From positions 1 to 48,487 of the forward strand of contig JAFIEM010000014.1 of NCBI GenBank assembly GCA_020832555.1: a stretch of DNA of 48,487 bases, written 5' to 3'. Under the pieces are notes generated by a model. The model made no database searches, had not been told where the DNA came from, and saw only the letters and a program-made list of their open reading frames with translations. A program made the translations under genes and the position numbers. Shown here piece after piece: positions 1-48,487 of the stretch; position 1 is the first letter of the stretch, and every line of letters starts with the position of its first letter. This DNA is from Natronohydrobacter sp. (lineage in GTDB: Bacteria > Pseudomonadota > Alphaproteobacteria > Rhodobacterales > Rhodobacteraceae).

Positions 1-334
1 GGTCATAGGCGACGACGGGGATACCTTCGTCAGCGGCGGCCTGCACAGCCGGGCCAATGGCGGCTGAGTCATGTGCAAGAACGATCAGCGCATCAACACC
101 CTGTGCGATCAGGCTTTCAATGTCGGAAAGCTGCTTGGAAGATGATGATTGTGCGTCAGTCGACACATAGGTCGCGCCTATGGGTTCAAGTGCAGCCAAT
201 ATGCCCGCTTCATCGGTCGTCCAGCGCTCTTCCTGGAAGTTCGACCAGCTGACACCAATGGTGAGCGAATCTGCCCAGGCTGCCGAGCTGAAGCCAATCG
301 TCGCGGCGATTGCCGCGCTCAGAATTCTGTTCAT
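1..334 (-). CDS. xylF: Periplasmic xylose-type sugar-binding protein (5' part only)
   Basis: This is the first 111 codons of a gene that runs off the left edge of the window. The start is ATG at 334, with a GGGAGG ribosome-binding site seven to eight bases upstream. The protein opens with a short Sec signal peptide (residues 1 to about 22, ending SSAAWA). The mature N-terminus follows the XylF/RbsB periplasmic-binding fold: a first strand reading TIGVSW, then an EERW motif, a run ending KQLSDIESLIAQGVDALIV, and the hinge strand GIPVVAYD. The EERW motif and the order of these elements resemble XylF (D-xylose) more than ribose-binding proteins. A divergent ROK-family repressor lies next to it, the usual arrangement for xylose ABC operons in Rhodobacterales. 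The protein would deliver sugar to an ABC importer encoded outside the window. Xylose specificity is inferred. Confidence 0.8.
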   Translation of the reverse strand, partial: MNRILSAAIAATIGFSSAAWADSLTIGVSWSNFQEERWTTDEAGILAALEPIGATYVSTDAQSSSSKQLSDIESLIAQGVDALIVLAHDSAAIGPAVQAAADEGIPVVAYD

Positions 335-544
335 GTGTTCCTCCCTGAACGTAATCGGACCGACTCTCTGGTGGTCAGATGCGCAGATCATCGCATATAT
401 TTTTCGGCAGTCAAATTAAATTTTAGGGTTATCCGCGAAAATCTGACCATTTCGCAGCCGCAGCATTGGAATTTTCTGGACATATTGGAGGTTTCGCGGC
501 TTTATTAGTTTGGCAGGCGAATTTAATCTTGGGAGGAGGCCAGG
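335..544. promoter_or_regulatory. Divergent promoter region between xylF-like gene and ROK regulator
   Basis: This 210-base gap separates two divergent genes and is clearly more AT-rich than its flanks. It holds an odd-centred palindrome at 413-423 (arms AAATT and AATTT). Such a position suits an operator for the adjacent ROK repressor. No convincing sigma-70 pair could be fixed, and the operator role is inference. Confidence 0.4.
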
Positions 545-1861
545 GTGACAGCGCTGGATACCTATCGTGCCGGGCAGGGGGCGGATCGTGCTCTGTCGGG
601 TTGCGGACCGCTGTTGCGGGACGTGGCGCATATGCCGGCGGCATTGCAGCGCCCGCTGCGTCAGACACTTTTCGAATATGTGCGCGCACAGGGCAGCACC
701 ACGCGGGCCGAGATGGGGCGCGCGCTTGGGGTCAGCGCGGCCTCGGTCAGTGCGGCGACGGGTGAATTGATCAGCGAGGGGTTTCTGCGCGAGACCGCAG
801 AGGCCGAGAGCGCAGAGGCTGATGCGCCGCGCAGCGGGCGGGGGCGTCCGCCGGTCAGCCTGCAGGTTGCGGCAGATGCCTGTCATGTGATCGGCATGAA
901 GCTGGGGGATTTGCGGCACACTGCCGTTCTGAGCGATTTCGCCGGTCAGCGTCTGGCCGAACTGAGCCTGCCTACGCGCCCGCATCGCAAAAGTGCGGCT
1001 GTGCTGATCGCTGAAGCGCTGGCGCTGGTCGATCAGTTGCTGGCGAAGCAAGGAATGGCGCGCAGTGATATCAGTTGCATCGGCGTGGGTATGGCGGGGA
1101 TGGTGGATTATACCACCGGCAATGTGCCCTGGTCGCCGATGCTGGATGCGCCGGGAACCTCGCTACGGGCGCAATTCGAGGCCGCACTGGGGATCCCGGC
1201 CTATCTGGACAATGACGCCAATCTGCTGACGCTGGCCGAATTGTGGTTCGGCGGCGGGCGCGGCAAGTCGGATTTTGCCGTGGTCACAATCGAGCATGGT
1301 GTGGGCATGGGGCTGGTGCTGTTCAATCAGCTTTACCGGGGTGCGCGGGGTATGGGGATGGAACTGGGCCATACCAAGGTTCAGCTGGATGGCGCGCTCT
1401 GCCGCTGTGGCAAGCGGGGCTGTCTGGAAGCCTATGTCGCGGATTACGCGCTGGCGCGCGAAGCGGCCACGGCGCTGGACCAGCATGCCAGTTTTTCGGA
1501 AAGCCCGCTGGCGTTGCTGGAAGAGCTGTTTGCAGAGGCGCGGCGCGGCAATGAGGCGGCGCTGTCGATCTTTCGCCGGGCGGGGCGGTATCTGGCGCTT
1601 GGTCTGTCCAATGTGGCGCAGATGTTCGACCCCGAGGTGATCATCCTTTCGGGCGGGCGGATGCAGTATGATTATCTCTATGCGCGCGAGGTGCTGGCCG
1701 AGATGCAGGCCATGACACTGACCGGGGCGCGTGTGCCCGCGCGGGTGGAAATCCACGCCTGGGGGGATCTGGTCTGGGCGCAGGGGGCGGTGGCTCTGGC
1801 GCTGGGGCAGGTGACGGAAGAACGTCTGGGCGTCGGTGCCCTGCGCAGCGGGGCCGCGTGA
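545..1861 (+). CDS. ROK-family transcriptional regulator (XylR-like)
   Basis: A 438-residue protein starting at GTG 545, preceded by GGGAGGAGG about six bases upstream. An N-terminal winged helix-turn-helix lies at about residues 40-82, with a recognition helix in the stretch ALGVSAASVSAATGELI. The C-terminal two thirds is a ROK (repressor, ORF, kinase) sugar-sensing domain. It has the kinase-like aspartate in LDNDAN (D224), a GVGMGLV glycine loop (253-259), ELGH with H276, and the zinc site CRCGKRGC (C286, C288, C293). The order of HTH plus full ROK domain is that of XylR/NagC/Mlc repressors. It is divergent from a xylose-type binding protein gene, so it most likely represses that ABC transport operon and is released by the sugar. 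The exact ligand is inferred from the neighbour. Confidence 0.87.
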   Translation: MTALDTYRAGQGADRALSGCGPLLRDVAHMPAALQRPLRQTLFEYVRAQGSTTRAEMGRALGVSAASVSAATGELISEGFLRETAEAESAEADAPRSGRGRPPVSLQVAADACHVIGMKLGDLRHTAVLSDFAGQRLAELSLPTRPHRKSAAVLIAEALALVDQLLAKQGMARSDISCIGVGMAGMVDYTTGNVPWSPMLDAPGTSLRAQFEAALGIPAYLDNDANLLTLAELWFGGGRGKSDFAVVTIEHGVGMGLVLFNQLYRGARGMGMELGHTKVQLDGALCRCGKRGCLEAYVADYALAREAATALDQHASFSESPLALLEELFAEARRGNEAALSIFRRAGRYLALGLSNVAQMFDPEVIILSGGRMQYDYLYAREVLAEMQAMTLTGARVPARVEIHAWGDLVWAQGAVALALGQVTEERLGVGALRSGAA

Positions 1862-2051
1862 CGAAGGCGCAATCGCGCGTGAAGGAAGGGTCGGCCAGCA
1901 AAAAAGTCGCACAGCAGAAAATCTGCGTCCTGCACGACAATGTTAAGGGATGCGTAAGGTTAATGCATCAGGATTGAGGGCAGCGCGGGAAGAAGTCCTG
2001 CGCAGGTCCGCCCTAGAAGGGGCGGGTCAGGTCGCTGTAGGGGACATGCCT

Positions 2052-3203
2052 ATGCCTGCACCGAAATCCATTCTTGTCACCGGGGCAGGGCTGAGCGGGG
2101 CGGTGGTGGCGCGCGGGCTGGCAGAAGCCGGGCACCGCGTGACCGTTATTGACGAGCGCGATCATGTGGCGGGGAATTGCCACACGGCGCGCGACCCGGA
2201 AACCGGGGTGATGCTGCATCACTATGGGCCGCATATCTTTCACACGGATGATGTGCAGGTCTGGGACTACGTGACCCGTTTTGCGGTGATGATGCCCTAT
2301 CGCCATCAGGTGAAAGCGCAGGTCGCAGGACAGGTCTATGCGCTGCCGATCAATCTGCATACGATCAACCAGTTTTTCGGCAGGTCGCTTCGGCCTGCGG
2401 AAGCGCGCGATTTCATCGCGGGGCAGAGTGCGGGCGGGGAGCCGGTTTCCTTCGAGGATCAGGGTTTGCGGTTTGTCGGCCGCGCGCTTTATGAGGCGTT
2501 CTTTCAAGGCTATACCCGCAAGCAATGGGGGGTGGAGCCAGCGCGCCTGCCTGCGTCGATCCTGAAACGGTTGCCGCTGCGCTTTACCTATGACGACAAT
2601 TATTTTGCGCATCGGTTTCAGGGTATCCCGCGCGAGGGTTATACGGCGATGGTTGCGGCGATCCTTGCGCATCCGGGGATAGGTCTGCGGCTGAACACGG
2701 CGGCGGAAAGCTTCGCGGGCCAATTCGATCATCAGGTCTATACCGGGCCGCTGGACCGGTATTTCGGGCACAGGTTCGGACGGCTGGGCTATCGCACCCT
2801 GCGCTTTGAGCATGAACGGGTGGCGGCCCCCTATCAGGGGACCGCGGTGATGAATTACTGCGATGAAAGCGTGCCGTTTACGCGGATCACCGAGCATATG
2901 TATTTCGCACCCTGGGAGGTGGAGCGCTTCACGCGGTCGGTAATCACACGCGAATACAGTGCGCAGGCCGGGCCGGGCGATATCCCCTATTATCCGATTC
3001 GGTTGCTGGACGACAAAACCCTGCTTGCGCGCTATCAGGCCCTGGCGCGGCAGGCCGAGGGCGTCACCTTTCTGGGGCGGCTGGGAACCTATGCCTATCT
3101 GGATATGGACGTGGCGATCCGCAGGGCGCTGGATGCGACGGCACATCTGCTGCGGGCCTTTGATCAGGAAGCGCGGCCAGATGTGTTTCTGGACGCGGCG
3201 TGA
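2052..3203 (+). CDS. glf: UDP-galactopyranose mutase
   Basis: This flavoenzyme interconverts UDP-galactopyranose and UDP-galactofuranose, supplying galactofuranose for surface polysaccharides. The start is taken as ATG 2052, which lies eight bases after AGGGG; ATG 2046 would leave only two. The resulting 383 residues match the family's length of about 370-390. Visible features are the FAD-binding GAGLSG at residues 10-15, the HHYGPHIFHT block typical of Glf, YTRKQWG (the substrate-loop region), the KRLPLRF and YDDNYF motifs, and a C-terminal block with YPIRLLDDK. The reading frame is open further upstream, but that extension has no family similarity. The gene stands alone between a ROK regulator and phoB, without visible glycosyltransferase neighbours. 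Confidence 0.92.
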   Translation: MPAPKSILVTGAGLSGAVVARGLAEAGHRVTVIDERDHVAGNCHTARDPETGVMLHHYGPHIFHTDDVQVWDYVTRFAVMMPYRHQVKAQVAGQVYALPINLHTINQFFGRSLRPAEARDFIAGQSAGGEPVSFEDQGLRFVGRALYEAFFQGYTRKQWGVEPARLPASILKRLPLRFTYDDNYFAHRFQGIPREGYTAMVAAILAHPGIGLRLNTAAESFAGQFDHQVYTGPLDRYFGHRFGRLGYRTLRFEHERVAAPYQGTAVMNYCDESVPFTRITEHMYFAPWEVERFTRSVITREYSAQAGPGDIPYYPIRLLDDKTLLARYQALARQAEGVTFLGRLGTYAYLDMDVAIRRALDATAHLLRAFDQEARPDVFLDAA

Positions 3204-3206
3204 GCG

Positions 3207-3908
3207 TCAGCCCATTGCATAGCCCGCGCCGCGCACAGTGCGGATCGGATCATCGCCGCCCTGCGCGCAGAGCGCCTTGCGCAAGCGGCCCACATGCACA
3301 TCGACGGTGCGGGTGTCGATATAGATGTCGCGCCCCCAGACGCGATCAAGGAGCGCCTCGCGCGTCCAGACCTTGCCGGGGCGTTCCATGAAGGCGCCCA
3401 GCAGGCGAAATTCGGTCGGACCCAGATGCAGGCTGTGGCCTGCGCGGGTTACGCGGTAGCTGTCGGTGTCAAGCCGGATATCTTCATGCTCGAGCACCTG
3501 ACCGGCGACCGCTGGTCGCAAGCGGCGCAGATTGGCGCGGACACGGGCGATGAGTTCAGCGACGGAATAGGGTTTGACGATGTAATCATCCGCGCCGGTA
3601 TCCAGGCCGCGCACGCGATCGGTTTCCTCGGACCGGGCCGAGACCATGATGATCGCGGCCTCGCGCCCTGCGGGGCTGGCTTTGATCTGCCGACAGGCTT
3701 CGAGACCCGAGAGGCGCGGCAGCATCCAGTCCAGAAGCACGATATCGGGGCCCTGTTCGGCCACAGCAAGCACGGCTTCCTCGCCATCCTTGGCCGTGGC
3801 AATCCGAAAGCCGGCGGCTTTCAGATTGTAGCTGAGAAGGGCAAGCTGCGCTGGTTCATCATCGACGATCAGCACCAGCGGCCGGTCGGGATCGGTCATG
3901 TCCAGCAT
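3207..3908 (-). CDS. phoB: Phosphate regulon response regulator PhoB
   Basis: A two-component response regulator of the OmpR/PhoB class, 233 residues. The receiver domain (about 10-125) shows the acidic pair D16/D17, the phosphoacceptor D60 in LLDWMLP, S89 and K111 in VKPYS. The C-terminal winged helix (about 140-232) contains TEFRLL, REALLDRVWG and the recognition helix TVDVHVGRLRKAL. The DWMLP signature and domain spacing are typical of PhoB. The chosen ATG at 3908 overlaps the phoU stop as TGATG, which implies translational coupling; GTG 3911 and ATG 3899 are alternatives. It sits directly downstream of phoU behind a Pho box, so it is probably autoregulated. Neither phoR nor pst genes are present in the window. 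Confidence 0.93.
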   Translation of the reverse strand: MLDMTDPDRPLVLIVDDEPAQLALLSYNLKAAGFRIATAKDGEEAVLAVAEQGPDIVLLDWMLPRLSGLEACRQIKASPAGREAAIIMVSARSEETDRVRGLDTGADDYIVKPYSVAELIARVRANLRRLRPAVAGQVLEHEDIRLDTDSYRVTRAGHSLHLGPTEFRLLGAFMERPGKVWTREALLDRVWGRDIYIDTRTVDVHVGRLRKALCAQGGDDPIRTVRGAGYAMG

Positions 3909-4615
3909 CACTCTTGCGGCGTCGAGATGGTCGCGGTGGAGTGACCTTTCTCGCGCGCCTCGGCCTGCTTGCCTTCGGCGACGAAGATCACATGTTCCGC
4001 GCCATGCGTCACCAGATCGCCCATGCGTTCGATATTCTTGGCGATGAAGATGTAATGCAGGCAGGGCGTGATGTTGCGCGGGTCTTCCATCATATGCGTG
4101 ATGAATTCGCGGAACAGCGCATTTGTCATGTCATCCACCTCGATATCGCGGGTGATGACATCGCGGGCAAGGTCGGTATCCATGCGCGCATAGGCGTCGA
4201 GCATGTCCTTGAGCATCTGTCCGACCATGCGGGCCTGACGGCGCAATGCGCGGTCTGCCCCGTCGATCACGGGCGACTGGATCAGGACCGGGACGCGCTT
4301 GGCCATGTTCTTGGCGTAGTCGCCAAGGCGCTCCAGTTCCCCGGCCATCTTCATCACCGCCACAGCGGCGCGCAGGTCATCGGCCTGGGGCTGGCGCAGC
4401 GCGAGCAGGCGCACGACCTGCGAATTGATGTCTTCTTCGGCGGAGTCGATGGATTTGTCACCCTGAACCACCTGCGCGGCAAGGTCTTCGTCCCGCGTGT
4501 CGAGCGCGCGTGCCGCGTTCAGGATGGCGGTTTCGACCTGTCCGCCCATCGTGAGCACGGCAAGGCGGATGGCGTCCAGATCGCGGTCGAAGGCGGAAAG
4601 CGTATGTGGTTTCAT
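3908..4615 (-). CDS. phoU: Phosphate signalling regulator PhoU
   Basis: A 235-residue all-helical cytoplasmic protein with two PhoU repeats. It opens with the characteristic HTLSAFDRDLDAI segment. The first repeat contains the metal-binding motif E-x-x-x-D in ELERLGDYAKN, and the second contains NIERMGDLVTHGAEHV, the most conserved PhoU signature. PhoU links the Pst phosphate transporter to the PhoR kinase and damps the response when phosphate is plentiful. In most relatives it ends a pstSCAB-phoU-phoB operon. Here it is the first gene of a two-gene unit with its own Pho box 41 bases upstream, and pst genes must lie elsewhere. Confidence 0.94.
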   Translation of the reverse strand: MKPHTLSAFDRDLDAIRLAVLTMGGQVETAILNAARALDTRDEDLAAQVVQGDKSIDSAEEDINSQVVRLLALRQPQADDLRAAVAVMKMAGELERLGDYAKNMAKRVPVLIQSPVIDGADRALRRQARMVGQMLKDMLDAYARMDTDLARDVITRDIEVDDMTNALFREFITHMMEDPRNITPCLHYIFIAKNIERMGDLVTHGAEHVIFVAEGKQAEAREKGHSTATISTPQE

Positions 4616-4655
4616 GGGCTCTGTCCTTGATGTGCCACCCGAATAGTGGGCAAGC

Positions 4656-4673
4656 GTGACAGTAATATGACAG
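4656..4673 (-). promoter_or_regulatory. Pho box (PhoB binding site) of the phoU-phoB promoter
   Basis: Read on the minus strand the site is CTGTCAT, four bases (ATTA), CTGTCAC: two 7-base direct repeats at 11-base spacing. This matches the alphaproteobacterial and E. coli Pho box almost perfectly. It lies 41 bases before the phoU start, and a CACTAT/TATTCG -10-like element follows seven bases downstream, as expected for a PhoB-activated promoter. It implies positive autoregulation of phoU-phoB under phosphate limitation. Confidence 0.85.
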
Positions 4674-4734
4674 TTCGCGGATCAGAGCCAGAGATTGCGT
4701 TTTTTGCGGGTGCGGAAGGGCTGAGCGGTAGCCG

Positions 4735-5979
4735 CTATTCAGCGGCCTTTGTAAAAATGCCGCTCAGCCGTGGTCCCGTGACGATGCCCGCATCGAAGAG
4801 ATGCCCGATTTCCCCCGAAGAGAGCCCTGCGACATCCGCAAGGATTTCTTCGGTATGGGCGCCCAGTTCCGGTGCGGGTTGCGGGGCCTGACGCGGGATT
4901 TCGGAAAAGCTGAGTGGCGAGGCAGGGGTAGGATAGGTGCCGATGCCGGGCTGCTCCAGCATGTGGAACATGGGGTTATCGGTGGAAAGGTCCGGGTCTT
5001 CGTGCACGGCTTGCGCGAAGCTGCGGAATTGCGACCATGTGACCCCGCCCGTGTCGAAGGATTTGGCGAAATCCGCGACGCGGTGCTGCGCGAAGAAGGG
5101 CGCAAGCGTTGCCGTGATCGCGGCGCGGTGGCGAAAGCGCGCGCCCTCATGGGCGAGGCTTTCGCCAAGGCGGGTTTCCAGTGCGGCGATGGGTTCCACC
5201 ATGCCAGTGGCTTTCACCAGTCCGCGCCATTGACGGTCGGTCAGGCCGATGACCATGACGCGATTGCCGTCGGCGCAGATGAAATCCTGCCCGTAGCCGC
5301 CATAAAGCGCATTGCCGTATTTCGGGCGGTCGGTGCCGTTGACGCTGACTTCGCCGATGATTCCCAGATTGCCCAGCATCGCGGCTGCCGCGTCCTTGAG
5401 CGAGAACAGCACTTCTTGCCCTTGCCCTGTGCGCAGGCGGTGGCGTTCGGCGGCCAGCAGGGCGGTCACGGCCATGTTGCCCGCGATGCAGTCCCAGGCG
5501 GGCAGGACATGGGCGACGGGGTCGGTTGATCCTTCGGGGCCGGTCGCGTCGGGGAAGCCAAGGCTGGGGTTGACCGAATAATCCACAGCGGGCCGACCAT
5601 GCCGGTCGCCCAGAAATGCCACCATGACCAGATCCTCGCGGTGGCGCGAGAGCGTTTCGTGATCCATCCAGCCGCGCACGCGCAGATTGGTCAGGAACAG
5701 GCCCGCGTCGTCGCCCGGTGCGGTGATGATCCGGGTGATCAGCTCGCGGCCCCTGGGGGATTTCATATCGACCGCGACGGATTTCTTGCCCTTGTTCAGC
5801 CCGGCCCAGAACAGACTTTGCCCGTTTTCGGTGACAGGCCAGCGGGCGGCATCCAGCCCGCCTTCGATGCGGTCGAAGCGGATCACCTCTGCGCCCATCT
5901 GCGCCAGTGTCATGCCTGCCAGCGGGATTGCCACGAAAGCCGAGCCTTCGATCACGCGCATGCCGTTCAGAATACCCAT
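4735..5979 (-). CDS. mct: Family III CoA transferase, mesaconyl-CoA C1-C4 transferase type
   Basis: A 414-residue CaiB/BaiF (family III) CoA transferase. The N-terminus (GMRVIEGSAFVAIPLAGMT, then GAEVIRFDRIEGGLDAARWPVT) closely follows the Chloroflexus mesaconyl-C1-CoA:mesaconyl-C4-CoA transferase as I recall that sequence, more than formyl- or succinyl-CoA transferases. The family's catalytic aspartate is visible as D163 in LPAWDCIAG. The enzyme would move CoA from C1 to C4 of mesaconate within one molecule. The start at 5979 follows GGGAGG, which lies inside the end of meh. It is the last gene of the operon beginning at sgaA. Its partner Meh is immediately upstream, the same pairing as in the second 3-hydroxypropionate cycle. 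An alternative is succinyl-CoA:malate transferase activity, since these subfamilies are close. Confidence 0.82.
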   Translation of the reverse strand: MGILNGMRVIEGSAFVAIPLAGMTLAQMGAEVIRFDRIEGGLDAARWPVTENGQSLFWAGLNKGKKSVAVDMKSPRGRELITRIITAPGDDAGLFLTNLRVRGWMDHETLSRHREDLVMVAFLGDRHGRPAVDYSVNPSLGFPDATGPEGSTDPVAHVLPAWDCIAGNMAVTALLAAERHRLRTGQGQEVLFSLKDAAAAMLGNLGIIGEVSVNGTDRPKYGNALYGGYGQDFICADGNRVMVIGLTDRQWRGLVKATGMVEPIAALETRLGESLAHEGARFRHRAAITATLAPFFAQHRVADFAKSFDTGGVTWSQFRSFAQAVHEDPDLSTDNPMFHMLEQPGIGTYPTPASPLSFSEIPRQAPQPAPELGAHTEEILADVAGLSSGEIGHLFDAGIVTGPRLSGIFTKAAE

Positions 5980-5983
5980 TGGC

Positions 5984-6868
5984 TTAGTCCTCCCATTCGA
6001 AGCGGGCTTGCAGCCCTTGGTGGCCTGCGGGGGCCACAGTGCAGAGTTTCAGGGCGGCGGGTCCGTCCTGTTCGGCTTGCAGGTGAAGATGGCCGTCAAA
6101 CATCGGATGCACGCCGCGGAAGCTGAAACGGCTGGGCGTGCGCCCGGTGTGGCGCATCGCGGCTTCCATCAGAAGTGTGGCTTGCATCGGACCGTGGACG
6201 ACCAGACCGGGGTAGCGTTCGGCCCCGGTCGCATAGTCGCGGTCGTAATGGATGCGGTGGGCGTTATAGGTCGCGGCCGAATAGCGGAACAGGCGAACAG
6301 GGCCGACCTCGACCTGTTCCGAGAAGATGGGTTCTTCGGGGGCCGGGATGGTGCGGGGCGCGCGGAAGCTGTCGGGGATCGGCAGATAGACGATATCCTG
6401 TTCCTCGCGGATCTGCGCCCCCCCTTCGCCGCGCAGGTCATGGCCCACGCGCACGAACGCCATGTCGCCGGTACTGCCTGTCTTGAAGTCGACGCTCAGG
6501 ATTTCCGAGCGTTTGGTTATCGCCTCGCCCACTGCAAAGCGGCCCTTGAACGAGAGCTTGCCACCTGCCCACATGCGCCGGTTGAAGGGCAGGGGGGGCA
6601 GGAAGCCGCCAAGTTTCGGGTGGCCATCGGTGGCGATTTCGGAAATCGGCACGAATTCGGGAAAGGCGACCCAATGCCAGAGAACCGGCAAAGGTGCGCC
6701 TGTGTGAATGGGCGGTTGGGGGGCAGCTGGATGCCCCAGCGCCCCCATGACCATGCCTGCAAATTCCGGGCTGACCGCCCCTGTGCGGGTTTCCACCCGC
6801 CCGACCCAGGATTGCGCCTGTTCCGGGGTTGCGGCTTCGCCCTGCATCGGGCCTTCGGATCTGCTCAT
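5984..6868 (-). CDS. meh: Mesaconyl-C4-CoA hydratase (MaoC/hot-dog fold)
   Basis: A 294-residue two-domain MaoC-like hydratase. The N-terminal half is a degenerate hot-dog domain with PPLPFNRRMWAGGKL (about 91-105). The C-terminal half carries the catalytic hydratase-2 motif YNAHRIHYD (201-209) and VVHGP (223-227). The length and the PPLPFNRRMW block fit the Meh/FldZ-like acyl-CoA hydratases. Meh hydrates mesaconyl-C4-CoA to (S)-citramalyl-CoA, which a malyl-CoA lyase can split to acetyl-CoA and pyruvate. The start codon overlaps the mtkB stop as ATGA, so translation is coupled. Substrate is inferred from the mct and mcl neighbours; on sequence alone it would only be called a MaoC-family dehydratase. 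Confidence 0.8.
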   Translation of the reverse strand: MSRSEGPMQGEAATPEQAQSWVGRVETRTGAVSPEFAGMVMGALGHPAAPQPPIHTGAPLPVLWHWVAFPEFVPISEIATDGHPKLGGFLPPLPFNRRMWAGGKLSFKGRFAVGEAITKRSEILSVDFKTGSTGDMAFVRVGHDLRGEGGAQIREEQDIVYLPIPDSFRAPRTIPAPEEPIFSEQVEVGPVRLFRYSAATYNAHRIHYDRDYATGAERYPGLVVHGPMQATLLMEAAMRHTGRTPSRFSFRGVHPMFDGHLHLQAEQDGPAALKLCTVAPAGHQGLQARFEWED

Positions 6869-7761
6869 GCGGCTTCCTTCACCCCCAGCACGCGCGCCAT
6901 CGTTTCGCCCATGGCGGATGGGGTGGGCGCGACGGTGATCCCGGCAGCGGACAGGATTTCGACCTTTTCCTGTGCGCTTTCGCCAAAGGCCGAGATGATC
7001 GCGCCGGCATGGCCCATCTTGCGGCCCTTGGGCGCGGACAGGCCTGCGATATAGGCGACGACGGGTTTCGTCATGTGATCGCGGGCGTAAGCTGCGGCTT
7101 CGGCTTCTTGCGGGCCGCCGATTTCGCCGATCATCATCACGGCATCCGTATCGGGGTCATTTTCGAACAGTTCCAGAATGTCCTTGAAGCTGGAACCGTT
7201 GATCGGATCGCCACCAATGCCGACCGAGGTGGAGACACCAATGCCAAGCGCCTTCATCTGGCTGGCAGCTTCATAGCCAAGGGTGCCCGAGCGCCCTACG
7301 ATGCCCACGCGACCGGGCAGGTAGATATGGGGCGGCATGATGCCCATGAAGCCGATGCCGGGGCTGATGACACCTGCGCAATTCGGGCCGATAAAGCGCA
7401 TCTTGCGTTCCGCGGGGAAGCGGCGCAGGAAGCGCTTGACCTTCATCATGTCCTGCGAGGGGATGCCATCGGTCACGCAGACCGCGAATTTCAGGCCCGC
7501 TTCGGCACATTCCATGATCGCATCTGCCGCACCGGGGGGCGGGACGAACACGAGTGATGCTTCCGCACCGGTGGCCGCGACAGCCTCGGCGACAGTGTTG
7601 AAGATGGGCTTGCCAAGGACGGTTTCGCCACCGCGCCCGGGGGTCACGCCGCCCACGACATTGGTGCCGTTCCTGATCATGTCCTCGGCATGGAATTTGC
7701 CGATGCGACCTGACATGCCTTGCACGATGATGCGGGTGTCTTGCTGGATGAGAATTGCCAT
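6865..7761 (-). CDS. mtkB: Malate-CoA ligase alpha subunit (succinyl-CoA synthetase-like)
   Basis: A 298-residue protein of the SucD family. An N-terminal CoA-binding Rossmann domain includes [12 protein letters not shown] and VTPGRGG. The ligase domain holds the phosphohistidine loop KMGHAGAI with H251. The CoA-site segment [12 protein letters not shown] and [12 protein letters not shown] are present. The context (malyl-CoA lyase and serine-glyoxylate aminotransferase in the same operon) points to malate thiokinase rather than succinyl-CoA synthetase: ATP + malate + CoA giving malyl-CoA. RBS AAGGAG lies eight bases before the start. It is 12 bases downstream of mtkA and overlaps meh by four. 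Confidence 0.85.
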
Positions 7762-7773
7762 GATCGTGCTCCT

Positions 7774-8943
7774 TCAGGCGGCCATGCGGGGGCGGGCTTT
7801 GACGGCGGTGGCGGCGGCATCGGCCAGCGTGTCGGCGGAAATCAGCGGCAGGCCGGACTCGTCGATGATGCGGCGGCCTTCTTCGACATTCGTGCCCGCC
7901 AGACGGACGACGACAGGCAGGGTCAGGTTCAATTCGCGGTAAGCCTGCACGACGCCGGATGCGACCCAATCGCAGCGGTTGATGCCTGCGAAGATGTTGA
8001 CAAGGATCACCGAGACATTCGGATCGGTCAGCACGGTGCGGAAGGCCGCGACAACGCGCTCGGGGGATGCACCCCCGCCGATATCGAGGAAATTCGCGGG
8101 CTGGCCCCCGGCAAGCTGGATCATGTCCATCGTGGCCATGGCAAGCCCCGCGCCATTGATGATGCAGCCAATGTCGCCATCAAGCCCGACATAGCTGAGC
8201 CCATGTTCGGCGGCGGCATCTTCGCGGGGGTCTTCCTGACCGGGGTCGCGCAGGGCAGCGACTTCGGGACGGCGGAAGAGCGCGTTGGTGTCAAAGCTCA
8301 TCTTCGCGTCGAGCGCGATCAGATCGCCCGTGCCGGTGATCACCAGCGGGTTGATTTCGACCATCGTCGCGTCCAGATCGCGGAAGGCCCGGTAGCAGCC
8401 GCGCATGACAGTGGCGAATTGCGCGATCTGGGTGCCGGTCATGCCGAGCTTGAAGGCCAGTTCGCGCGACTGGAAGGGCACAAGGCCCGTGGCCGGGTCG
8501 ATGACCATGCGCACCAGCGCGTCGGGCTGTTCTTCGGCCAGATCCTCGATCTCCATGCCCCCTTCGCGCGAGGCGACGATCATGATCCGCTCGGATTTGC
8601 GGTCGAGGACAAGGCCAAGGTAGAGTTCTTGGCCGATGTCGGTGGCCTGTTCGACCAGCAAGCGATGCACGGGTTTGCCGCCCGCGTCGGTTTGCTTGGT
8701 GACAAGGTTGCGGCCCAGAAGCGACAGGGCGAAGGCGCCCACTTCGGCTTCGGTCTTGCAGAGCTTCACCCCGCCTGCCGCGCCGCGCCCACCGGCATGG
8801 ACCTGCGCCTTGACGACGACCGGCAGGCCGAGTTTTCGCGCTTCATGCATGGCCTGTTCGGGGGCGAAGGCGATGCCGCCATCGGGGACGGGCACGCCGA
8901 ACCGCTTGAGAATATCCTTGGCTTGATGTTCGTGAATATCCAT
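7774..8943 (-). CDS. mtkA: Malate-CoA ligase beta subunit
   Basis: A 389-residue SucC-family subunit with the N-terminal ATP-grasp domain ([32 protein letters not shown]) and the C-terminal CoA-ligase domain ([34 protein letters not shown]). The middle stretch [27 protein letters not shown] resembles methylotroph MtkA more than SucC, as far as memory of those sequences allows. With MtkB it forms the ATP-dependent malate-CoA ligase of the serine cycle. The start at 8943 follows GAGGAA. The stop codon of mcl (TAA) is part of this gene's ribosome-binding site, which suggests coupled translation. Confidence 0.86.
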
Positions 8944-8955
8944 CGGGGTTCCTCC

Positions 8956-9930
8956 TTATTCGGCGGCTTGCGCGGGGGTGCTGCGGGCGGCGATGGCATC
9001 GGCCAGTGACAGCACGTTCATCGCCATTTTCTCGGATGCAGCGTCGATCATCTTGCCATCAAGCGCAGCAGCGCCTTTGCCTGCGGCTTCGGCCTTGCGC
9101 AGTTCCTCGATGATGCGGCGAGCGCGGGTGACTTCGGCTTCGGGCGGGCTGAACACGGTGTTCGCCATCTCGATCTGGCTGGGATGGATCGCCCATTTCC
9201 CCTCGAACCCCAGAGCGGCGGCGCGCTCGGCAGCGGCGATATAGCCATCGGGATCGGCGAAATCGCCAAAGGGGCCATCAAGCGCGCGCAGGCCATAGGC
9301 GCGGCAGGAAATGATCATGCGCGAGAGCGACGCATGCCACTGGTCGCCCGGATAGGCGGGGTTCAGACCGCCGATATTGACTGTGCGGGCGCGCATCGAG
9401 GCCGCGTAATCCGCCACCCCGAAATGCAGCGCTTCAAGGCGGGAGTCCGATGTTGCCGCATAGCGCGCGATTTCCTCGACATTGGCCATTCCGAGGGCGG
9501 TTTCAATCAGCGCTTCCAGCCCGACACGGCGCGTCAGGCCGCAGGCCTGTTCGATCTGGTTGACCAGCGCATCGACCATATAGAGGTCGGCCACCACACC
9601 CAGTTTCGGGATCAAGAGCATATGCACGCGGTCGCCTGCCTGCTCCATGATGTCCACCACGTCACGATACATATAGCCTGTGTCCAGACCATTGATACGC
9701 ACGCTGACGGTCTTGCCCTTGGCTTCCCAGTCGATCTCGTTCAGCGCGGCGATGGCGTTCTTGCGGGCTTGCGGCTTCTCGGGGGGTGCTACGGCATCTT
9801 CCAGATCAAGGAACACCACATCAGCGGCGGATTCAGCCGCCTTTTCGATCATGGTGACATTGGAGGCGGGCACAGCAAGCGTCGAGCGTTGCAGGCGCTG
9901 GCGGCGGAGGGGGAAAAGCGAGTGGCTCAT
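8956..9930 (-). CDS. mcl: Malyl-CoA lyase
   Basis: A 324-residue HpcH/HpaI (CitE-like) lyase. Diagnostic segments are ADVVFLDLEDAVAP with its acidic metal ligand (about 37-49), the VSVRINGLDT block, LLIPKLG, LIETALGMANVEEIA and GFEGKWAIHPSQI. These match the serine-cycle type Mcl of methylotrophs more closely than the Rhodobacter sphaeroides Mcl1 recalled for comparison. The enzyme cleaves L-malyl-CoA to acetyl-CoA and glyoxylate and, in several bacteria, also makes or cleaves methylmalyl-CoA or citramalyl-CoA. With meh and mct in the same operon, citramalyl-CoA is a realistic second substrate. The RBS is AAGGA, fused to the sgaA stop codon. Which substrates this enzyme accepts cannot be read from the sequence. 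Confidence 0.9.
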   Translation of the reverse strand: MSHSLFPLRRQRLQRSTLAVPASNVTMIEKAAESAADVVFLDLEDAVAPPEKPQARKNAIAALNEIDWEAKGKTVSVRINGLDTGYMYRDVVDIMEQAGDRVHMLLIPKLGVVADLYMVDALVNQIEQACGLTRRVGLEALIETALGMANVEEIARYAATSDSRLEALHFGVADYAASMRARTVNIGGLNPAYPGDQWHASLSRMIISCRAYGLRALDGPFGDFADPDGYIAAAERAAALGFEGKWAIHPSQIEMANTVFSPPEAEVTRARRIIEELRKAEAAGKGAAALDGKMIDAASEKMAMNVLSLADAIAARSTPAQAAE

Positions 9931-9942
9931 GGGGTGTGGTCC

Positions 9943-11166
9943 TTATTCGGCGGCGATGGCCAGGGCGGGGACAGGGGCGTGGGCGGCAAAGACCTGTTGC
10001 GCGGCGGCAAGGCCCGCGCCCAGATCCACCTTTGCCCCTGCGGCTTTCAGCGAGAGTTCGGCAATGCCCAGAGCAGTCAGGCACATCCCTTCGTTCAGAT
10101 CGCCCAGATGGCCGATGCGAAAGGCTTTACCGGCCAGCGGGCCGAGGCCGCCGCCGAAATGGGTGTTGTAGCGGTCCCGCGCGATACTGATGACCTCGCG
10201 CGCGTCCACATCCTGCGGGGTGCGGATCGCGGTCACGGTGTCGGAGGCGAAAATGCGATGTTCCGCGACCGTTTGCAGGCCCAGTGTGGCAACCCCGGCG
10301 CGCACGCCTTCGGCAAGCCGGTGATGGCGGGCAAAGACATTGTTCAGCCCTTCGGCTTGCAGGCGGGACAGAGCGGCGCGCAAAGCGTGCAGCAGTTGCG
10401 CGGGCGGTGTGTAGCAGAAAGAGCCTGCGTCATGTGCGTTCAGCATGGCATTCAGATCAAGAAAGCTGCGCGGCATGGTGCTCTCGCTGATCGCGTCCAG
10501 CGCCTTGGGGCTGGCGGCGAGGATGCCCAGACCGGCGGGGCACATCAGGCCCTTCTGGCTGCCAGCCACGGCCAGATCGACGCCCCATTTGTCCATCTCG
10601 AAGCGCAGCGAGCCGATGGAGGAGACGCCATCGACGAACAGAAGCGCGTCGTGGAAGCAGGTGTCGAGCGCATGGCGCACCCCGGCCACATCCGAGGTGA
10701 CTCCGGTGGCGGTCTCGTTATGGGTGACAAAGACGGCCTTGATCTCGCCATGCCGATCCGCGCCAAGGCGGCGTTCGATTTCGCGCACCGGGCAGGGTGC
10801 GCCCCAGGCGACATCAATCGCCTCTACCCGCAGGCCAAGCGATTGCGCCATCTGCGCCCAGAGCATCGAGAACTGGCCGTGACGGGCCATCAGCACCTTG
10901 TCGCCGGGTGAAAGCGTGTTGGTGATCGCGGCTTCCCAGGCGGCGGTGCCGGAACCGGGCAGAAGTGCGATGCGGGCGTGTTTCGTGCCAAAGACGGGTT
11001 TCAACCCCTCAAGCACCGGGCCAAGCAGGGCCGCAAACTCCGGTGCGCGGTGATCCTGCATCGGCACGATCATGGCGCGCTGTACATCGGCGGGCACATT
11101 GGTCGGGCCGGGAATGAATAGATGGGCTGTGCCCGTCTGAAACCCTGTCTGAAAGCCGGTCTGCAT
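9943..11166 (-). CDS. sgaA: Serine-glyoxylate aminotransferase
   Basis: A 407-residue class V (alanine-glyoxylate type) PLP aminotransferase. The chosen ATG 11166 has GGGAGG about eight bases upstream. The frame is open ten codons further to 11196, but no better site is there. Motifs: FIPGPTNVP at the N-terminus, LLPGSGTAAWEAA, THNETATGV, the PLP aspartate in FVDGVSSIGS and the Schiff-base lysine K205 in AGSQKGLM. It converts serine + glyoxylate to hydroxypyruvate + glycine, the step that reclaims glyoxylate in the serine cycle. It is the first gene of the six-gene operon, divergent from a ScfR-type regulator. The N-terminus contains a repeated QTGF encoded by a 12-base tandem repeat. Confidence 0.92.
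   Translation of the reverse strand: MQTGFQTGFQTGTAHLFIPGPTNVPADVQRAMIVPMQDHRAPEFAALLGPVLEGLKPVFGTKHARIALLPGSGTAAWEAAITNTLSPGDKVLMARHGQFSMLWAQMAQSLGLRVEAIDVAWGAPCPVREIERRLGADRHGEIKAVFVTHNETATGVTSDVAGVRHALDTCFHDALLFVDGVSSIGSLRFEMDKWGVDLAVAGSQKGLMCPAGLGILAASPKALDAISESTMPRSFLDLNAMLNAHDAGSFCYTPPAQLLHALRAALSRLQAEGLNNVFARHHRLAEGVRAGVATLGLQTVAEHRIFASDTVTAIRTPQDVDAREVISIARDRYNTHFGGGLGPLAGKAFRIGHLGDLNEGMCLTALGIAELSLKAAGAKVDLGAGLAAAQQVFAAHAPVPALAIAAE
11135..11166 (-). repeat. 12-base tandem repeat at the sgaA start
   Basis: On the plus strand the units begin GTCTGAAA at 11135 and 11147, and a partial third unit begins GTCTG at 11159. They encode M-QTGF-QTGF-QTGT. Unit length is a multiple of three, so copy-number change would keep the frame. 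Confidence 0.75.
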
Positions 11167-11238
11167 GGTCGAATCCTCCCTCGTTGGACGGACCATGACA
11201 GACCCCAGGCGGTTGCTGCGAATGAAACCGGGTTCTGC

Positions 11239-11258
11239 TGTAAATGCGAGAGTTTACA
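11239..11258. promoter_or_regulatory. Inverted repeat in the sgaA/ScfR divergent promoter (site 1)
   Basis: Arms TGTAAA (11239-11244) and TTTACA (11253-11258) are separated by eight bases. The site is 73 bases upstream of sgaA. It is a plausible operator for the adjacent ScfR-type regulator; that role is inferred. Confidence 0.45.
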
Positions 11259-11279
11259 TATTCGATAATTAGTAATATT

Positions 11280-11314
11280 GTTAATTTAACATTCCTATCG
11301 GTCGATAAATTAAC
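11280..11314. promoter_or_regulatory. Long inverted repeat in the sgaA/ScfR divergent promoter (site 2)
   Basis: Perfect 9-base arms GTTAATTTA (11280-11288) and TAAATTAAC (11306-11314) are separated by 17 bases. The left arm is itself part of an 11-base palindrome (GTTAA, T, TTAAC) at 11280-11290. The surrounding 90 bases are very AT-rich for this genome. It probably holds the promoters for both directions and an operator, ending 28 bases before the regulator start. Confidence 0.5.
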
Positions 11315-11342
11315 ATAATCCCACTTATGAGGATCTTCGGTG

Positions 11343-12749
11343 ATGCGCAAAACCTTCATCGGCCCGCATCTGCGTCGTTTGCGGCAGGAAGCAGGCGAAA
11401 CCCAAAGCGCGATGGCCAAACGGCTTGGGATTTCACCCGCCTATGTGAACCTGCTGGAAAACAACCAGCGTTCGGTTTCAGTCTCGATCCTGCTGCGGTT
11501 GTTCGAGCAATATGGCGTCGATTGGCATGAGATTGCCGAGGATGGCGCGGGCGCGCGGCTGGCCGATCTGCGCGGAGCGCTGCAAGACCCGCTGTTTGAC
11601 GAGTTGCGCCCGGACCTGCATGAATTGCGCGCGGCCCAGACCCATGCGCCGCGCCTGATCGAGGCATTCCTGCATCTGCATCGCGCCTATCTGAGCGCCA
11701 CGGATCAGTTGATGGCACTGGCCGCGCAACCGGGCGAGTCCGAGCCGATCTTCAGCGCCTCGCCCGAGGGCGCGGTGCATCATTTCTTTCGTCGTCAGCG
11801 GAATCATTTCCCGGCGCTGGAGCAGGCGGCGGCGAGCCTCTGGCCCGAGGGGGCGCCTGCGACAGATGATCTCTATGCCGCACTCAAGGCGCGGTTGCGT
11901 GACCAGCATAAGATCACGGTGCGGGTGGTGCAGGTCAGCGCCCTGCCCCGCACATTGCGGCAATATGATCAGAGCCGCGCCGAGGTGCTGTTATCCGAGG
12001 CGCTGGATCACCCCAACCGGGTGTTTCAACTGGTGCATGTGCTGGGCCTGATCGAATTTCGAGAGACATTCGACATGGTGTTGGACAGTGCCGGGATCGA
12101 CGACCGGCAGGGCCGCGCGCGTTGTCTGGTGGAGCTGGCGAATTACTTCGCTGCTGCGGCGCTGATGCCCTATGATGAATTCCTGCGCGAAGCCCGCGCC
12201 TCGCAATATGATTTCGATCATCTGGCCACGCGCTTCGGGGTCAGTTTCGAGCAAGCCTGCCACCGCGCGACCACCATGCAGCGCGAAGGGGCGCAGGGGG
12301 TGCCGTTTTTCTTCATGCGGATCGACAAGGCGGGGAATGTGACCAAGCGGTTCAACGCCACGGATTTCCATCTGGCCGAGTATGGCGGGGCCTGCCCGAA
12401 GCTGGATGTGCATATGACCTTTCGCCTGCCGGGGCGGATTGTATCGCAACTGGTCGAGATGCCGGATGCGTCGCAGTATTTCGTCTTTGCGCGCACGGTG
12501 GACCGGCCCACATTCGAGCGGCGCGGGCAGGATAACCGGCTTGCGGTGGCGATGGGGTGCATGATCAGCCATGCGCCGGAAATCGGTTATGCGGAAGGGA
12601 TTGCGCTGCAGGGTGCGCCTGCAACGCCGATCGGGATCAACTGTCGGATCTGTCCGCGTGCGGGCTGCGAACAGCGGGCGCATCAGGCATCGGTGTTGAA
12701 AACGCCGGTCGATGAAAGCCGCCGTGGGGCCACGCGCTATGATGCCTGA
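11343..12749 (+). CDS. ScfR/RamB-type short-chain acyl-CoA responsive regulator (XRE family)
   Basis: A 468-residue regulator with an N-terminal XRE helix-turn-helix (about 8-60, containing ETQSAMAKRLGISPAYVNLLENN). A long central region (about 65-330) corresponds to the degenerate ImmA/IrrE-type domain. A C-terminal DUF2083 region ends in a cysteine cluster, NCRICPRAGC. No HExxH protease motif remains, so it is not expected to be a peptidase. This architecture is that of the ScfR family (RamB, PccR), which senses short-chain acyl-CoA such as propionyl-CoA. It is divergent from the sgaA-mct operon and is its likely regulator. ATG 11343 is used; GTG 11340, seven bases after GAGG, is equally possible. 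Confidence 0.85.
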   Translation: MRKTFIGPHLRRLRQEAGETQSAMAKRLGISPAYVNLLENNQRSVSVSILLRLFEQYGVDWHEIAEDGAGARLADLRGALQDPLFDELRPDLHELRAAQTHAPRLIEAFLHLHRAYLSATDQLMALAAQPGESEPIFSASPEGAVHHFFRRQRNHFPALEQAAASLWPEGAPATDDLYAALKARLRDQHKITVRVVQVSALPRTLRQYDQSRAEVLLSEALDHPNRVFQLVHVLGLIEFRETFDMVLDSAGIDDRQGRARCLVELANYFAAAALMPYDEFLREARASQYDFDHLATRFGVSFEQACHRATTMQREGAQGVPFFFMRIDKAGNVTKRFNATDFHLAEYGGACPKLDVHMTFRLPGRIVSQLVEMPDASQYFVFARTVDRPTFERRGQDNRLAVAMGCMISHAPEIGYAEGIALQGAPATPIGINCRICPRAGCEQRAHQASVLKTPVDESRRGATRYDA

Positions 12750-12780
12750 TGCGGAATATTTCGGCAGTGCACAGATTTGC

Positions 12781-12817
12781 GGCCATCTGGCCAGAAATTT
12801 TACTCGCTAGTAAAATT
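12781..12817. promoter_or_regulatory. Two adjacent palindromes upstream of the BMP-type ABC operon
   Basis: The first is 12781-12792 (arms GGCCA and TGGCC around TC). Three bases later comes 12796-12817, with perfect 9-base arms AATTTTACT and AGTAAAATT around CGCT. They lie 69-105 bases before the substrate-binding protein gene. The second has the size and symmetry of a repressor operator. The regulator is not identifiable in the window. Confidence 0.5.
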
Positions 12818-12885
12818 ATTCCTGCATATAGTCGGGCGAGGCGCGCGTAGAACGGCCTTGGCTTTGACCATTCAGGGAGCTTTCC

Positions 12886-13905
12886 ATGACCAGAAAAACA
12901 CACCAGATGACCCGCCGTATGCTGCTTGGCACGGCTGCTGCCGGGGCGATGCTGGCCACGACGACGCTGCCAGGTAGCCTGCGCGCGGATGAACCGCTGC
13001 GTGTGGCGGGCGTTTACACAGTGCCGGTCGAACAGCAATGGGTCAGCCGCATCCATCTTGCGGCAGAAACTGCGCAGGCACGGGGTGACATCACCTATAC
13101 GTTCACCGAGAATGTCTCGAATACCGATTATGCGCGCGTGATGCGGGAATATGCTGAGGCCGGTGTGCAACTGATCGTTGGTGAGGTCTTCGGCGTGGAG
13201 CAGGAAGCGCGCGAAGTGGCCGCCGAGTATCCGAATGTCGCTTTCCTGATGGGGTCGAGCTTTCTGCATGATCCGGCGCTGCCGAATTTCGCCGTGTTCG
13301 ACAATTACATTCAGGATGCGGCCTATCTGACCGGGTTGATTGCAGGCGCGATGACCGAAAGCGCCAATATCGGCATGGTCGGCGGTTTCCCGATCCCGGA
13401 AGTGAACCGGTTGATGCATGCTTTCATGGCGGGGGCGCGCGAAGTGAACCCGGAAATCCGGTTTCAGGTGGCCTTCATCGGGTCGTGGTTTGATCCGCCG
13501 CGCGCCAAGGAAACCGCGTTCGGCATGATCGAGGCGGGCGCGGATGTGATGTATGCCGAGCGCTTCGGCGTGGCCGATGCGGCGCAGGAGCGTGGTGTGC
13601 TGGCAATCGGCAACGTGATCGATACGCAGGCGGATTATCCAGATACTGTCGTCGCTTCCGCGATCTGGCATTTCGAGCCGACGCTGGATGCGGCTGTCGC
13701 GGCGGTCAAAGGCGGGGTCTTTGTCGCGGAAAACTATGGCGTCTATTCCTATATGATCCACGGTGGATCGTCGCTGTCGCCGCTGGGCACATTCGAGGGC
13801 CGCGTGCCGGAAGAGATCATGGCACTGGTCGCGCAGCGCACGCAGGAAATCCTGGATGGCACATTCGAGGTCGAGATCAACGACGACGAACCCCGGTCCT
13901 CGTAA
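12886..13905 (+). CDS. BMP-family ABC transporter substrate-binding protein
   Basis: A 339-residue periplasmic protein of the BMP/Med (PnrA-like) family, which binds nucleosides or related purine compounds. It has a Tat-type leader with twin arginines R10-R11 in TRRMLLG, a hydrophobic run and a cleavage region near LRADE. The core shows GVYTVPVEQQWVSRIH, the strand GVQLIVGEVFGVEQ, VAFLMGSSF, TGLIAGAMTES and GMVGGFPIPEVNR, in the order typical of the family. The start has AGGGAG about nine bases upstream. It is followed without any gap by the ATPase gene. The downstream deaminase-like hydrolase supports a nitrogen-heterocycle substrate. The exact ligand cannot be read. Confidence 0.87.
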   Translation: MTRKTHQMTRRMLLGTAAAGAMLATTTLPGSLRADEPLRVAGVYTVPVEQQWVSRIHLAAETAQARGDITYTFTENVSNTDYARVMREYAEAGVQLIVGEVFGVEQEAREVAAEYPNVAFLMGSSFLHDPALPNFAVFDNYIQDAAYLTGLIAGAMTESANIGMVGGFPIPEVNRLMHAFMAGAREVNPEIRFQVAFIGSWFDPPRAKETAFGMIEAGADVMYAERFGVADAAQERGVLAIGNVIDTQADYPDTVVASAIWHFEPTLDAAVAAVKGGVFVAENYGVYSYMIHGGSSLSPLGTFEGRVPEEIMALVAQRTQEILDGTFEVEINDDEPRSS

Positions 13906-15453
13906 ATGACCGCTGACAGCAAGACGCAGGGCCCTGTCCTGCGTCTGGATGGTATAACCAAACGCTTTGGCGCGCTGGTGGCAAATGATGCCATCAGCGT
14001 ATCGCTCGCGCCCGGTGAGGTGATCGCGCTACTGGGCGAGAATGGCGCGGGCAAGACCACGCTGATGAATATCCTGTTCGGCCATTACACAGCCGACGAA
14101 GGCACGGTCGAAGTGTTTGGCCAGACCCTGCCCCAAGGCAATCCGCGTGCGGCCTTGGCGGCGGGCGTCGGCATGGTGCATCAGCATTTCACGCTGGCCG
14201 ACAATCTGTCAGTGCTGGAGAATGTGGTGCTGGGCACGCAGCCCCTGTGGGGGGCGCGGCTGGATATGGCGGGCGCGCGCGCCAAGCTGGTCGGTCTGGC
14301 GCAGGAATTCGGGCTGGCGGTCAACCCGGATGCGCGGCTGGGCAGCCTGAGCGTGGGCGAGCGGCAGCGCGTCGAGATCCTGAAGGCGCTCTACCGTGAT
14401 GCGCGGATTCTGATCCTGGATGAACCGACCGCCGTGCTGACCCCGCAGCAGGCGGATGCCTTGTTTGCCGCGCTGCGCAAGATGGTGGCGCAGGGGCTGT
14501 CGATCATCTTCATCAGTCACAAGCTGCATGAGGTGATGGCGATTGCCTCGCGCGTGGTGGTGCTGCGGCATGGGAAGATGGTGGGCGAGGTCGCGATTGC
14601 GGATACGGACCCGCGCGCGCTGGCCGAAATGATGGTGGGCAGTGCGATCACGCCGCCCGAATTGCGCGCGGCAACGCCCGGCCCGGCGCTGCTGGAATTG
14701 CGCGAGGTCATGACGCAGGATCGCGGCACAGTGCGGGGCTTGCGCGGGGTCGATCTGGCCTTGCGGGCGGGCACGATCACTGGGCTTGCGGGGGTTTCGG
14801 GCAATGGACAGGCGGCGCTCGCCGATCTGATCGCGGGGCTGGAGCGTCCGAGCGGTGGCGAGATGCGGGTCGCAGGGGCCGCGCCTGCCAACTGGTCGGT
14901 GGCGCAGGCGCTTGGGGCCGGGATCGCGCGTATCCCCGAGGACCGGCACAAGACCGGCACGATTGCCGATTTCACCCTGACCGAAAACGCCATTCTGGAA
15001 CGCTACCGCGATGCGCCTTTCGCGCGGCGCGGCTGGCTGGACTGGCGCGCCGCGCGCGACTTCGCGCAATCGGTGATCCGCGCCTATGATGTGCGCTGTC
15101 CGGGGCCGGAAACGCGTATCCGCCTGCTGTCGGGTGGGAATATGCAAAAGCTGATCCTTGGCCGCGTGATGGAGGTCAGCCCGCAGATCATTCTGGCCAA
15201 CCAGCCCGTGCGGGGGCTGGATATTGGTGCGATCACTTTCGTTCAGAACCAGCTTCTGGCCGCACGCGACCGGGGCGCGGCGGTGCTGCTGATTTCTGAG
15301 GATCTGGATGAAATTCTGACGCTCTCGGACCAGATCCATGTGATGTCCGAAGGTCGCTTGTCGCCCGCTTTCGCGCGCGGGACGATGAGTGCAGCGGATC
15401 TGGGGCGCTGGATGGCGGGCGAAGGGTTTGAGCGGGGGCGCGATGCGGCTTGA
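13906..15453 (+). CDS. ABC transporter double ATP-binding protein (nucleobase/nucleoside type)
   Basis: A 515-residue fusion of two ABC ATPase domains, as in RbsA/YufO-type importers. Domain 1 (about 10-245) is complete: Walker A GENGAGKT (44-51), signature LSVGERQRVEILKAL and Walker B ILILDEPTAVL with the following H-loop ISHKLHE. Domain 2 (about 260-510) is degenerate: the P-loop reads GVSGNGQAA and Walker B reads ILANQPVRG, while LSGGNMQK is kept. One competent site is normal for this class. The start codon directly follows the stop of the binding-protein gene. The 3' end overlaps the first permease gene by 11 bases. Confidence 0.92.
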   Translation: MTADSKTQGPVLRLDGITKRFGALVANDAISVSLAPGEVIALLGENGAGKTTLMNILFGHYTADEGTVEVFGQTLPQGNPRAALAAGVGMVHQHFTLADNLSVLENVVLGTQPLWGARLDMAGARAKLVGLAQEFGLAVNPDARLGSLSVGERQRVEILKALYRDARILILDEPTAVLTPQQADALFAALRKMVAQGLSIIFISHKLHEVMAIASRVVVLRHGKMVGEVAIADTDPRALAEMMVGSAITPPELRAATPGPALLELREVMTQDRGTVRGLRGVDLALRAGTITGLAGVSGNGQAALADLIAGLERPSGGEMRVAGAAPANWSVAQALGAGIARIPEDRHKTGTIADFTLTENAILERYRDAPFARRGWLDWRAARDFAQSVIRAYDVRCPGPETRIRLLSGGNMQKLILGRVMEVSPQIILANQPVRGLDIGAITFVQNQLLAARDRGAAVLLISEDLDEILTLSDQIHVMSEGRLSPAFARGTMSAADLGRWMAGEGFERGRDAA

Positions 15454-16492
15454 AGTGATTGCGCGGCCATCGCTATGGCGGATGATCGGGTTCCCGGCGA
15501 TAGCACTGGCGCTGACTGTGGTTTTCGGATCGGCTCTGGCGCTTCTGGCCGGGGCCAACCCGTTCCAGACGCTTGGGCTGATCTTGCGCGGGGCGGCGGG
15601 GTCGCAATTCGCGCTGCTGGAGACGTTGAACCGCGCGACGCCGCTGATCTTTACGGGCCTTGCCGTGGCAGTCGCGTTTCGCGCGAAGCTGTGGAATATC
15701 GGGGCCGAGGCGCAGCTTTACGCAGGTGCACTTATGGCGGTTCTGCTGGGCACGGGCGCGCTTGGGTGGTCGCCTGCGCTATTGCTGCCCGCGATGGCGG
15801 GGGCAGCAATGCTGGCGGGGGCGCTGGTGCTGCTGGGGCCTGCGCTGCTGAAAACGCGGCTTGGGGTTGATGAGGTTGTCACAACCTTGCTGTTCAACTT
15901 CATCATGCTGCTGTTCATCTCGATGCTTCTGGAAGGGCCGTTGAAAGACCCGATGGGCATGGGCTGGCCGCAATCCTCGCGGCTGATCCCTGACGCGCGC
16001 TTGCCGCGTATCGTGGATGGGTTGCGGCTGCATTGGGGGTTCGGTCTGGCGCTGATTGCGGCCGTTCTGGTCTGGGTGATCCAGTCACGCACGACGCTGG
16101 GCTATGAGATGCGTGCCGTGGGGCAGAACCGGCAGGCGGCAGAGTTTGCGGGCATCCCGGTGGGGCGTGTGATCCTGAAAACTGCTTTGCTGTCTGGAGG
16201 TCTTGCCGCGCTGGCCGGGTTTTCCGAAGTCGCTGGGTTGCGCGGGAACCTGACGCTCGATCTGTCGCCGGGCTTTGGCTATACGGGCATTATCGTGGCG
16301 ATGCTGGCGCTCTTGAACCCGATAGGCGTGGTGATTAGCGCGATCTTCGTTGCAGGCGTCTTTGTGGGTGCGGACAGCATGAGCCGCGCGGCAGGCGTGC
16401 CGACCTATATCGCCAATATCATGCTGGCAACAGCGCTTCTGACGATGGTTTTGGCCATTGCGCTGACGCGCTTCAGGGTGCGGTGGGACTGA
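15443..16492 (+). CDS. ABC transporter permease 1 (BMP-type system)
   Basis: A 349-residue inner-membrane permease of the BPD_transp_2 family. It starts at ATG 15443 inside the end of the ATPase gene, giving MRLEVIARPSLWRM. Several long hydrophobic segments are visible: about 15-38 (FPAIALALTVVFGSALALLA), the region with FTGLAVAVAFRAKLWNIGAEAQ, then a stretch rich in LLPAMAGAAMLAGALVLLG. EVVTTLLFNFIMLLF and the cytoplasmic loop AEFAGIPVGRVILKTALLSG, the EAA-like contact to the ATPase, follow. The family usually has eight to ten helices. One base separates it from the second permease gene. Confidence 0.9.
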   Translation: MRLEVIARPSLWRMIGFPAIALALTVVFGSALALLAGANPFQTLGLILRGAAGSQFALLETLNRATPLIFTGLAVAVAFRAKLWNIGAEAQLYAGALMAVLLGTGALGWSPALLLPAMAGAAMLAGALVLLGPALLKTRLGVDEVVTTLLFNFIMLLFISMLLEGPLKDPMGMGWPQSSRLIPDARLPRIVDGLRLHWGFGLALIAAVLVWVIQSRTTLGYEMRAVGQNRQAAEFAGIPVGRVILKTALLSGGLAALAGFSEVAGLRGNLTLDLSPGFGYTGIIVAMLALLNPIGVVISAIFVAGVFVGADSMSRAAGVPTYIANIMLATALLTMVLAIALTRFRVRWD

Positions 16493-16493
16493 T

Positions 16494-17441
16494 ATGGGCG
16501 AAATTCTGGAAATCTTCCTTTCGGCGAGTTTCTGGGCTGCGGTGATCCGCATCGCCTCGCCCCTGATCTTTGCCACGATGGGCGAATTGATCTGCGAGCG
16601 CGCGGGTGTGCTGAACCTAGGGATCGAGGGGATCATGGTCGTGGGCGCTTTCGCGGGCTGGATGACGGTCTATTCGGGCGGCGGGCTGTGGACCGGGGTC
16701 ATGGTGGCGATGTTTGCGGGAATGCTGTTCGGGTTGCTGCATGGCACGCTGACCGTGCCCTTCGGGCTAAGCCAGCATGTCGTGGGGCTGGGGATCACGC
16801 TTCTGGCCACGGCCAGCGCCTATTTCGCCTATCGTCTGGCCCTGCCCCGCGTCACCACGCCGCCGCGGATCGAGGCGTTCCAGCCGCTGCCCATCCCGAT
16901 CCTGTCGGATATTCCGTTGATAGGACATGCGCTGTTTACCCAGACGCCGCTGACCTATCTGGCCTTCGTGCTGGTCGGCGTCGTGTCCTTCGTGCTGTTC
17001 CGCACGCCGCTGGGGCTGGCCTTGCGCGCGGCAGGGGAAAATCCGGCGGCGGTGGCGGCGCAGGGGCTGTCGGTCACGGCGTTGCGCATGGGCGCGGTGA
17101 TGGTCGGGTCGGGGCTGATGGCAGTGGGGGGCGCGTTCCTGACCATGTCGGCCTTCAATTCGTTTTTCTTCGAGATGGTCAACGGGCGCGGCTGGATTTG
17201 TATCGCGCTGGTCGTTTTTGGCGCGTGGATGCCGGGCAAGGCGCTTCTGGGCGCAGTGTTGTTCGGCATGTTCGACGCGCTGCAAATCCGGTTGCAGCAG
17301 ACCAGCATCGGGGCGGATGTGCCGTATCAGCTTTTCCTGATGATGCCGTTTGTCCTGTCCATTTTGGCGTTGGTGATCATGTCGCGCCGTGCCTCGGTCC
17401 CGGCTGCGCTGATGGTGCCATTCAATAAAGGAGAGCGCTGA
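16494..17441 (+). CDS. ABC transporter permease 2 (BMP-type system)
   Basis: A 315-residue partner of the preceding permease, also BPD_transp_2. Hallmarks are the N-terminal IASPLIFATMGELICERAGVLNLGIEG block, conserved in nucleoside ABC permeases, and the ATPase-contact loop NPAAVAAQGLSVTALRMGAV. Near the end is GRGWICIALVVFGAWMPGKAL. The protein has a hydrophobic profile consistent with eight or more helices. The stop codon overlaps the next start as TGATG at 17439-17443, so the amidohydrolase is translationally coupled to the transporter. Confidence 0.9.
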   Translation: MGEILEIFLSASFWAAVIRIASPLIFATMGELICERAGVLNLGIEGIMVVGAFAGWMTVYSGGGLWTGVMVAMFAGMLFGLLHGTLTVPFGLSQHVVGLGITLLATASAYFAYRLALPRVTTPPRIEAFQPLPIPILSDIPLIGHALFTQTPLTYLAFVLVGVVSFVLFRTPLGLALRAAGENPAAVAAQGLSVTALRMGAVMVGSGLMAVGGAFLTMSAFNSFFFEMVNGRGWICIALVVFGAWMPGKALLGAVLFGMFDALQIRLQQTSIGADVPYQLFLMMPFVLSILALVIMSRRASVPAALMVPFNKGER

Positions 17442-18718
17442 TGTTCGATCTGATCGTGAAGGGTGGCACGCTGCCCGATGGGCGCGTGGCCGATATCGGG
17501 ATCAGGGGCGACCGGATTGCGGCTGTGGACCGGCTGGACGGGGCCGAGGCGGGTCAGGTGATTGACGCGACCGGCGATCTGGTCAGCCCGCCCTTTGTCG
17601 ATCCGCATTTCCATATGGACGCGACGCTGAGTTACGGCACGCCGCGCATCAACCAGTCAGGCACGCTGCTGGAGGGGATCGAGCTTTGGGGTGAATTGAA
17701 ATCGATTGCCACGATTGACGAGATGAAGGCGCGTGCGCTGGATTATTGTGATTGGGCCGTCAGCATGGGGCTGCTGGCGATCCGAACCCATGTCGACACT
17801 TGCGATCCTGACCTGAAAGGCGTGCAGGCGCTTCTGGATGTCCGCGAGAGCGTGCGGCCCTATCTGGACCTGCAACTGGTGGCCTTCCCGCAGGACGGGC
17901 TATACCGCGACCCGAACGCCCATGCCCAGACCCTGCGCGCGCTGGATATGGGGGTCGATGTGGTCGGCGGCATTCCGCATTTCGAGCGCACGATGGAAGA
18001 TGGCCGCGCATCGGTGCAGGAATTGTGCCGGATCGCGGCTGAGCGTGGGCTGATGATTGATCTGCATTGCGATGAAACCGACGATCCCATGTCGCGCCAT
18101 GTTGAAACCTTGGCCGCCGAGGTGATCCGCCACGGGCTGCAGGGGCGCGCGACGGGCTCGCACCTGACCTCGATGCATTCGATGGACAACTATTATGTCT
18201 CGAAACTGCTGCCGCTGATGACAGAGGCGCAGGTCTCTGCGTTGCCCAACCCGCTGATCAATATCGTGATTCAGGGGCGCCATGACACATTCCCCAAGCG
18301 GCGCGGGTTGACGCGGGTCAAGGAATTGCGCGCCTATGGGATAACAGTCGGTTGGGGGCAGGATTGCGTGCTGGACCCGTGGTATCCGCTGGGCACGGCG
18401 GATATGCTGGACGTGGCTTTCATGGGATTGCATGTCGCGCAGATGACCCATCCCGACGAGATGCGCGCCTGTTTCGATATGGTGACGGTTGAAAATGCGC
18501 GGATTATGGGGTTTGATGACTACGGTCTGGACGTGGGCTGCACGGCGTCTCTGGTGGTGCTGGATGCCGGGCACCCGGTCGAGGCGCTGCGCTTGCGTGC
18601 CGACAGGCTGGCGGTGATCTCGAAGGGCCGCCTTGTGGCGCAGGCGCCGCGCCGTCGCGTGGGACTGCACCTGTCGGATCGGCCGGACGGTGTCAGTCGG
18701 CGCCATTCAACGGCTTGA
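17441..18718 (+). CDS. Cytosine-deaminase-like amidohydrolase with altered active site
   Basis: A 425-residue metal-dependent amidohydrolase that follows E. coli CodA along its whole length. Metal and catalytic residues are in place: H56 and H58 in DPHFHMD, H209 and E212 in LHCDETDD, H241 in GSHLTSMHS, D308 in GWGQDC. The motif NQSGTLLEGIELW is also shared with CodA. In CodA the last motif is GHDD. Here the residue before the metal aspartate is Gln, and the residue after it is Cys309 instead of the aspartate (D314 in CodA) that contacts the pyrimidine. The substrate is therefore probably a related heterocycle rather than cytosine itself. It is coupled to a BMP-type ABC importer, so it most likely acts on the imported compound in the cytoplasm. 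Confidence 0.82.
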   Translation: MFDLIVKGGTLPDGRVADIGIRGDRIAAVDRLDGAEAGQVIDATGDLVSPPFVDPHFHMDATLSYGTPRINQSGTLLEGIELWGELKSIATIDEMKARALDYCDWAVSMGLLAIRTHVDTCDPDLKGVQALLDVRESVRPYLDLQLVAFPQDGLYRDPNAHAQTLRALDMGVDVVGGIPHFERTMEDGRASVQELCRIAAERGLMIDLHCDETDDPMSRHVETLAAEVIRHGLQGRATGSHLTSMHSMDNYYVSKLLPLMTEAQVSALPNPLINIVIQGRHDTFPKRRGLTRVKELRAYGITVGWGQDCVLDPWYPLGTADMLDVAFMGLHVAQMTHPDEMRACFDMVTVENARIMGFDDYGLDVGCTASLVVLDAGHPVEALRLRADRLAVISKGRLVAQAPRRRVGLHLSDRPDGVSRRHSTA

Positions 18719-18811
18719 GGGCAGGTAAACATGGCGTGTGTCATTAACAGGAGGTTCACTTTCGCCTCGTAAAACAGGGGATGGCATTGGCACCAGTGCG
18801 GGACAGGCGAA

Positions 18812-21499
18812 GTGGATGATGTAGTGTCCGGGTCATCGCAACAGCGGCAGGATGATGCGGCGCTGGTTTTCTTCGACGCTCTGCCTGATTGTGCCTGCAT
18901 CATTGATAGCAGGAACTGTGTCAGGCGGGTCAATACCGCCTTTGTAAGGTCCTATGGCTGGACGACTGTGGCGATGCGCGGAAAACCGCTGCATGACTTC
19001 CTGCACGCGGCTGATCGTCCGTCGCTTTGCGCGACATTGCAGAAGGTGGATATCGCAGAGCAGACGCCGCGTCTGACGGCAGCTTTGCAGGATGCCCATG
19101 GCACATGGCACGATCTGGACTGGCTGTTTGCCCGTGAACCGGCAACGGGTGACGTGATCTGTTCGGTGCGCGATGCACAACCGATAGGCACGCGGCTTGA
19201 GCTCGCGCTGGATGCATTGCCGGATGGCTTCGTTCTGTTTGATGCGCAAGACCGGCTGGTGCGATGCAACAACCGGATGCAGGAATTGTATCCTTTGCTG
19301 ACCGAGCACATCAAGCCCGGTGCAAGCCTGCGGGATATTGTAAAAGCGGGTCTGGAAGCGGGGCTTTTCATTGACGCGCAGGGCCGGGAAGACGACTGGC
19401 TGAAAAACCGTACACGCCCGCTTGCTCCTGATGGAAGCGATCTGGTGCTGGCGATTGCGGGCGGGCGCTGGGTCCGGGTGGTGGAGCGGGCCACGCCGGA
19501 AGGGGGCCGTGTCGCGCTGCATTTCGATATCACGCAGCAGATCGAAAGCCTGCGCCGTGCCGAGCGGGCCGAGGTGGCGGCGGATCGCGCCCATGCGCGT
19601 CTGACCGCTGCGATTGACGCGTTGCAGGATGGTTTCGTGCTGTTCGACGCCGAGGATCGGGTGATCTTGTCGAATGAACGCTACCGTGACCTGCATGCAC
19701 CGATCCGACATCTGATCCGGCCCGGAGTCCGGTTCGAGGATATCTTGTTTGCCGGGCTTGCCTGTCAGCTTTTCCCGGAAGCGATTGGTCGCGAAGCCGA
19801 CTGGCTGGCCGAGAATCTGGCCAAACCACCACCTGAGGGCCATGAACTGGAGGTCGGTTTCTCGGATGGGCGCTGGATCCGTATTGTCGAGCGCCCCACG
19901 CCCGAAGGGGGGCGTGTCGGGCTGCGGATTGACATCACGCATCAGGTCGAAAGTCGCAAACGCGCAGAGATCGCAGAGGCCGAGTCACGCGATGCGCGCG
20001 AGCGGCTGGCTGCGGCGATCGAGGCCTTGCAGGACGGGTTCGTGCTGTTCGATGCAGAGGATCGTCTGGTCCTGTGCAACGAGCGCTATCGCGCGACCTA
20101 TCCACAACTTGCCGGGATCATGCAACCTGGCGTGACTTTCGAGGAGATCCTGCGCGCGGGCCTTGAACTGGGGGTGGTGGCTGATGCCATCGGGCGCGAG
20201 GATGACTGGCTTGAGTACCGCCTGTACCAGCACCAGCACTGTGAAGGTGTGATCGAGCAGCATCTGGCACAGGGTCAGGTCCTGCGTATCTATGAAAGCC
20301 GCACGCCCGAGGGTGGATATGTCGGGTTGCGGGTCGATGTGACAGAGCTGCATCAGGCGCGTGCACGGGCCGAAGCCGCCAGTCAGGCGAAATCCGAGTT
20401 TCTGTCCAATATGAGCCATGAGATACGCACGCCCCTGAACGGGGTGTTGGGCATGGCCGATCTGCTGGCCGAAACCCCGCTTGATCCCACGCAGCGCGAC
20501 ATGTTGCAGACGATCCGCGAGTCGGGCTGGAGTTTGCTTGCGCTGTTGAATGACATTCTGGATCTGGCGCGGGTAGAGTCGGGCAAACTGACGCTGGAGG
20601 CGCGCAGTTTCGATCTGGGTGCGCTGCTGGATCGCGTGGAATCGTTGCATCTGGCGAATGCGCAGGCAAAAGGGGTCAAGCTGTCGGTCATTCATGACAT
20701 TACCGGCCCGCATACCCGTATCGGCGACGAGACCCGGGTTGCGCAGATCCTGCATAATGTGCTTGGCAATGCGGTCAAGTTCACGGATGCGGGCGAAGTC
20801 AGGCTGGAAGTTGAAACCCGCGATCCGTTGCGTCTGAGCCTGCGCTTTCACGATACCGGTGTCGGCATGACGGAAGAGCAGATCGACCGGATTTGCGAAG
20901 CTTTCGAGCAGGCGGAGGCGGGAACCACCCGGCGTTTCGGCGGAACCGGATTGGGCATGTCGATCGTGCGGCGGCTGGTGGATCTGATGGACGGCACGCT
21001 TGATGTCCGAAGCACCTTGGGTGAAGGCACCGTGATCACGATCACACTTGGGGTTCCGGCTGCCGAACAGCAAATCTGCCCTGCATCCGAGATCAAGGAC
21101 GCCCCCGCAGCACCGGGGTTGACGGTCGCGATTCATGTTCTGGTGGCCGATGACAACGAGGCCAATCGCAAGATCCTGTCGGTCATGCTGTCCAAGCTTG
21201 GTGCGACGGCGGAGTTCGTCTCCAATGGTGCAGAGGCGGTGGAGCTCTGGCAGAACGGCGCGTTTGACCTGTTGTTGCTGGATATTTCAATGCCCGTCAT
21301 GGGGGGCATGGAGGCACTGGTCCGGATACGTCAGATCAGTGCGGAACTCGGCCGTCCTGCGCCGCAGGCGATTGCGGTCACAGCCAATGTCATGCGCGAA
21401 CAGGTTGCAGACTATCTGGAAGCCGGTTTCATCGATTTCGTGCCGAAACCCGTGAAACAGAAGGAACTGGCCGCCGCGTTGCACCGGTTTGCGAAATGA
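18812..21499 (+). CDS. Soluble hybrid sensor histidine kinase with repeated PAS modules
   Basis: An 895-residue cytoplasmic hybrid kinase without membrane segments, starting at GTG 18812. Domains: a PAS domain (about 15-120); three similar PAS modules starting near 130, 264 and 398, each opening ALxDGFVLFDAxDR and ending in a TPEGGxVxLxxDxT block; a linker helix; HisKA with phospho-acceptor H536 in FLSNMSHEIRTPLNG; HATPase_c with N box ILHNVLGNAVKFTD, G1 DTGVGM and G2 GTGLGMSIV; and a receiver domain with D779, D780, D824 (LLLLDISMP) and the KP motif VPKPV. The output is probably a phosphorelay to an Hpt protein or another regulator elsewhere. The signal is unknown. The gene is monocistronic and has no cognate regulator beside it. 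Confidence 0.9.
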   Translation: MDDVVSGSSQQRQDDAALVFFDALPDCACIIDSRNCVRRVNTAFVRSYGWTTVAMRGKPLHDFLHAADRPSLCATLQKVDIAEQTPRLTAALQDAHGTWHDLDWLFAREPATGDVICSVRDAQPIGTRLELALDALPDGFVLFDAQDRLVRCNNRMQELYPLLTEHIKPGASLRDIVKAGLEAGLFIDAQGREDDWLKNRTRPLAPDGSDLVLAIAGGRWVRVVERATPEGGRVALHFDITQQIESLRRAERAEVAADRAHARLTAAIDALQDGFVLFDAEDRVILSNERYRDLHAPIRHLIRPGVRFEDILFAGLACQLFPEAIGREADWLAENLAKPPPEGHELEVGFSDGRWIRIVERPTPEGGRVGLRIDITHQVESRKRAEIAEAESRDARERLAAAIEALQDGFVLFDAEDRLVLCNERYRATYPQLAGIMQPGVTFEEILRAGLELGVVADAIGREDDWLEYRLYQHQHCEGVIEQHLAQGQVLRIYESRTPEGGYVGLRVDVTELHQARARAEAASQAKSEFLSNMSHEIRTPLNGVLGMADLLAETPLDPTQRDMLQTIRESGWSLLALLNDILDLARVESGKLTLEARSFDLGALLDRVESLHLANAQAKGVKLSVIHDITGPHTRIGDETRVAQILHNVLGNAVKFTDAGEVRLEVETRDPLRLSLRFHDTGVGMTEEQIDRICEAFEQAEAGTTRRFGGTGLGMSIVRRLVDLMDGTLDVRSTLGEGTVITITLGVPAAEQQICPASEIKDAPAAPGLTVAIHVLVADDNEANRKILSVMLSKLGATAEFVSNGAEAVELWQNGAFDLLLLDISMPVMGGMEALVRIRQISAELGRPAPQAIAVTANVMREQVADYLEAGFIDFVPKPVKQKELAAALHRFAK

Positions 21500-21570
21500 C
21501 GGTGCTTGGTCTGGGAGGAGACTGAATTGCGCGCAGGGATGAGCCGTTTCAGGGCAAGTCCGGCCCCACG

Positions 21571-22440
21571 CTAACCAGCGCTTCCTTTCAGCAGGTCGTC
21601 CACAAGGGGATTGGGAAAACGTCGCGCGAGTGTCACGGCGTGAAAGCTCTCGGTCAGACCGGCGATCTGCGCAGCCTCGACCAAGAGGCCGGTCGACAAC
21701 TCGTCGCGCACGGCGATTGGTGGCAGCACGGCCAGCCCTACCCCTTCGCGTGCAAGAAGGCGCATCATGGCGATGTCATCGACCTCGGCGGCAATTTGCG
21801 GGCGCAGGCCGCGCGCATTGGCCCAGATATCGAACCCGGCGCGCAGCACGGTTTCCGCTGTGGGCAGGATCAGGGGTTCGCGCGTTAGCAAATCATCGAG
21901 ATCCTGCGCATTTTTGCAGCGTTCCGGGGTGCCGATCAGGCTGACGGGCTGTTCTGCGATCCGGTAACTGAGCCACGGGGCGGTAGCGTCGCGGGCGGGC
22001 GGTGTATTCGTCAGCAGGATGTCCAGTTGCAGGCTTTGCAGCGCCGCGTAGAGCGTTTCGGTGCTGCCCGCGCGCAGGATCACTTCGACATCGGGCCGGG
22101 TGATCAACGGGCGCAGGAATTCGAGCTGGAAGTTACGCGACAGCGTAGCCAGCGCGCCCACCCTGACCACCTGCCGCCCTGCGCCGGTCTGTGACAGAGT
22201 TGCGAGAAGTTCATCGCCAGTCTTGAAGATCGCATCGGCATAATCGAGCGCGATGCGCCCTGCTTCGGTCAGCACCAGTTGGCGGCCTACGCGGTCGAAG
22301 AGATCATGCCCGAGCCGGTTCTCGAAGGTGCGGATCTGGGTGGAGAGGGCCGATTGCGAGAGGTTCAGCATCTGCGCGGTGCGCGTCAGGTTGCCTTCGC
22401 GCGCGACGGCGCGGAAATACCGCAGGTGGTTGTAGTTCAT
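21571..22440 (-). CDS. LysR-family regulator divergent from dabBA
   Basis: A 289-residue LysR-type regulator. The winged HTH spans about residues 3-60, with LTRTAQMLNLSQSALSTQIRTFENRLG. The C-terminal effector domain is complete and includes RVGALATLSRNF and LARRFPNP at the end. ATG 22440 is chosen because the product then begins MNYNHLRYFRAVA, as many relatives do. It also leaves the inverted repeat at 22446-22486 outside the coding region; ATG 22449 is the alternative and neither has a strong RBS. LysR regulators next to dabBA control inorganic-carbon uptake genes, so a role in sensing carbon supply is inferred. Confidence 0.85.
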   Translation of the reverse strand: MNYNHLRYFRAVAREGNLTRTAQMLNLSQSALSTQIRTFENRLGHDLFDRVGRQLVLTEAGRIALDYADAIFKTGDELLATLSQTGAGRQVVRVGALATLSRNFQLEFLRPLITRPDVEVILRAGSTETLYAALQSLQLDILLTNTPPARDATAPWLSYRIAEQPVSLIGTPERCKNAQDLDDLLTREPLILPTAETVLRAGFDIWANARGLRPQIAAEVDDIAMMRLLAREGVGLAVLPPIAVRDELSTGLLVEAAQIAGLTESFHAVTLARRFPNPLVDDLLKGSAG

Positions 22441-22445
22441 GGCTG

Positions 22446-22486
22446 ACATTGTTTTATAATATAGAACATTTTAAGATAAACAATGT
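22446..22486. promoter_or_regulatory. Inverted repeat between the LysR gene and dabB
   Basis: Perfect 9-base arms ACATTGTTT (22446-22454) and AAACAATGT (22478-22486) enclose 23 AT-rich bases. The left arm abuts the LysR start; the right arm is 60 bases before dabB. The spacing is long for one LysR dimer half-site pair but fits a tetramer footprint. The role is inferred. Confidence 0.5.
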
Positions 22487-22546
22487 ATTTTATTGAATGA
22501 CGCTACTTCCCTATGTCAGGCGAAATCCCAATTCGGAGGTTTGGCC

Positions 22547-24079
22547 ATGATCCTGCTTGCCCTTGCGCCCTTGCTGACGATGTTGTTGTTTCTACTGGCG
22601 GCCCTGGCCTGTGCCACCGGCCCGCAGATGCGCCCGCGCGCGACATTGCGATTTGCTGAAGCGGCCAGTGTCGCGGCCATTCTGCTGGCGATCATGGCGG
22701 CCATTGGTCTGGCCGTATCTGGCGCAGATACGCATGCGCTTGGCCCGTTGTCGCTGCGGCTGGATCTGCTGTCGGTTGCGATGCTGCTGCTGGTGGGCTG
22801 GCTGGGCTGGATCATCACCCGTTTCGCGATCACCTATCTGGAAGGCGAGGCCCGGCAGGGGTATTTCATGGCCTGGCTGATGCTGGCCCTGACGGGCGTG
22901 ACGATGCTGGTCAGCGCGGGCAATCTGGCGCAGGTGCTGCTGGGCTTTTTCCTTGCCGGGGCAAGTCTGCAGCGGTTGATGCTGTTCTATGCCGACAGGC
23001 CGCAGTCGCAACGCGCCGCGCGCAAGATGATGCATGCCAGTCGGGCGGGTGATCTGGCCTTTCTCGCCAGTGCCGGGGTGCTGTTTGCGGGGTTCGGGAC
23101 GTTGGATATCGCGACCCTGAACGCGACGGCGACAGGGCCTTGGGCACAGGCTGGTGCGGCGTTGCTGGTGCTGGGGGGCGTGTTGAAGGCGGCGCAATTC
23201 CCGCTGCATGGCTGGCTGACCGAGGTGATCGAGGCCCCGACGCCCGTTTCGGCGCTGCTGCATGCGGGGATCGTCAATGCGGGCGGGTTCGTGCTGATCC
23301 GCATGGCGGATCTGCTGCTGACAGCGCCGGGCGTCCTGGCCGTGCTGGCGATCCTTGGCGGGTTCACGGCGCTTCTGGGCGCGATGGCAATGCTGGCGCA
23401 ACCTGCGGTCAAGACCTCGCTGGCATGGTCGACGATTGCGCAGATGGGGTTCATGATGTTGCAGATCGGGCTGGGGCTGTTCGCGCTTGCGGTGCTGCAT
23501 ATTCTGGCCCATTCGCTGTACAAGGCGCATGCTTTCCTGAGCACCGGTTCCGCCATTGCACAGGTGCAGGGGGTGCGCCGCCCTGGCCCGGTCGCTGTGC
23601 CCTCGTTCCGCAATGTGGGGCAGGCATTTGCGCTGGCGCTTCTGATCTTCGGGATTGTCGGGTTTGCCTTTGGTCTGGCGGGCAAGGCCCCGCAGGCTTT
23701 TGCTCTCGGCGCGATCCTGATTTTCGGCATCGCCTATCTGATCGCGCAGGGCATGGCGGATGCTGCCCCGGCCGCGCTGACACGGCGCACAACGGTTGCT
23801 TCGCTGCTGGCTTCGGGCAGCTATTTCACGCTGCATGCCGGGATCGACTGGCTGATGGCGGGTACCTTGCCTGCGACCCCGGCCCCGTCCGGTCTGGAAT
23901 GGGCCGTGCTGGTGCTGGTTGTCGTGAGTTTCGGGCTGGTGGCGCTGGCGCAGGCCCTGTTCCCGCTCTGGGCCAGTCATCCTGCGGCGCAGGGGCTGCG
24001 CGTGCATCTGACCAACGGGCTATATGTTGCCACGCTGATCGACCGTCTGACCGGACGTCTGCCTGCGGCGCGGCTTTGA
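22547..24079 (+). CDS. dabB: Inorganic carbon pump membrane subunit DabB (NuoL-like)
   Basis: A 510-residue polytopic membrane protein of the proton-conducting NuoL/MrpA family. The start is ATG 22547, preceded by GGAGG at eight bases. It is almost entirely hydrophobic, with about 12-14 predicted helices. The signature region QFPLHGWLTEVIEAPTPVSALLHAG carries the conserved lysine/histidine/glutamate proton-path residues of the family. It is shorter than true NuoL and stands without other nuo genes. The next gene encodes DabA, so it is the cation-coupled membrane subunit of the DAB (DABs accumulate bicarbonate) complex. It uses the proton or sodium gradient to drive vectorial CO2 hydration by DabA. 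Confidence 0.88.
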   Translation: MILLALAPLLTMLLFLLAALACATGPQMRPRATLRFAEAASVAAILLAIMAAIGLAVSGADTHALGPLSLRLDLLSVAMLLLVGWLGWIITRFAITYLEGEARQGYFMAWLMLALTGVTMLVSAGNLAQVLLGFFLAGASLQRLMLFYADRPQSQRAARKMMHASRAGDLAFLASAGVLFAGFGTLDIATLNATATGPWAQAGAALLVLGGVLKAAQFPLHGWLTEVIEAPTPVSALLHAGIVNAGGFVLIRMADLLLTAPGVLAVLAILGGFTALLGAMAMLAQPAVKTSLAWSTIAQMGFMMLQIGLGLFALAVLHILAHSLYKAHAFLSTGSAIAQVQGVRRPGPVAVPSFRNVGQAFALALLIFGIVGFAFGLAGKAPQAFALGAILIFGIAYLIAQGMADAAPAALTRRTTVASLLASGSYFTLHAGIDWLMAGTLPATPAPSGLEWAVLVLVVVSFGLVALAQALFPLWASHPAAQGLRVHLTNGLYVATLIDRLTGRLPAARL

Positions 24080-24101
24080 CCTTTTTGCTGGAGGTTTCCT
24101 T

Positions 24102-26465
24102 ATGAAAATCCCTCGTAATGCCAGTTTCGATACCCCTGTCATGGCGCAGATTGATGCGGCGCGGCGTGCCGCGCGGTTGATCCCGCCTGCCTTTCCGCTG
24201 AGTGCGACTGTCGCGGTGAACCCCTATCTGGGCCATTCCGGTGAAACGCTGGCCGAGACTGGCGCAAAGCTGGCGCGCGCAGGCGGTTTGCGTGTCACCC
24301 TGCCGCGTGCCCATTTTCGTGCAGCATGGGACAAGGGCGATCTGACGCATGATGATCTGGCCGCAGTACTGCCTGAGGGGATCAGCCTTGCTGAACTGGA
24401 AGCTGCACTTGCACGGGACGCGCAAGCACCCAAAGCACTGCCTTCGGTCGCCAATCTGGCGGCGGCAGCGAGCGGGATCGACTGGCCCGAGATCATTCAG
24501 GCCCGCATCGGGGTCTGGGCGGCGGGTTATTTTGATCAGGGTCAGGCGCTCTGGCCCGCGCCGAAAGGGCGCAATGCCTATGACGCCTGGCGCGGATTTG
24601 CCCGTCATGACCTGACACCGGAAATCGCCGGATTGACCGGGTTTTGCACCCGCGCTGCGGATGCACCCGACACGGCCACTTTCGCGCTTGTGCGCTGCGC
24701 CGACGCGCTTGGTCTGGGCGCTGACGCGCTGGAGAGCGCCGCGCATCGCTGGCTGGTGGGTCTGGGCGGCTGGGCGCAGGTTGCGCGGTGGAAACTGTGG
24801 CAGGCGGAACTGGAGGGCGGCAGCGATGATACGCTGACGGACCTGCTGGCCATCCGCATGATCTGGGATGTGGCGCTGCTGGAGAAATATCGCGACCAGA
24901 TCGGCGCGGAATGGGCGCGGGTGGTGGTGGAACATGCGGCCCCTGCCCTGCCCGACCGGGATATGCTGATCGACGTGACTTTTCAGGCGGCACTGGAACA
25001 TGCGCATCAACGACGGTTGCAGCGGCTGTTTGCAGACCCTGCCCCAATGCGGCGCGATGGTCGGCCAAAGTTGCAGGCCGCGTTCTGCATCGATGTGCGG
25101 TCTGAACGCTATCGGCGCGCGCTGGAAAGCTGCGATGCGGGGATTCAGACGCTGGGTTTTGCCGGGTTTTTCGGGCTGCCGCTGGCGCATAAACCGCTTG
25201 GGGCCTGCGCGCATGAGGCGCATTTGCCGGTGCTGCTGCGCCCGGCACTGGAAACCCGGCCCGATGTCGCCCCCGAGGCTGACACTGCAAGCCAGATCGG
25301 CGCGCGGGCGGCGCGCGCATGGGTGCGCTTCAAGCTGGCAGCCGTGTCCTCTTTCGCCTTTGTCGAGGCGACGGGGCCGCTGTATTTTGCCAAGCTTGCA
25401 CGCGATACGCTCGGATTGCAGAAGGCGCAGGCCCCGGAACCTGCGCCGGTCATTGACGGGCTGGATGCGCAGGCGCGGGTCACGACAGCGGCCACGATCC
25501 TGCGCGCGATGGGGCTGACGCAGGATTTTGCGCCGGTGGTGCTGTTGGTCGGGCATGGGGCGCGGGTGACGAACAACGCCCATGCCTCGGCGCTGCAATG
25601 CGGTGCCTGCGGGGGCCATTCGGGCGAGGTCAGTGCGCGGGCGCTGGCCGGGCTGCTGAATGACCTGTCGGTGCGGCTGGGGCTGGTGGATATGGGTATC
25701 ACGATCCCGTCCGACACGCGCTTTTTCGGGGCGCTGCATGACACAGTGAGCGATCAGGTGACGCTGTTCGACCCGCTGGGTTCGAAGGAAGCCGAGCTGC
25801 GGCGCTGGCTGGAGCGCGCGGGCGCATTGTGCCGGGCAGAGCGGGCGCAAAGCCTGTCGCATGCGGGCAAGGACGGCGCACGCCTGCCCGCGCGAATGCT
25901 GGACTGGGCCGAACCCCGGCCTGAATGGGGGCTGGCGGGATGCGCGGCCTTCATTGCCGCACCGCGTGACATCAGCCGGGGGCGGGATTTGCAGGGGCGT
26001 GCCTTTCTGCATGATTATGTCTGGGAGCGCGACGCGGAGTTCAAGCTGCTGGAATTGATCCTGACAGCGCCGGTGGTGGTGGCAAGCTGGATCAGCCTGC
26101 AATATTACGGGTCAGTCACGGCGCCGGACCTGTTCGGCGGAGGCAACAAGCTGTTGCACAATGTGGTTGGCGGTTTTGGCGTCTTCGAGGGTGCAGGAAA
26201 TGCCCCGCGCACCGGGCTTGCATGGCAGTCGGTGCATGATGGTGAGAAGCTGATTCATGATCCCCTGCGGCTTTGCGTGATCCTGCGTGCGCCTGCTACC
26301 GCGGTAGATGAGATCCTTGAGCGGCATCCGCAGGTGAAAGCGCTGTTTGACAAGGGCTGGCTGTCCTTGATCCTGATGGCGAATGATGGGCGTTTGGGGC
26401 AGCGCTATCAGGGGGGCAAGTGGCACGCGCTTGCCCCGGTTGCGGGGCTTCGTGCGGTTGCCTGA
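24102..26465 (+). CDS. dabA: Inorganic carbon pump carbonic-anhydrase-like subunit DabA (DUF2309)
   Basis: A 787-residue DUF2309 protein, normal length for the family. The beta-carbonic-anhydrase-like zinc site is visible: C329 and D331 in AFCIDVRSERYRRALE, then H485 in LLVGHGARVTNN and C500 in LQCGACGGHSGEV. These correspond to the Cys, Asp, His and Cys described for DabA of Halothiobacillus. The N-terminal AVNPYLGHSGETL motif is also typical. The start has GGAGG about eight bases upstream, 22 bases after dabB. DabA converts CO2 to bicarbonate in the cytoplasm in a membrane-potential-driven way with DabB, raising the internal bicarbonate pool. No RuBisCO or carboxysome gene is in the window, so bicarbonate would feed other carboxylases. 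Confidence 0.93.
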   Translation: MKIPRNASFDTPVMAQIDAARRAARLIPPAFPLSATVAVNPYLGHSGETLAETGAKLARAGGLRVTLPRAHFRAAWDKGDLTHDDLAAVLPEGISLAELEAALARDAQAPKALPSVANLAAAASGIDWPEIIQARIGVWAAGYFDQGQALWPAPKGRNAYDAWRGFARHDLTPEIAGLTGFCTRAADAPDTATFALVRCADALGLGADALESAAHRWLVGLGGWAQVARWKLWQAELEGGSDDTLTDLLAIRMIWDVALLEKYRDQIGAEWARVVVEHAAPALPDRDMLIDVTFQAALEHAHQRRLQRLFADPAPMRRDGRPKLQAAFCIDVRSERYRRALESCDAGIQTLGFAGFFGLPLAHKPLGACAHEAHLPVLLRPALETRPDVAPEADTASQIGARAARAWVRFKLAAVSSFAFVEATGPLYFAKLARDTLGLQKAQAPEPAPVIDGLDAQARVTTAATILRAMGLTQDFAPVVLLVGHGARVTNNAHASALQCGACGGHSGEVSARALAGLLNDLSVRLGLVDMGITIPSDTRFFGALHDTVSDQVTLFDPLGSKEAELRRWLERAGALCRAERAQSLSHAGKDGARLPARMLDWAEPRPEWGLAGCAAFIAAPRDISRGRDLQGRAFLHDYVWERDAEFKLLELILTAPVVVASWISLQYYGSVTAPDLFGGGNKLLHNVVGGFGVFEGAGNAPRTGLAWQSVHDGEKLIHDPLRLCVILRAPATAVDEILERHPQVKALFDKGWLSLILMANDGRLGQRYQGGKWHALAPVAGLRAVA

Positions 26466-26475
26466 GATCGGATTT

Positions 26476-26502
26476 GCGCCTTGCGTTCGGGACGCAGGGC
26501 GC
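26476..26502 (+). terminator. Hairpin after dabA
   Basis: Arms GCGCCTTGCGT (26476-26486) and ACGCAGGGCGC (26492-26502) pair over 11 bases with one G-T wobble around TCGGG. It begins 11 bases after the dabA stop. No T-run follows, so it may act as an RNA-stabilising hairpin or a weak terminator before the chrA-like gene. Confidence 0.55.
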
Positions 26503-26516
26503 TAGACCTTGGGTCG

Positions 26517-27890
26517 ATGACACGCGCAGATGATCCCGCATTGGTCCGTCCCTATCCGACGCTCGCTGAAGCTGCGCGCGTCTGGGCCCGGATCGGGTTG
26601 CTGAGTTTTGGCGGCCCTGCGGGTCAGATCGCGCTGATGCACCGCATTCTGGTCGATGAAAATCGCTGGCTGGGTGAGCGGCGGTTCCTGCATGCCCTGA
26701 ATTACTGCATGGTGCTGCCCGGACCGGAAGCGATGCAGCTTGCGGTTTATGTCGGCTGGCTGATGCATCGCACGCTTGGCGGGATCATCGCCGGGTTGTT
26801 TTTCGTGCTGCCCGGTGTTGTGGCCATCATGGCGCTGAGCTGGATCTATGCGCTTTACGGGGCGTTGGATTGGGTGGAGGCGGTGTTTTTCGGGCTGAAA
26901 GCGGCGGTGCTGGCCATTGTGTTGCAGGCGTTGTTGCGCATGGGCGGGAAAATCCTGACCCATCGCTCCCTGCTCGCGATTGCGGGGCTGTCTTTTCTGG
27001 CGATTTTCATGCTTGGCGTGCCGTTTCCGCTGATCATTCTGGGCGCGGGGCTGACTGGGCTTCTTGGGGCGCGGCTGGGGTCAGGGGCGTTTCGCGGCGG
27101 CGGTCAGGGTGTCGCGCGCGAGGCGGATGATGCAGACACCATCCTTGCGCTTTATCCCGAACGGCAGGCGGTCGCGCGTCCGGGCTATGCGATGCGGATC
27201 GCGGCGCTGTTTCTCGCGCTCTGGCTTATTCCGGTCGCGGCGCTGTTCATGCTGCTTGGTCCGGCCAATGTCTTTGCCCAGATTGCCGGATTCTTCAGTG
27301 TGCTGGCAGTTGTGACCTTTGGCGGGGCCTATGCCGTGCTGGCTTATGTCGCACAGGAGGCGGTGCAGAATTTCGGCTGGCTGGCAGCAGGTGAGATGCT
27401 GGACGGGCTGGCCATGGCGGAAACCACGCCGGGACCGCTGATCATGGTCACTCAATTCGTGGGTTTCATGGGCGCGTTGCGCGATTCGGGCGCGTTGCCG
27501 CCGCTTCTGGCGGCCACACTGGGCGGGTTGCTGACGACATGGGTCACGTTCACACCCTGTTTTCTGTGGATCTTCCTTGGCGCGCCCTATGTCGAGCGGC
27601 TGCGCGGCAATCAGCACCTTGCGGCTGCCTTGAGTGCGATCACGGCCGCCGTTGTGGGGGTGATCCTGAACCTGGCGCTGTGGTTCGCGCTGCATGTCCT
27701 GTTTGCCGAGTTCCGCCCGCTGCGCCTGTTCGGGATTGAAGGCGAAGTGCCGGCGGTCGCATCGGTGGACTGGATGGCTCTGGCGCTGGTGCTTCTGGCG
27801 CTGCTGCTGGCATTCGGGGCGAAAGTTGGACCCGTCACATTGCTTGCACTCAGCGCGGCGGCGGGGCTGGGGGTCCATCTTTTGACGTAA
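26517..27890 (+). CDS. chrA: Chromate-transporter family protein (two CHR domains)
   Basis: A 457-residue inner-membrane protein of the CHR family with two homologous halves. The first half contains the diagnostic IGLLSFGGPAGQIALMH and FLHALNYCMVLPGPEAMQLAVYVGW. The second has FFSVLAVVTFGGAYAVLAYVAQEA and DGLAMAETTPGPLIMVTQFVGF. The PGPEA/TPGPL pair is the CHR signature. The family exports chromate with protons in some bacteria; many members have no proven chromate role and the real anion is unknown. ATG 26517 is chosen because it gives a compact N-terminus; the RBS is weak. It follows dabA by 51 bases, with a hairpin in between. Confidence 0.85.
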   Translation: MTRADDPALVRPYPTLAEAARVWARIGLLSFGGPAGQIALMHRILVDENRWLGERRFLHALNYCMVLPGPEAMQLAVYVGWLMHRTLGGIIAGLFFVLPGVVAIMALSWIYALYGALDWVEAVFFGLKAAVLAIVLQALLRMGGKILTHRSLLAIAGLSFLAIFMLGVPFPLIILGAGLTGLLGARLGSGAFRGGGQGVAREADDADTILALYPERQAVARPGYAMRIAALFLALWLIPVAALFMLLGPANVFAQIAGFFSVLAVVTFGGAYAVLAYVAQEAVQNFGWLAAGEMLDGLAMAETTPGPLIMVTQFVGFMGALRDSGALPPLLAATLGGLLTTWVTFTPCFLWIFLGAPYVERLRGNQHLAAALSAITAAVVGVILNLALWFALHVLFAEFRPLRLFGIEGEVPAVASVDWMALALVLLALLLAFGAKVGPVTLLALSAAAGLGVHLLT

Positions 27891-27891
27891 C

Positions 27892-27969
27892 GTTCTGTTG
27901 CACTGGCGGGGTGTCGGCGGGAACCAGTTGTTCTGTTGCATGTTTTTTCTGGGCACGGGCGCTGTGCCC
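27892..27969. promoter_or_regulatory. Promoter/leader region of the small secreted protein
   Basis: An 11-base direct repeat GTTCTGTTGCA occurs at 27892-27902 and 27930-27940. A hairpin with arms GGGCAC (27951-27956) and GTGCCC (27964-27969) follows a T-rich run and ends about 20 bases before the AAGGAG ribosome-binding site. The repeats could be regulator sites and the hairpin an mRNA leader structure; both are inference. Confidence 0.4.
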
Positions 27970-27994
27970 GAGAGATGTGACGAAGGAGCACAAG

Positions 27995-28477
27995 ATGAAA
28001 ACTCAAGTTTTTGCTGCTGGTATTGCCGCGCTGCTGGGCACCACGAGCCTTGCTCATGCTGTCCAGATTTCCGAGGTGGATGTCTCTGCTGATCTGACGA
28101 CCATCGAGGATGCCCGCGCGGCCGAATTCTGGAACACGCTGGAGGCGGATCTTGAAGCCGCAGTCCTGAGCCGTATTGCCGATCGCATTTCAGAAGATGG
28201 CGCGCGGCTGGTTCTCAATATCGAGAGCTTTGCGATCGAGGATGCGCCCGAGAGCGGGTTCACGATTGACGCTGCAGCGCTGATCGGGCGCGTCCATGTG
28301 ATTGACCTGAACAACAATGCGAATTTCGACTCTTACGAACTGAGCGTGAGTTTGCAGGGTATGAGTGTGACCGATGAGAGCGGCGCCGCGATGGTCGTGG
28401 CCGACATGCCCGATGAGATGGCCTATCAGACACTGGTCGAGGCTTTCGCCGATCATGTTGCCGAACGGCTGGACTGA
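27995..28477 (+). CDS. Small secreted/periplasmic protein of unknown function
   Basis: A 160-residue protein I do not recognise. ATG 27995 has AAGGAG seven bases upstream. Residues 1-22 form a clear Sec signal peptide (MKTQVFAAGIAALLGTTSLAHA) with a cleavage site after AHA. The mature part of about 138 residues is strongly acidic and alternates predicted strands and helices. It includes FWNTLEADLEAAVLSRIADRI, then VLNIESFAIEDAPESGF and a final helix LVEAFADHVAERLD. No cysteines or known motif are seen. It is a single-gene unit with its own leader region and a good terminator. Its export to the periplasm is well supported; function is not. Confidence 0.75.
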   Translation: MKTQVFAAGIAALLGTTSLAHAVQISEVDVSADLTTIEDARAAEFWNTLEADLEAAVLSRIADRISEDGARLVLNIESFAIEDAPESGFTIDAAALIGRVHVIDLNNNANFDSYELSVSLQGMSVTDESGAAMVVADMPDEMAYQTLVEAFADHVAERLD

Positions 28478-28495
28478 TTATCGAAGGGTTGATTT

Positions 28496-28529
28496 ACCGG
28501 GGTCCATTTCGGCCCCCGGTTTGATTTTC
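28496..28529 (+). terminator. Rho-independent terminator after the secreted protein gene
   Basis: Arms ACCGGGG (28496-28502) and CCCCGGT (28514-28520) pair perfectly. The stem can extend by two more C-G pairs after one mismatch to an ATTTC loop. TTTGATTTT follows. It begins 18 bases after the stop codon. Confidence 0.8.
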
Positions 28530-28600
28530 AAAGCACAATCCGGCACTTGCCTTTGCGCATCTGTTCCCGCACGATGCCGCAAACCGTATCCGGGCGCGCC

Positions 28601-29332
28601 ATGGAATTGATACTTGCAGGACTGGCGCTCTTTCTGGGCGGTGTGATGAAAGGCGCGACGGGTGCCGGTGCACCTGTGGTCGCCGCGCCTGCTCTGACAA
28701 TGCTGTTCAATGTGCAGACGGCTGTCGCGGTGCTGGTCGTGCCCAATCTGCTGAGCAATATCTGGCAGGCCTGGCAGTTTCGCGCCCATGCGCTGGATCG
28801 CCGTTTCCTGCTGCTCTTTGCCGGGGGTGGGTTTCTGGGCGCGATCCTTGGCACCTGGCTGCTGGTTGTGCTGCGGCAGGAGTCGCTGGCGCTGATGGTG
28901 GCTTGCGCTGTCATTGCCTATATAGCGCTGCGCCTGTCGCGGCCTGACTGGGTTTTGCGGCGGGCCATGGCCGAGAGCGCTAGCGGCCCTGTCGGGCTGC
29001 TGGGTGGGGTCTTGCAGGGGGCGACGGGAATTTCTGCGCCTGCCTCGATCACCTTTCTGAACGCCATGCGCTTGCCGCGTCTGACCTTTATCGGCACGAT
29101 TGCGATTTTCTTCGTGGCAATGTCGCTGGCGCAACTGCCTGCGCTTTGGGTTGTCGGGCTGATCGACCTGCGGAGTCTGGCGCTGGGGCTGGGGGCGCTG
29201 GGGATGATCGGTCTGGGCATGCCGGTCGGTAACTGGCTGGCACGGCGATGGTCGCCGCAGGCGTTTGACCGTGTGATGCTGGGATTGCTCGCGCTGTTGG
29301 CGCTGCGGCTGGTGATCGGGGTGGTGGTCTAG
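28601..29332 (+). CDS. TauE/SafE-family membrane permease
   Basis: A 243-residue inner-membrane protein of the TauE/SafE (DUF81) family. The first repeat opens LAGLALFLGGVMKGATGAGAPVVAAPAL and the second contains LGGVLQGATGISAPASITFL; the paired G-A-T-G motifs are the family signature. About seven or eight helices are visible. Members export sulfite or sulfoacetate, or move other small anions. ATG 28601 is chosen on family resemblance; no good RBS is present, and in-frame starts at 28547 and 28574 are possible. Export of sulfite made by the desulfonation genes at 41058-43620 is possible but they are 12 kb away. Confidence 0.82.
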   Translation: MELILAGLALFLGGVMKGATGAGAPVVAAPALTMLFNVQTAVAVLVVPNLLSNIWQAWQFRAHALDRRFLLLFAGGGFLGAILGTWLLVVLRQESLALMVACAVIAYIALRLSRPDWVLRRAMAESASGPVGLLGGVLQGATGISAPASITFLNAMRLPRLTFIGTIAIFFVAMSLAQLPALWVVGLIDLRSLALGLGALGMIGLGMPVGNWLARRWSPQAFDRVMLGLLALLALRLVIGVVV

Positions 29333-29922
29333 CCCTGAGGCTCTGACACCGGCAGGAACCCGGCATCCTGCGCCATGTCGAGTTCTGTCAGATCCGCAAG
29401 CGAGCCGAGGTTGAAGGCATCCAGAAACGCATCGGTTGTGATGAAACTATGCGGCGCACCCCGGCGCGGGGCGCGCGGGCCGGGGGCGATCAGCCCGCGC
29501 TCTGACAGGCGGCCAATGGCGTCGCGGCTGACCTCGCGGCCCAGAAGCTCGCGCAGATCGTCGCGGGTGACGGGTTGGTGAAGGGCGATGGCGACCAGCA
29601 CGGTCAGGTCACGTTCGCCAAGGTTCAGTGCCTGATCGCCCACATCCGCAGCCGCCCGGATCACCGGACCAAAGGCCGGGCGGGTCCGCAAGGCCCAGGC
29701 CGTGCCGTGCCGCACGAGTTCATAGGGGCGGTCCGTCAGATCCGCGGCCAGATCTGCAAGCAACAGATCGAGCGAGGCCCCCTGCCCCACGATGCGCGCC
29801 AGATCTGCGCGCGCGACGGGCCGGGCAGAGGCGAAAAGCACCGCCTCGATCCGTTGCATCCAGTGGCGCCAGCGCAGATCGGGCGGCAGGTCGGACAGTT
29901 CGCGGTCAAACGCCTCGGTCAT
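29329..29922 (-). CDS. scpB: ScpB-like SMC complex subunit
   Basis: A 197-residue protein of the ScpB (segregation and condensation protein B) family: two winged-helix domains. Segments such as WMQRIEAVLFASARPVARADLARIVG, the YELVRHGTAWALRT strand pair and LTVLVAIALHQPVTRDDLRELLGREVSRDAIGRL match the kleisin-interacting ScpB fold. It starts two bases after the DUF1403 stop and its 3' end overlaps that of the convergent TauE/SafE gene. The usual partner scpA is absent. Paired with DUF1403 it probably represents the second ScpB paralogue found in some alphaproteobacteria. Whether it acts in chromosome condensation is unknown. Confidence 0.8.
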   Translation of the reverse strand: MTEAFDRELSDLPPDLRWRHWMQRIEAVLFASARPVARADLARIVGQGASLDLLLADLAADLTDRPYELVRHGTAWALRTRPAFGPVIRAAADVGDQALNLGERDLTVLVAIALHQPVTRDDLRELLGREVSRDAIGRLSERGLIAPGPRAPRRGAPHSFITTDAFLDAFNLGSLADLTELDMAQDAGFLPVSEPQG

Positions 29923-29924
29923 GG

Positions 29925-30809
29925 CTACAGCCCATAGAGGCGAAATGTATCGCGTCCGGTCAGTTCCTGCACCGCCCCAAGTTCCACCAGACGGTCGCAG
30001 AAACGCCGCGCTGCCCGGTCCGACATCAGCGGAACCAAGGCGCGCGAAGGCGCGAGGGCGTCGCGGGTCAGGAACAGGGCCATCGCCTGATCTGCGCCGC
30101 GCGCGCGCAGTTTGCGTCGGATCGCCTGTAGCATTCCGGCGCGGCGTGTCAGATCGCCTGCCATTGCAAGCGCAGTCCGGCTGCTGTGAATGATGGCTTG
30201 GGCGCAGGCCAGAGGCAGATCATCCGCGCGCTGCCGCAGATCCCGTCGCGAGAGGCCGAGGCCCAGAAGCGGAACGACATGCCGCCAGCCCAAAGAGCGT
30301 GCGAGTGCGGCATCGGCGAGTATCAGCGCGGTTGTTTCGCCCCGCGGGAAGTCCGCCATCACCGCCTGCGCGATCTGGGCCGCCTGCATGATGGGATTTT
30401 GCTTGGAGGGCGCTGCCCATGTTTCCAGTTGTGTTGTGCTGAGCGTGGGCAGGGCGCGGTGCAGATTGGCGGCAAGGACTGGTCTTTCGACTGCGCGCAG
30501 CCATGCCAGCGCAATGGCCCCTGCTGGACCCGGCGTTTCCCCCGGTCGCAGCAAGTGCACTTCATCGCGCATCTGTGCGCGGGATTCCGCGCGTCCTGTC
30601 AGTCGCGCGGCATGTTCTGCGGCCTCAAGCGCGAGTCTCGCGCGCCACAGCGGCTGTGGCAGGCCCGTTTCCTGTTGCGCCAGGTCCAGCATGGACAGGG
30701 CGGCCCCTGCTCCGAAACAGGACGCTTCCAGTCCGGCATGACGGGTATCTTGCACCCAATCGGGCAAGCGGGGGGACAGGTGTGGCGAGAGAGAGTCAGC
30801 AGATGTCAT
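29925..30809 (-). CDS. DUF1403 family protein
   Basis: A 294-residue, mainly helical cytoplasmic protein of unknown function, assigned to DUF1403 from its overall appearance. Features are an N-terminal LPDWVQDTRHAGLEASCFGAGAALSMLD, then LWRARLALEAAEHAARLTGR, LRPGETPGPAG and a final winged-helix-like part with RAARRFCDRLVELGAVQEL and LTGRDTFRLYG. ATG 30809 is the chosen start; upstream codons remain open to 30977 without similarity, and no strong RBS was found. It is two bases from scpB, so the two are co-translated. No catalytic motif is evident. Confidence 0.72.
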   Translation of the reverse strand: MTSADSLSPHLSPRLPDWVQDTRHAGLEASCFGAGAALSMLDLAQQETGLPQPLWRARLALEAAEHAARLTGRAESRAQMRDEVHLLRPGETPGPAGAIALAWLRAVERPVLAANLHRALPTLSTTQLETWAAPSKQNPIMQAAQIAQAVMADFPRGETTALILADAALARSLGWRHVVPLLGLGLSRRDLRQRADDLPLACAQAIIHSSRTALAMAGDLTRRAGMLQAIRRKLRARGADQAMALFLTRDALAPSRALVPLMSDRAARRFCDRLVELGAVQELTGRDTFRLYGL

Positions 30810-30990
30810 TCGCGGAAGGCTACGCAAATGCGGCGCTTCTTGCAATGATCCACTGCGCGAAGCGCCGTAACTTGCGGTGTGTTCGGGCTTGCCGATGGCT
30901 GTTGAATGGCCTTTAGTGCCCCTAGTTTCAGCGGCCTTGCGGAGCGTGCGCCGCACCAGCCTGTGCCTATCAATCAACGGAGGAGAACTG

Positions 30991-31971
30991 ATGACCGAGA
31001 CAAAAGCCGTTCAGTTTGACGCGCCCGGAGGACCGGAAGTGCTGAAAATGGTAACTGTGCCGCTGGGTGATCCGGGGCCGGGACAAGTGCGGGTCCGCCA
31101 TCACGCCTGCGGGTTGAATTATATCGATATTTATCAGCGCTCTGGTGTCTATCCACTGCCCCTGCCGCATGTGCTGGGCATGGAGGGCGCAGGCGTGATC
31201 GAGGCCGTCGGAGAGGGGGTCACGCATCTGGCGGTGGGGGATCGTGTGGCCTATGCCAGCGCACCGCCGGGCGCCTATTGCGAGGCACGGGTGATGAACG
31301 CGGCACAGGTCTGTCGCCTGCCTGAGAACATTGATTTCTGCACCGGGGCGGCGATGATGTTGCAGGGGCTGACCGTGCAATATCTGTTCGAGCGCACGGT
31401 GCCGCTGAAAGCGGGCGATACTGTGCTGTTTCATGCCGCGGCCGGGGGTGTGGGTCTGATCGCGTGCCAATGGGCGCGCGCCAAGGGAATCCGGCTGATC
31501 GGCACGGCGGGCACCGACGAGAAATGCGCGCTTGCCAAGGCGCATGGCGCGTCCGAGGTGATCAATTACGAGCGCGAGGATTTCGTGACGCGCGTGCGGG
31601 ATTTGACCGAGGGGCGCGGGGTCGATGTGGTGATGGATTCCATCGGTGCGGCCACGTTCGAGCGTTCGCTGGACAGTCTGCGACCGCTGGGCATGATGAT
31701 CAGTTTCGGCAATGCCTCTGGCAAGGTGCCGCCGTTCGATCTGGGGATTCTGGGTGCGAAAGGGTCGCTGCAACTGACGCGGCCCACGCTGTTTACCCAT
31801 ATTGCGGATCACGCGACCTGTCAGGCCATGGCGGCGGATCTGTTCGCGATGGTCGAGAGCGGGCAGGTCAGAATCACGATTGGCGGCGAATATGCGCTGG
31901 CTGATGTCGCGCAGGCGCATCGTGACATGGAAGCACGCGCGACGACCGGCAGTCTGGTGCTGATCCCGTAG
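30991..31971 (+). CDS. qor: Quinone oxidoreductase (zinc-free MDR family)
   Basis: A 326-residue medium-chain dehydrogenase/reductase of the quinone oxidoreductase branch. ATG 30991 has CGGAGGAG seven bases upstream. The catalytic domain starts with VQFDAPGGPEVLKMV and CGLNYIDIYQRSGVYPLPLPHVLGMEGAGV. The NADPH-binding motif AAAGGVG lies at 149-155, and the GTDEKCALAKAHGASEVINY segment follows. Structural zinc cysteines and the alcohol dehydrogenase zinc ligands are missing, as expected for Qor. It reduces quinones or unsaturated carbonyls with NADPH. It is a single gene, convergent with an IclR regulator. Confidence 0.9.
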   Translation: MTETKAVQFDAPGGPEVLKMVTVPLGDPGPGQVRVRHHACGLNYIDIYQRSGVYPLPLPHVLGMEGAGVIEAVGEGVTHLAVGDRVAYASAPPGAYCEARVMNAAQVCRLPENIDFCTGAAMMLQGLTVQYLFERTVPLKAGDTVLFHAAAGGVGLIACQWARAKGIRLIGTAGTDEKCALAKAHGASEVINYEREDFVTRVRDLTEGRGVDVVMDSIGAATFERSLDSLRPLGMMISFGNASGKVPPFDLGILGAKGSLQLTRPTLFTHIADHATCQAMAADLFAMVESGQVRITIGGEYALADVAQAHRDMEARATTGSLVLIP

Positions 31972-31978
31972 CTCAGGC

Positions 31979-32767
31979 TCAGAGCAGGGCTGACAATTCA
32001 TCTGCCGCGCGCTTCAGTCGCGGCAGATGAGTATAGCCCTGCTCGACGGATATGCGCTGGGTTGGTCCCTGAAAGGCGATGGTCGCTGGCATCCGGCCAT
32101 ATTGGTCACGCAGGGGCATGGCGAAGGCGATCACGCCTTCGAGAAATTCCTCGTTGTCTACGGCGAATCCCTGTTCGCGTATTTTCGTGATTTCTGCGCG
32201 CAGGGCATCGGGGTCGGTGATCGTGTTGGGGGTCATCTGCACCAGATCGGCATTGCGCAGATAGCTGTCCAGACGCAGATTGCTGAGCGTGGAGAGATAG
32301 ATCTTGCCGCCTGCCGTGCAATAGAATGGCACTTGTGCACCGACCGAGAATTGCACGCGCAGCGGCCATTCGGTTTCGACCCGGTCAAGATAGACCATCG
32401 CCTCGCGGTCGGGGATGGCGAAATTGCAGGTCTCGCCGATATCCTTGGCCAAGGCGCGCATGATTGCCAGGCGCGGTGTCCGCATCCGCATCGAAGACAT
32501 GGTGGCCACGGCCAGCGAGCGCGTGCGCGGGCCGACGGAATAGGCCCGCCCGTCGGGTTCGCGCTGCAGGTAGCCCTCGGCTTCGAGCGTCTGGAACAGG
32601 CGGTGCAGCGTCGCCTTGGGCAGTTCCGTCGTGCCGGTCAGTTCGGTGGGTGTGACGGGTCCGCCACGCCGGACCACTTCCTCCAGCAAGGTCAGCAACC
32701 GCAGGGTGGTCGGGATCCGTTCACTGCGATCCTCGTCCTCCTCCGGGGTCGTGATCTGATGCGTCAT
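31979..32767 (-). CDS. IclR-family regulator of the adjacent TRAP/GMC locus
   Basis: A 262-residue IclR-type regulator. The N-terminal winged HTH is visible as LRLLTLLEEVVRRGGPVTPTELTGTTELPKATLHRLFQTLEAEGYL, and the C-terminal effector domain includes NFAIPDREAMVYLDRVE and TAGGKIYLS, the usual IclR ligand-pocket segments. ATG 32767 is preferred over GTG 32776, whose RBS would be too close. It lies 32 bases after dctM in the same direction, so it is the last gene of the TRAP operon and probably controls it and the divergent GMC dehydrogenase. Confidence 0.86.
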   Translation of the reverse strand: MTHQITTPEEDEDRSERIPTTLRLLTLLEEVVRRGGPVTPTELTGTTELPKATLHRLFQTLEAEGYLQREPDGRAYSVGPRTRSLAVATMSSMRMRTPRLAIMRALAKDIGETCNFAIPDREAMVYLDRVETEWPLRVQFSVGAQVPFYCTAGGKIYLSTLSNLRLDSYLRNADLVQMTPNTITDPDALRAEITKIREQGFAVDNEEFLEGVIAFAMPLRDQYGRMPATIAFQGPTQRISVEQGYTHLPRLKRAADELSALL

Positions 32768-32799
32768 GACAAGCACTCACCTTCTTGGCCCCTTCAGGG

Positions 32800-34158
32800 T
32801 CAGGTCAATACCAGTGATAGCCACGGAACGAAAGCCACCAGCAGCCACACGCCGATCAGCGCGACGATATAGGGCACGATATAGCCGAGAAGTCGCATAT
32901 AGGGCACGCCTGTCACGCCGCTGGCGACATAGAGGTTCAGGCCATAGGGCGGCGTGATGAACCCGATGGAGCCACCGATCAGGAACACGACCGCGAAATG
33001 TACCGGATCGACACCGACACTGGCTGCAATCGGCGCAAGGATCGGGGCCATGATGATCGTGTTGGGCAGGCTTTCCAGCACCATTCCGGCGATGAACACG
33101 AAGAGCATGCACAGAAGCAGCACTGCATAATAGCCGCCGATTCCGGTCAGAAAGCCCTCGATTGCGTCCTTTGCGCCCAGAAGCGACAGGATCTGCTGCA
33201 TTACCACGGAAATCCCGATCAAGGGCGCGAGCATCCCCGCGATCCGCGCCGAGTTCAGCACGACCGCAGGCAGATCACGCAGGCGGAAGCCCTCGACCAG
33301 CACCATCTCGACCCAGCCGGGGGTGCGCGTCAGATCCTCGCTCTCGCTCTGGCCACGGTTGATCAGCAGATAGAGCGGGCGCGAGATCAGGGCCACGAGG
33401 ATACAGAAGCCCACAGTCACACCCGCCGCCTCGGTCGGAGAGAATTTACCAGTGTAGATCCCCCAGAGCACGAGGCCGATGGCGAAGAATCCGAGCCATG
33501 CCCCGAAAGCGGTGCGGATCATGCGGTTGATTTCCCAGCGGATCAGATGGCCCCAGCCATTCTTGCGGCAGATGATCCAGCAGGTGAACTGCATCCCCAG
33601 CACCATCAGCAGGCCCGGAATGATCCCGGCCAGAAACAGCTCGGAGATCGACAGGTTCATGATGAAGCCGTAGACGATGAAGATGATCGAGGGCGGAATG
33701 ATGATCCCGACCGTACCCCCTGCCGCTGCTGTGGCGGCGGCAAAGCGTTCGTCAAAGCCGTTCTTGACCATGCGCGGATGCATCATCGCGCCGATGGTTG
33801 CGGTCGTGGCCGAGTTCGAGCCGGAAATGGCCGCAAACAGCCCGCAAGCGCCGATACTGGCCATCCCAAGCCCGCCGCGCAACCAGCCCAGACAGGCATA
33901 GGCAAAGGCCGAGAGGCGCTGCGCGATGCCCGAGCGGTTGATCAGATCGCCTGTCAGGATGAACAGCGGCATGGCCAGCAGTGCGAATGAGGTCGTGAAG
34001 ACGGCAGAGAAGGCAAAGCCGATATTGTCGAGCGTCAGGTTGACCACGAAGCTCATGGCCACCACCCAGAGCGCGATCACCAGAAAGATCGGCACACCGA
34101 GGATGAACAGGGCCGTGGCCAGAAGCGAGTAGATCAGGGTCAGGGTTCCGTCGGTCAT
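32800..34158 (-). CDS. dctM: TRAP transporter large membrane subunit (system 1)
   Basis: A 452-residue DctM-family protein with about 12 helices. Motifs seen are FALLAMPLFILTGDLINRSGIAQRL, AISGSNSATTATIGAMMHPRM, GGTVGIIIPPSIIFIVYG, LPNTIIMAPILAPIA and VFLIGGSIGFITPPYGLNLYVASG, all characteristic of the ion-coupled channel subunit. It uses the sodium gradient to move the organic acid delivered by DctP. The gene starts 12 bases after dctQ. It is somewhat longer than the usual 425-430, with an insertion around RGQSESEDLTRTPGW. Confidence 0.92.
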   Translation of the reverse strand: MTDGTLTLIYSLLATALFILGVPIFLVIALWVVAMSFVVNLTLDNIGFAFSAVFTTSFALLAMPLFILTGDLINRSGIAQRLSAFAYACLGWLRGGLGMASIGACGLFAAISGSNSATTATIGAMMHPRMVKNGFDERFAAATAAAGGTVGIIIPPSIIFIVYGFIMNLSISELFLAGIIPGLLMVLGMQFTCWIICRKNGWGHLIRWEINRMIRTAFGAWLGFFAIGLVLWGIYTGKFSPTEAAGVTVGFCILVALISRPLYLLINRGQSESEDLTRTPGWVEMVLVEGFRLRDLPAVVLNSARIAGMLAPLIGISVVMQQILSLLGAKDAIEGFLTGIGGYYAVLLLCMLFVFIAGMVLESLPNTIIMAPILAPIAASVGVDPVHFAVVFLIGGSIGFITPPYGLNLYVASGVTGVPYMRLLGYIVPYIVALIGVWLLVAFVPWLSLVLT

Positions 34159-34170
34159 GGCGCTGATTTC

Positions 34171-34839
34171 CTATTCGCGGGCGAGTTCATTGGTCAGGCC
34201 GAATTCCTGCCCGGCGCGGTAATTGCGCACATCGGCAAGCAGATTTTCCAGCACACGGGCATAGAGGATCAGCCAGGCCACTGGAACGCAGATATAGAAC
34301 CACCAGCGCATCACATTGTCGGTGCCAAGCATGATCTGGAAATTTGCGGCTGAATTGGCCGTCAGACGCAGGGTCGCAACCACGACGATCACGGCCATGA
34401 CATACCACAGGATCGCATCGAGAAAGGACATGGCCAGCCGCGCCGTGGGCTGCATCATGGCGCGGACTTCGCCGAAAGACAGATGTGCGCGCAGTTTGAC
34501 ATTATAGGCGCAGCCGATCCATGTCAGGAGCAGGAACAGGTAGGGCGGCAATGTCGTGGACCATGCGGCCTGCACATTGAACACGAAACGGCGGATCACC
34601 TCGACGAAAATGATCATCGCGATGGCCATGTAGATGAAGAACATGGCCGTCGGTTCGAGATAGCGGTCAAGCAGCTTCACCTTGCGGAAGATCATCATGA
34701 TGATCAGCGACAGCGGCAGGATCAGGAAACTGATCACCCAGTAGAATGAGGGATCGCGGAAGGCGCGCGTGATGCCGCGTGGTCTGCCATCCATCAACGC
34801 ATCCCAAAGTGCGATAATCCCTGTCAGGACCTCTTCCAT
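34171..34839 (-). CDS. dctQ: TRAP transporter small membrane subunit (system 1)
   Basis: A 222-residue DctQ-family protein with four hydrophobic helices. The helices include VISFLILPLSLIIMMIF, PTAMFFIYMAIAMIIFVEVIRR, SFLDAILWYVMAVIVVVATLRL and WWFYICVPVAWLILYARV. The sequence between helices 2 and 3 (AAWSTTLPPYLFLLLTWIGCAYNVKLRAHLSF) follows the family pattern. It carries an unusually long N-terminus of about 35 residues. It is preceded by a hairpin that separates it from dctP. Confidence 0.87.
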   Translation of the reverse strand: MEEVLTGIIALWDALMDGRPRGITRAFRDPSFYWVISFLILPLSLIIMMIFRKVKLLDRYLEPTAMFFIYMAIAMIIFVEVIRRFVFNVQAAWSTTLPPYLFLLLTWIGCAYNVKLRAHLSFGEVRAMMQPTARLAMSFLDAILWYVMAVIVVVATLRLTANSAANFQIMLGTDNVMRWWFYICVPVAWLILYARVLENLLADVRNYRAGQEFGLTNELARE

Positions 34840-34931
34840 CGTCAGATGACCTTGCTGCTGTTACATGAGACAATATCTGCCACGGACGCAACGCGCCCTC
34901 AGATTTCGTCATGTGGAGATTTGTTGGAAAG

Positions 34932-34955
34932 CTGCCCGGCGCTGAGGCCGGGCAG
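34932..34955 (-). terminator. Attenuating hairpin between dctP and dctQM (system 1)
   Basis: Perfect 9-base arms CTGCCCGGC (34932-34940) and GCCGGGCAG (34947-34955) enclose six bases. Read on the minus strand, CTTTCC follows. It lies 17 bases after the dctP stop. Such hairpins let the binding protein be made in excess over the membrane subunits, which is the likely role here. Confidence 0.65.
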
Positions 34956-34972
34956 GTGTCACGGGCGCTGGA

Positions 34973-36202
34973 TCAGGATTTCCACCAGCGGCGCGGCTCG
35001 ACATTCTCGACCAGCATATCGGCCGGAATTTCGCGCGCGACGTCATGGATGATCTGATAGGTGTCCAGACCACCGGACCAACCATTGATCCGGTCACGCC
35101 ACTGTTCCCAGGCAGCCGGCTGGAACTCGGGCGAGCACATTTCCTCGGCCTCGCGCAGCGCTTCGGGTGACAGGAACGCATTGCGCACGCCATGTTCGTG
35201 GAAGATCGTGCCTTCTTGTTGCGGATTGGAGAAACCGACAGTATTCACCAGCGCGGCCTCATTGGCATATTGCGCCGCGATCTGCGCCAGATAGGACGAT
35301 TCCATCACCGCATCCTGAAGATCGCCACCCAGCTTGTCGAAGCTTTCCGAGGACATGGCCGTGTGCTCAGTGCCGCAGAAGAAGCGCAGGTCAACGGCCT
35401 GCGAAACAACCGGCGACATATTCGCATAGGCCACCGCAGAAGCCCAGGTTTCGGCCCCGTCGATCAGACCCTGACGCAGACCGTCAAGGGTTTCTTCCCA
35501 GGCGATCGGGCGCGGGTTCAGGTTCATCATCTCCATCGCCAGACGACCAAGCTGCGTGCCTGTCACCCGGTTCGAGGTGCCCGCAAGTTCAGTGACGCTG
35601 GTCACGAGCGGGCGGTCACGCCAGTTGTTGCCCAGCATGATGCCGCGCAATTCGCAATGCGTGAACAGGAACTTGATACCATGCATCTCTTCCAGCGGCT
35701 CGCGGAAGACCTTGTTGCTGTCGGGATGATAGAAGAAGTAATATTGTGCGGCGCGGCTGGGGAAGACATAGGCATAGTCCAGCACGTTCATGTAGGGCGC
35801 GCCACCTGCCGAGTTCTGCGTCGAGGCCGAGTACAGGTCAACAATGCCTTCCATCGTCTTGGTGACGCAATCGAGCTGTCCGCAGATCTGGTTGTCGCCG
35901 ATGAATTCGACGCGGATCTCGCCATCCGTGCGCTCTTCGATATCGCGGACGAATTCGAGGATGCCGTTGCGCTCGACCAGCAGGTTGCGCGCATTGAAGC
36001 CGGCAGCACCGTAGCGCAGAGTGTGGCGGGCTTCCTTGGCGAAGCGCTTGTCATAGGCTGACTCGACTGCCTTTGCCAGACTGGGCAGCGTGATCACCCC
36101 TGTCATGCCGCCAAGAGCAAGCATGGTTGAGCTCATCCCGAAACGTTGAGTGATACGCAGAAAATCCCGGCGTGAAATGCCGGAGAGGTCTCGTTTAGTC
36201 AT
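34973..36202 (-). CDS. dctP: TRAP transporter substrate-binding protein (system 1)
   Basis: A 409-residue periplasmic DctP-family protein. It has a Tat leader with twin arginines R11-R12 in SRRDFLR and a hydrophobic run to about residue 45. The core contains ADQ-type ligand-binding segments: VDLYSASTQNSAGGAPYMNVLDYAYVFPSR, FTHCELRGIMLG, then ELAGTSNRVTGTQLGRLAMEMMNLNPRPIAWEETLDGLRQGLIDGAETW. The arginine that anchors the carboxylate in DctP proteins would be expected near SNRVTGTQLGRL. The start follows GGAGGAG. Tat export suggests the protein folds before export. The ligand is unknown; the IclR regulator and GMC dehydrogenase suggest an alcohol or hydroxy-acid. Confidence 0.88.
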   Translation of the reverse strand: MTKRDLSGISRRDFLRITQRFGMSSTMLALGGMTGVITLPSLAKAVESAYDKRFAKEARHTLRYGAAGFNARNLLVERNGILEFVRDIEERTDGEIRVEFIGDNQICGQLDCVTKTMEGIVDLYSASTQNSAGGAPYMNVLDYAYVFPSRAAQYYFFYHPDSNKVFREPLEEMHGIKFLFTHCELRGIMLGNNWRDRPLVTSVTELAGTSNRVTGTQLGRLAMEMMNLNPRPIAWEETLDGLRQGLIDGAETWASAVAYANMSPVVSQAVDLRFFCGTEHTAMSSESFDKLGGDLQDAVMESSYLAQIAAQYANEAALVNTVGFSNPQQEGTIFHEHGVRNAFLSPEALREAEEMCSPEFQPAAWEQWRDRINGWSGGLDTYQIIHDVAREIPADMLVENVEPRRWWKS

Positions 36203-36336
36203 GGTCTCCTCCCTGAGTTTTGACTAAGCGGCGATTGTCGGTAATGTCTATTATTGAGACTTGTGGTTTCAAAAAAGCATCTGTATCTCTATGTGTCAAG
36301 CGAATTTGCATCGAAGATCAGGTCTGGGAGGGGCAG
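36203..36336. promoter_or_regulatory. Divergent promoter region between dctP and the GMC gene
   Basis: This 134-base AT-richer gap must hold both promoters and any IclR site. GTCT at 36246 and AGAC at 36257 form a short inverted repeat, too weak to claim as an operator. No other clear motif was found. Confidence 0.35.
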
Positions 36337-37971
36337 ATGTTCGACCATGAGGCAGATGTCATCATCGTGGGGGCTGGATCGGCTGGCTGCGCGCTGGCCA
36401 ACCGTCTGAGTGCCAACCCGAAACTGCGCGTGCTTTTGCTGGAGGCGGGTGGGCGCGATCTGAATCCCTGGATCCATGTGCCGGTCGGCTATTTCCGCAC
36501 GATGGGCGATCCGGCGCTGGACTGGTGCTATATGACCGAGCCCGATCCGGGTCTGAACGGGCGCCGCCTGCCCTGGCCGCGCGGCAAGGTGCTTGGGGGC
36601 TCGTCCTCGCTGAATGGGCTCTTGTATGTGCGGGGCCAGCCTGAGGATTATGACCGCTGGCAGCAGATGGGCAATCCCGGCTGGGGTTGGGATCAGGTGC
36701 TACCCTATTTTCGCCGGTCCGAGGATCAGGAGCGTGGCGAGGATGCGTTTCATGGCACAGGCGGCCCGCTCTCGGTCAGCAATGCCCGTCTGTCGCGCCC
36801 GATCTGCGATGCCTGGGTCCAGGCGGCACAGGCGGCGGGGTATCCGTTCAACCCTGACTATAACGGGGCGACGCAGGAAGGTGTGGGCTATTTCCAGCTT
36901 ACCAGTCGCAACGGGCGGCGGTGCAGTTCTGCCGTGGCCTATTTGAACCCCGCGCGCGGTCGCGCGAATCTGCAAATCCTGACCCATGCGCAGATCACGC
37001 GCATCCTGTTCGAGGGCAAGCGGGCCATCGGGGTGGAATGGCGTGGTGCGGATAGTGCGCTGCATACCGCGCGCGCGCATGGTCGAATTATCCTGTCGGC
37101 AGGGGCCATCGGCTCGCCGCAGATCCTGATGTTGTCGGGGATTGGCAATGCCGATCATCTGCGCAAACTCGGGGTCAGCCCGCGCGCGGATCTGCCCGGT
37201 GTGGGGCGCAACCTGCAAGATCACCTGCAGGCCCGGCTGGTGTTCCGCACCAGAAAGCCAACGCTGAATGACGAAGTCCGCAACCCGATCGACAAGGTGA
37301 AGATCGCGCTCAGATATGCGATCAACCGGACCGGGCCGATGACCATGGCGGCCTCGCTGGCGGCGGGCTTTCTGCGCACATCGTCCGATCTGGCGACACC
37401 GGATATCCAGTTCCATATCCAACCCTGGTCGGCGGACAGCCCCAGCGAAGGGGTGCATGATTTCTCGGCTTTCACCGTCTCGGTCTGCCAGTTGCGGCCA
37501 GAAAGCCGGGGCCATCTGGAGCTTGCCAGTCCTGACCCGAATCGCGCGCCGTTGATTCACCCGAATTATCTGGCCACACCTACGGATTGCCGTACCATCG
37601 TCGAAGCTGTGCGCATCTCGCGCGAGATTGCCCGTCATGCGCCGCTTCGTGACGAGATCCGGGACGAGTACAAGCCCGGTGACGGTGTTCTCGACAGCGA
37701 TGATGCCGCGATCCTGAACTGGGTGCGCAACAGCGCGACGACGATCTTTCATCCGACCGGCACCTGCAAGATGGGCCCGCAGAGTGACCCGAGTGCTGTC
37801 GTGGATGCGCGTCTGCGCGTGCATGGGATCGAGGGGTTGAGCGTGGCGGATTGTGCGATCATGCCGGAAATCGTGTCAGGCAATACCAATGCGCCTGCCA
37901 TCATGATCGGTGAGAAGCATAGCGATATGGTGCTGGAAGACCTGCGCGCCGGGATCTCCGTTACTGCTTAG
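36337..37971 (+). CDS. GMC-family FAD alcohol dehydrogenase
   Basis: A 544-residue glucose-methanol-choline oxidoreductase. ATG 36337 has GGGAGGGG about six bases upstream. Visible motifs: FAD dinucleotide fold GAGSAG (12-17) with LLLEAGG, GMC signature 1 in PRGKVLGGSSSLNGLLYVRG, GMC signature 2 in ILSAGAIGSPQILMLSGIG, the catalytic histidine H472 in TTIFHPTGTCKMG, and the second active-site position N516 in GNTNAP. Length and motifs fit the choline dehydrogenase/alcohol dehydrogenase branch. It oxidises an alcohol and passes electrons to quinone or another acceptor. It is divergent from a TRAP importer, so its substrate is probably what that importer brings in. Confidence 0.9.
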   Translation: MFDHEADVIIVGAGSAGCALANRLSANPKLRVLLLEAGGRDLNPWIHVPVGYFRTMGDPALDWCYMTEPDPGLNGRRLPWPRGKVLGGSSSLNGLLYVRGQPEDYDRWQQMGNPGWGWDQVLPYFRRSEDQERGEDAFHGTGGPLSVSNARLSRPICDAWVQAAQAAGYPFNPDYNGATQEGVGYFQLTSRNGRRCSSAVAYLNPARGRANLQILTHAQITRILFEGKRAIGVEWRGADSALHTARAHGRIILSAGAIGSPQILMLSGIGNADHLRKLGVSPRADLPGVGRNLQDHLQARLVFRTRKPTLNDEVRNPIDKVKIALRYAINRTGPMTMAASLAAGFLRTSSDLATPDIQFHIQPWSADSPSEGVHDFSAFTVSVCQLRPESRGHLELASPDPNRAPLIHPNYLATPTDCRTIVEAVRISREIARHAPLRDEIRDEYKPGDGVLDSDDAAILNWVRNSATTIFHPTGTCKMGPQSDPSAVVDARLRVHGIEGLSVADCAIMPEIVSGNTNAPAIMIGEKHSDMVLEDLRAGISVTA

Positions 37972-37979
37972 AAAATGAA

Positions 37980-38009
37980 AACGCCGCGAGGGATGCTCGC
38001 GGCGTTTCT
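37980..38009. terminator. Bidirectional terminator between GMC and dctP (system 2)
   Basis: Perfect 11-base arms AACGCCGCGAG (37980-37990) and CTCGCGGCGTT (37996-38006) enclose five bases. T-rich sequence follows on the plus strand, and the AAAATGAAA before it serves as the T-run for the minus strand. It lies between two convergent genes. Confidence 0.9.
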
Positions 38010-38030
38010 TGTCTATACAGCCTGGTTGGC

Positions 38031-39089
38031 TTATTCCATATCCGCCTGACGTGCCGCCTCGATGGCTTCATTGGCTGCGGCTGCGTGGGCCATGAAGCTG
38101 TCCAGCACTTCCGGACCATGCGGTACATTGTTGCGGAACCAGTCGAATGCCGGATCGGCCGCATCCTTGAACATGGCTTTCTGCTCGTCCGTCGGCACAT
38201 AGATTTCGCCGCCTGCTGCGCGGAATGCCTCATAAGCGGCGATTTCCTTGCGCTTGGGGCTGGCAAAGGTGGCCTGCTGAAGGGCATCGAACCCGTCAAG
38301 GATAATGCGCTTATGCGCGTCCGACATGCCCATGAAACGGTCATTGTTCATCCACCAGAACGCGCCCATGTAGCTGTGATTGTCCAGCGTCAGGTATTTC
38401 AGACCGGCATCGGTGAAGCGCATGTTCATGATATCCGTGATCCCGTTTGCCGTGCCTTCAACCACACCGGTTTGCAGAGAGGTGAAGAGTTCGGGCCATG
38501 CAATCGGCGTGGGGGCCATGCCAAGCGCTGTTGCAAGTGTCTGGGGCAGGTCTGCCGGAACCGTGCGCATTTTCATGCCGACCAGATCAGCGGGGGTTTC
38601 GACGCGGCGCAGCGTGTTGGCATAGCCGCGCCAGCCGCCGGTATTGCCAATGGACATCAGCCGGATCAGCCCGTCGCTGTCGGCCAGCGCAAGATCACGG
38701 ATTTCGCGCGTGAAGCTGGTCTGGGTCAGGATGTATTCCGCCTCACGGTCGCCATCCATCAGATAGGGCAGATCGAGCACCTGGATATAGGGAAACAGAC
38801 CCGCAGCGCCGCCCGAGGTGGACACGAAAATGTCGATTGAGCCATCGGCGACACCGGCCAGACACTCATCGCCGCGGGTGCAAAGCTGGGTGCCGATGAA
38901 CAGGTCTACAGCAATCGCGCCGTTGGACGCGTTCTCGACGAAGTTCTTGAAGACCACAAGGCCGTCATAATCCTCGTCATCTTCATTGGATGTTGCGGTT
39001 GCGCGCAGGGTGATGTCCTGCGCGAAAGCCGTCACGGGTGCCGCCAGCATCGTGGCCACGAGCAGCGATTTCAGGGTTGTCTTCAACAT
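38031..39089 (-). CDS. dctP: TRAP transporter substrate-binding protein (system 2, sulfosugar locus)
   Basis: A 352-residue DctP-family periplasmic protein. It has a Sec signal peptide (about 1-23, ending VTAFAQ). Core segments are VDLFIGTQLCTRGDECLAGVADGSIDIFVSTSGGAAGLFPYIQVLDLPYL, then LVGMKMRTVPADLPQTLATALGMAPTPIAWPELFTSLQTGVVEGTANGI, and the anchoring arginine is expected in MKMRTVPAD. The start follows GGGAGG. It is the last gene of the operon beginning with the SsuD-like monooxygenase, 31 bases after dctM. If the operon degrades sulfoquinovose or its glyceride, this is the candidate ligand. TRAP binding proteins normally bind carboxylates, though sulfonates are also known ligands. Confidence 0.88.
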   Translation of the reverse strand: MLKTTLKSLLVATMLAAPVTAFAQDITLRATATSNEDDEDYDGLVVFKNFVENASNGAIAVDLFIGTQLCTRGDECLAGVADGSIDIFVSTSGGAAGLFPYIQVLDLPYLMDGDREAEYILTQTSFTREIRDLALADSDGLIRLMSIGNTGGWRGYANTLRRVETPADLVGMKMRTVPADLPQTLATALGMAPTPIAWPELFTSLQTGVVEGTANGITDIMNMRFTDAGLKYLTLDNHSYMGAFWWMNNDRFMGMSDAHKRIILDGFDALQQATFASPKRKEIAAYEAFRAAGGEIYVPTDEQKAMFKDAADPAFDWFRNNVPHGPEVLDSFMAHAAAANEAIEAARQADME

Positions 39090-39120
39090 TGTGGTTTTCC
39101 TCCCTTTGGATGTTTGAAGA

Positions 39121-40410
39121 TCATTGAACGAACCCGAACAGACGCGGCACTGTCAGCGTCAGCGCGGGGATGAAGGTAAGCAGGAAGATGACCGCGACCT
39201 GCACCGCCAGAAAGGGCAGAATCGCTTTCGACAGGGTTTCCAGCCGCAGACCGGAAACCGACGATGTGACGAACAGCACAAGTCCCATCGGTGGCGTGAG
39301 CAACCCGACAGTCAGGTTCACCGCCATGATGATCGCGAAATGCACCGGATCGACACCCAGTTCGATGAAGATCGGCCCAAGGATCGGCCCGAGGATGATG
39401 ATCGCGGGGCCTGCATCGAGGAACATGCCGACGATGAACAAGAGCAGGTTGATCAGGAACAGCAGGATCAGCGGATTGTCCGACAGCGCAAGGATGATGC
39501 CCGCCATCTGTTCGGGTGTGCGGGCAAGGGCCGCCACGGTCTTGAAGGCCATTGCGGCACCGACCAGCAGCAGCACCACTGCAGAGGTGATCCCCGCGCG
39601 GGTCAGCACATCGGGAATATCCTGCACTTTCAGCGAGCGCATGATGAACAGCGAGACAATCAGCGCATAGCCCACGGCCACGGCGGCGGCCTCTGTCGGG
39701 GTCATGATGCCGCCAAGGATGCCGCCCAGAATGATGACCGGCGTCATCAGCGGCCAGAAGGCGCGCAAACTCGCCTGACCGCGTTCGCCCCAGCTTGCGC
39801 GTTTGGTTGCTGCGGGCAGTTCATACTTGTCGGCCAGAAGTGCGACGGCAACCATAAGACCCACGGCCATCAGGATACCCGGCACGATCCCTGCAAGGAA
39901 CAGCGCGGCGACGCTTTCGCCCATCACATAGGCATAGATGATCATGATGCCCGAGGGCGGGATGATCGGGCCAATGATGGAACTGGCGGCGGTGATCGCA
40001 GCGGCAAAGCGCTTCTTGTAGCCGTTCTTTTCCATCGCCGGGATCAGCATGGAGCCGAGTGCCGAGACATCTGCGACCGCAGAACCCGACATGCCCGCAA
40101 ACAGCATCGACGACAGCACATTCACATGCGCCAGACCACCCCGGAAATGCCCGACAAGCGCCTGGCTGAACTCGACCAGCCGCAAGGTGATGCCGCCCCG
40201 GTTCATCAATTCGCCCGCCAGCATGAAGAAGGGAATGGCCATCAGCGGGAAGCTGTCCATGCCATTATAGACATTGCGATACAGAAGCGTGATGTCGCGC
40301 TCCATCCCTGACAGGTACAGCAGGATGCCAGGCGCGGCCAGAAGCGCGAAGAAAACCGGCAATCCAAGGAACAGGAAGACCAGAAAGACGGGCAGGAAGA
40401 AGCTCAGCAT
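39121..40410 (-). CDS. dctM: TRAP transporter large membrane subunit (system 2)
   Basis: A 429-residue DctM-family protein, standard length. ATG 40410 follows the dctQ stop with a one-base gap, so translation is coupled. Motifs: MAIPFFMLAGELMNRGGITLRLVEFS, LFAGMSGSAVADVSALGSMLIPAM, SIIGPIIPPSGIMIIYAYVMGES, GPAIIILGPILGPIF and NLTVGLLTPPMGLVLFVTS. These are the conserved blocks of the TRAP channel subunit. It is co-transcribed with the desulfonation genes upstream. Confidence 0.93.
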   Translation of the reverse strand: MLSFFLPVFLVFLFLGLPVFFALLAAPGILLYLSGMERDITLLYRNVYNGMDSFPLMAIPFFMLAGELMNRGGITLRLVEFSQALVGHFRGGLAHVNVLSSMLFAGMSGSAVADVSALGSMLIPAMEKNGYKKRFAAAITAASSIIGPIIPPSGIMIIYAYVMGESVAALFLAGIVPGILMAVGLMVAVALLADKYELPAATKRASWGERGQASLRAFWPLMTPVIILGGILGGIMTPTEAAAVAVGYALIVSLFIMRSLKVQDIPDVLTRAGITSAVVLLLVGAAMAFKTVAALARTPEQMAGIILALSDNPLILLFLINLLLFIVGMFLDAGPAIIILGPILGPIFIELGVDPVHFAIIMAVNLTVGLLTPPMGLVLFVTSSVSGLRLETLSKAILPFLAVQVAVIFLLTFIPALTLTVPRLFGFVQ

Positions 40411-40411
40411 G

Positions 40412-41002
40412 TCATTCGGCCCCCAGAACCACTTGATCGGAAATTTCAGGCAGGTCTGCACTGCGCCCGAGAAGCGAGATCACCTCGCGCAGCATCAGTT
40501 CGAGCGTGACCGAGATCAGCGCGCCGATGCCCACCAGCATCGAAGTCATCTGCCAGCTTTTCGGCACTTTCTTCCAAGTGGACAGATCCCAGCTTGTCGG
40601 AATGTTCAGGCTGTCGGTGCCGAACCGCCCGGCCAGACCCGTGACTTCACGCAGGCCGATCTGCCAGGCCTTGTAGAGGATGATCAATGCGAGGCTGAAC
40701 AGTGCCAGTGTCAGCAGGTGACGCAACAGGCGCGGAAGCAGCACGACCAGCAATTCGATGGCGACAAAGCCGCCGCGCCGATAGGCCGTGCCGATCATCA
40801 GCCCTGCCGACCACAGCATCAGGAAGCGCGAGGCTTCCTCGGGCCAGGGCAGTGCAGTGCCGATGATGTAGCGGAAAAACACCTGTGCGAGGATAAAGAC
40901 GACCATCAGCAAGATGCAGAACGCCCCAAGCCAGCGCCCCAGCGTAAGGGCGCTGGCATTGACCAGTGCAAACAGTCGTGACAGGCCAATAAGCACCTGC
41001 AT
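40412..41002 (-). CDS. dctQ: TRAP transporter small membrane subunit (system 2)
   Basis: A 196-residue DctQ-family protein. ATG 41002 is chosen because GGAGGAG lies about eight bases upstream; the frame is open further but reads as non-membrane residues. Four helices are visible (LGAFCILLMVVFILAQVFFRYII, FLMLWSAGLMIGTAY, HLLTLALFSLALIILY, MLVGIGALISVTLELML). The family motif PWPEEASRF sits after helix 1. It begins 55 bases after the flavin reductase stop. Confidence 0.9.
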   Translation of the reverse strand: MQVLIGLSRLFALVNASALTLGRWLGAFCILLMVVFILAQVFFRYIIGTALPWPEEASRFLMLWSAGLMIGTAYRRGGFVAIELLVVLLPRLLRHLLTLALFSLALIILYKAWQIGLREVTGLAGRFGTDSLNIPTSWDLSTWKKVPKSWQMTSMLVGIGALISVTLELMLREVISLLGRSADLPEISDQVVLGAE

Positions 41003-41057
41003 CCGTGGCTCTCCTCCCTGTTGCGACCCCCCTCTCCCAAAGGGTGTCGGTTGCGTT

Positions 41058-41576
41058 TCAGCCCAAGGGGCTGAACCCGCCATAATGTCCCTGACTGAAG
41101 ATCAGGGGTGCCCCCGGCCGACAGGCCGCGCGCAGAACTTCGCCCACGATGATCACATGATCACCGCCCTCATGAGTTGCGTGCTGGCGGCAGTCGAAGC
41201 GCGCGAGCGCCTGCGACAGAACCGGCACGCCCTCTGGCGTCAGGGTGAAATCGAGACCGTCAAAGCCCGGTCCGCCGCGCACGAAACGCCCCAGAAGCCC
41301 ATGCGCGTCACGCGGCATGACATGGATCGCGTAGTGCTGTGCGGCCAGATAATGCGGAAACCGCTGCGAGGATTTCGCGGGCGACCACAGGACCAGCGCC
41401 GGGTCGAGCGAGACAGCTGCGAAGCTGTTGGCGGCAAAGCCCATCGGCCCTGCGCTGCTCTGGATCGTCACCAATGTGACCCCGGTGGCGAACTGCCCCA
41501 AGGCATCGCGGAACGCCCGCGATGTCTCGGGGCCGGGGACAAACTCCATGGGTTGCATCTGTCCACCATCCGCCAT
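41058..41576 (-). CDS. smoA: Flavin reductase of the sulfo-SMO type desulfonation system
   Basis: A 172-residue flavin reductase-like protein (HpaC/SmoA class). Typical segments are FRDALGQFATGVTLVTI, GFAANSFAAVSLDPALVLWSPAKSS, the catalytic-loop LGRFVRGGPGFDGLDF and GGDHVIIVGEVL near the end. It reduces FMN with NAD(P)H and supplies it to a two-component monooxygenase. The start ATG 41576 overlaps the aldo/keto reductase stop as TGATG. Position directly after an SsuD-like monooxygenase and an aldo/keto reductase is the gene set smoA-smoB-smoC of the sulfoquinovose monooxygenase pathway. The general activity is well supported; the pathway name is inferred. Confidence 0.8.
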   Translation of the reverse strand: MADGGQMQPMEFVPGPETSRAFRDALGQFATGVTLVTIQSSAGPMGFAANSFAAVSLDPALVLWSPAKSSQRFPHYLAAQHYAIHVMPRDAHGLLGRFVRGGPGFDGLDFTLTPEGVPVLSQALARFDCRQHATHEGGDHVIIVGEVLRAACRPGAPLIFSQGHYGGFSPLG

Positions 41577-42463
41577 CACGCCACCTCGCGTCCCAAGGCG
41601 AGCGTATAGAGTTCAAACCAGGTCTGCCGGTCCATCTGGACTTTCAGCGCATCGGAAATTTGCGCGATCCGGCCGAGATTGTTCGTGCCCATCACCGGCA
41701 AAATCCCTGACGGATGATGCAGGAGCCATGCGACAGCCACCGCGCTCCAATCGGCGCCGACATCGGCCCCGATCGTGTCGAGTTTCTCGCGCATTGCGCC
41801 GGGCTTCGACAGCGCGCCGCCTGCCAGTGGCGACCATGCCATCGGCGCGATCCGGTGCTGGTGCAGATAGGCGATATCGCCATTTACGAAGGCTTCATGC
41901 GCCGACAGGCTGAGTTCGATCTGGTTCGTGACCAGCCGCGCCGTCATTCGCGATTGCAGCAGGTCCATATCCCACGGGCGGAAATTCGACACGCCCACAG
42001 CGCGCACCTTGCCACTCGACACAAGCCCATCCAGCGCAGCACCCGTTTCATCGGGGTTGATCAGCGGATCGGGGCGGTGGATCAGCAAAAGATCGATGCG
42101 GTCCGTCGCCATGTCGCGCAGACTTGCCTCGACCGAGGCTGTGATATGCGCGGCAGAGGTGTCGTAATGCTTGATCCGCGCGCCCGAGTGGCGTCCGACC
42201 GGGGCCACGATATCGCATTTCGTGACAATCTCGATCTGGTCGCGCAATTCGGGCGCGGCTTTCAGGGCCGCGCCAAAGATCGCCTCGGCGGTATAGCCGC
42301 CATAGATATCGGCCTGATCCATCGTGGTGATGCCCTGTGCAAGACAGGCTTCCACCTTGGCCTGCACATGCGCGGGGCTGGTATCCATGTCATCGCCCAG
42401 CCGCCACATGCCATAGACAAGGCGCGAGAGGGACAGATCGGCGGTCAGTTCACTACGTTCCAT
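41576..42463 (-). CDS. smoB: Aldo/keto reductase, probable 6-oxo-glucose reductase
   Basis: A 295-residue aldo/keto reductase resembling E. coli YdhF. The catalytic tetrad is D49, Y54, K82 and H129, in MDQADIYGGY, VTKCD and LLLIHRPDP. The NADPH-binding end includes VMGTNNLGRI. In the sulfo-SMO pathway SmoB reduces the 6-oxo-glucose left after removal of sulfite to glucose. The start overlaps the monooxygenase stop as TAATG and the stop overlaps the flavin reductase start, so all three proteins are made in step. The family call is firm; substrate rests on context. Confidence 0.82.
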   Translation of the reverse strand: MERSELTADLSLSRLVYGMWRLGDDMDTSPAHVQAKVEACLAQGITTMDQADIYGGYTAEAIFGAALKAAPELRDQIEIVTKCDIVAPVGRHSGARIKHYDTSAAHITASVEASLRDMATDRIDLLLIHRPDPLINPDETGAALDGLVSSGKVRAVGVSNFRPWDMDLLQSRMTARLVTNQIELSLSAHEAFVNGDIAYLHQHRIAPMAWSPLAGGALSKPGAMREKLDTIGADVGADWSAVAVAWLLHHPSGILPVMGTNNLGRIAQISDALKVQMDRQTWFELYTLALGREVA

Positions 42464-43620
42464 TAACGGCGGGGTCCATTTCCAAGCGGTGTTGCGGGGG
42501 TTTCGGCGGGCACACGGCCATAGGCATGGGGCAGCGAGACGGTGTTGAGATGCGGCATGACCTTGGTGCCGAAAATCTCGGCCTCGTCATGGTGCGGGTA
42601 GCCGGAGAAGATGAAAGCACGAATGCCCATCTTGCGGTATTCTTCCAGCTTGGTGAGCACCTGATCGACCGAACCGACCAGCGCTGCCCCACAGCCGGAA
42701 CGCGCGCGCCCGACCCCGGTCCAGAGGTTTGGTTCGGCATAGCCATATTTGTCCGCCAGTTCCCGTGCGCGGGCCTGATGTGACACGCCCAGACTGATAC
42801 TGTCATGCGCCCGGTCGCGGATCAGTTTGCCGTATTCATCATCGAGCTTGCTGGCGATATGATCGGCATATTCGCGCGCCTCGGCTTCGGTGTCGCGCAC
42901 GATCATATGCACGCGCAGGCCGTAATCGAGCGTCCGGCCATGCGCTTCGGCGCGGGCATGAACGTCGCGCATCCGCTTTTCCAGCATCTCGCGCGGCTCG
43001 GGCCACATCAGATAGACGTCGCATTGCGCCCCGCAGAGTTCCAAAGCGTCGGGCGAATAGCCGCCGAAATAGAGAAGTGGCCCGCCATTCTGCTGATAGG
43101 GCCGCGCAGGGTCCGCCGTCAGCTTGCTGATCTGGTAGATCTCGCCGTCATATTCGATCTCGTCGCGGGTCCATGCCTGGCGCAGGATCTCGACCACCTC
43201 GTGGCTGCGCTTGTAGCGATAGGCGCTTTCCGCCACTTCACCGGGGAAATCGCTTGAGATCACATTCAGCGTCAACCGCCCCTTGAGCATGTGATCGAGC
43301 GTTGCCACGGTCCGCGCGAGCATGACGGGCTGCATCTCGCCACAGCGAATCGCGGCAAGGAAGTTGATGCGGTCGGTGATCGGCGCGCAGCCCGCCACGA
43401 AAGAGAGCGTGTCCTGCCCGACCTGATAGCTGGAGGGGCACAGGATATTGCGAAACCCGTTCTTTTCGGCGGTTTTCACGATGCTGGAGCAATGTTCCCA
43501 GCTTGAGCGCAGGCGTCCGTCGGGCACGCCGAGATATTCGTAATCATCCGAGCAGAGCGCTGCGAACCAGCTGACCTCTGCCCCGTCCAGATCGGCCGAA
43601 GTGACGGGCACGATACTCAT
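42463..43620 (-). CDS. smoC: SsuD-like flavin monooxygenase, probable sulfoquinovose monooxygenase
   Basis: A 385-residue LLM-class FMNH2-dependent monooxygenase. ATG 43620 has GGAG six bases upstream; ATG 43632 has no proper spacing. Residues matching the alkanesulfonate monooxygenase SsuD active site can be aligned by motif: C61 (for Cys54) in NILCPSSYQ, R236 and H238 (Arg226, His228) in YGLRVHMIVRDTE, R307 (Arg297) in GRARSGCGAALVG, and Y341 (Tyr331) in FSGYPHHDEAE. This supports carbon-sulfur bond cleavage releasing sulfite. With the coupled flavin reductase and aldo/keto reductase it fits SmoC, which converts sulfoquinovose to 6-oxo-glucose plus sulfite. Another alkane- or sugar-sulfonate cannot be excluded. 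First gene of the operon, divergent from gntR. Confidence 0.8.
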   Translation of the reverse strand: MSIVPVTSADLDGAEVSWFAALCSDDYEYLGVPDGRLRSSWEHCSSIVKTAEKNGFRNILCPSSYQVGQDTLSFVAGCAPITDRINFLAAIRCGEMQPVMLARTVATLDHMLKGRLTLNVISSDFPGEVAESAYRYKRSHEVVEILRQAWTRDEIEYDGEIYQISKLTADPARPYQQNGGPLLYFGGYSPDALELCGAQCDVYLMWPEPREMLEKRMRDVHARAEAHGRTLDYGLRVHMIVRDTEAEAREYADHIASKLDDEYGKLIRDRAHDSISLGVSHQARARELADKYGYAEPNLWTGVGRARSGCGAALVGSVDQVLTKLEEYRKMGIRAFIFSGYPHHDEAEIFGTKVMPHLNTVSLPHAYGRVPAETPATPLGNGPRR

Positions 43621-43665
43621 GAAATTCTCCATCCCCCATGTATCTTTTCGCTTGCTAGCACCTTG

Positions 43666-43678
43666 GATTTAGTAAATC
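43666..43678. promoter_or_regulatory. Palindromic operator candidate between smoC-like and gntR genes
   Basis: A 13-base palindrome with arms GATTTA and TAAATC around a single G. It lies 45 bases before the monooxygenase start and 42 before the GntR gene, in AT-rich sequence. A short repeated ATCAAT follows. Size and odd symmetry suit a GntR/HutC regulator; the assignment is inference. Confidence 0.5.
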
Positions 43679-43720
43679 AATAGTGTATCAATTTTTGTTT
43701 TCGGAATGGTGGACGATCCG

Positions 43721-44422
43721 ATGACCCAACTTGGCGCGCTGCCTCTTCATATACAGATCACGGAGCTGATGATCCGGGATATCGCCGCCGGACGGCTGGT
43801 CGATGGAGAGCGGCTGGCGCCTGAGCGCGAGATGGCGGCCGGCTATGGGATCGCGGTCGGCACGCTGCGCAAGGCACTGGCAAGCCTGCAGGAAAAGGGC
43901 TTGCTGGAGCGGGTGCAGGGGTCCGGCAACTACATTCGCGCCAAGGCTGATACCGATTCGGTCTACGCGTTTCTGCGGCTGGAACTGGCCGAAGGGGGCG
44001 GCTTGCCACAAGCGCGCGTGCTGTCTGTGGATCGCCTGCCCAAAGACCCCGCCCTGCCCGATTTCGGCCCTCACCCGGAAGGCCATCGAATCCGCCGGTT
44101 GCGGTTTCTGTCGGGCACTGTCGCAGCTGTCGAGGAAATCTGGCTGGATGCCAGCCATGCCGAGCGTCTTTCCACGGCGGAACTCTCTGAATCGCTCTAC
44201 TACTTCTATGCCACGCGCCTGAACCTGCGCATTGCGCGGGCCGAGGATCGCGTGGGACAGGGGCCGCTGCCCGATTGGGCGCCGCAGGAATTCCCGCATG
44301 CACCGGGCACGCCCCTGCCCCTGATTACCCGCATCAGCCACGGCCATGAAGGCACGCCCGTCGAGGCGTCCTGGACCTGGTATGACCCTGAGCGGGTTCG
44401 CTACACTGTCAGACTCAAATAA
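43721..44422 (+). CDS. GntR-family (HutC subfamily) regulator
   Basis: A 233-residue regulator with an N-terminal GntR winged helix (about 5-70: LPLHIQITELMIRDIAAGRLVDGERLAPEREMAAGYGIAVGTLRKALASLQEKGLLERVQGSGNYI) and a C-terminal UTRA ligand domain (about 80-230). The domain ends with GTPLPLITRISHG and WTWYDPERVRYTV. ATG 43721 is preferred for its GGTGGA spacing; ATG 43706 adds five residues. It is divergent from the smoC-like operon and four bases ahead of the Gfo/Idh gene, so it most likely controls the whole locus. SmoD of the known sulfo-SMO locus is also a regulator gene; whether it is the same family is not certain here. Confidence 0.87.
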   Translation: MTQLGALPLHIQITELMIRDIAAGRLVDGERLAPEREMAAGYGIAVGTLRKALASLQEKGLLERVQGSGNYIRAKADTDSVYAFLRLELAEGGGLPQARVLSVDRLPKDPALPDFGPHPEGHRIRRLRFLSGTVAAVEEIWLDASHAERLSTAELSESLYYFYATRLNLRIARAEDRVGQGPLPDWAPQEFPHAPGTPLPLITRISHGHEGTPVEASWTWYDPERVRYTVRLK

Positions 44423-44426
44423 GGAC

Positions 44427-45542
44427 ATGACCTTGGAACAGATACGATATGGCATCATCGGCTGCGGCATGATGGGTCAGGAACACCTGCGCAATCTGGC
44501 GCTTGTCGAGGGGGCGGTGGCCGCCGCAATTTTCGAGCCGGACGCCGCCATGCGCGCGCAGGCGCAGGCTTTTGCCCCCGAAGCAGAGATGGTTGCCTCG
44601 GTCGAGGCGCTGCTGGCCGTGCCCGGACTGGATGCGCTGCTGATCGCCAGCCCCAATGACCTGCATGTGCCGCAGATCCGTCAGATCGCCGCGACGCGCC
44701 CCTTGCCCTTGCTGGTCGAGAAACCGGTTTTCACCGACCCGGCGGATTACGATGCGCTGATGGCGCTGGACTATCCCGCGCCGATCTGGGTGGCGATGGA
44801 ATATCGTTACATGCCGCCCGTTGCCGCACTGGTGGAACAGGCGCAGGGTATCACCGGCGGCATCAAGATGCTGACCATCCGCGAGCACCGTTTTCCGTTT
44901 CTGGAGAAGGTGGGCGACTGGAACCGTTTCAATGCGCGCACAGGCGGCACGCTGGTCGAGAAATGCTGCCATTTCTTCGACCTGATGCGGCTGATACTGC
45001 AGGACAACCCGGTGCGGATCATGGCCTCTGGCGGGCAGGATGTGAATCACCGCGACGAGATCTATGATGGCCAGCCCTCGGACATCTGGGACAATGCCTA
45101 TGTCATCGTTGATTTTGCGGGTGGCGCGCGGGCGATGCTGGAACTGTGCATGTTCGCCGAAGGGGCGCGCTATCAGGAAGAAATCACCGCTGTCGGGCCA
45201 GAGGCGCGAATCGAATGTCTGGTGCCGGGGCCGGGGCGGTTCTGGCCTGAACATCTGGGCGCACCGCCCGTGCCGCAACTGATTGTCAGCCCGCGCAACC
45301 CCAAGGGACCGCGCCTGATCGAAGTGCCGGTGGATGCGACGTTGCTGGAAGCGGGGGATCACAATGGGTCCACATTCTACCAGCACGACCGTTTTGCGAA
45401 ACTCGTGCGCGGGCGCGGCAAGGTCGAGGTCGGGCTGTCCGACGGAATGTGGGCTGTGCAGATGGGGCTGGCCGCGCAACAGGCCGCGCGGACCGGGAAA
45501 GTGGTGCATCTGGACGCGGCGGGGCGGATCTTGGCAGAATAA
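44427..45542 (+). CDS. Gfo/Idh/MocA-family NAD-dependent protein, candidate sulfoquinovosidase
   Basis: A 371-residue Gfo/Idh/MocA-family protein. The Rossmann motif GCGMMG (12-17) and the EKP motif (98-100, in LLVEKPVF) are clear. The C-terminal domain has GDWNRFNARTGGTLVEKCCHFFDLMRLI with the family's active-site histidine, and WDNAYVIVDFAGGARAMLEL. It starts four bases after gntR; TTG 44433 is an alternative start with better RBS spacing. Members act as sugar dehydrogenases or as NAD-dependent glycosidases. NAD-dependent sulfoquinovosidases (GH188) are reported in sulfoquinovose gene clusters of the Roseobacter clade that lack the GH31 enzyme. No GH31 gene is in this locus, so that role is a good candidate, but a plain dehydrogenase is possible. 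Confidence 0.75.
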   Translation: MTLEQIRYGIIGCGMMGQEHLRNLALVEGAVAAAIFEPDAAMRAQAQAFAPEAEMVASVEALLAVPGLDALLIASPNDLHVPQIRQIAATRPLPLLVEKPVFTDPADYDALMALDYPAPIWVAMEYRYMPPVAALVEQAQGITGGIKMLTIREHRFPFLEKVGDWNRFNARTGGTLVEKCCHFFDLMRLILQDNPVRIMASGGQDVNHRDEIYDGQPSDIWDNAYVIVDFAGGARAMLELCMFAEGARYQEEITAVGPEARIECLVPGPGRFWPEHLGAPPVPQLIVSPRNPKGPRLIEVPVDATLLEAGDHNGSTFYQHDRFAKLVRGRGKVEVGLSDGMWAVQMGLAAQQAARTGKVVHLDAAGRILAE

Positions 45543-45554
45543 GCAGGCTTGCCC

Positions 45555-45592
45555 TTGTGGCCTGTCGCGCCAGATAGTGCGTCAGGCCACAA
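45555..45592 (+). terminator. Large hairpin after the Gfo/Idh gene
   Basis: Arms TTGTGGCCTG (45555-45564) and CAGGCCACAA (45583-45592) pair perfectly. The stem continues after one mismatch with CGCGC (45566-45570) against GTGCG (45577-45581), closing on CAGATA. It starts 13 bases after the stop. No T-run follows, so it may be a terminator of the T-poor kind or an mRNA-end stabiliser. Confidence 0.6.
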
Positions 45593-45604
45593 AACGGGAA
45601 CGCC

Positions 45605-46717
45605 ATGCTGAACGCACCCCCCATCACGACCGGACAGGCGCTCGCGCTTTTGCGGCAGGGCTGGCAGGCGCAGAGTGCAGGGGATCTGCGCGCAAGCTGG
45701 ATGCTGCATGGCCGCCCCGGCATCGGCAAGACCGAGATCGTGCAGACGCTGGCGCAAGAGATCGGCGCGAAACTCTATGACCTGCGGCTGACCACGGTGG
45801 AGCCGCAGGATCTGCGCGGTCTGCCGTTTTTCGACATGGAAACGCGCCGCACGGTCTGGTTTCGCCCCGAAGACCTGCCCGACGATCCTGCACAACCTTC
45901 GATCCTGTTTCTGGACGAATTGACCTCTGCCGCGCCGCATTTGCAGCCCACGGTCTACGGGTTGTTGCAGGAACGCCGCGTGGGGGCGCATGTGCTGCCC
46001 GTCAGTTGCCTTGTCATTGCGGCGGGGAATATGGTCGAGGACGGCGCGATTGCCTATGAGATGGGCACGGCGCTGTCGGACCGGCTGATCCATCTGCATC
46101 TGATCGCGAGTGCGCAGGACTGGATCAGCAGCTATGCGCTGCCGCAGGGGCTGGACCCTGCCGTGATTGCCTTTATCCGCACCCGTCCCGATTGTCTGGA
46201 CACGACAGAGACTGCGTTGCGCGAGGGCGAGATGATCGCCTGCACCCCGCGCAGTTGGGCGCGGGTCTCGACACTGATGCAGGCGCTGCCGGATCGGACG
46301 TTGCGCAATATCGCGATTGCCGGTGTGGTGGGCGAAGCGGTCGCCGCCGAGTTCCGCCTGATCTGCGAGGATATTGCCGCGACGGTGCAGGTCGATGCGC
46401 TGGTCGAGGCACCGACACGCGGGCGCACCCCGCTTTACCCCCGTTCGCTGCATGGCATGACCGCGCTGACCTATGCGCTGGTGGCGCGGGCCGATGCGGG
46501 CAATCTGGCTGCGATCATCGACATCATGGCCGAAATCCGCAAACTCGGCCGCGACCTTGGGGCACCGTTCGAGGCCATGCCGCTGGCCGAATTGGGAACG
46601 CATGGGTTCGAATTGCTGATTGCCCGCGCGCTGGAGCAGGGGTGGCAGGAAACTTTCCTGACCTCGCGCGCCTATGCGGATTACGCCAAGGAACGCGAAG
46701 AGGCGGGTCTTGCGTGA
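45605..46717 (+). CDS. MoxR-type AAA ATPase
   Basis: A 370-residue AAA ATPase of the MoxR group. Walker A is GRPGIGKT (36-43) and Walker B is ILFLDE (100-105). The sensor region contains VIAAGN, and ALSDRLIHLHL is the arginine-finger type segment. The preceding TTVEPQDLRGLPFF is typical of the MoxR subgroup that pairs with VWA proteins. MoxR-VWA pairs act as chaperone or metal-insertion systems for particular client enzymes. It overlaps the VWA-domain gene by eight bases. The client is unknown. Confidence 0.87.
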   Translation: MLNAPPITTGQALALLRQGWQAQSAGDLRASWMLHGRPGIGKTEIVQTLAQEIGAKLYDLRLTTVEPQDLRGLPFFDMETRRTVWFRPEDLPDDPAQPSILFLDELTSAAPHLQPTVYGLLQERRVGAHVLPVSCLVIAAGNMVEDGAIAYEMGTALSDRLIHLHLIASAQDWISSYALPQGLDPAVIAFIRTRPDCLDTTETALREGEMIACTPRSWARVSTLMQALPDRTLRNIAIAGVVGEAVAAEFRLICEDIAATVQVDALVEAPTRGRTPLYPRSLHGMTALTYALVARADAGNLAAIIDIMAEIRKLGRDLGAPFEAMPLAELGTHGFELLIARALEQGWQETFLTSRAYADYAKEREEAGLA

Positions 46718-47936
46718 TGCGGCCCATTCCCGCCGCGCCACGGCTGCGCTACAGGCCCTGAGCGAACTGGACCCGGCGCTGGCCGCGCTCTCGCTCTGGT
46801 GCCGGCACCGCGATGATGACATGACCGACGGGATTGAGACGCATGGGGTCGAAATCCGCTATGGCCCGGATTACGCCACCCTGCCCCGGCATTTGCAGAT
46901 CGGGCTGGCCGGTCATCATATACTGCATGTGGCGCTGCAGCATCCGTCCCGCATGACGGCCATGCAGGACAGGCTCGGGGCTGAGTTTGACCCTGAAATC
47001 TGGCAGATCGCCTGTGATGCCATCGTCAACCAGACGATCCTTGCAAGCGGTCATGCGCTGCCGCGCCCCTGCGTGACGCTGGAAACCCTGCTCGGCACGG
47101 CCAGCCCGACGGCGCTTGCCGCATGGGATGCAGAACGCCTGTATTTCCGGCTTTATGCTTCGGGCGGGCCGGGGCGCGGGCCACTGAAATCGAAAGCGCG
47201 CGAGAACGGGTTTCGCCCGGATCTGTCCCCCGGCACCGGAGTCGAGGCGGAGGGTGCAGGCCCAGATGAGGGGGACTGGCGCGGACATCTGGCGCGCGCC
47301 ATGGCGCTTGGGCGCGCGGCGGGGCTGGGTCTGGGCAATCTTGGCACGCGTCTGGGCGACCTGCCGCGCCCCAGAGTGCCTTGGGAAATGGTGCTGCGCC
47401 GCTGGCTGACGCGCACCACCCTGCGCCGCCCTGCCCCTGCCCCTTTGCAACCCGCGCGGCGCTGGCTTGCGCTGGCCGGTCACGCGCTGGAACAGGGCGC
47501 ATCGCCGCCGCCATGGCAGGCCAATCTGAACGCGCCGCAGCCGCAGCCGAAACTGATGATCGCGATTGATGCTTCCGGCTCGATCCCGAAACCCACGCTG
47601 GCGCGGTTCTTTGCCGAAACAGCCAGCGCTGCGCGCCGGTTGCGCGCTGCCTGCACAGTGGTCGTCTTCGATACCGCCATCCGGCACGAGGTCGGGCTGG
47701 ACCCGGCCAACTGGCGCCAGACCCTTGCAGCGCTGCCCCTGCCCGAAGGGGGCGGCACGGATTTTCGCCCGGTTTTCCAGCGGGCGGGTCAGATCAGACC
47801 CTCTGGCCTGATTCTGCTGACCGATCTTGACGGGCCGATGCCGGGGACCGCCCCGCGTCTGCCAGTGCTCTGGGCCTGTTGCGAAGTGGACGTGCCGGAA
47901 CCGCCCTTCGGGCGGGTGCTATCCCTGCTGCGCTGA
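46710..47936 (+). CDS. VWA domain protein with metallopeptidase-like N-terminal domain (DUF2201)
   Basis: A 408-residue partner of the preceding ATPase. TTG 46710, seven bases after GAGG, is taken as the start, because ATG 46674 would give 12 extra codons entirely inside the ATPase gene. The N-terminal part (about 1-150) has a putative zinc-binding pattern H69-x-x-x-H73 in GHHILHVALQHPSR, then a conserved IWQIACDAIVNQTI helix. A glycine-rich linker (about 150-220) follows. The C-terminal von Willebrand A domain (about 280-405) keeps the metal-ion-dependent adhesion motif D287-x-S289-x-S291, plus GGGTDFRPVF and LILLTDLDG. With the ATPase it probably forms a chaperone-like complex. Confidence 0.82.
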   Translation: MRDAAHSRRATAALQALSELDPALAALSLWCRHRDDDMTDGIETHGVEIRYGPDYATLPRHLQIGLAGHHILHVALQHPSRMTAMQDRLGAEFDPEIWQIACDAIVNQTILASGHALPRPCVTLETLLGTASPTALAAWDAERLYFRLYASGGPGRGPLKSKARENGFRPDLSPGTGVEAEGAGPDEGDWRGHLARAMALGRAAGLGLGNLGTRLGDLPRPRVPWEMVLRRWLTRTTLRRPAPAPLQPARRWLALAGHALEQGASPPPWQANLNAPQPQPKLMIAIDASGSIPKPTLARFFAETASAARRLRAACTVVVFDTAIRHEVGLDPANWRQTLAALPLPEGGGTDFRPVFQRAGQIRPSGLILLTDLDGPMPGTAPRLPVLWACCEVDVPEPPFGRVLSLLR

Positions 47937-48482
47937 GCGCGCGGCCATCAGCGCGGCCATTCTTGCATGGGCCGAGACAGTGGCAGGATCGAAAGTCAGG
48001 TCATGCACCTCGATCTTGCGGGCAAGCCCGATCTTCTGAAGCTGGCGCTCGGTCAGGGGCTCGGAAAAGAGTGTCTCTGCGATCATTGCCCGTTCGCGCG
48101 GATCAAGCGCCAGCAGATCCGGCCCGTCGTCGGACTGGACCGAGACCAGCGACAGCGGTGCCACGCGCATCAGTTCCGACTGTTCGATCACCAGATGCAA
48201 CCGGCCCGATACAAGCCCGCGCCCGGCCGCGATATTTCCGAGAATTTGCCGGGCACGCTGGCGCAGCAGGTCAAGCCCCGCGTCCGCCGTGTCACCCGAA
48301 ACAAGACCCCCACGCTTTTCGCGCGGCACGCGCATGAACTTTGCCTCGAACAGATGAATCGCGACCAGCATCAGGACCGGGGCTTGCGCGATGACGATGG
48401 CATAGTCCGGCCAGACAAGGGCCGCGATGACGAAAGGCGCGAGCACCAGCCCGTAGCGCAGCACTTCGGTTTCGAAGATCAC
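47919..48482 (-). CDS. Membrane-anchored protein of unknown function (5' end at window edge)
   Basis: A protein of about 187 residues that I do not recognise. Its 3' end overlaps the convergent VWA gene by 18 bases. Two N-terminal hydrophobic helices (about 10-42: VLAPFVIAALVWPDYAIVIAQAPVLMLVAIHLF) anchor it in the membrane. The rest (about 45-187) is a soluble cytoplasmic or periplasmic domain with RERAMIAETLFSEPLTERQLQKIGL. The first codon visible is GTG 48482, five bases from the window edge; the frame stays open, so the true start may lie outside. Its position beside the MoxR-VWA pair may not be meaningful. Confidence 0.65.
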   Translation of the reverse strand: MIFETEVLRYGLVLAPFVIAALVWPDYAIVIAQAPVLMLVAIHLFEAKFMRVPREKRGGLVSGDTADAGLDLLRQRARQILGNIAAGRGLVSGRLHLVIEQSELMRVAPLSLVSVQSDDGPDLLALDPRERAMIAETLFSEPLTERQLQKIGLARKIEVHDLTFDPATVSAHARMAALMAARSAQQG

Positions 48483-48487
48483 CCGCG

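Follow-up and report, generated by a model that had tools for sequence, protein, structure and literature searches.

A sulfoquinovose gene cluster of Natronohydrobacter sp. in which a TRAP transporter appears to stand in for the ABC importer

Sulfoquinovose (SQ) is the sulfur sugar found in the membranes of plants and algae. In Agrobacterium it is degraded by the sulfo-SMO pathway, which combines the enzymes SmoABC with the ABC importer SmoEFGH and the GH31 sulfoquinovosidase SmoI. Sulfo-SMO clusters of the Roseobacter clade have been described as well (Kaur 2023, PMC10755693); no discussion of the importer was found in the text of that paper, its figures and supplements aside. The locus reported here lies in a stretch of 48,487 nucleotides from Natronohydrobacter sp. 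(contig JAFIEM010000014.1), denoted as the window in the following. Judged by homology it is a sulfo-SMO SQ cluster, in which a TRAP transporter in place of the ABC importer has good comparative support; SmoEFGH and a GH31 SmoI were not found within the window.

The cluster comprises eight genes and one operator (Table 1). The order on the minus strand is smoC-smoB-smoA-dctQ-dctM-dctP, with gntR and the GH188 gene divergent on the plus strand. Re-reading of the open reading frames and Pfam domains in all eight genes confirmed the gene positions of the first-pass annotation, its overlapping junctions TAATG (smoC/smoB) and TGATG (smoB/smoA), and its placement of dctQ-dctM-dctP downstream of smoCBA opposite the divergent pair. 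Read by eye, the likeliest dctQ start (41002) lies behind GGAGGAG, 55 nt after smoA; dctM starts at 40410, dctP follows 31 nt past dctM, and the ATG of the GH188 gene (44427) lies 4 nt past gntR. The only NCBIfam models above their cut-offs are TIGR00786 and NF037995, both for TRAP components, while the enzymes, smoA included, and GntR all stay below.

Table 1. Features of the SQ cluster in the window
Feature	Position	Strand	Basis
smoC, flavin-dependent SQ monooxygenase	42463..43632	-	Bac_luciferase; PDB 7olf; SmoC clade
smoB, aldo/keto reductase, 6-oxo-glucose reductase by homology	41576..42463	-	Aldo_ket_red; PDB 7bby
smoA, flavin reductase	41058..41579	-	Flavin_Reduct
dctQ, TRAP small permease	40412..41002	-	DctQ; ORF open from 41083
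dctM, TRAP large permease	39121..40410	-	DctM; TIGR00786; ORF open from 40461
dctP, TRAP substrate receptor, proposed SQ/SQ-glycerol binder	38031..39089	-	DctP; ortholog group adjoining SQ genes
Direct-repeat operator AATTGATACACTATTGATTTACTA, smoC/gntR gap	43670..43693	-	Conserved site pattern
gntR, GntR/UTRA regulator, proposed operator binder	43706..44422	+	GntR, UTRA
GH188 NAD+-dependent sulfoquinovosidase by homology	44427..45542	+	GFO_IDH_MocA; PDB 8zn9, 8qc2, 8qc3; sulfonate motif

The assignment as sulfo-SMO depends on a SmoC-type monooxygenase and a SmoB-type aldo/keto reductase, and both are present. The best PDB matches of SmoC and SmoB are 7olf (E 8.8e-228) and 7bby (E 2.4e-139), respectively, and SmoA shows 50–60% identity to the genes in the SmoA position of Agrobacterium and Rhizobium. 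A phylogeny of the monooxygenase had been named beforehand as a possible refuter of its assignment; calculated from the alignment, it places the window protein inside the SmoC clade together with Agrobacterium SmoC, to which it is 84% identical, and apart from SsuD. Counterparts of SsuD Cys54, Arg226, His228, Arg297 and Tyr331 (numbered without Met1, the E. coli SsuD record being one residue longer) had also been claimed. In the alignment with E. coli SsuD the last four are found as Arg240, His242, Arg311 and Tyr345, whereas Cys54 aligns with Val71, the nearby Cys65 occupying a different alignment position. The four retained residues are conserved in SsuD and all 29 other alignment rows and therefore cannot single out an SQ monooxygenase, so that the motif was rejected as a sign of SQ specificity.

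The gene previously termed 'Gfo/Idh' is divergent and carries a GFO_IDH_MocA domain as described, but its identity had been overlooked. By homology to SqgA and to the PDB entries in Table 1 it encodes a GH188 NAD+-dependent sulfoquinovosidase, in which the sulfonate-binding motif Arg-x3-Leu-x-Lys of GH188 (PMC10755693) is formed by Arg156-x3-Leu160-x-Lys162 (residues counted from 44424). A cluster in which no sulfoquinovosidase had been named thus possesses a predicted one, of family GH188 instead of GH31. A GH31 sulfoquinovosidase elsewhere in the same genome is unsupported: the four GH31 matches, on contigs C66 and C74, are only 26–28% identical to SmoI, and the single stretch compared is 95.6% identical between the two contigs.

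The transporter genes belong to the DctP, DctQ and DctM families, and the modelled DctP adopts a receptor fold. This DctP type is present in 54 of the 149 Rhodobacteraceae genomes searched, and of these 54, 52 have an SQ gene next to it. Nine loci with this dctP carry a sulfo-EMP-type SQ pathway with the same TRAP and GH188 and no SmoC; being found beside two SQ pathways, the transporter tracks SQ rather than one chemistry. (The DctP tree contains 63 family rows and excludes matches with less than 90% query coverage in one piece, among others L093, L098 and L108, three of the nine sulfo-EMP loci.) Among the best 80 of 308 related loci, 47 contain the TRAP genes, 46 of them in the full six-gene order; the arrangement is thus widespread, and the notion of a layout special to this genome was rejected. 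The same order on one strand recurs in seven of nine plasmid records (11 with a SmoC above 73%, less H6 and H7), and together with the 46 loci this places the layout beyond chance. Ruegeria sp. TM1040 (L083) also has this order. The association is weakened by 21 of 61 SmoC genomes, from which the DctP type is absent, and by 18 of the 80 related loci, which have no recognised importer.

In related loci the TRAP genes are exchanged for ABC importers at the same locus position. The importer type switches at least seven times on the SmoC tree, as counted on one quick tree on which the importers were labelled from neighbouring genes. Of the seven labels reading 'other ABC', two (L006, L057) are based on nothing but the ATPase gene, and the L057 genome has the TRAP elsewhere. 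An MFS gene adjoining GH188 in Pseudotabrizicola-type loci was not accepted as the importer, two of these loci (L007, L011) containing both MFS and TRAP. The kept gene order, the second SQ pathway and the shared operator sites described below support the first-pass view of a TRAP in place of the ABC importer.

A 24-bp direct-repeat operator is located in the smoC/gntR gap of all 84 distinct loci, which match by construction because the operator matrix was trained on their gaps (85, including L001, a copy of the window). Duplicates (L001, L103, L110-L112, L117) and the E. coli locus L118 were dropped before sites were counted. Of the other sites, 26 of 29 precede SQ-locus genes (113 sites listed; most of the stretches scanned had been selected for carrying genes of this kind). 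The operator lies upstream of smoE in all eight SmoF loci, before another ABC importer (ABC2) in L002 and L003, which are closely related to the window, and ahead of dctQMP in three of the four genomes where these genes are unlinked from smoCBA; in the exception, G102, dctQMP is on a separate contig with no site within 650 bp before dctQ. The unbiased test is a whole-genome pattern search with a reversed control, which yielded 53 sites, spread over 50 of the 149 genomes, and none for the control, the window operator being the sole match in its own genome. Seven pattern sites are not within 250 bp of smoC. Five of them precede gntR, smoB, smoA, GH188 or the importer of G112. The other two weaken the case: one lies inside a heparinase-like gene (G115), and one about 200 bp upstream of a gene for an EamA transporter, overlapping the end of a trypsin-like gene (G032). 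At one mismatch, 12 of the 61 SmoC genomes have no match. We infer that GntR binds this operator and propose that the GntR/UTRA regulator controls the two divergent units and also, in other genomes, the pathway's importer of whichever type.

Taken together, there is a strong probability that the locus encodes the whole of a sulfolytic route for SQ catabolism and that a TRAP importer supplies it. These bacteria appear to import SQ, probably in its glycerol form, through the TRAP. DctP would capture SQ-glycerol, and probably SQ too, in the periplasm and hand it to the DctQM permease for uptake powered by an ion gradient. If the enzymes act as their homologs do, the cytoplasmic GH188 with NAD+ would release SQ and glycerol, SmoC would convert SQ with O2 and reduced flavin supplied by SmoA to sulfite and 6-oxo-glucose, and SmoB would reduce the latter to glucose.

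SQ-glycerol is the likeliest candidate for the TRAP ligand. In the structure model of DctP (pLDDT 73.8) the closest fold is the isethionate receptor IseP (PDB 8t9t, about 21% identity); confidence is modest and falls below 50 in the pocket region, and a pocket-based ligand reading was dropped for this reason. Against a glycoside, the TRAP receptors among the PDB matches bind isethionate, sialic acid and other small acids, and Roseobacters were earlier proposed as users of free SQ only (Kaur 2023, PMC10755693). That the TRAP imports only free SQ, glycosides entering otherwise or being cleaved elsewhere, is nevertheless unlikely. GH188 is present in 52 of the 54 genomes with this DctP type; since it requires NAD+ it should be cytoplasmic, and a cytoplasmic glycosidase implies that the glycoside is imported. 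Furthermore, a weak operator site in G112 lies between glpK/glpD-like FGGY-kinase and DAO genes and an ABC importer.

Import of SQ or SQ-glycerol is also favoured over transport of a C4-dicarboxylate or a C2/C3 sulfonate by a TRAP that is a neighbour by history. The family name, the fold match to an isethionate receptor and TRAP systems described near taurine, sulfolactate and isethionate genes (PMC10507020, PMC6386719) would fit such a substrate, which is yet very improbable given that 52 of 54 genomes have SQ genes adjoining the TRAP, that two SQ pathways share it, that it belongs to the common operator regulon even when unlinked (three of four cases) and that it is exchanged with ABC importers in the same place. 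That the locus acts on a sulfonate or sulfosugar other than SQ is extremely unlikely: the claimed active-site positions, which SsuD as an enzyme for alkanesulfonates in general has too, and the generic names of the best PDB matches would allow it, but the 84% identical Agrobacterium protein comes from a locus with a GH31 sulfoquinovosidase and SmoF, and the SQ sulfonate-binding motif is kept in all 84 GH188 proteins.

SQ production is put at about 10 billion tons per year (PMC10755693). In the literature searched, with two key papers and the supplements of Kaur 2023 outside its scope, neither a link between SQ and TRAP uptake nor a description of SQ uptake by GH188-bearing Rhodobacteraceae was found. 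If the TRAP carries SQ-glycerol, the entry step of SQ use is named, metagenomes gain a marker gene for SQ use by any catabolic route, the operator locates unlinked regulon members, and the ligand range of TRAP systems widens from acids to a sulfonated glycoside. The balance tips slightly towards a broader reading, a dedicated TRAP family as pathway-independent SQ-glycerol importer of Rhodobacteraceae and Rhizobiaceae that serves SMO- and EMP-type pathways and trades places, under a single conserved operator, with ABC importers of at least two kinds. This would give a TRAP for an intact glycoside, and operator sites in SmoC genomes without TRAP would reveal more SQ importers.

Compared with known systems, DctP finds its best fold match in a TRAP receptor for a sulfonate, IseP, whose ligand is, however, a small C2 sulfonate and not a sulfosugar. 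The nine Rhodobacteraceae loci with a sulfo-EMP-type SQ pathway, L092 among them, share the dctQMP type and the GH188 gene with the window, but employ isomerase-kinase-aldolase chemistry, have a DeoR regulator in eight of nine cases and, unlike the window, contain no operator site of at least 8 bits. The sulfo-SMO locus of Agrobacterium resembles the window in its SmoC, in the presence of SmoB and SmoA, in a related GntR divergent from smoC and in the same operator; it differs in having SmoEFGH where the window has a TRAP and GH31 where the window has GH188. In the Roseobacter-clade clusters, as here, GH188 occurs in a sulfo-SMO cluster without a classical sulfoquinovosidase (Kaur 2023, PMC10755693), and as far as they are described there they are very likely of the same kind as the window cluster.

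The proposal made from the sequence alone, that the locus serves oxidative desulfonation of sulfoquinovose (SQ) with a TRAP system in the ABC importer's place, stands as a reading of sequence, with strong comparative and regulatory evidence behind it. The gene positions as well as the stop-to-start overlaps TAATG and TGATG were confirmed in the window.

Genes of the putative SQ locus in the window
Gene	Position	Strand
smoC	42463-43632	minus
smoB	41576-42463	minus
smoA	41058-41579	minus
dctQ and dctM		minus
dctP	38031-39089	minus
gntR	43706-44422	plus
GH188 gene (first annotated as Gfo/Idh)	44427-45542	plus

The window monooxygenase matches PDB entries 7olf (E 8.8e-228) and 7oh2 (E 7.9e-219), which carry generic titles and which we take to be SmoC structures; matches to SsuD-type entries are much weaker (E 3e-58 to 6e-58). 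The Agrobacterium protein of locus L081 is almost identical to 7olf over the portions printed for both, and its gene lies together with GH31 sulfoquinovosidase and SmoF genes, named here after those of the Agrobacterium pathway. In the phylogeny, a check named by the first-pass annotation, the window protein falls within the SmoC clade (support 87/97) and apart from the outgroup, a single E. coli SsuD on a long branch. SmoB finds its best match in 7bby (E 2.4e-139). Four of the five SsuD positions for which counterparts had been claimed are kept, all four being present in SsuD itself in the alignment; Cys54 is replaced by Val71 and the claim for this motif is withdrawn.

The divergent gene described as Gfo/Idh is present, and its identity, by homology, as a GH188 (NAD+-dependent) sulfoquinovosidase had been overlooked. 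Its product matches 8zn9 (E 3.3e-165), 8qc2 (E 1.1e-118) and 8qc3 (E 1.4e-118), the following match being far weaker (E 4.1e-14). According to the accessible parts of Kaur 2023 (PMC10755693), 8QC2 and 8QC3 are SqgA, the founders of GH188, and the family is near-universal in sulfo-SMO (SmoA/SmoB/SmoC) clusters of marine Roseobacter. The pattern Arg-x3-Leu-x-Lys, drawn from sulfonate-binding residues in the accessible parts of PMC10755693 and PMC11465081, is kept in 84/84 compared GH188 proteins. From these matches and this motif the locus possesses its own sulfoquinovosidase, which should act in the cytoplasm in view of its NAD+ requirement and of the absence of a signal peptide by eye. Two contigs of the window's own genome, C66 and C74 (L086-L089), carry matching GH31 pairs; an identity of 95.6% over the compared stretch raises the possibility of a mixed-strain assembly.

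Among 80 related loci the importer is TRAP in 47, a SmoF-type ABC system in eight and another ABC system in seven, with none recognised in 18, several of which sit on short contigs. The full six-gene order on one strand is found in 46 of the 47 TRAP loci, the exception (L075) being broken off before dctP, and GntR and GH188 accompany 45, the remaining two being contigs of about 8 kb. All eight SmoF loci contain GH31, and none contains TRAP or GH188. Nine plasmid records with SmoC above 73% identity were opened: TRAP is present in eight, in complete order in seven; in a Qingshengfaniella plasmid TRAP directly follows the monooxygenase, and a Marinovum plasmid carries an ABC importer.

Searches of 149 Rhodobacteraceae genomes detected SmoC in 61 (E ≤ 1e-150), the window-type DctP in 54 and GH188 in 74 (both E ≤ 1e-80). 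DctP lies near an SQ gene in 52 of its 54 genomes: at most 10 kb from SmoC in 37, at the same maximum distance from GH188 in 11 that lack SmoC at E ≤ 1e-150, and adjoining SmoA or SmoB in G048, G126, G133 and G147. In G014 and G102 dctQMP stands alone on the stretch examined. GH188 likewise occurs in 52 of the 54, being absent from G048 and G094. On a quick SmoC tree the importer changes at least seven times among typed loci; the starred clade that holds the window has five further rows, L002, L003 and L006 (ABC), L005 (TRAP) and L004 (cut). At E ≤ 1e-60 a search of 20 non-TRAP genomes found no window-type DctP in 17, among them those of L002, L003, L040 and L081, and placed it elsewhere in the genome in three (those of L051, L057 and L067). 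In these three a glycerate-kinase-like gene (by eye) is found near smoCBA, downstream of smoA, and the unlinked dctQMP carries an operator site.

The same TRAP system recurs in nine of 11 SmoC-less loci (L092, L093, L094, L095, L098, L099, L101, L108 and L109) with GH188, a PfkB kinase and a fucose-isomerase-like protein, and eight of the nine (not L095) add a DeoC/LacD aldolase, a DeoR gene and a 2-hydroxyacid dehydrogenase. The top PDB match of the L092 kinase is sulfofructose kinase (E 3.7e-59), and the isomerase-like protein matches the SQ isomerase model at E 5.2e-83, under the model cut-off. By homology these loci would be of the sulfo-EMP (isomerase-kinase-aldolase) type. The six sulfo-EMP rows that were placeable are interspersed among SMO rows in the DctP tree, with a minimum of three changes. 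Being common to two SQ chemistries, the TRAP system points to SQ or an SQ glycoside as its probable substrate. TRAP genes are likewise accompanied by SmoB, SmoA or both, or else by GntR and GH188, in L097 (genome G040), L103/L116 (G126), L100 (G048) and L096 (G143); at E ≤ 1e-3 no SmoC was found in G126, G048 or G143, and in G040 nothing closer than a 30% relative was found. These last loci may use a different desulfonating enzyme; G126 has a Rieske oxygenase gene running divergently from smoB.

Modelled from 38 sequences (pLDDT 73.8), DctP has a TRAP receptor fold with the isethionate receptor IseP as top match, the model's confidence in the pocket region being too low for a reading of the ligand pocket. 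Arg175, presumably the general TRAP ligand arginine, is invariant in the family and aligned with an arginine of the five PDB receptors shown; family-specific invariant motifs include DED-DG near residue 40 and two cysteines (70 and 76).

A site like AATTGATACACTATTGATCTACAT occupies all 85 smoC/gntR gaps, which represent 84 distinct loci since L001 duplicates the window; we infer that the GntR protein binds this direct-repeat operator. A matrix built from these gaps finds 113 sites of at least 18 bits in 127 non-duplicate loci, and none in five rounds of shuffled sequence. Sites beyond the gaps precede smoE in 8/8 SmoF loci, a further ABC importer (ABC2) in L002 and L003, an unlinked GH188 gene in L131 and dctQ in L113, L114 and L115. 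These last three come from genomes in which dctQMP is unlinked from smoCBA; the one other such genome seen, G102, lacks a site in the 650 bp examined before dctQ. A scan of the 149 whole genomes with the operator pattern, allowing one mismatch, returned 53 sites distributed over 50 genomes; 46 of these sites lie no more than 250 bp from smoC, and the reversed pattern returned none. No site of at least 8 bits occurs in the nine sulfo-EMP loci. A weaker site (22.5 bits, at 4894 of L127, G112) lies between an FGGY-kinase/DAO pair (glpK/glpD-like) and an ABC importer, which would fit a regulon that extends to the glycerol released from SQ-glycerol. A strong, unlinked one (37.6 bits, at 10743 of L129) stands about 200 bp upstream of a gene for an EamA-type transporter, a candidate for SQ import or export, in G032, a SmoC genome without the window-type TRAP.

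Candidate sulfite exporters are the PF03601 'putative sulfate exporter' following dctP in plasmid records L082 (12850-13857), L085 and L126, and a TauE/SafE-family permease in the window (28547-29332), about 9 kb from the locus. The PF03601 gene is absent at that place in the window; a relative 70% identical to the L082 protein lies on own-genome contig C42 (L090). The window also holds a second TRAP set (31979-37971; dctM, dctQ and dctP by eye, IclR regulator and GMC oxidoreductase by Pfam) and, consecutively at 22493-27890, genes for a DabA inorganic-carbon transporter subunit, a proton-antiporter-type partner and a chromate transporter.

Since public annotation already places TRAP genes beside the LLM oxygenase, a published figure of the layout quite possibly exists. 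The accessible literature, judged from listings and from passages of PMC12421959, PMC10507020, PMC11659671, PMC6386719 and PMC1544339, yielded no text linking SQ to a TRAP importer. In these passages the compounds associated with TRAP systems are taurine, sulfolactate and isethionate; for SQ the uptake systems named are of the ABC type. Comparison of the loci indicates a new importer variant, widely distributed, within an already known pathway.
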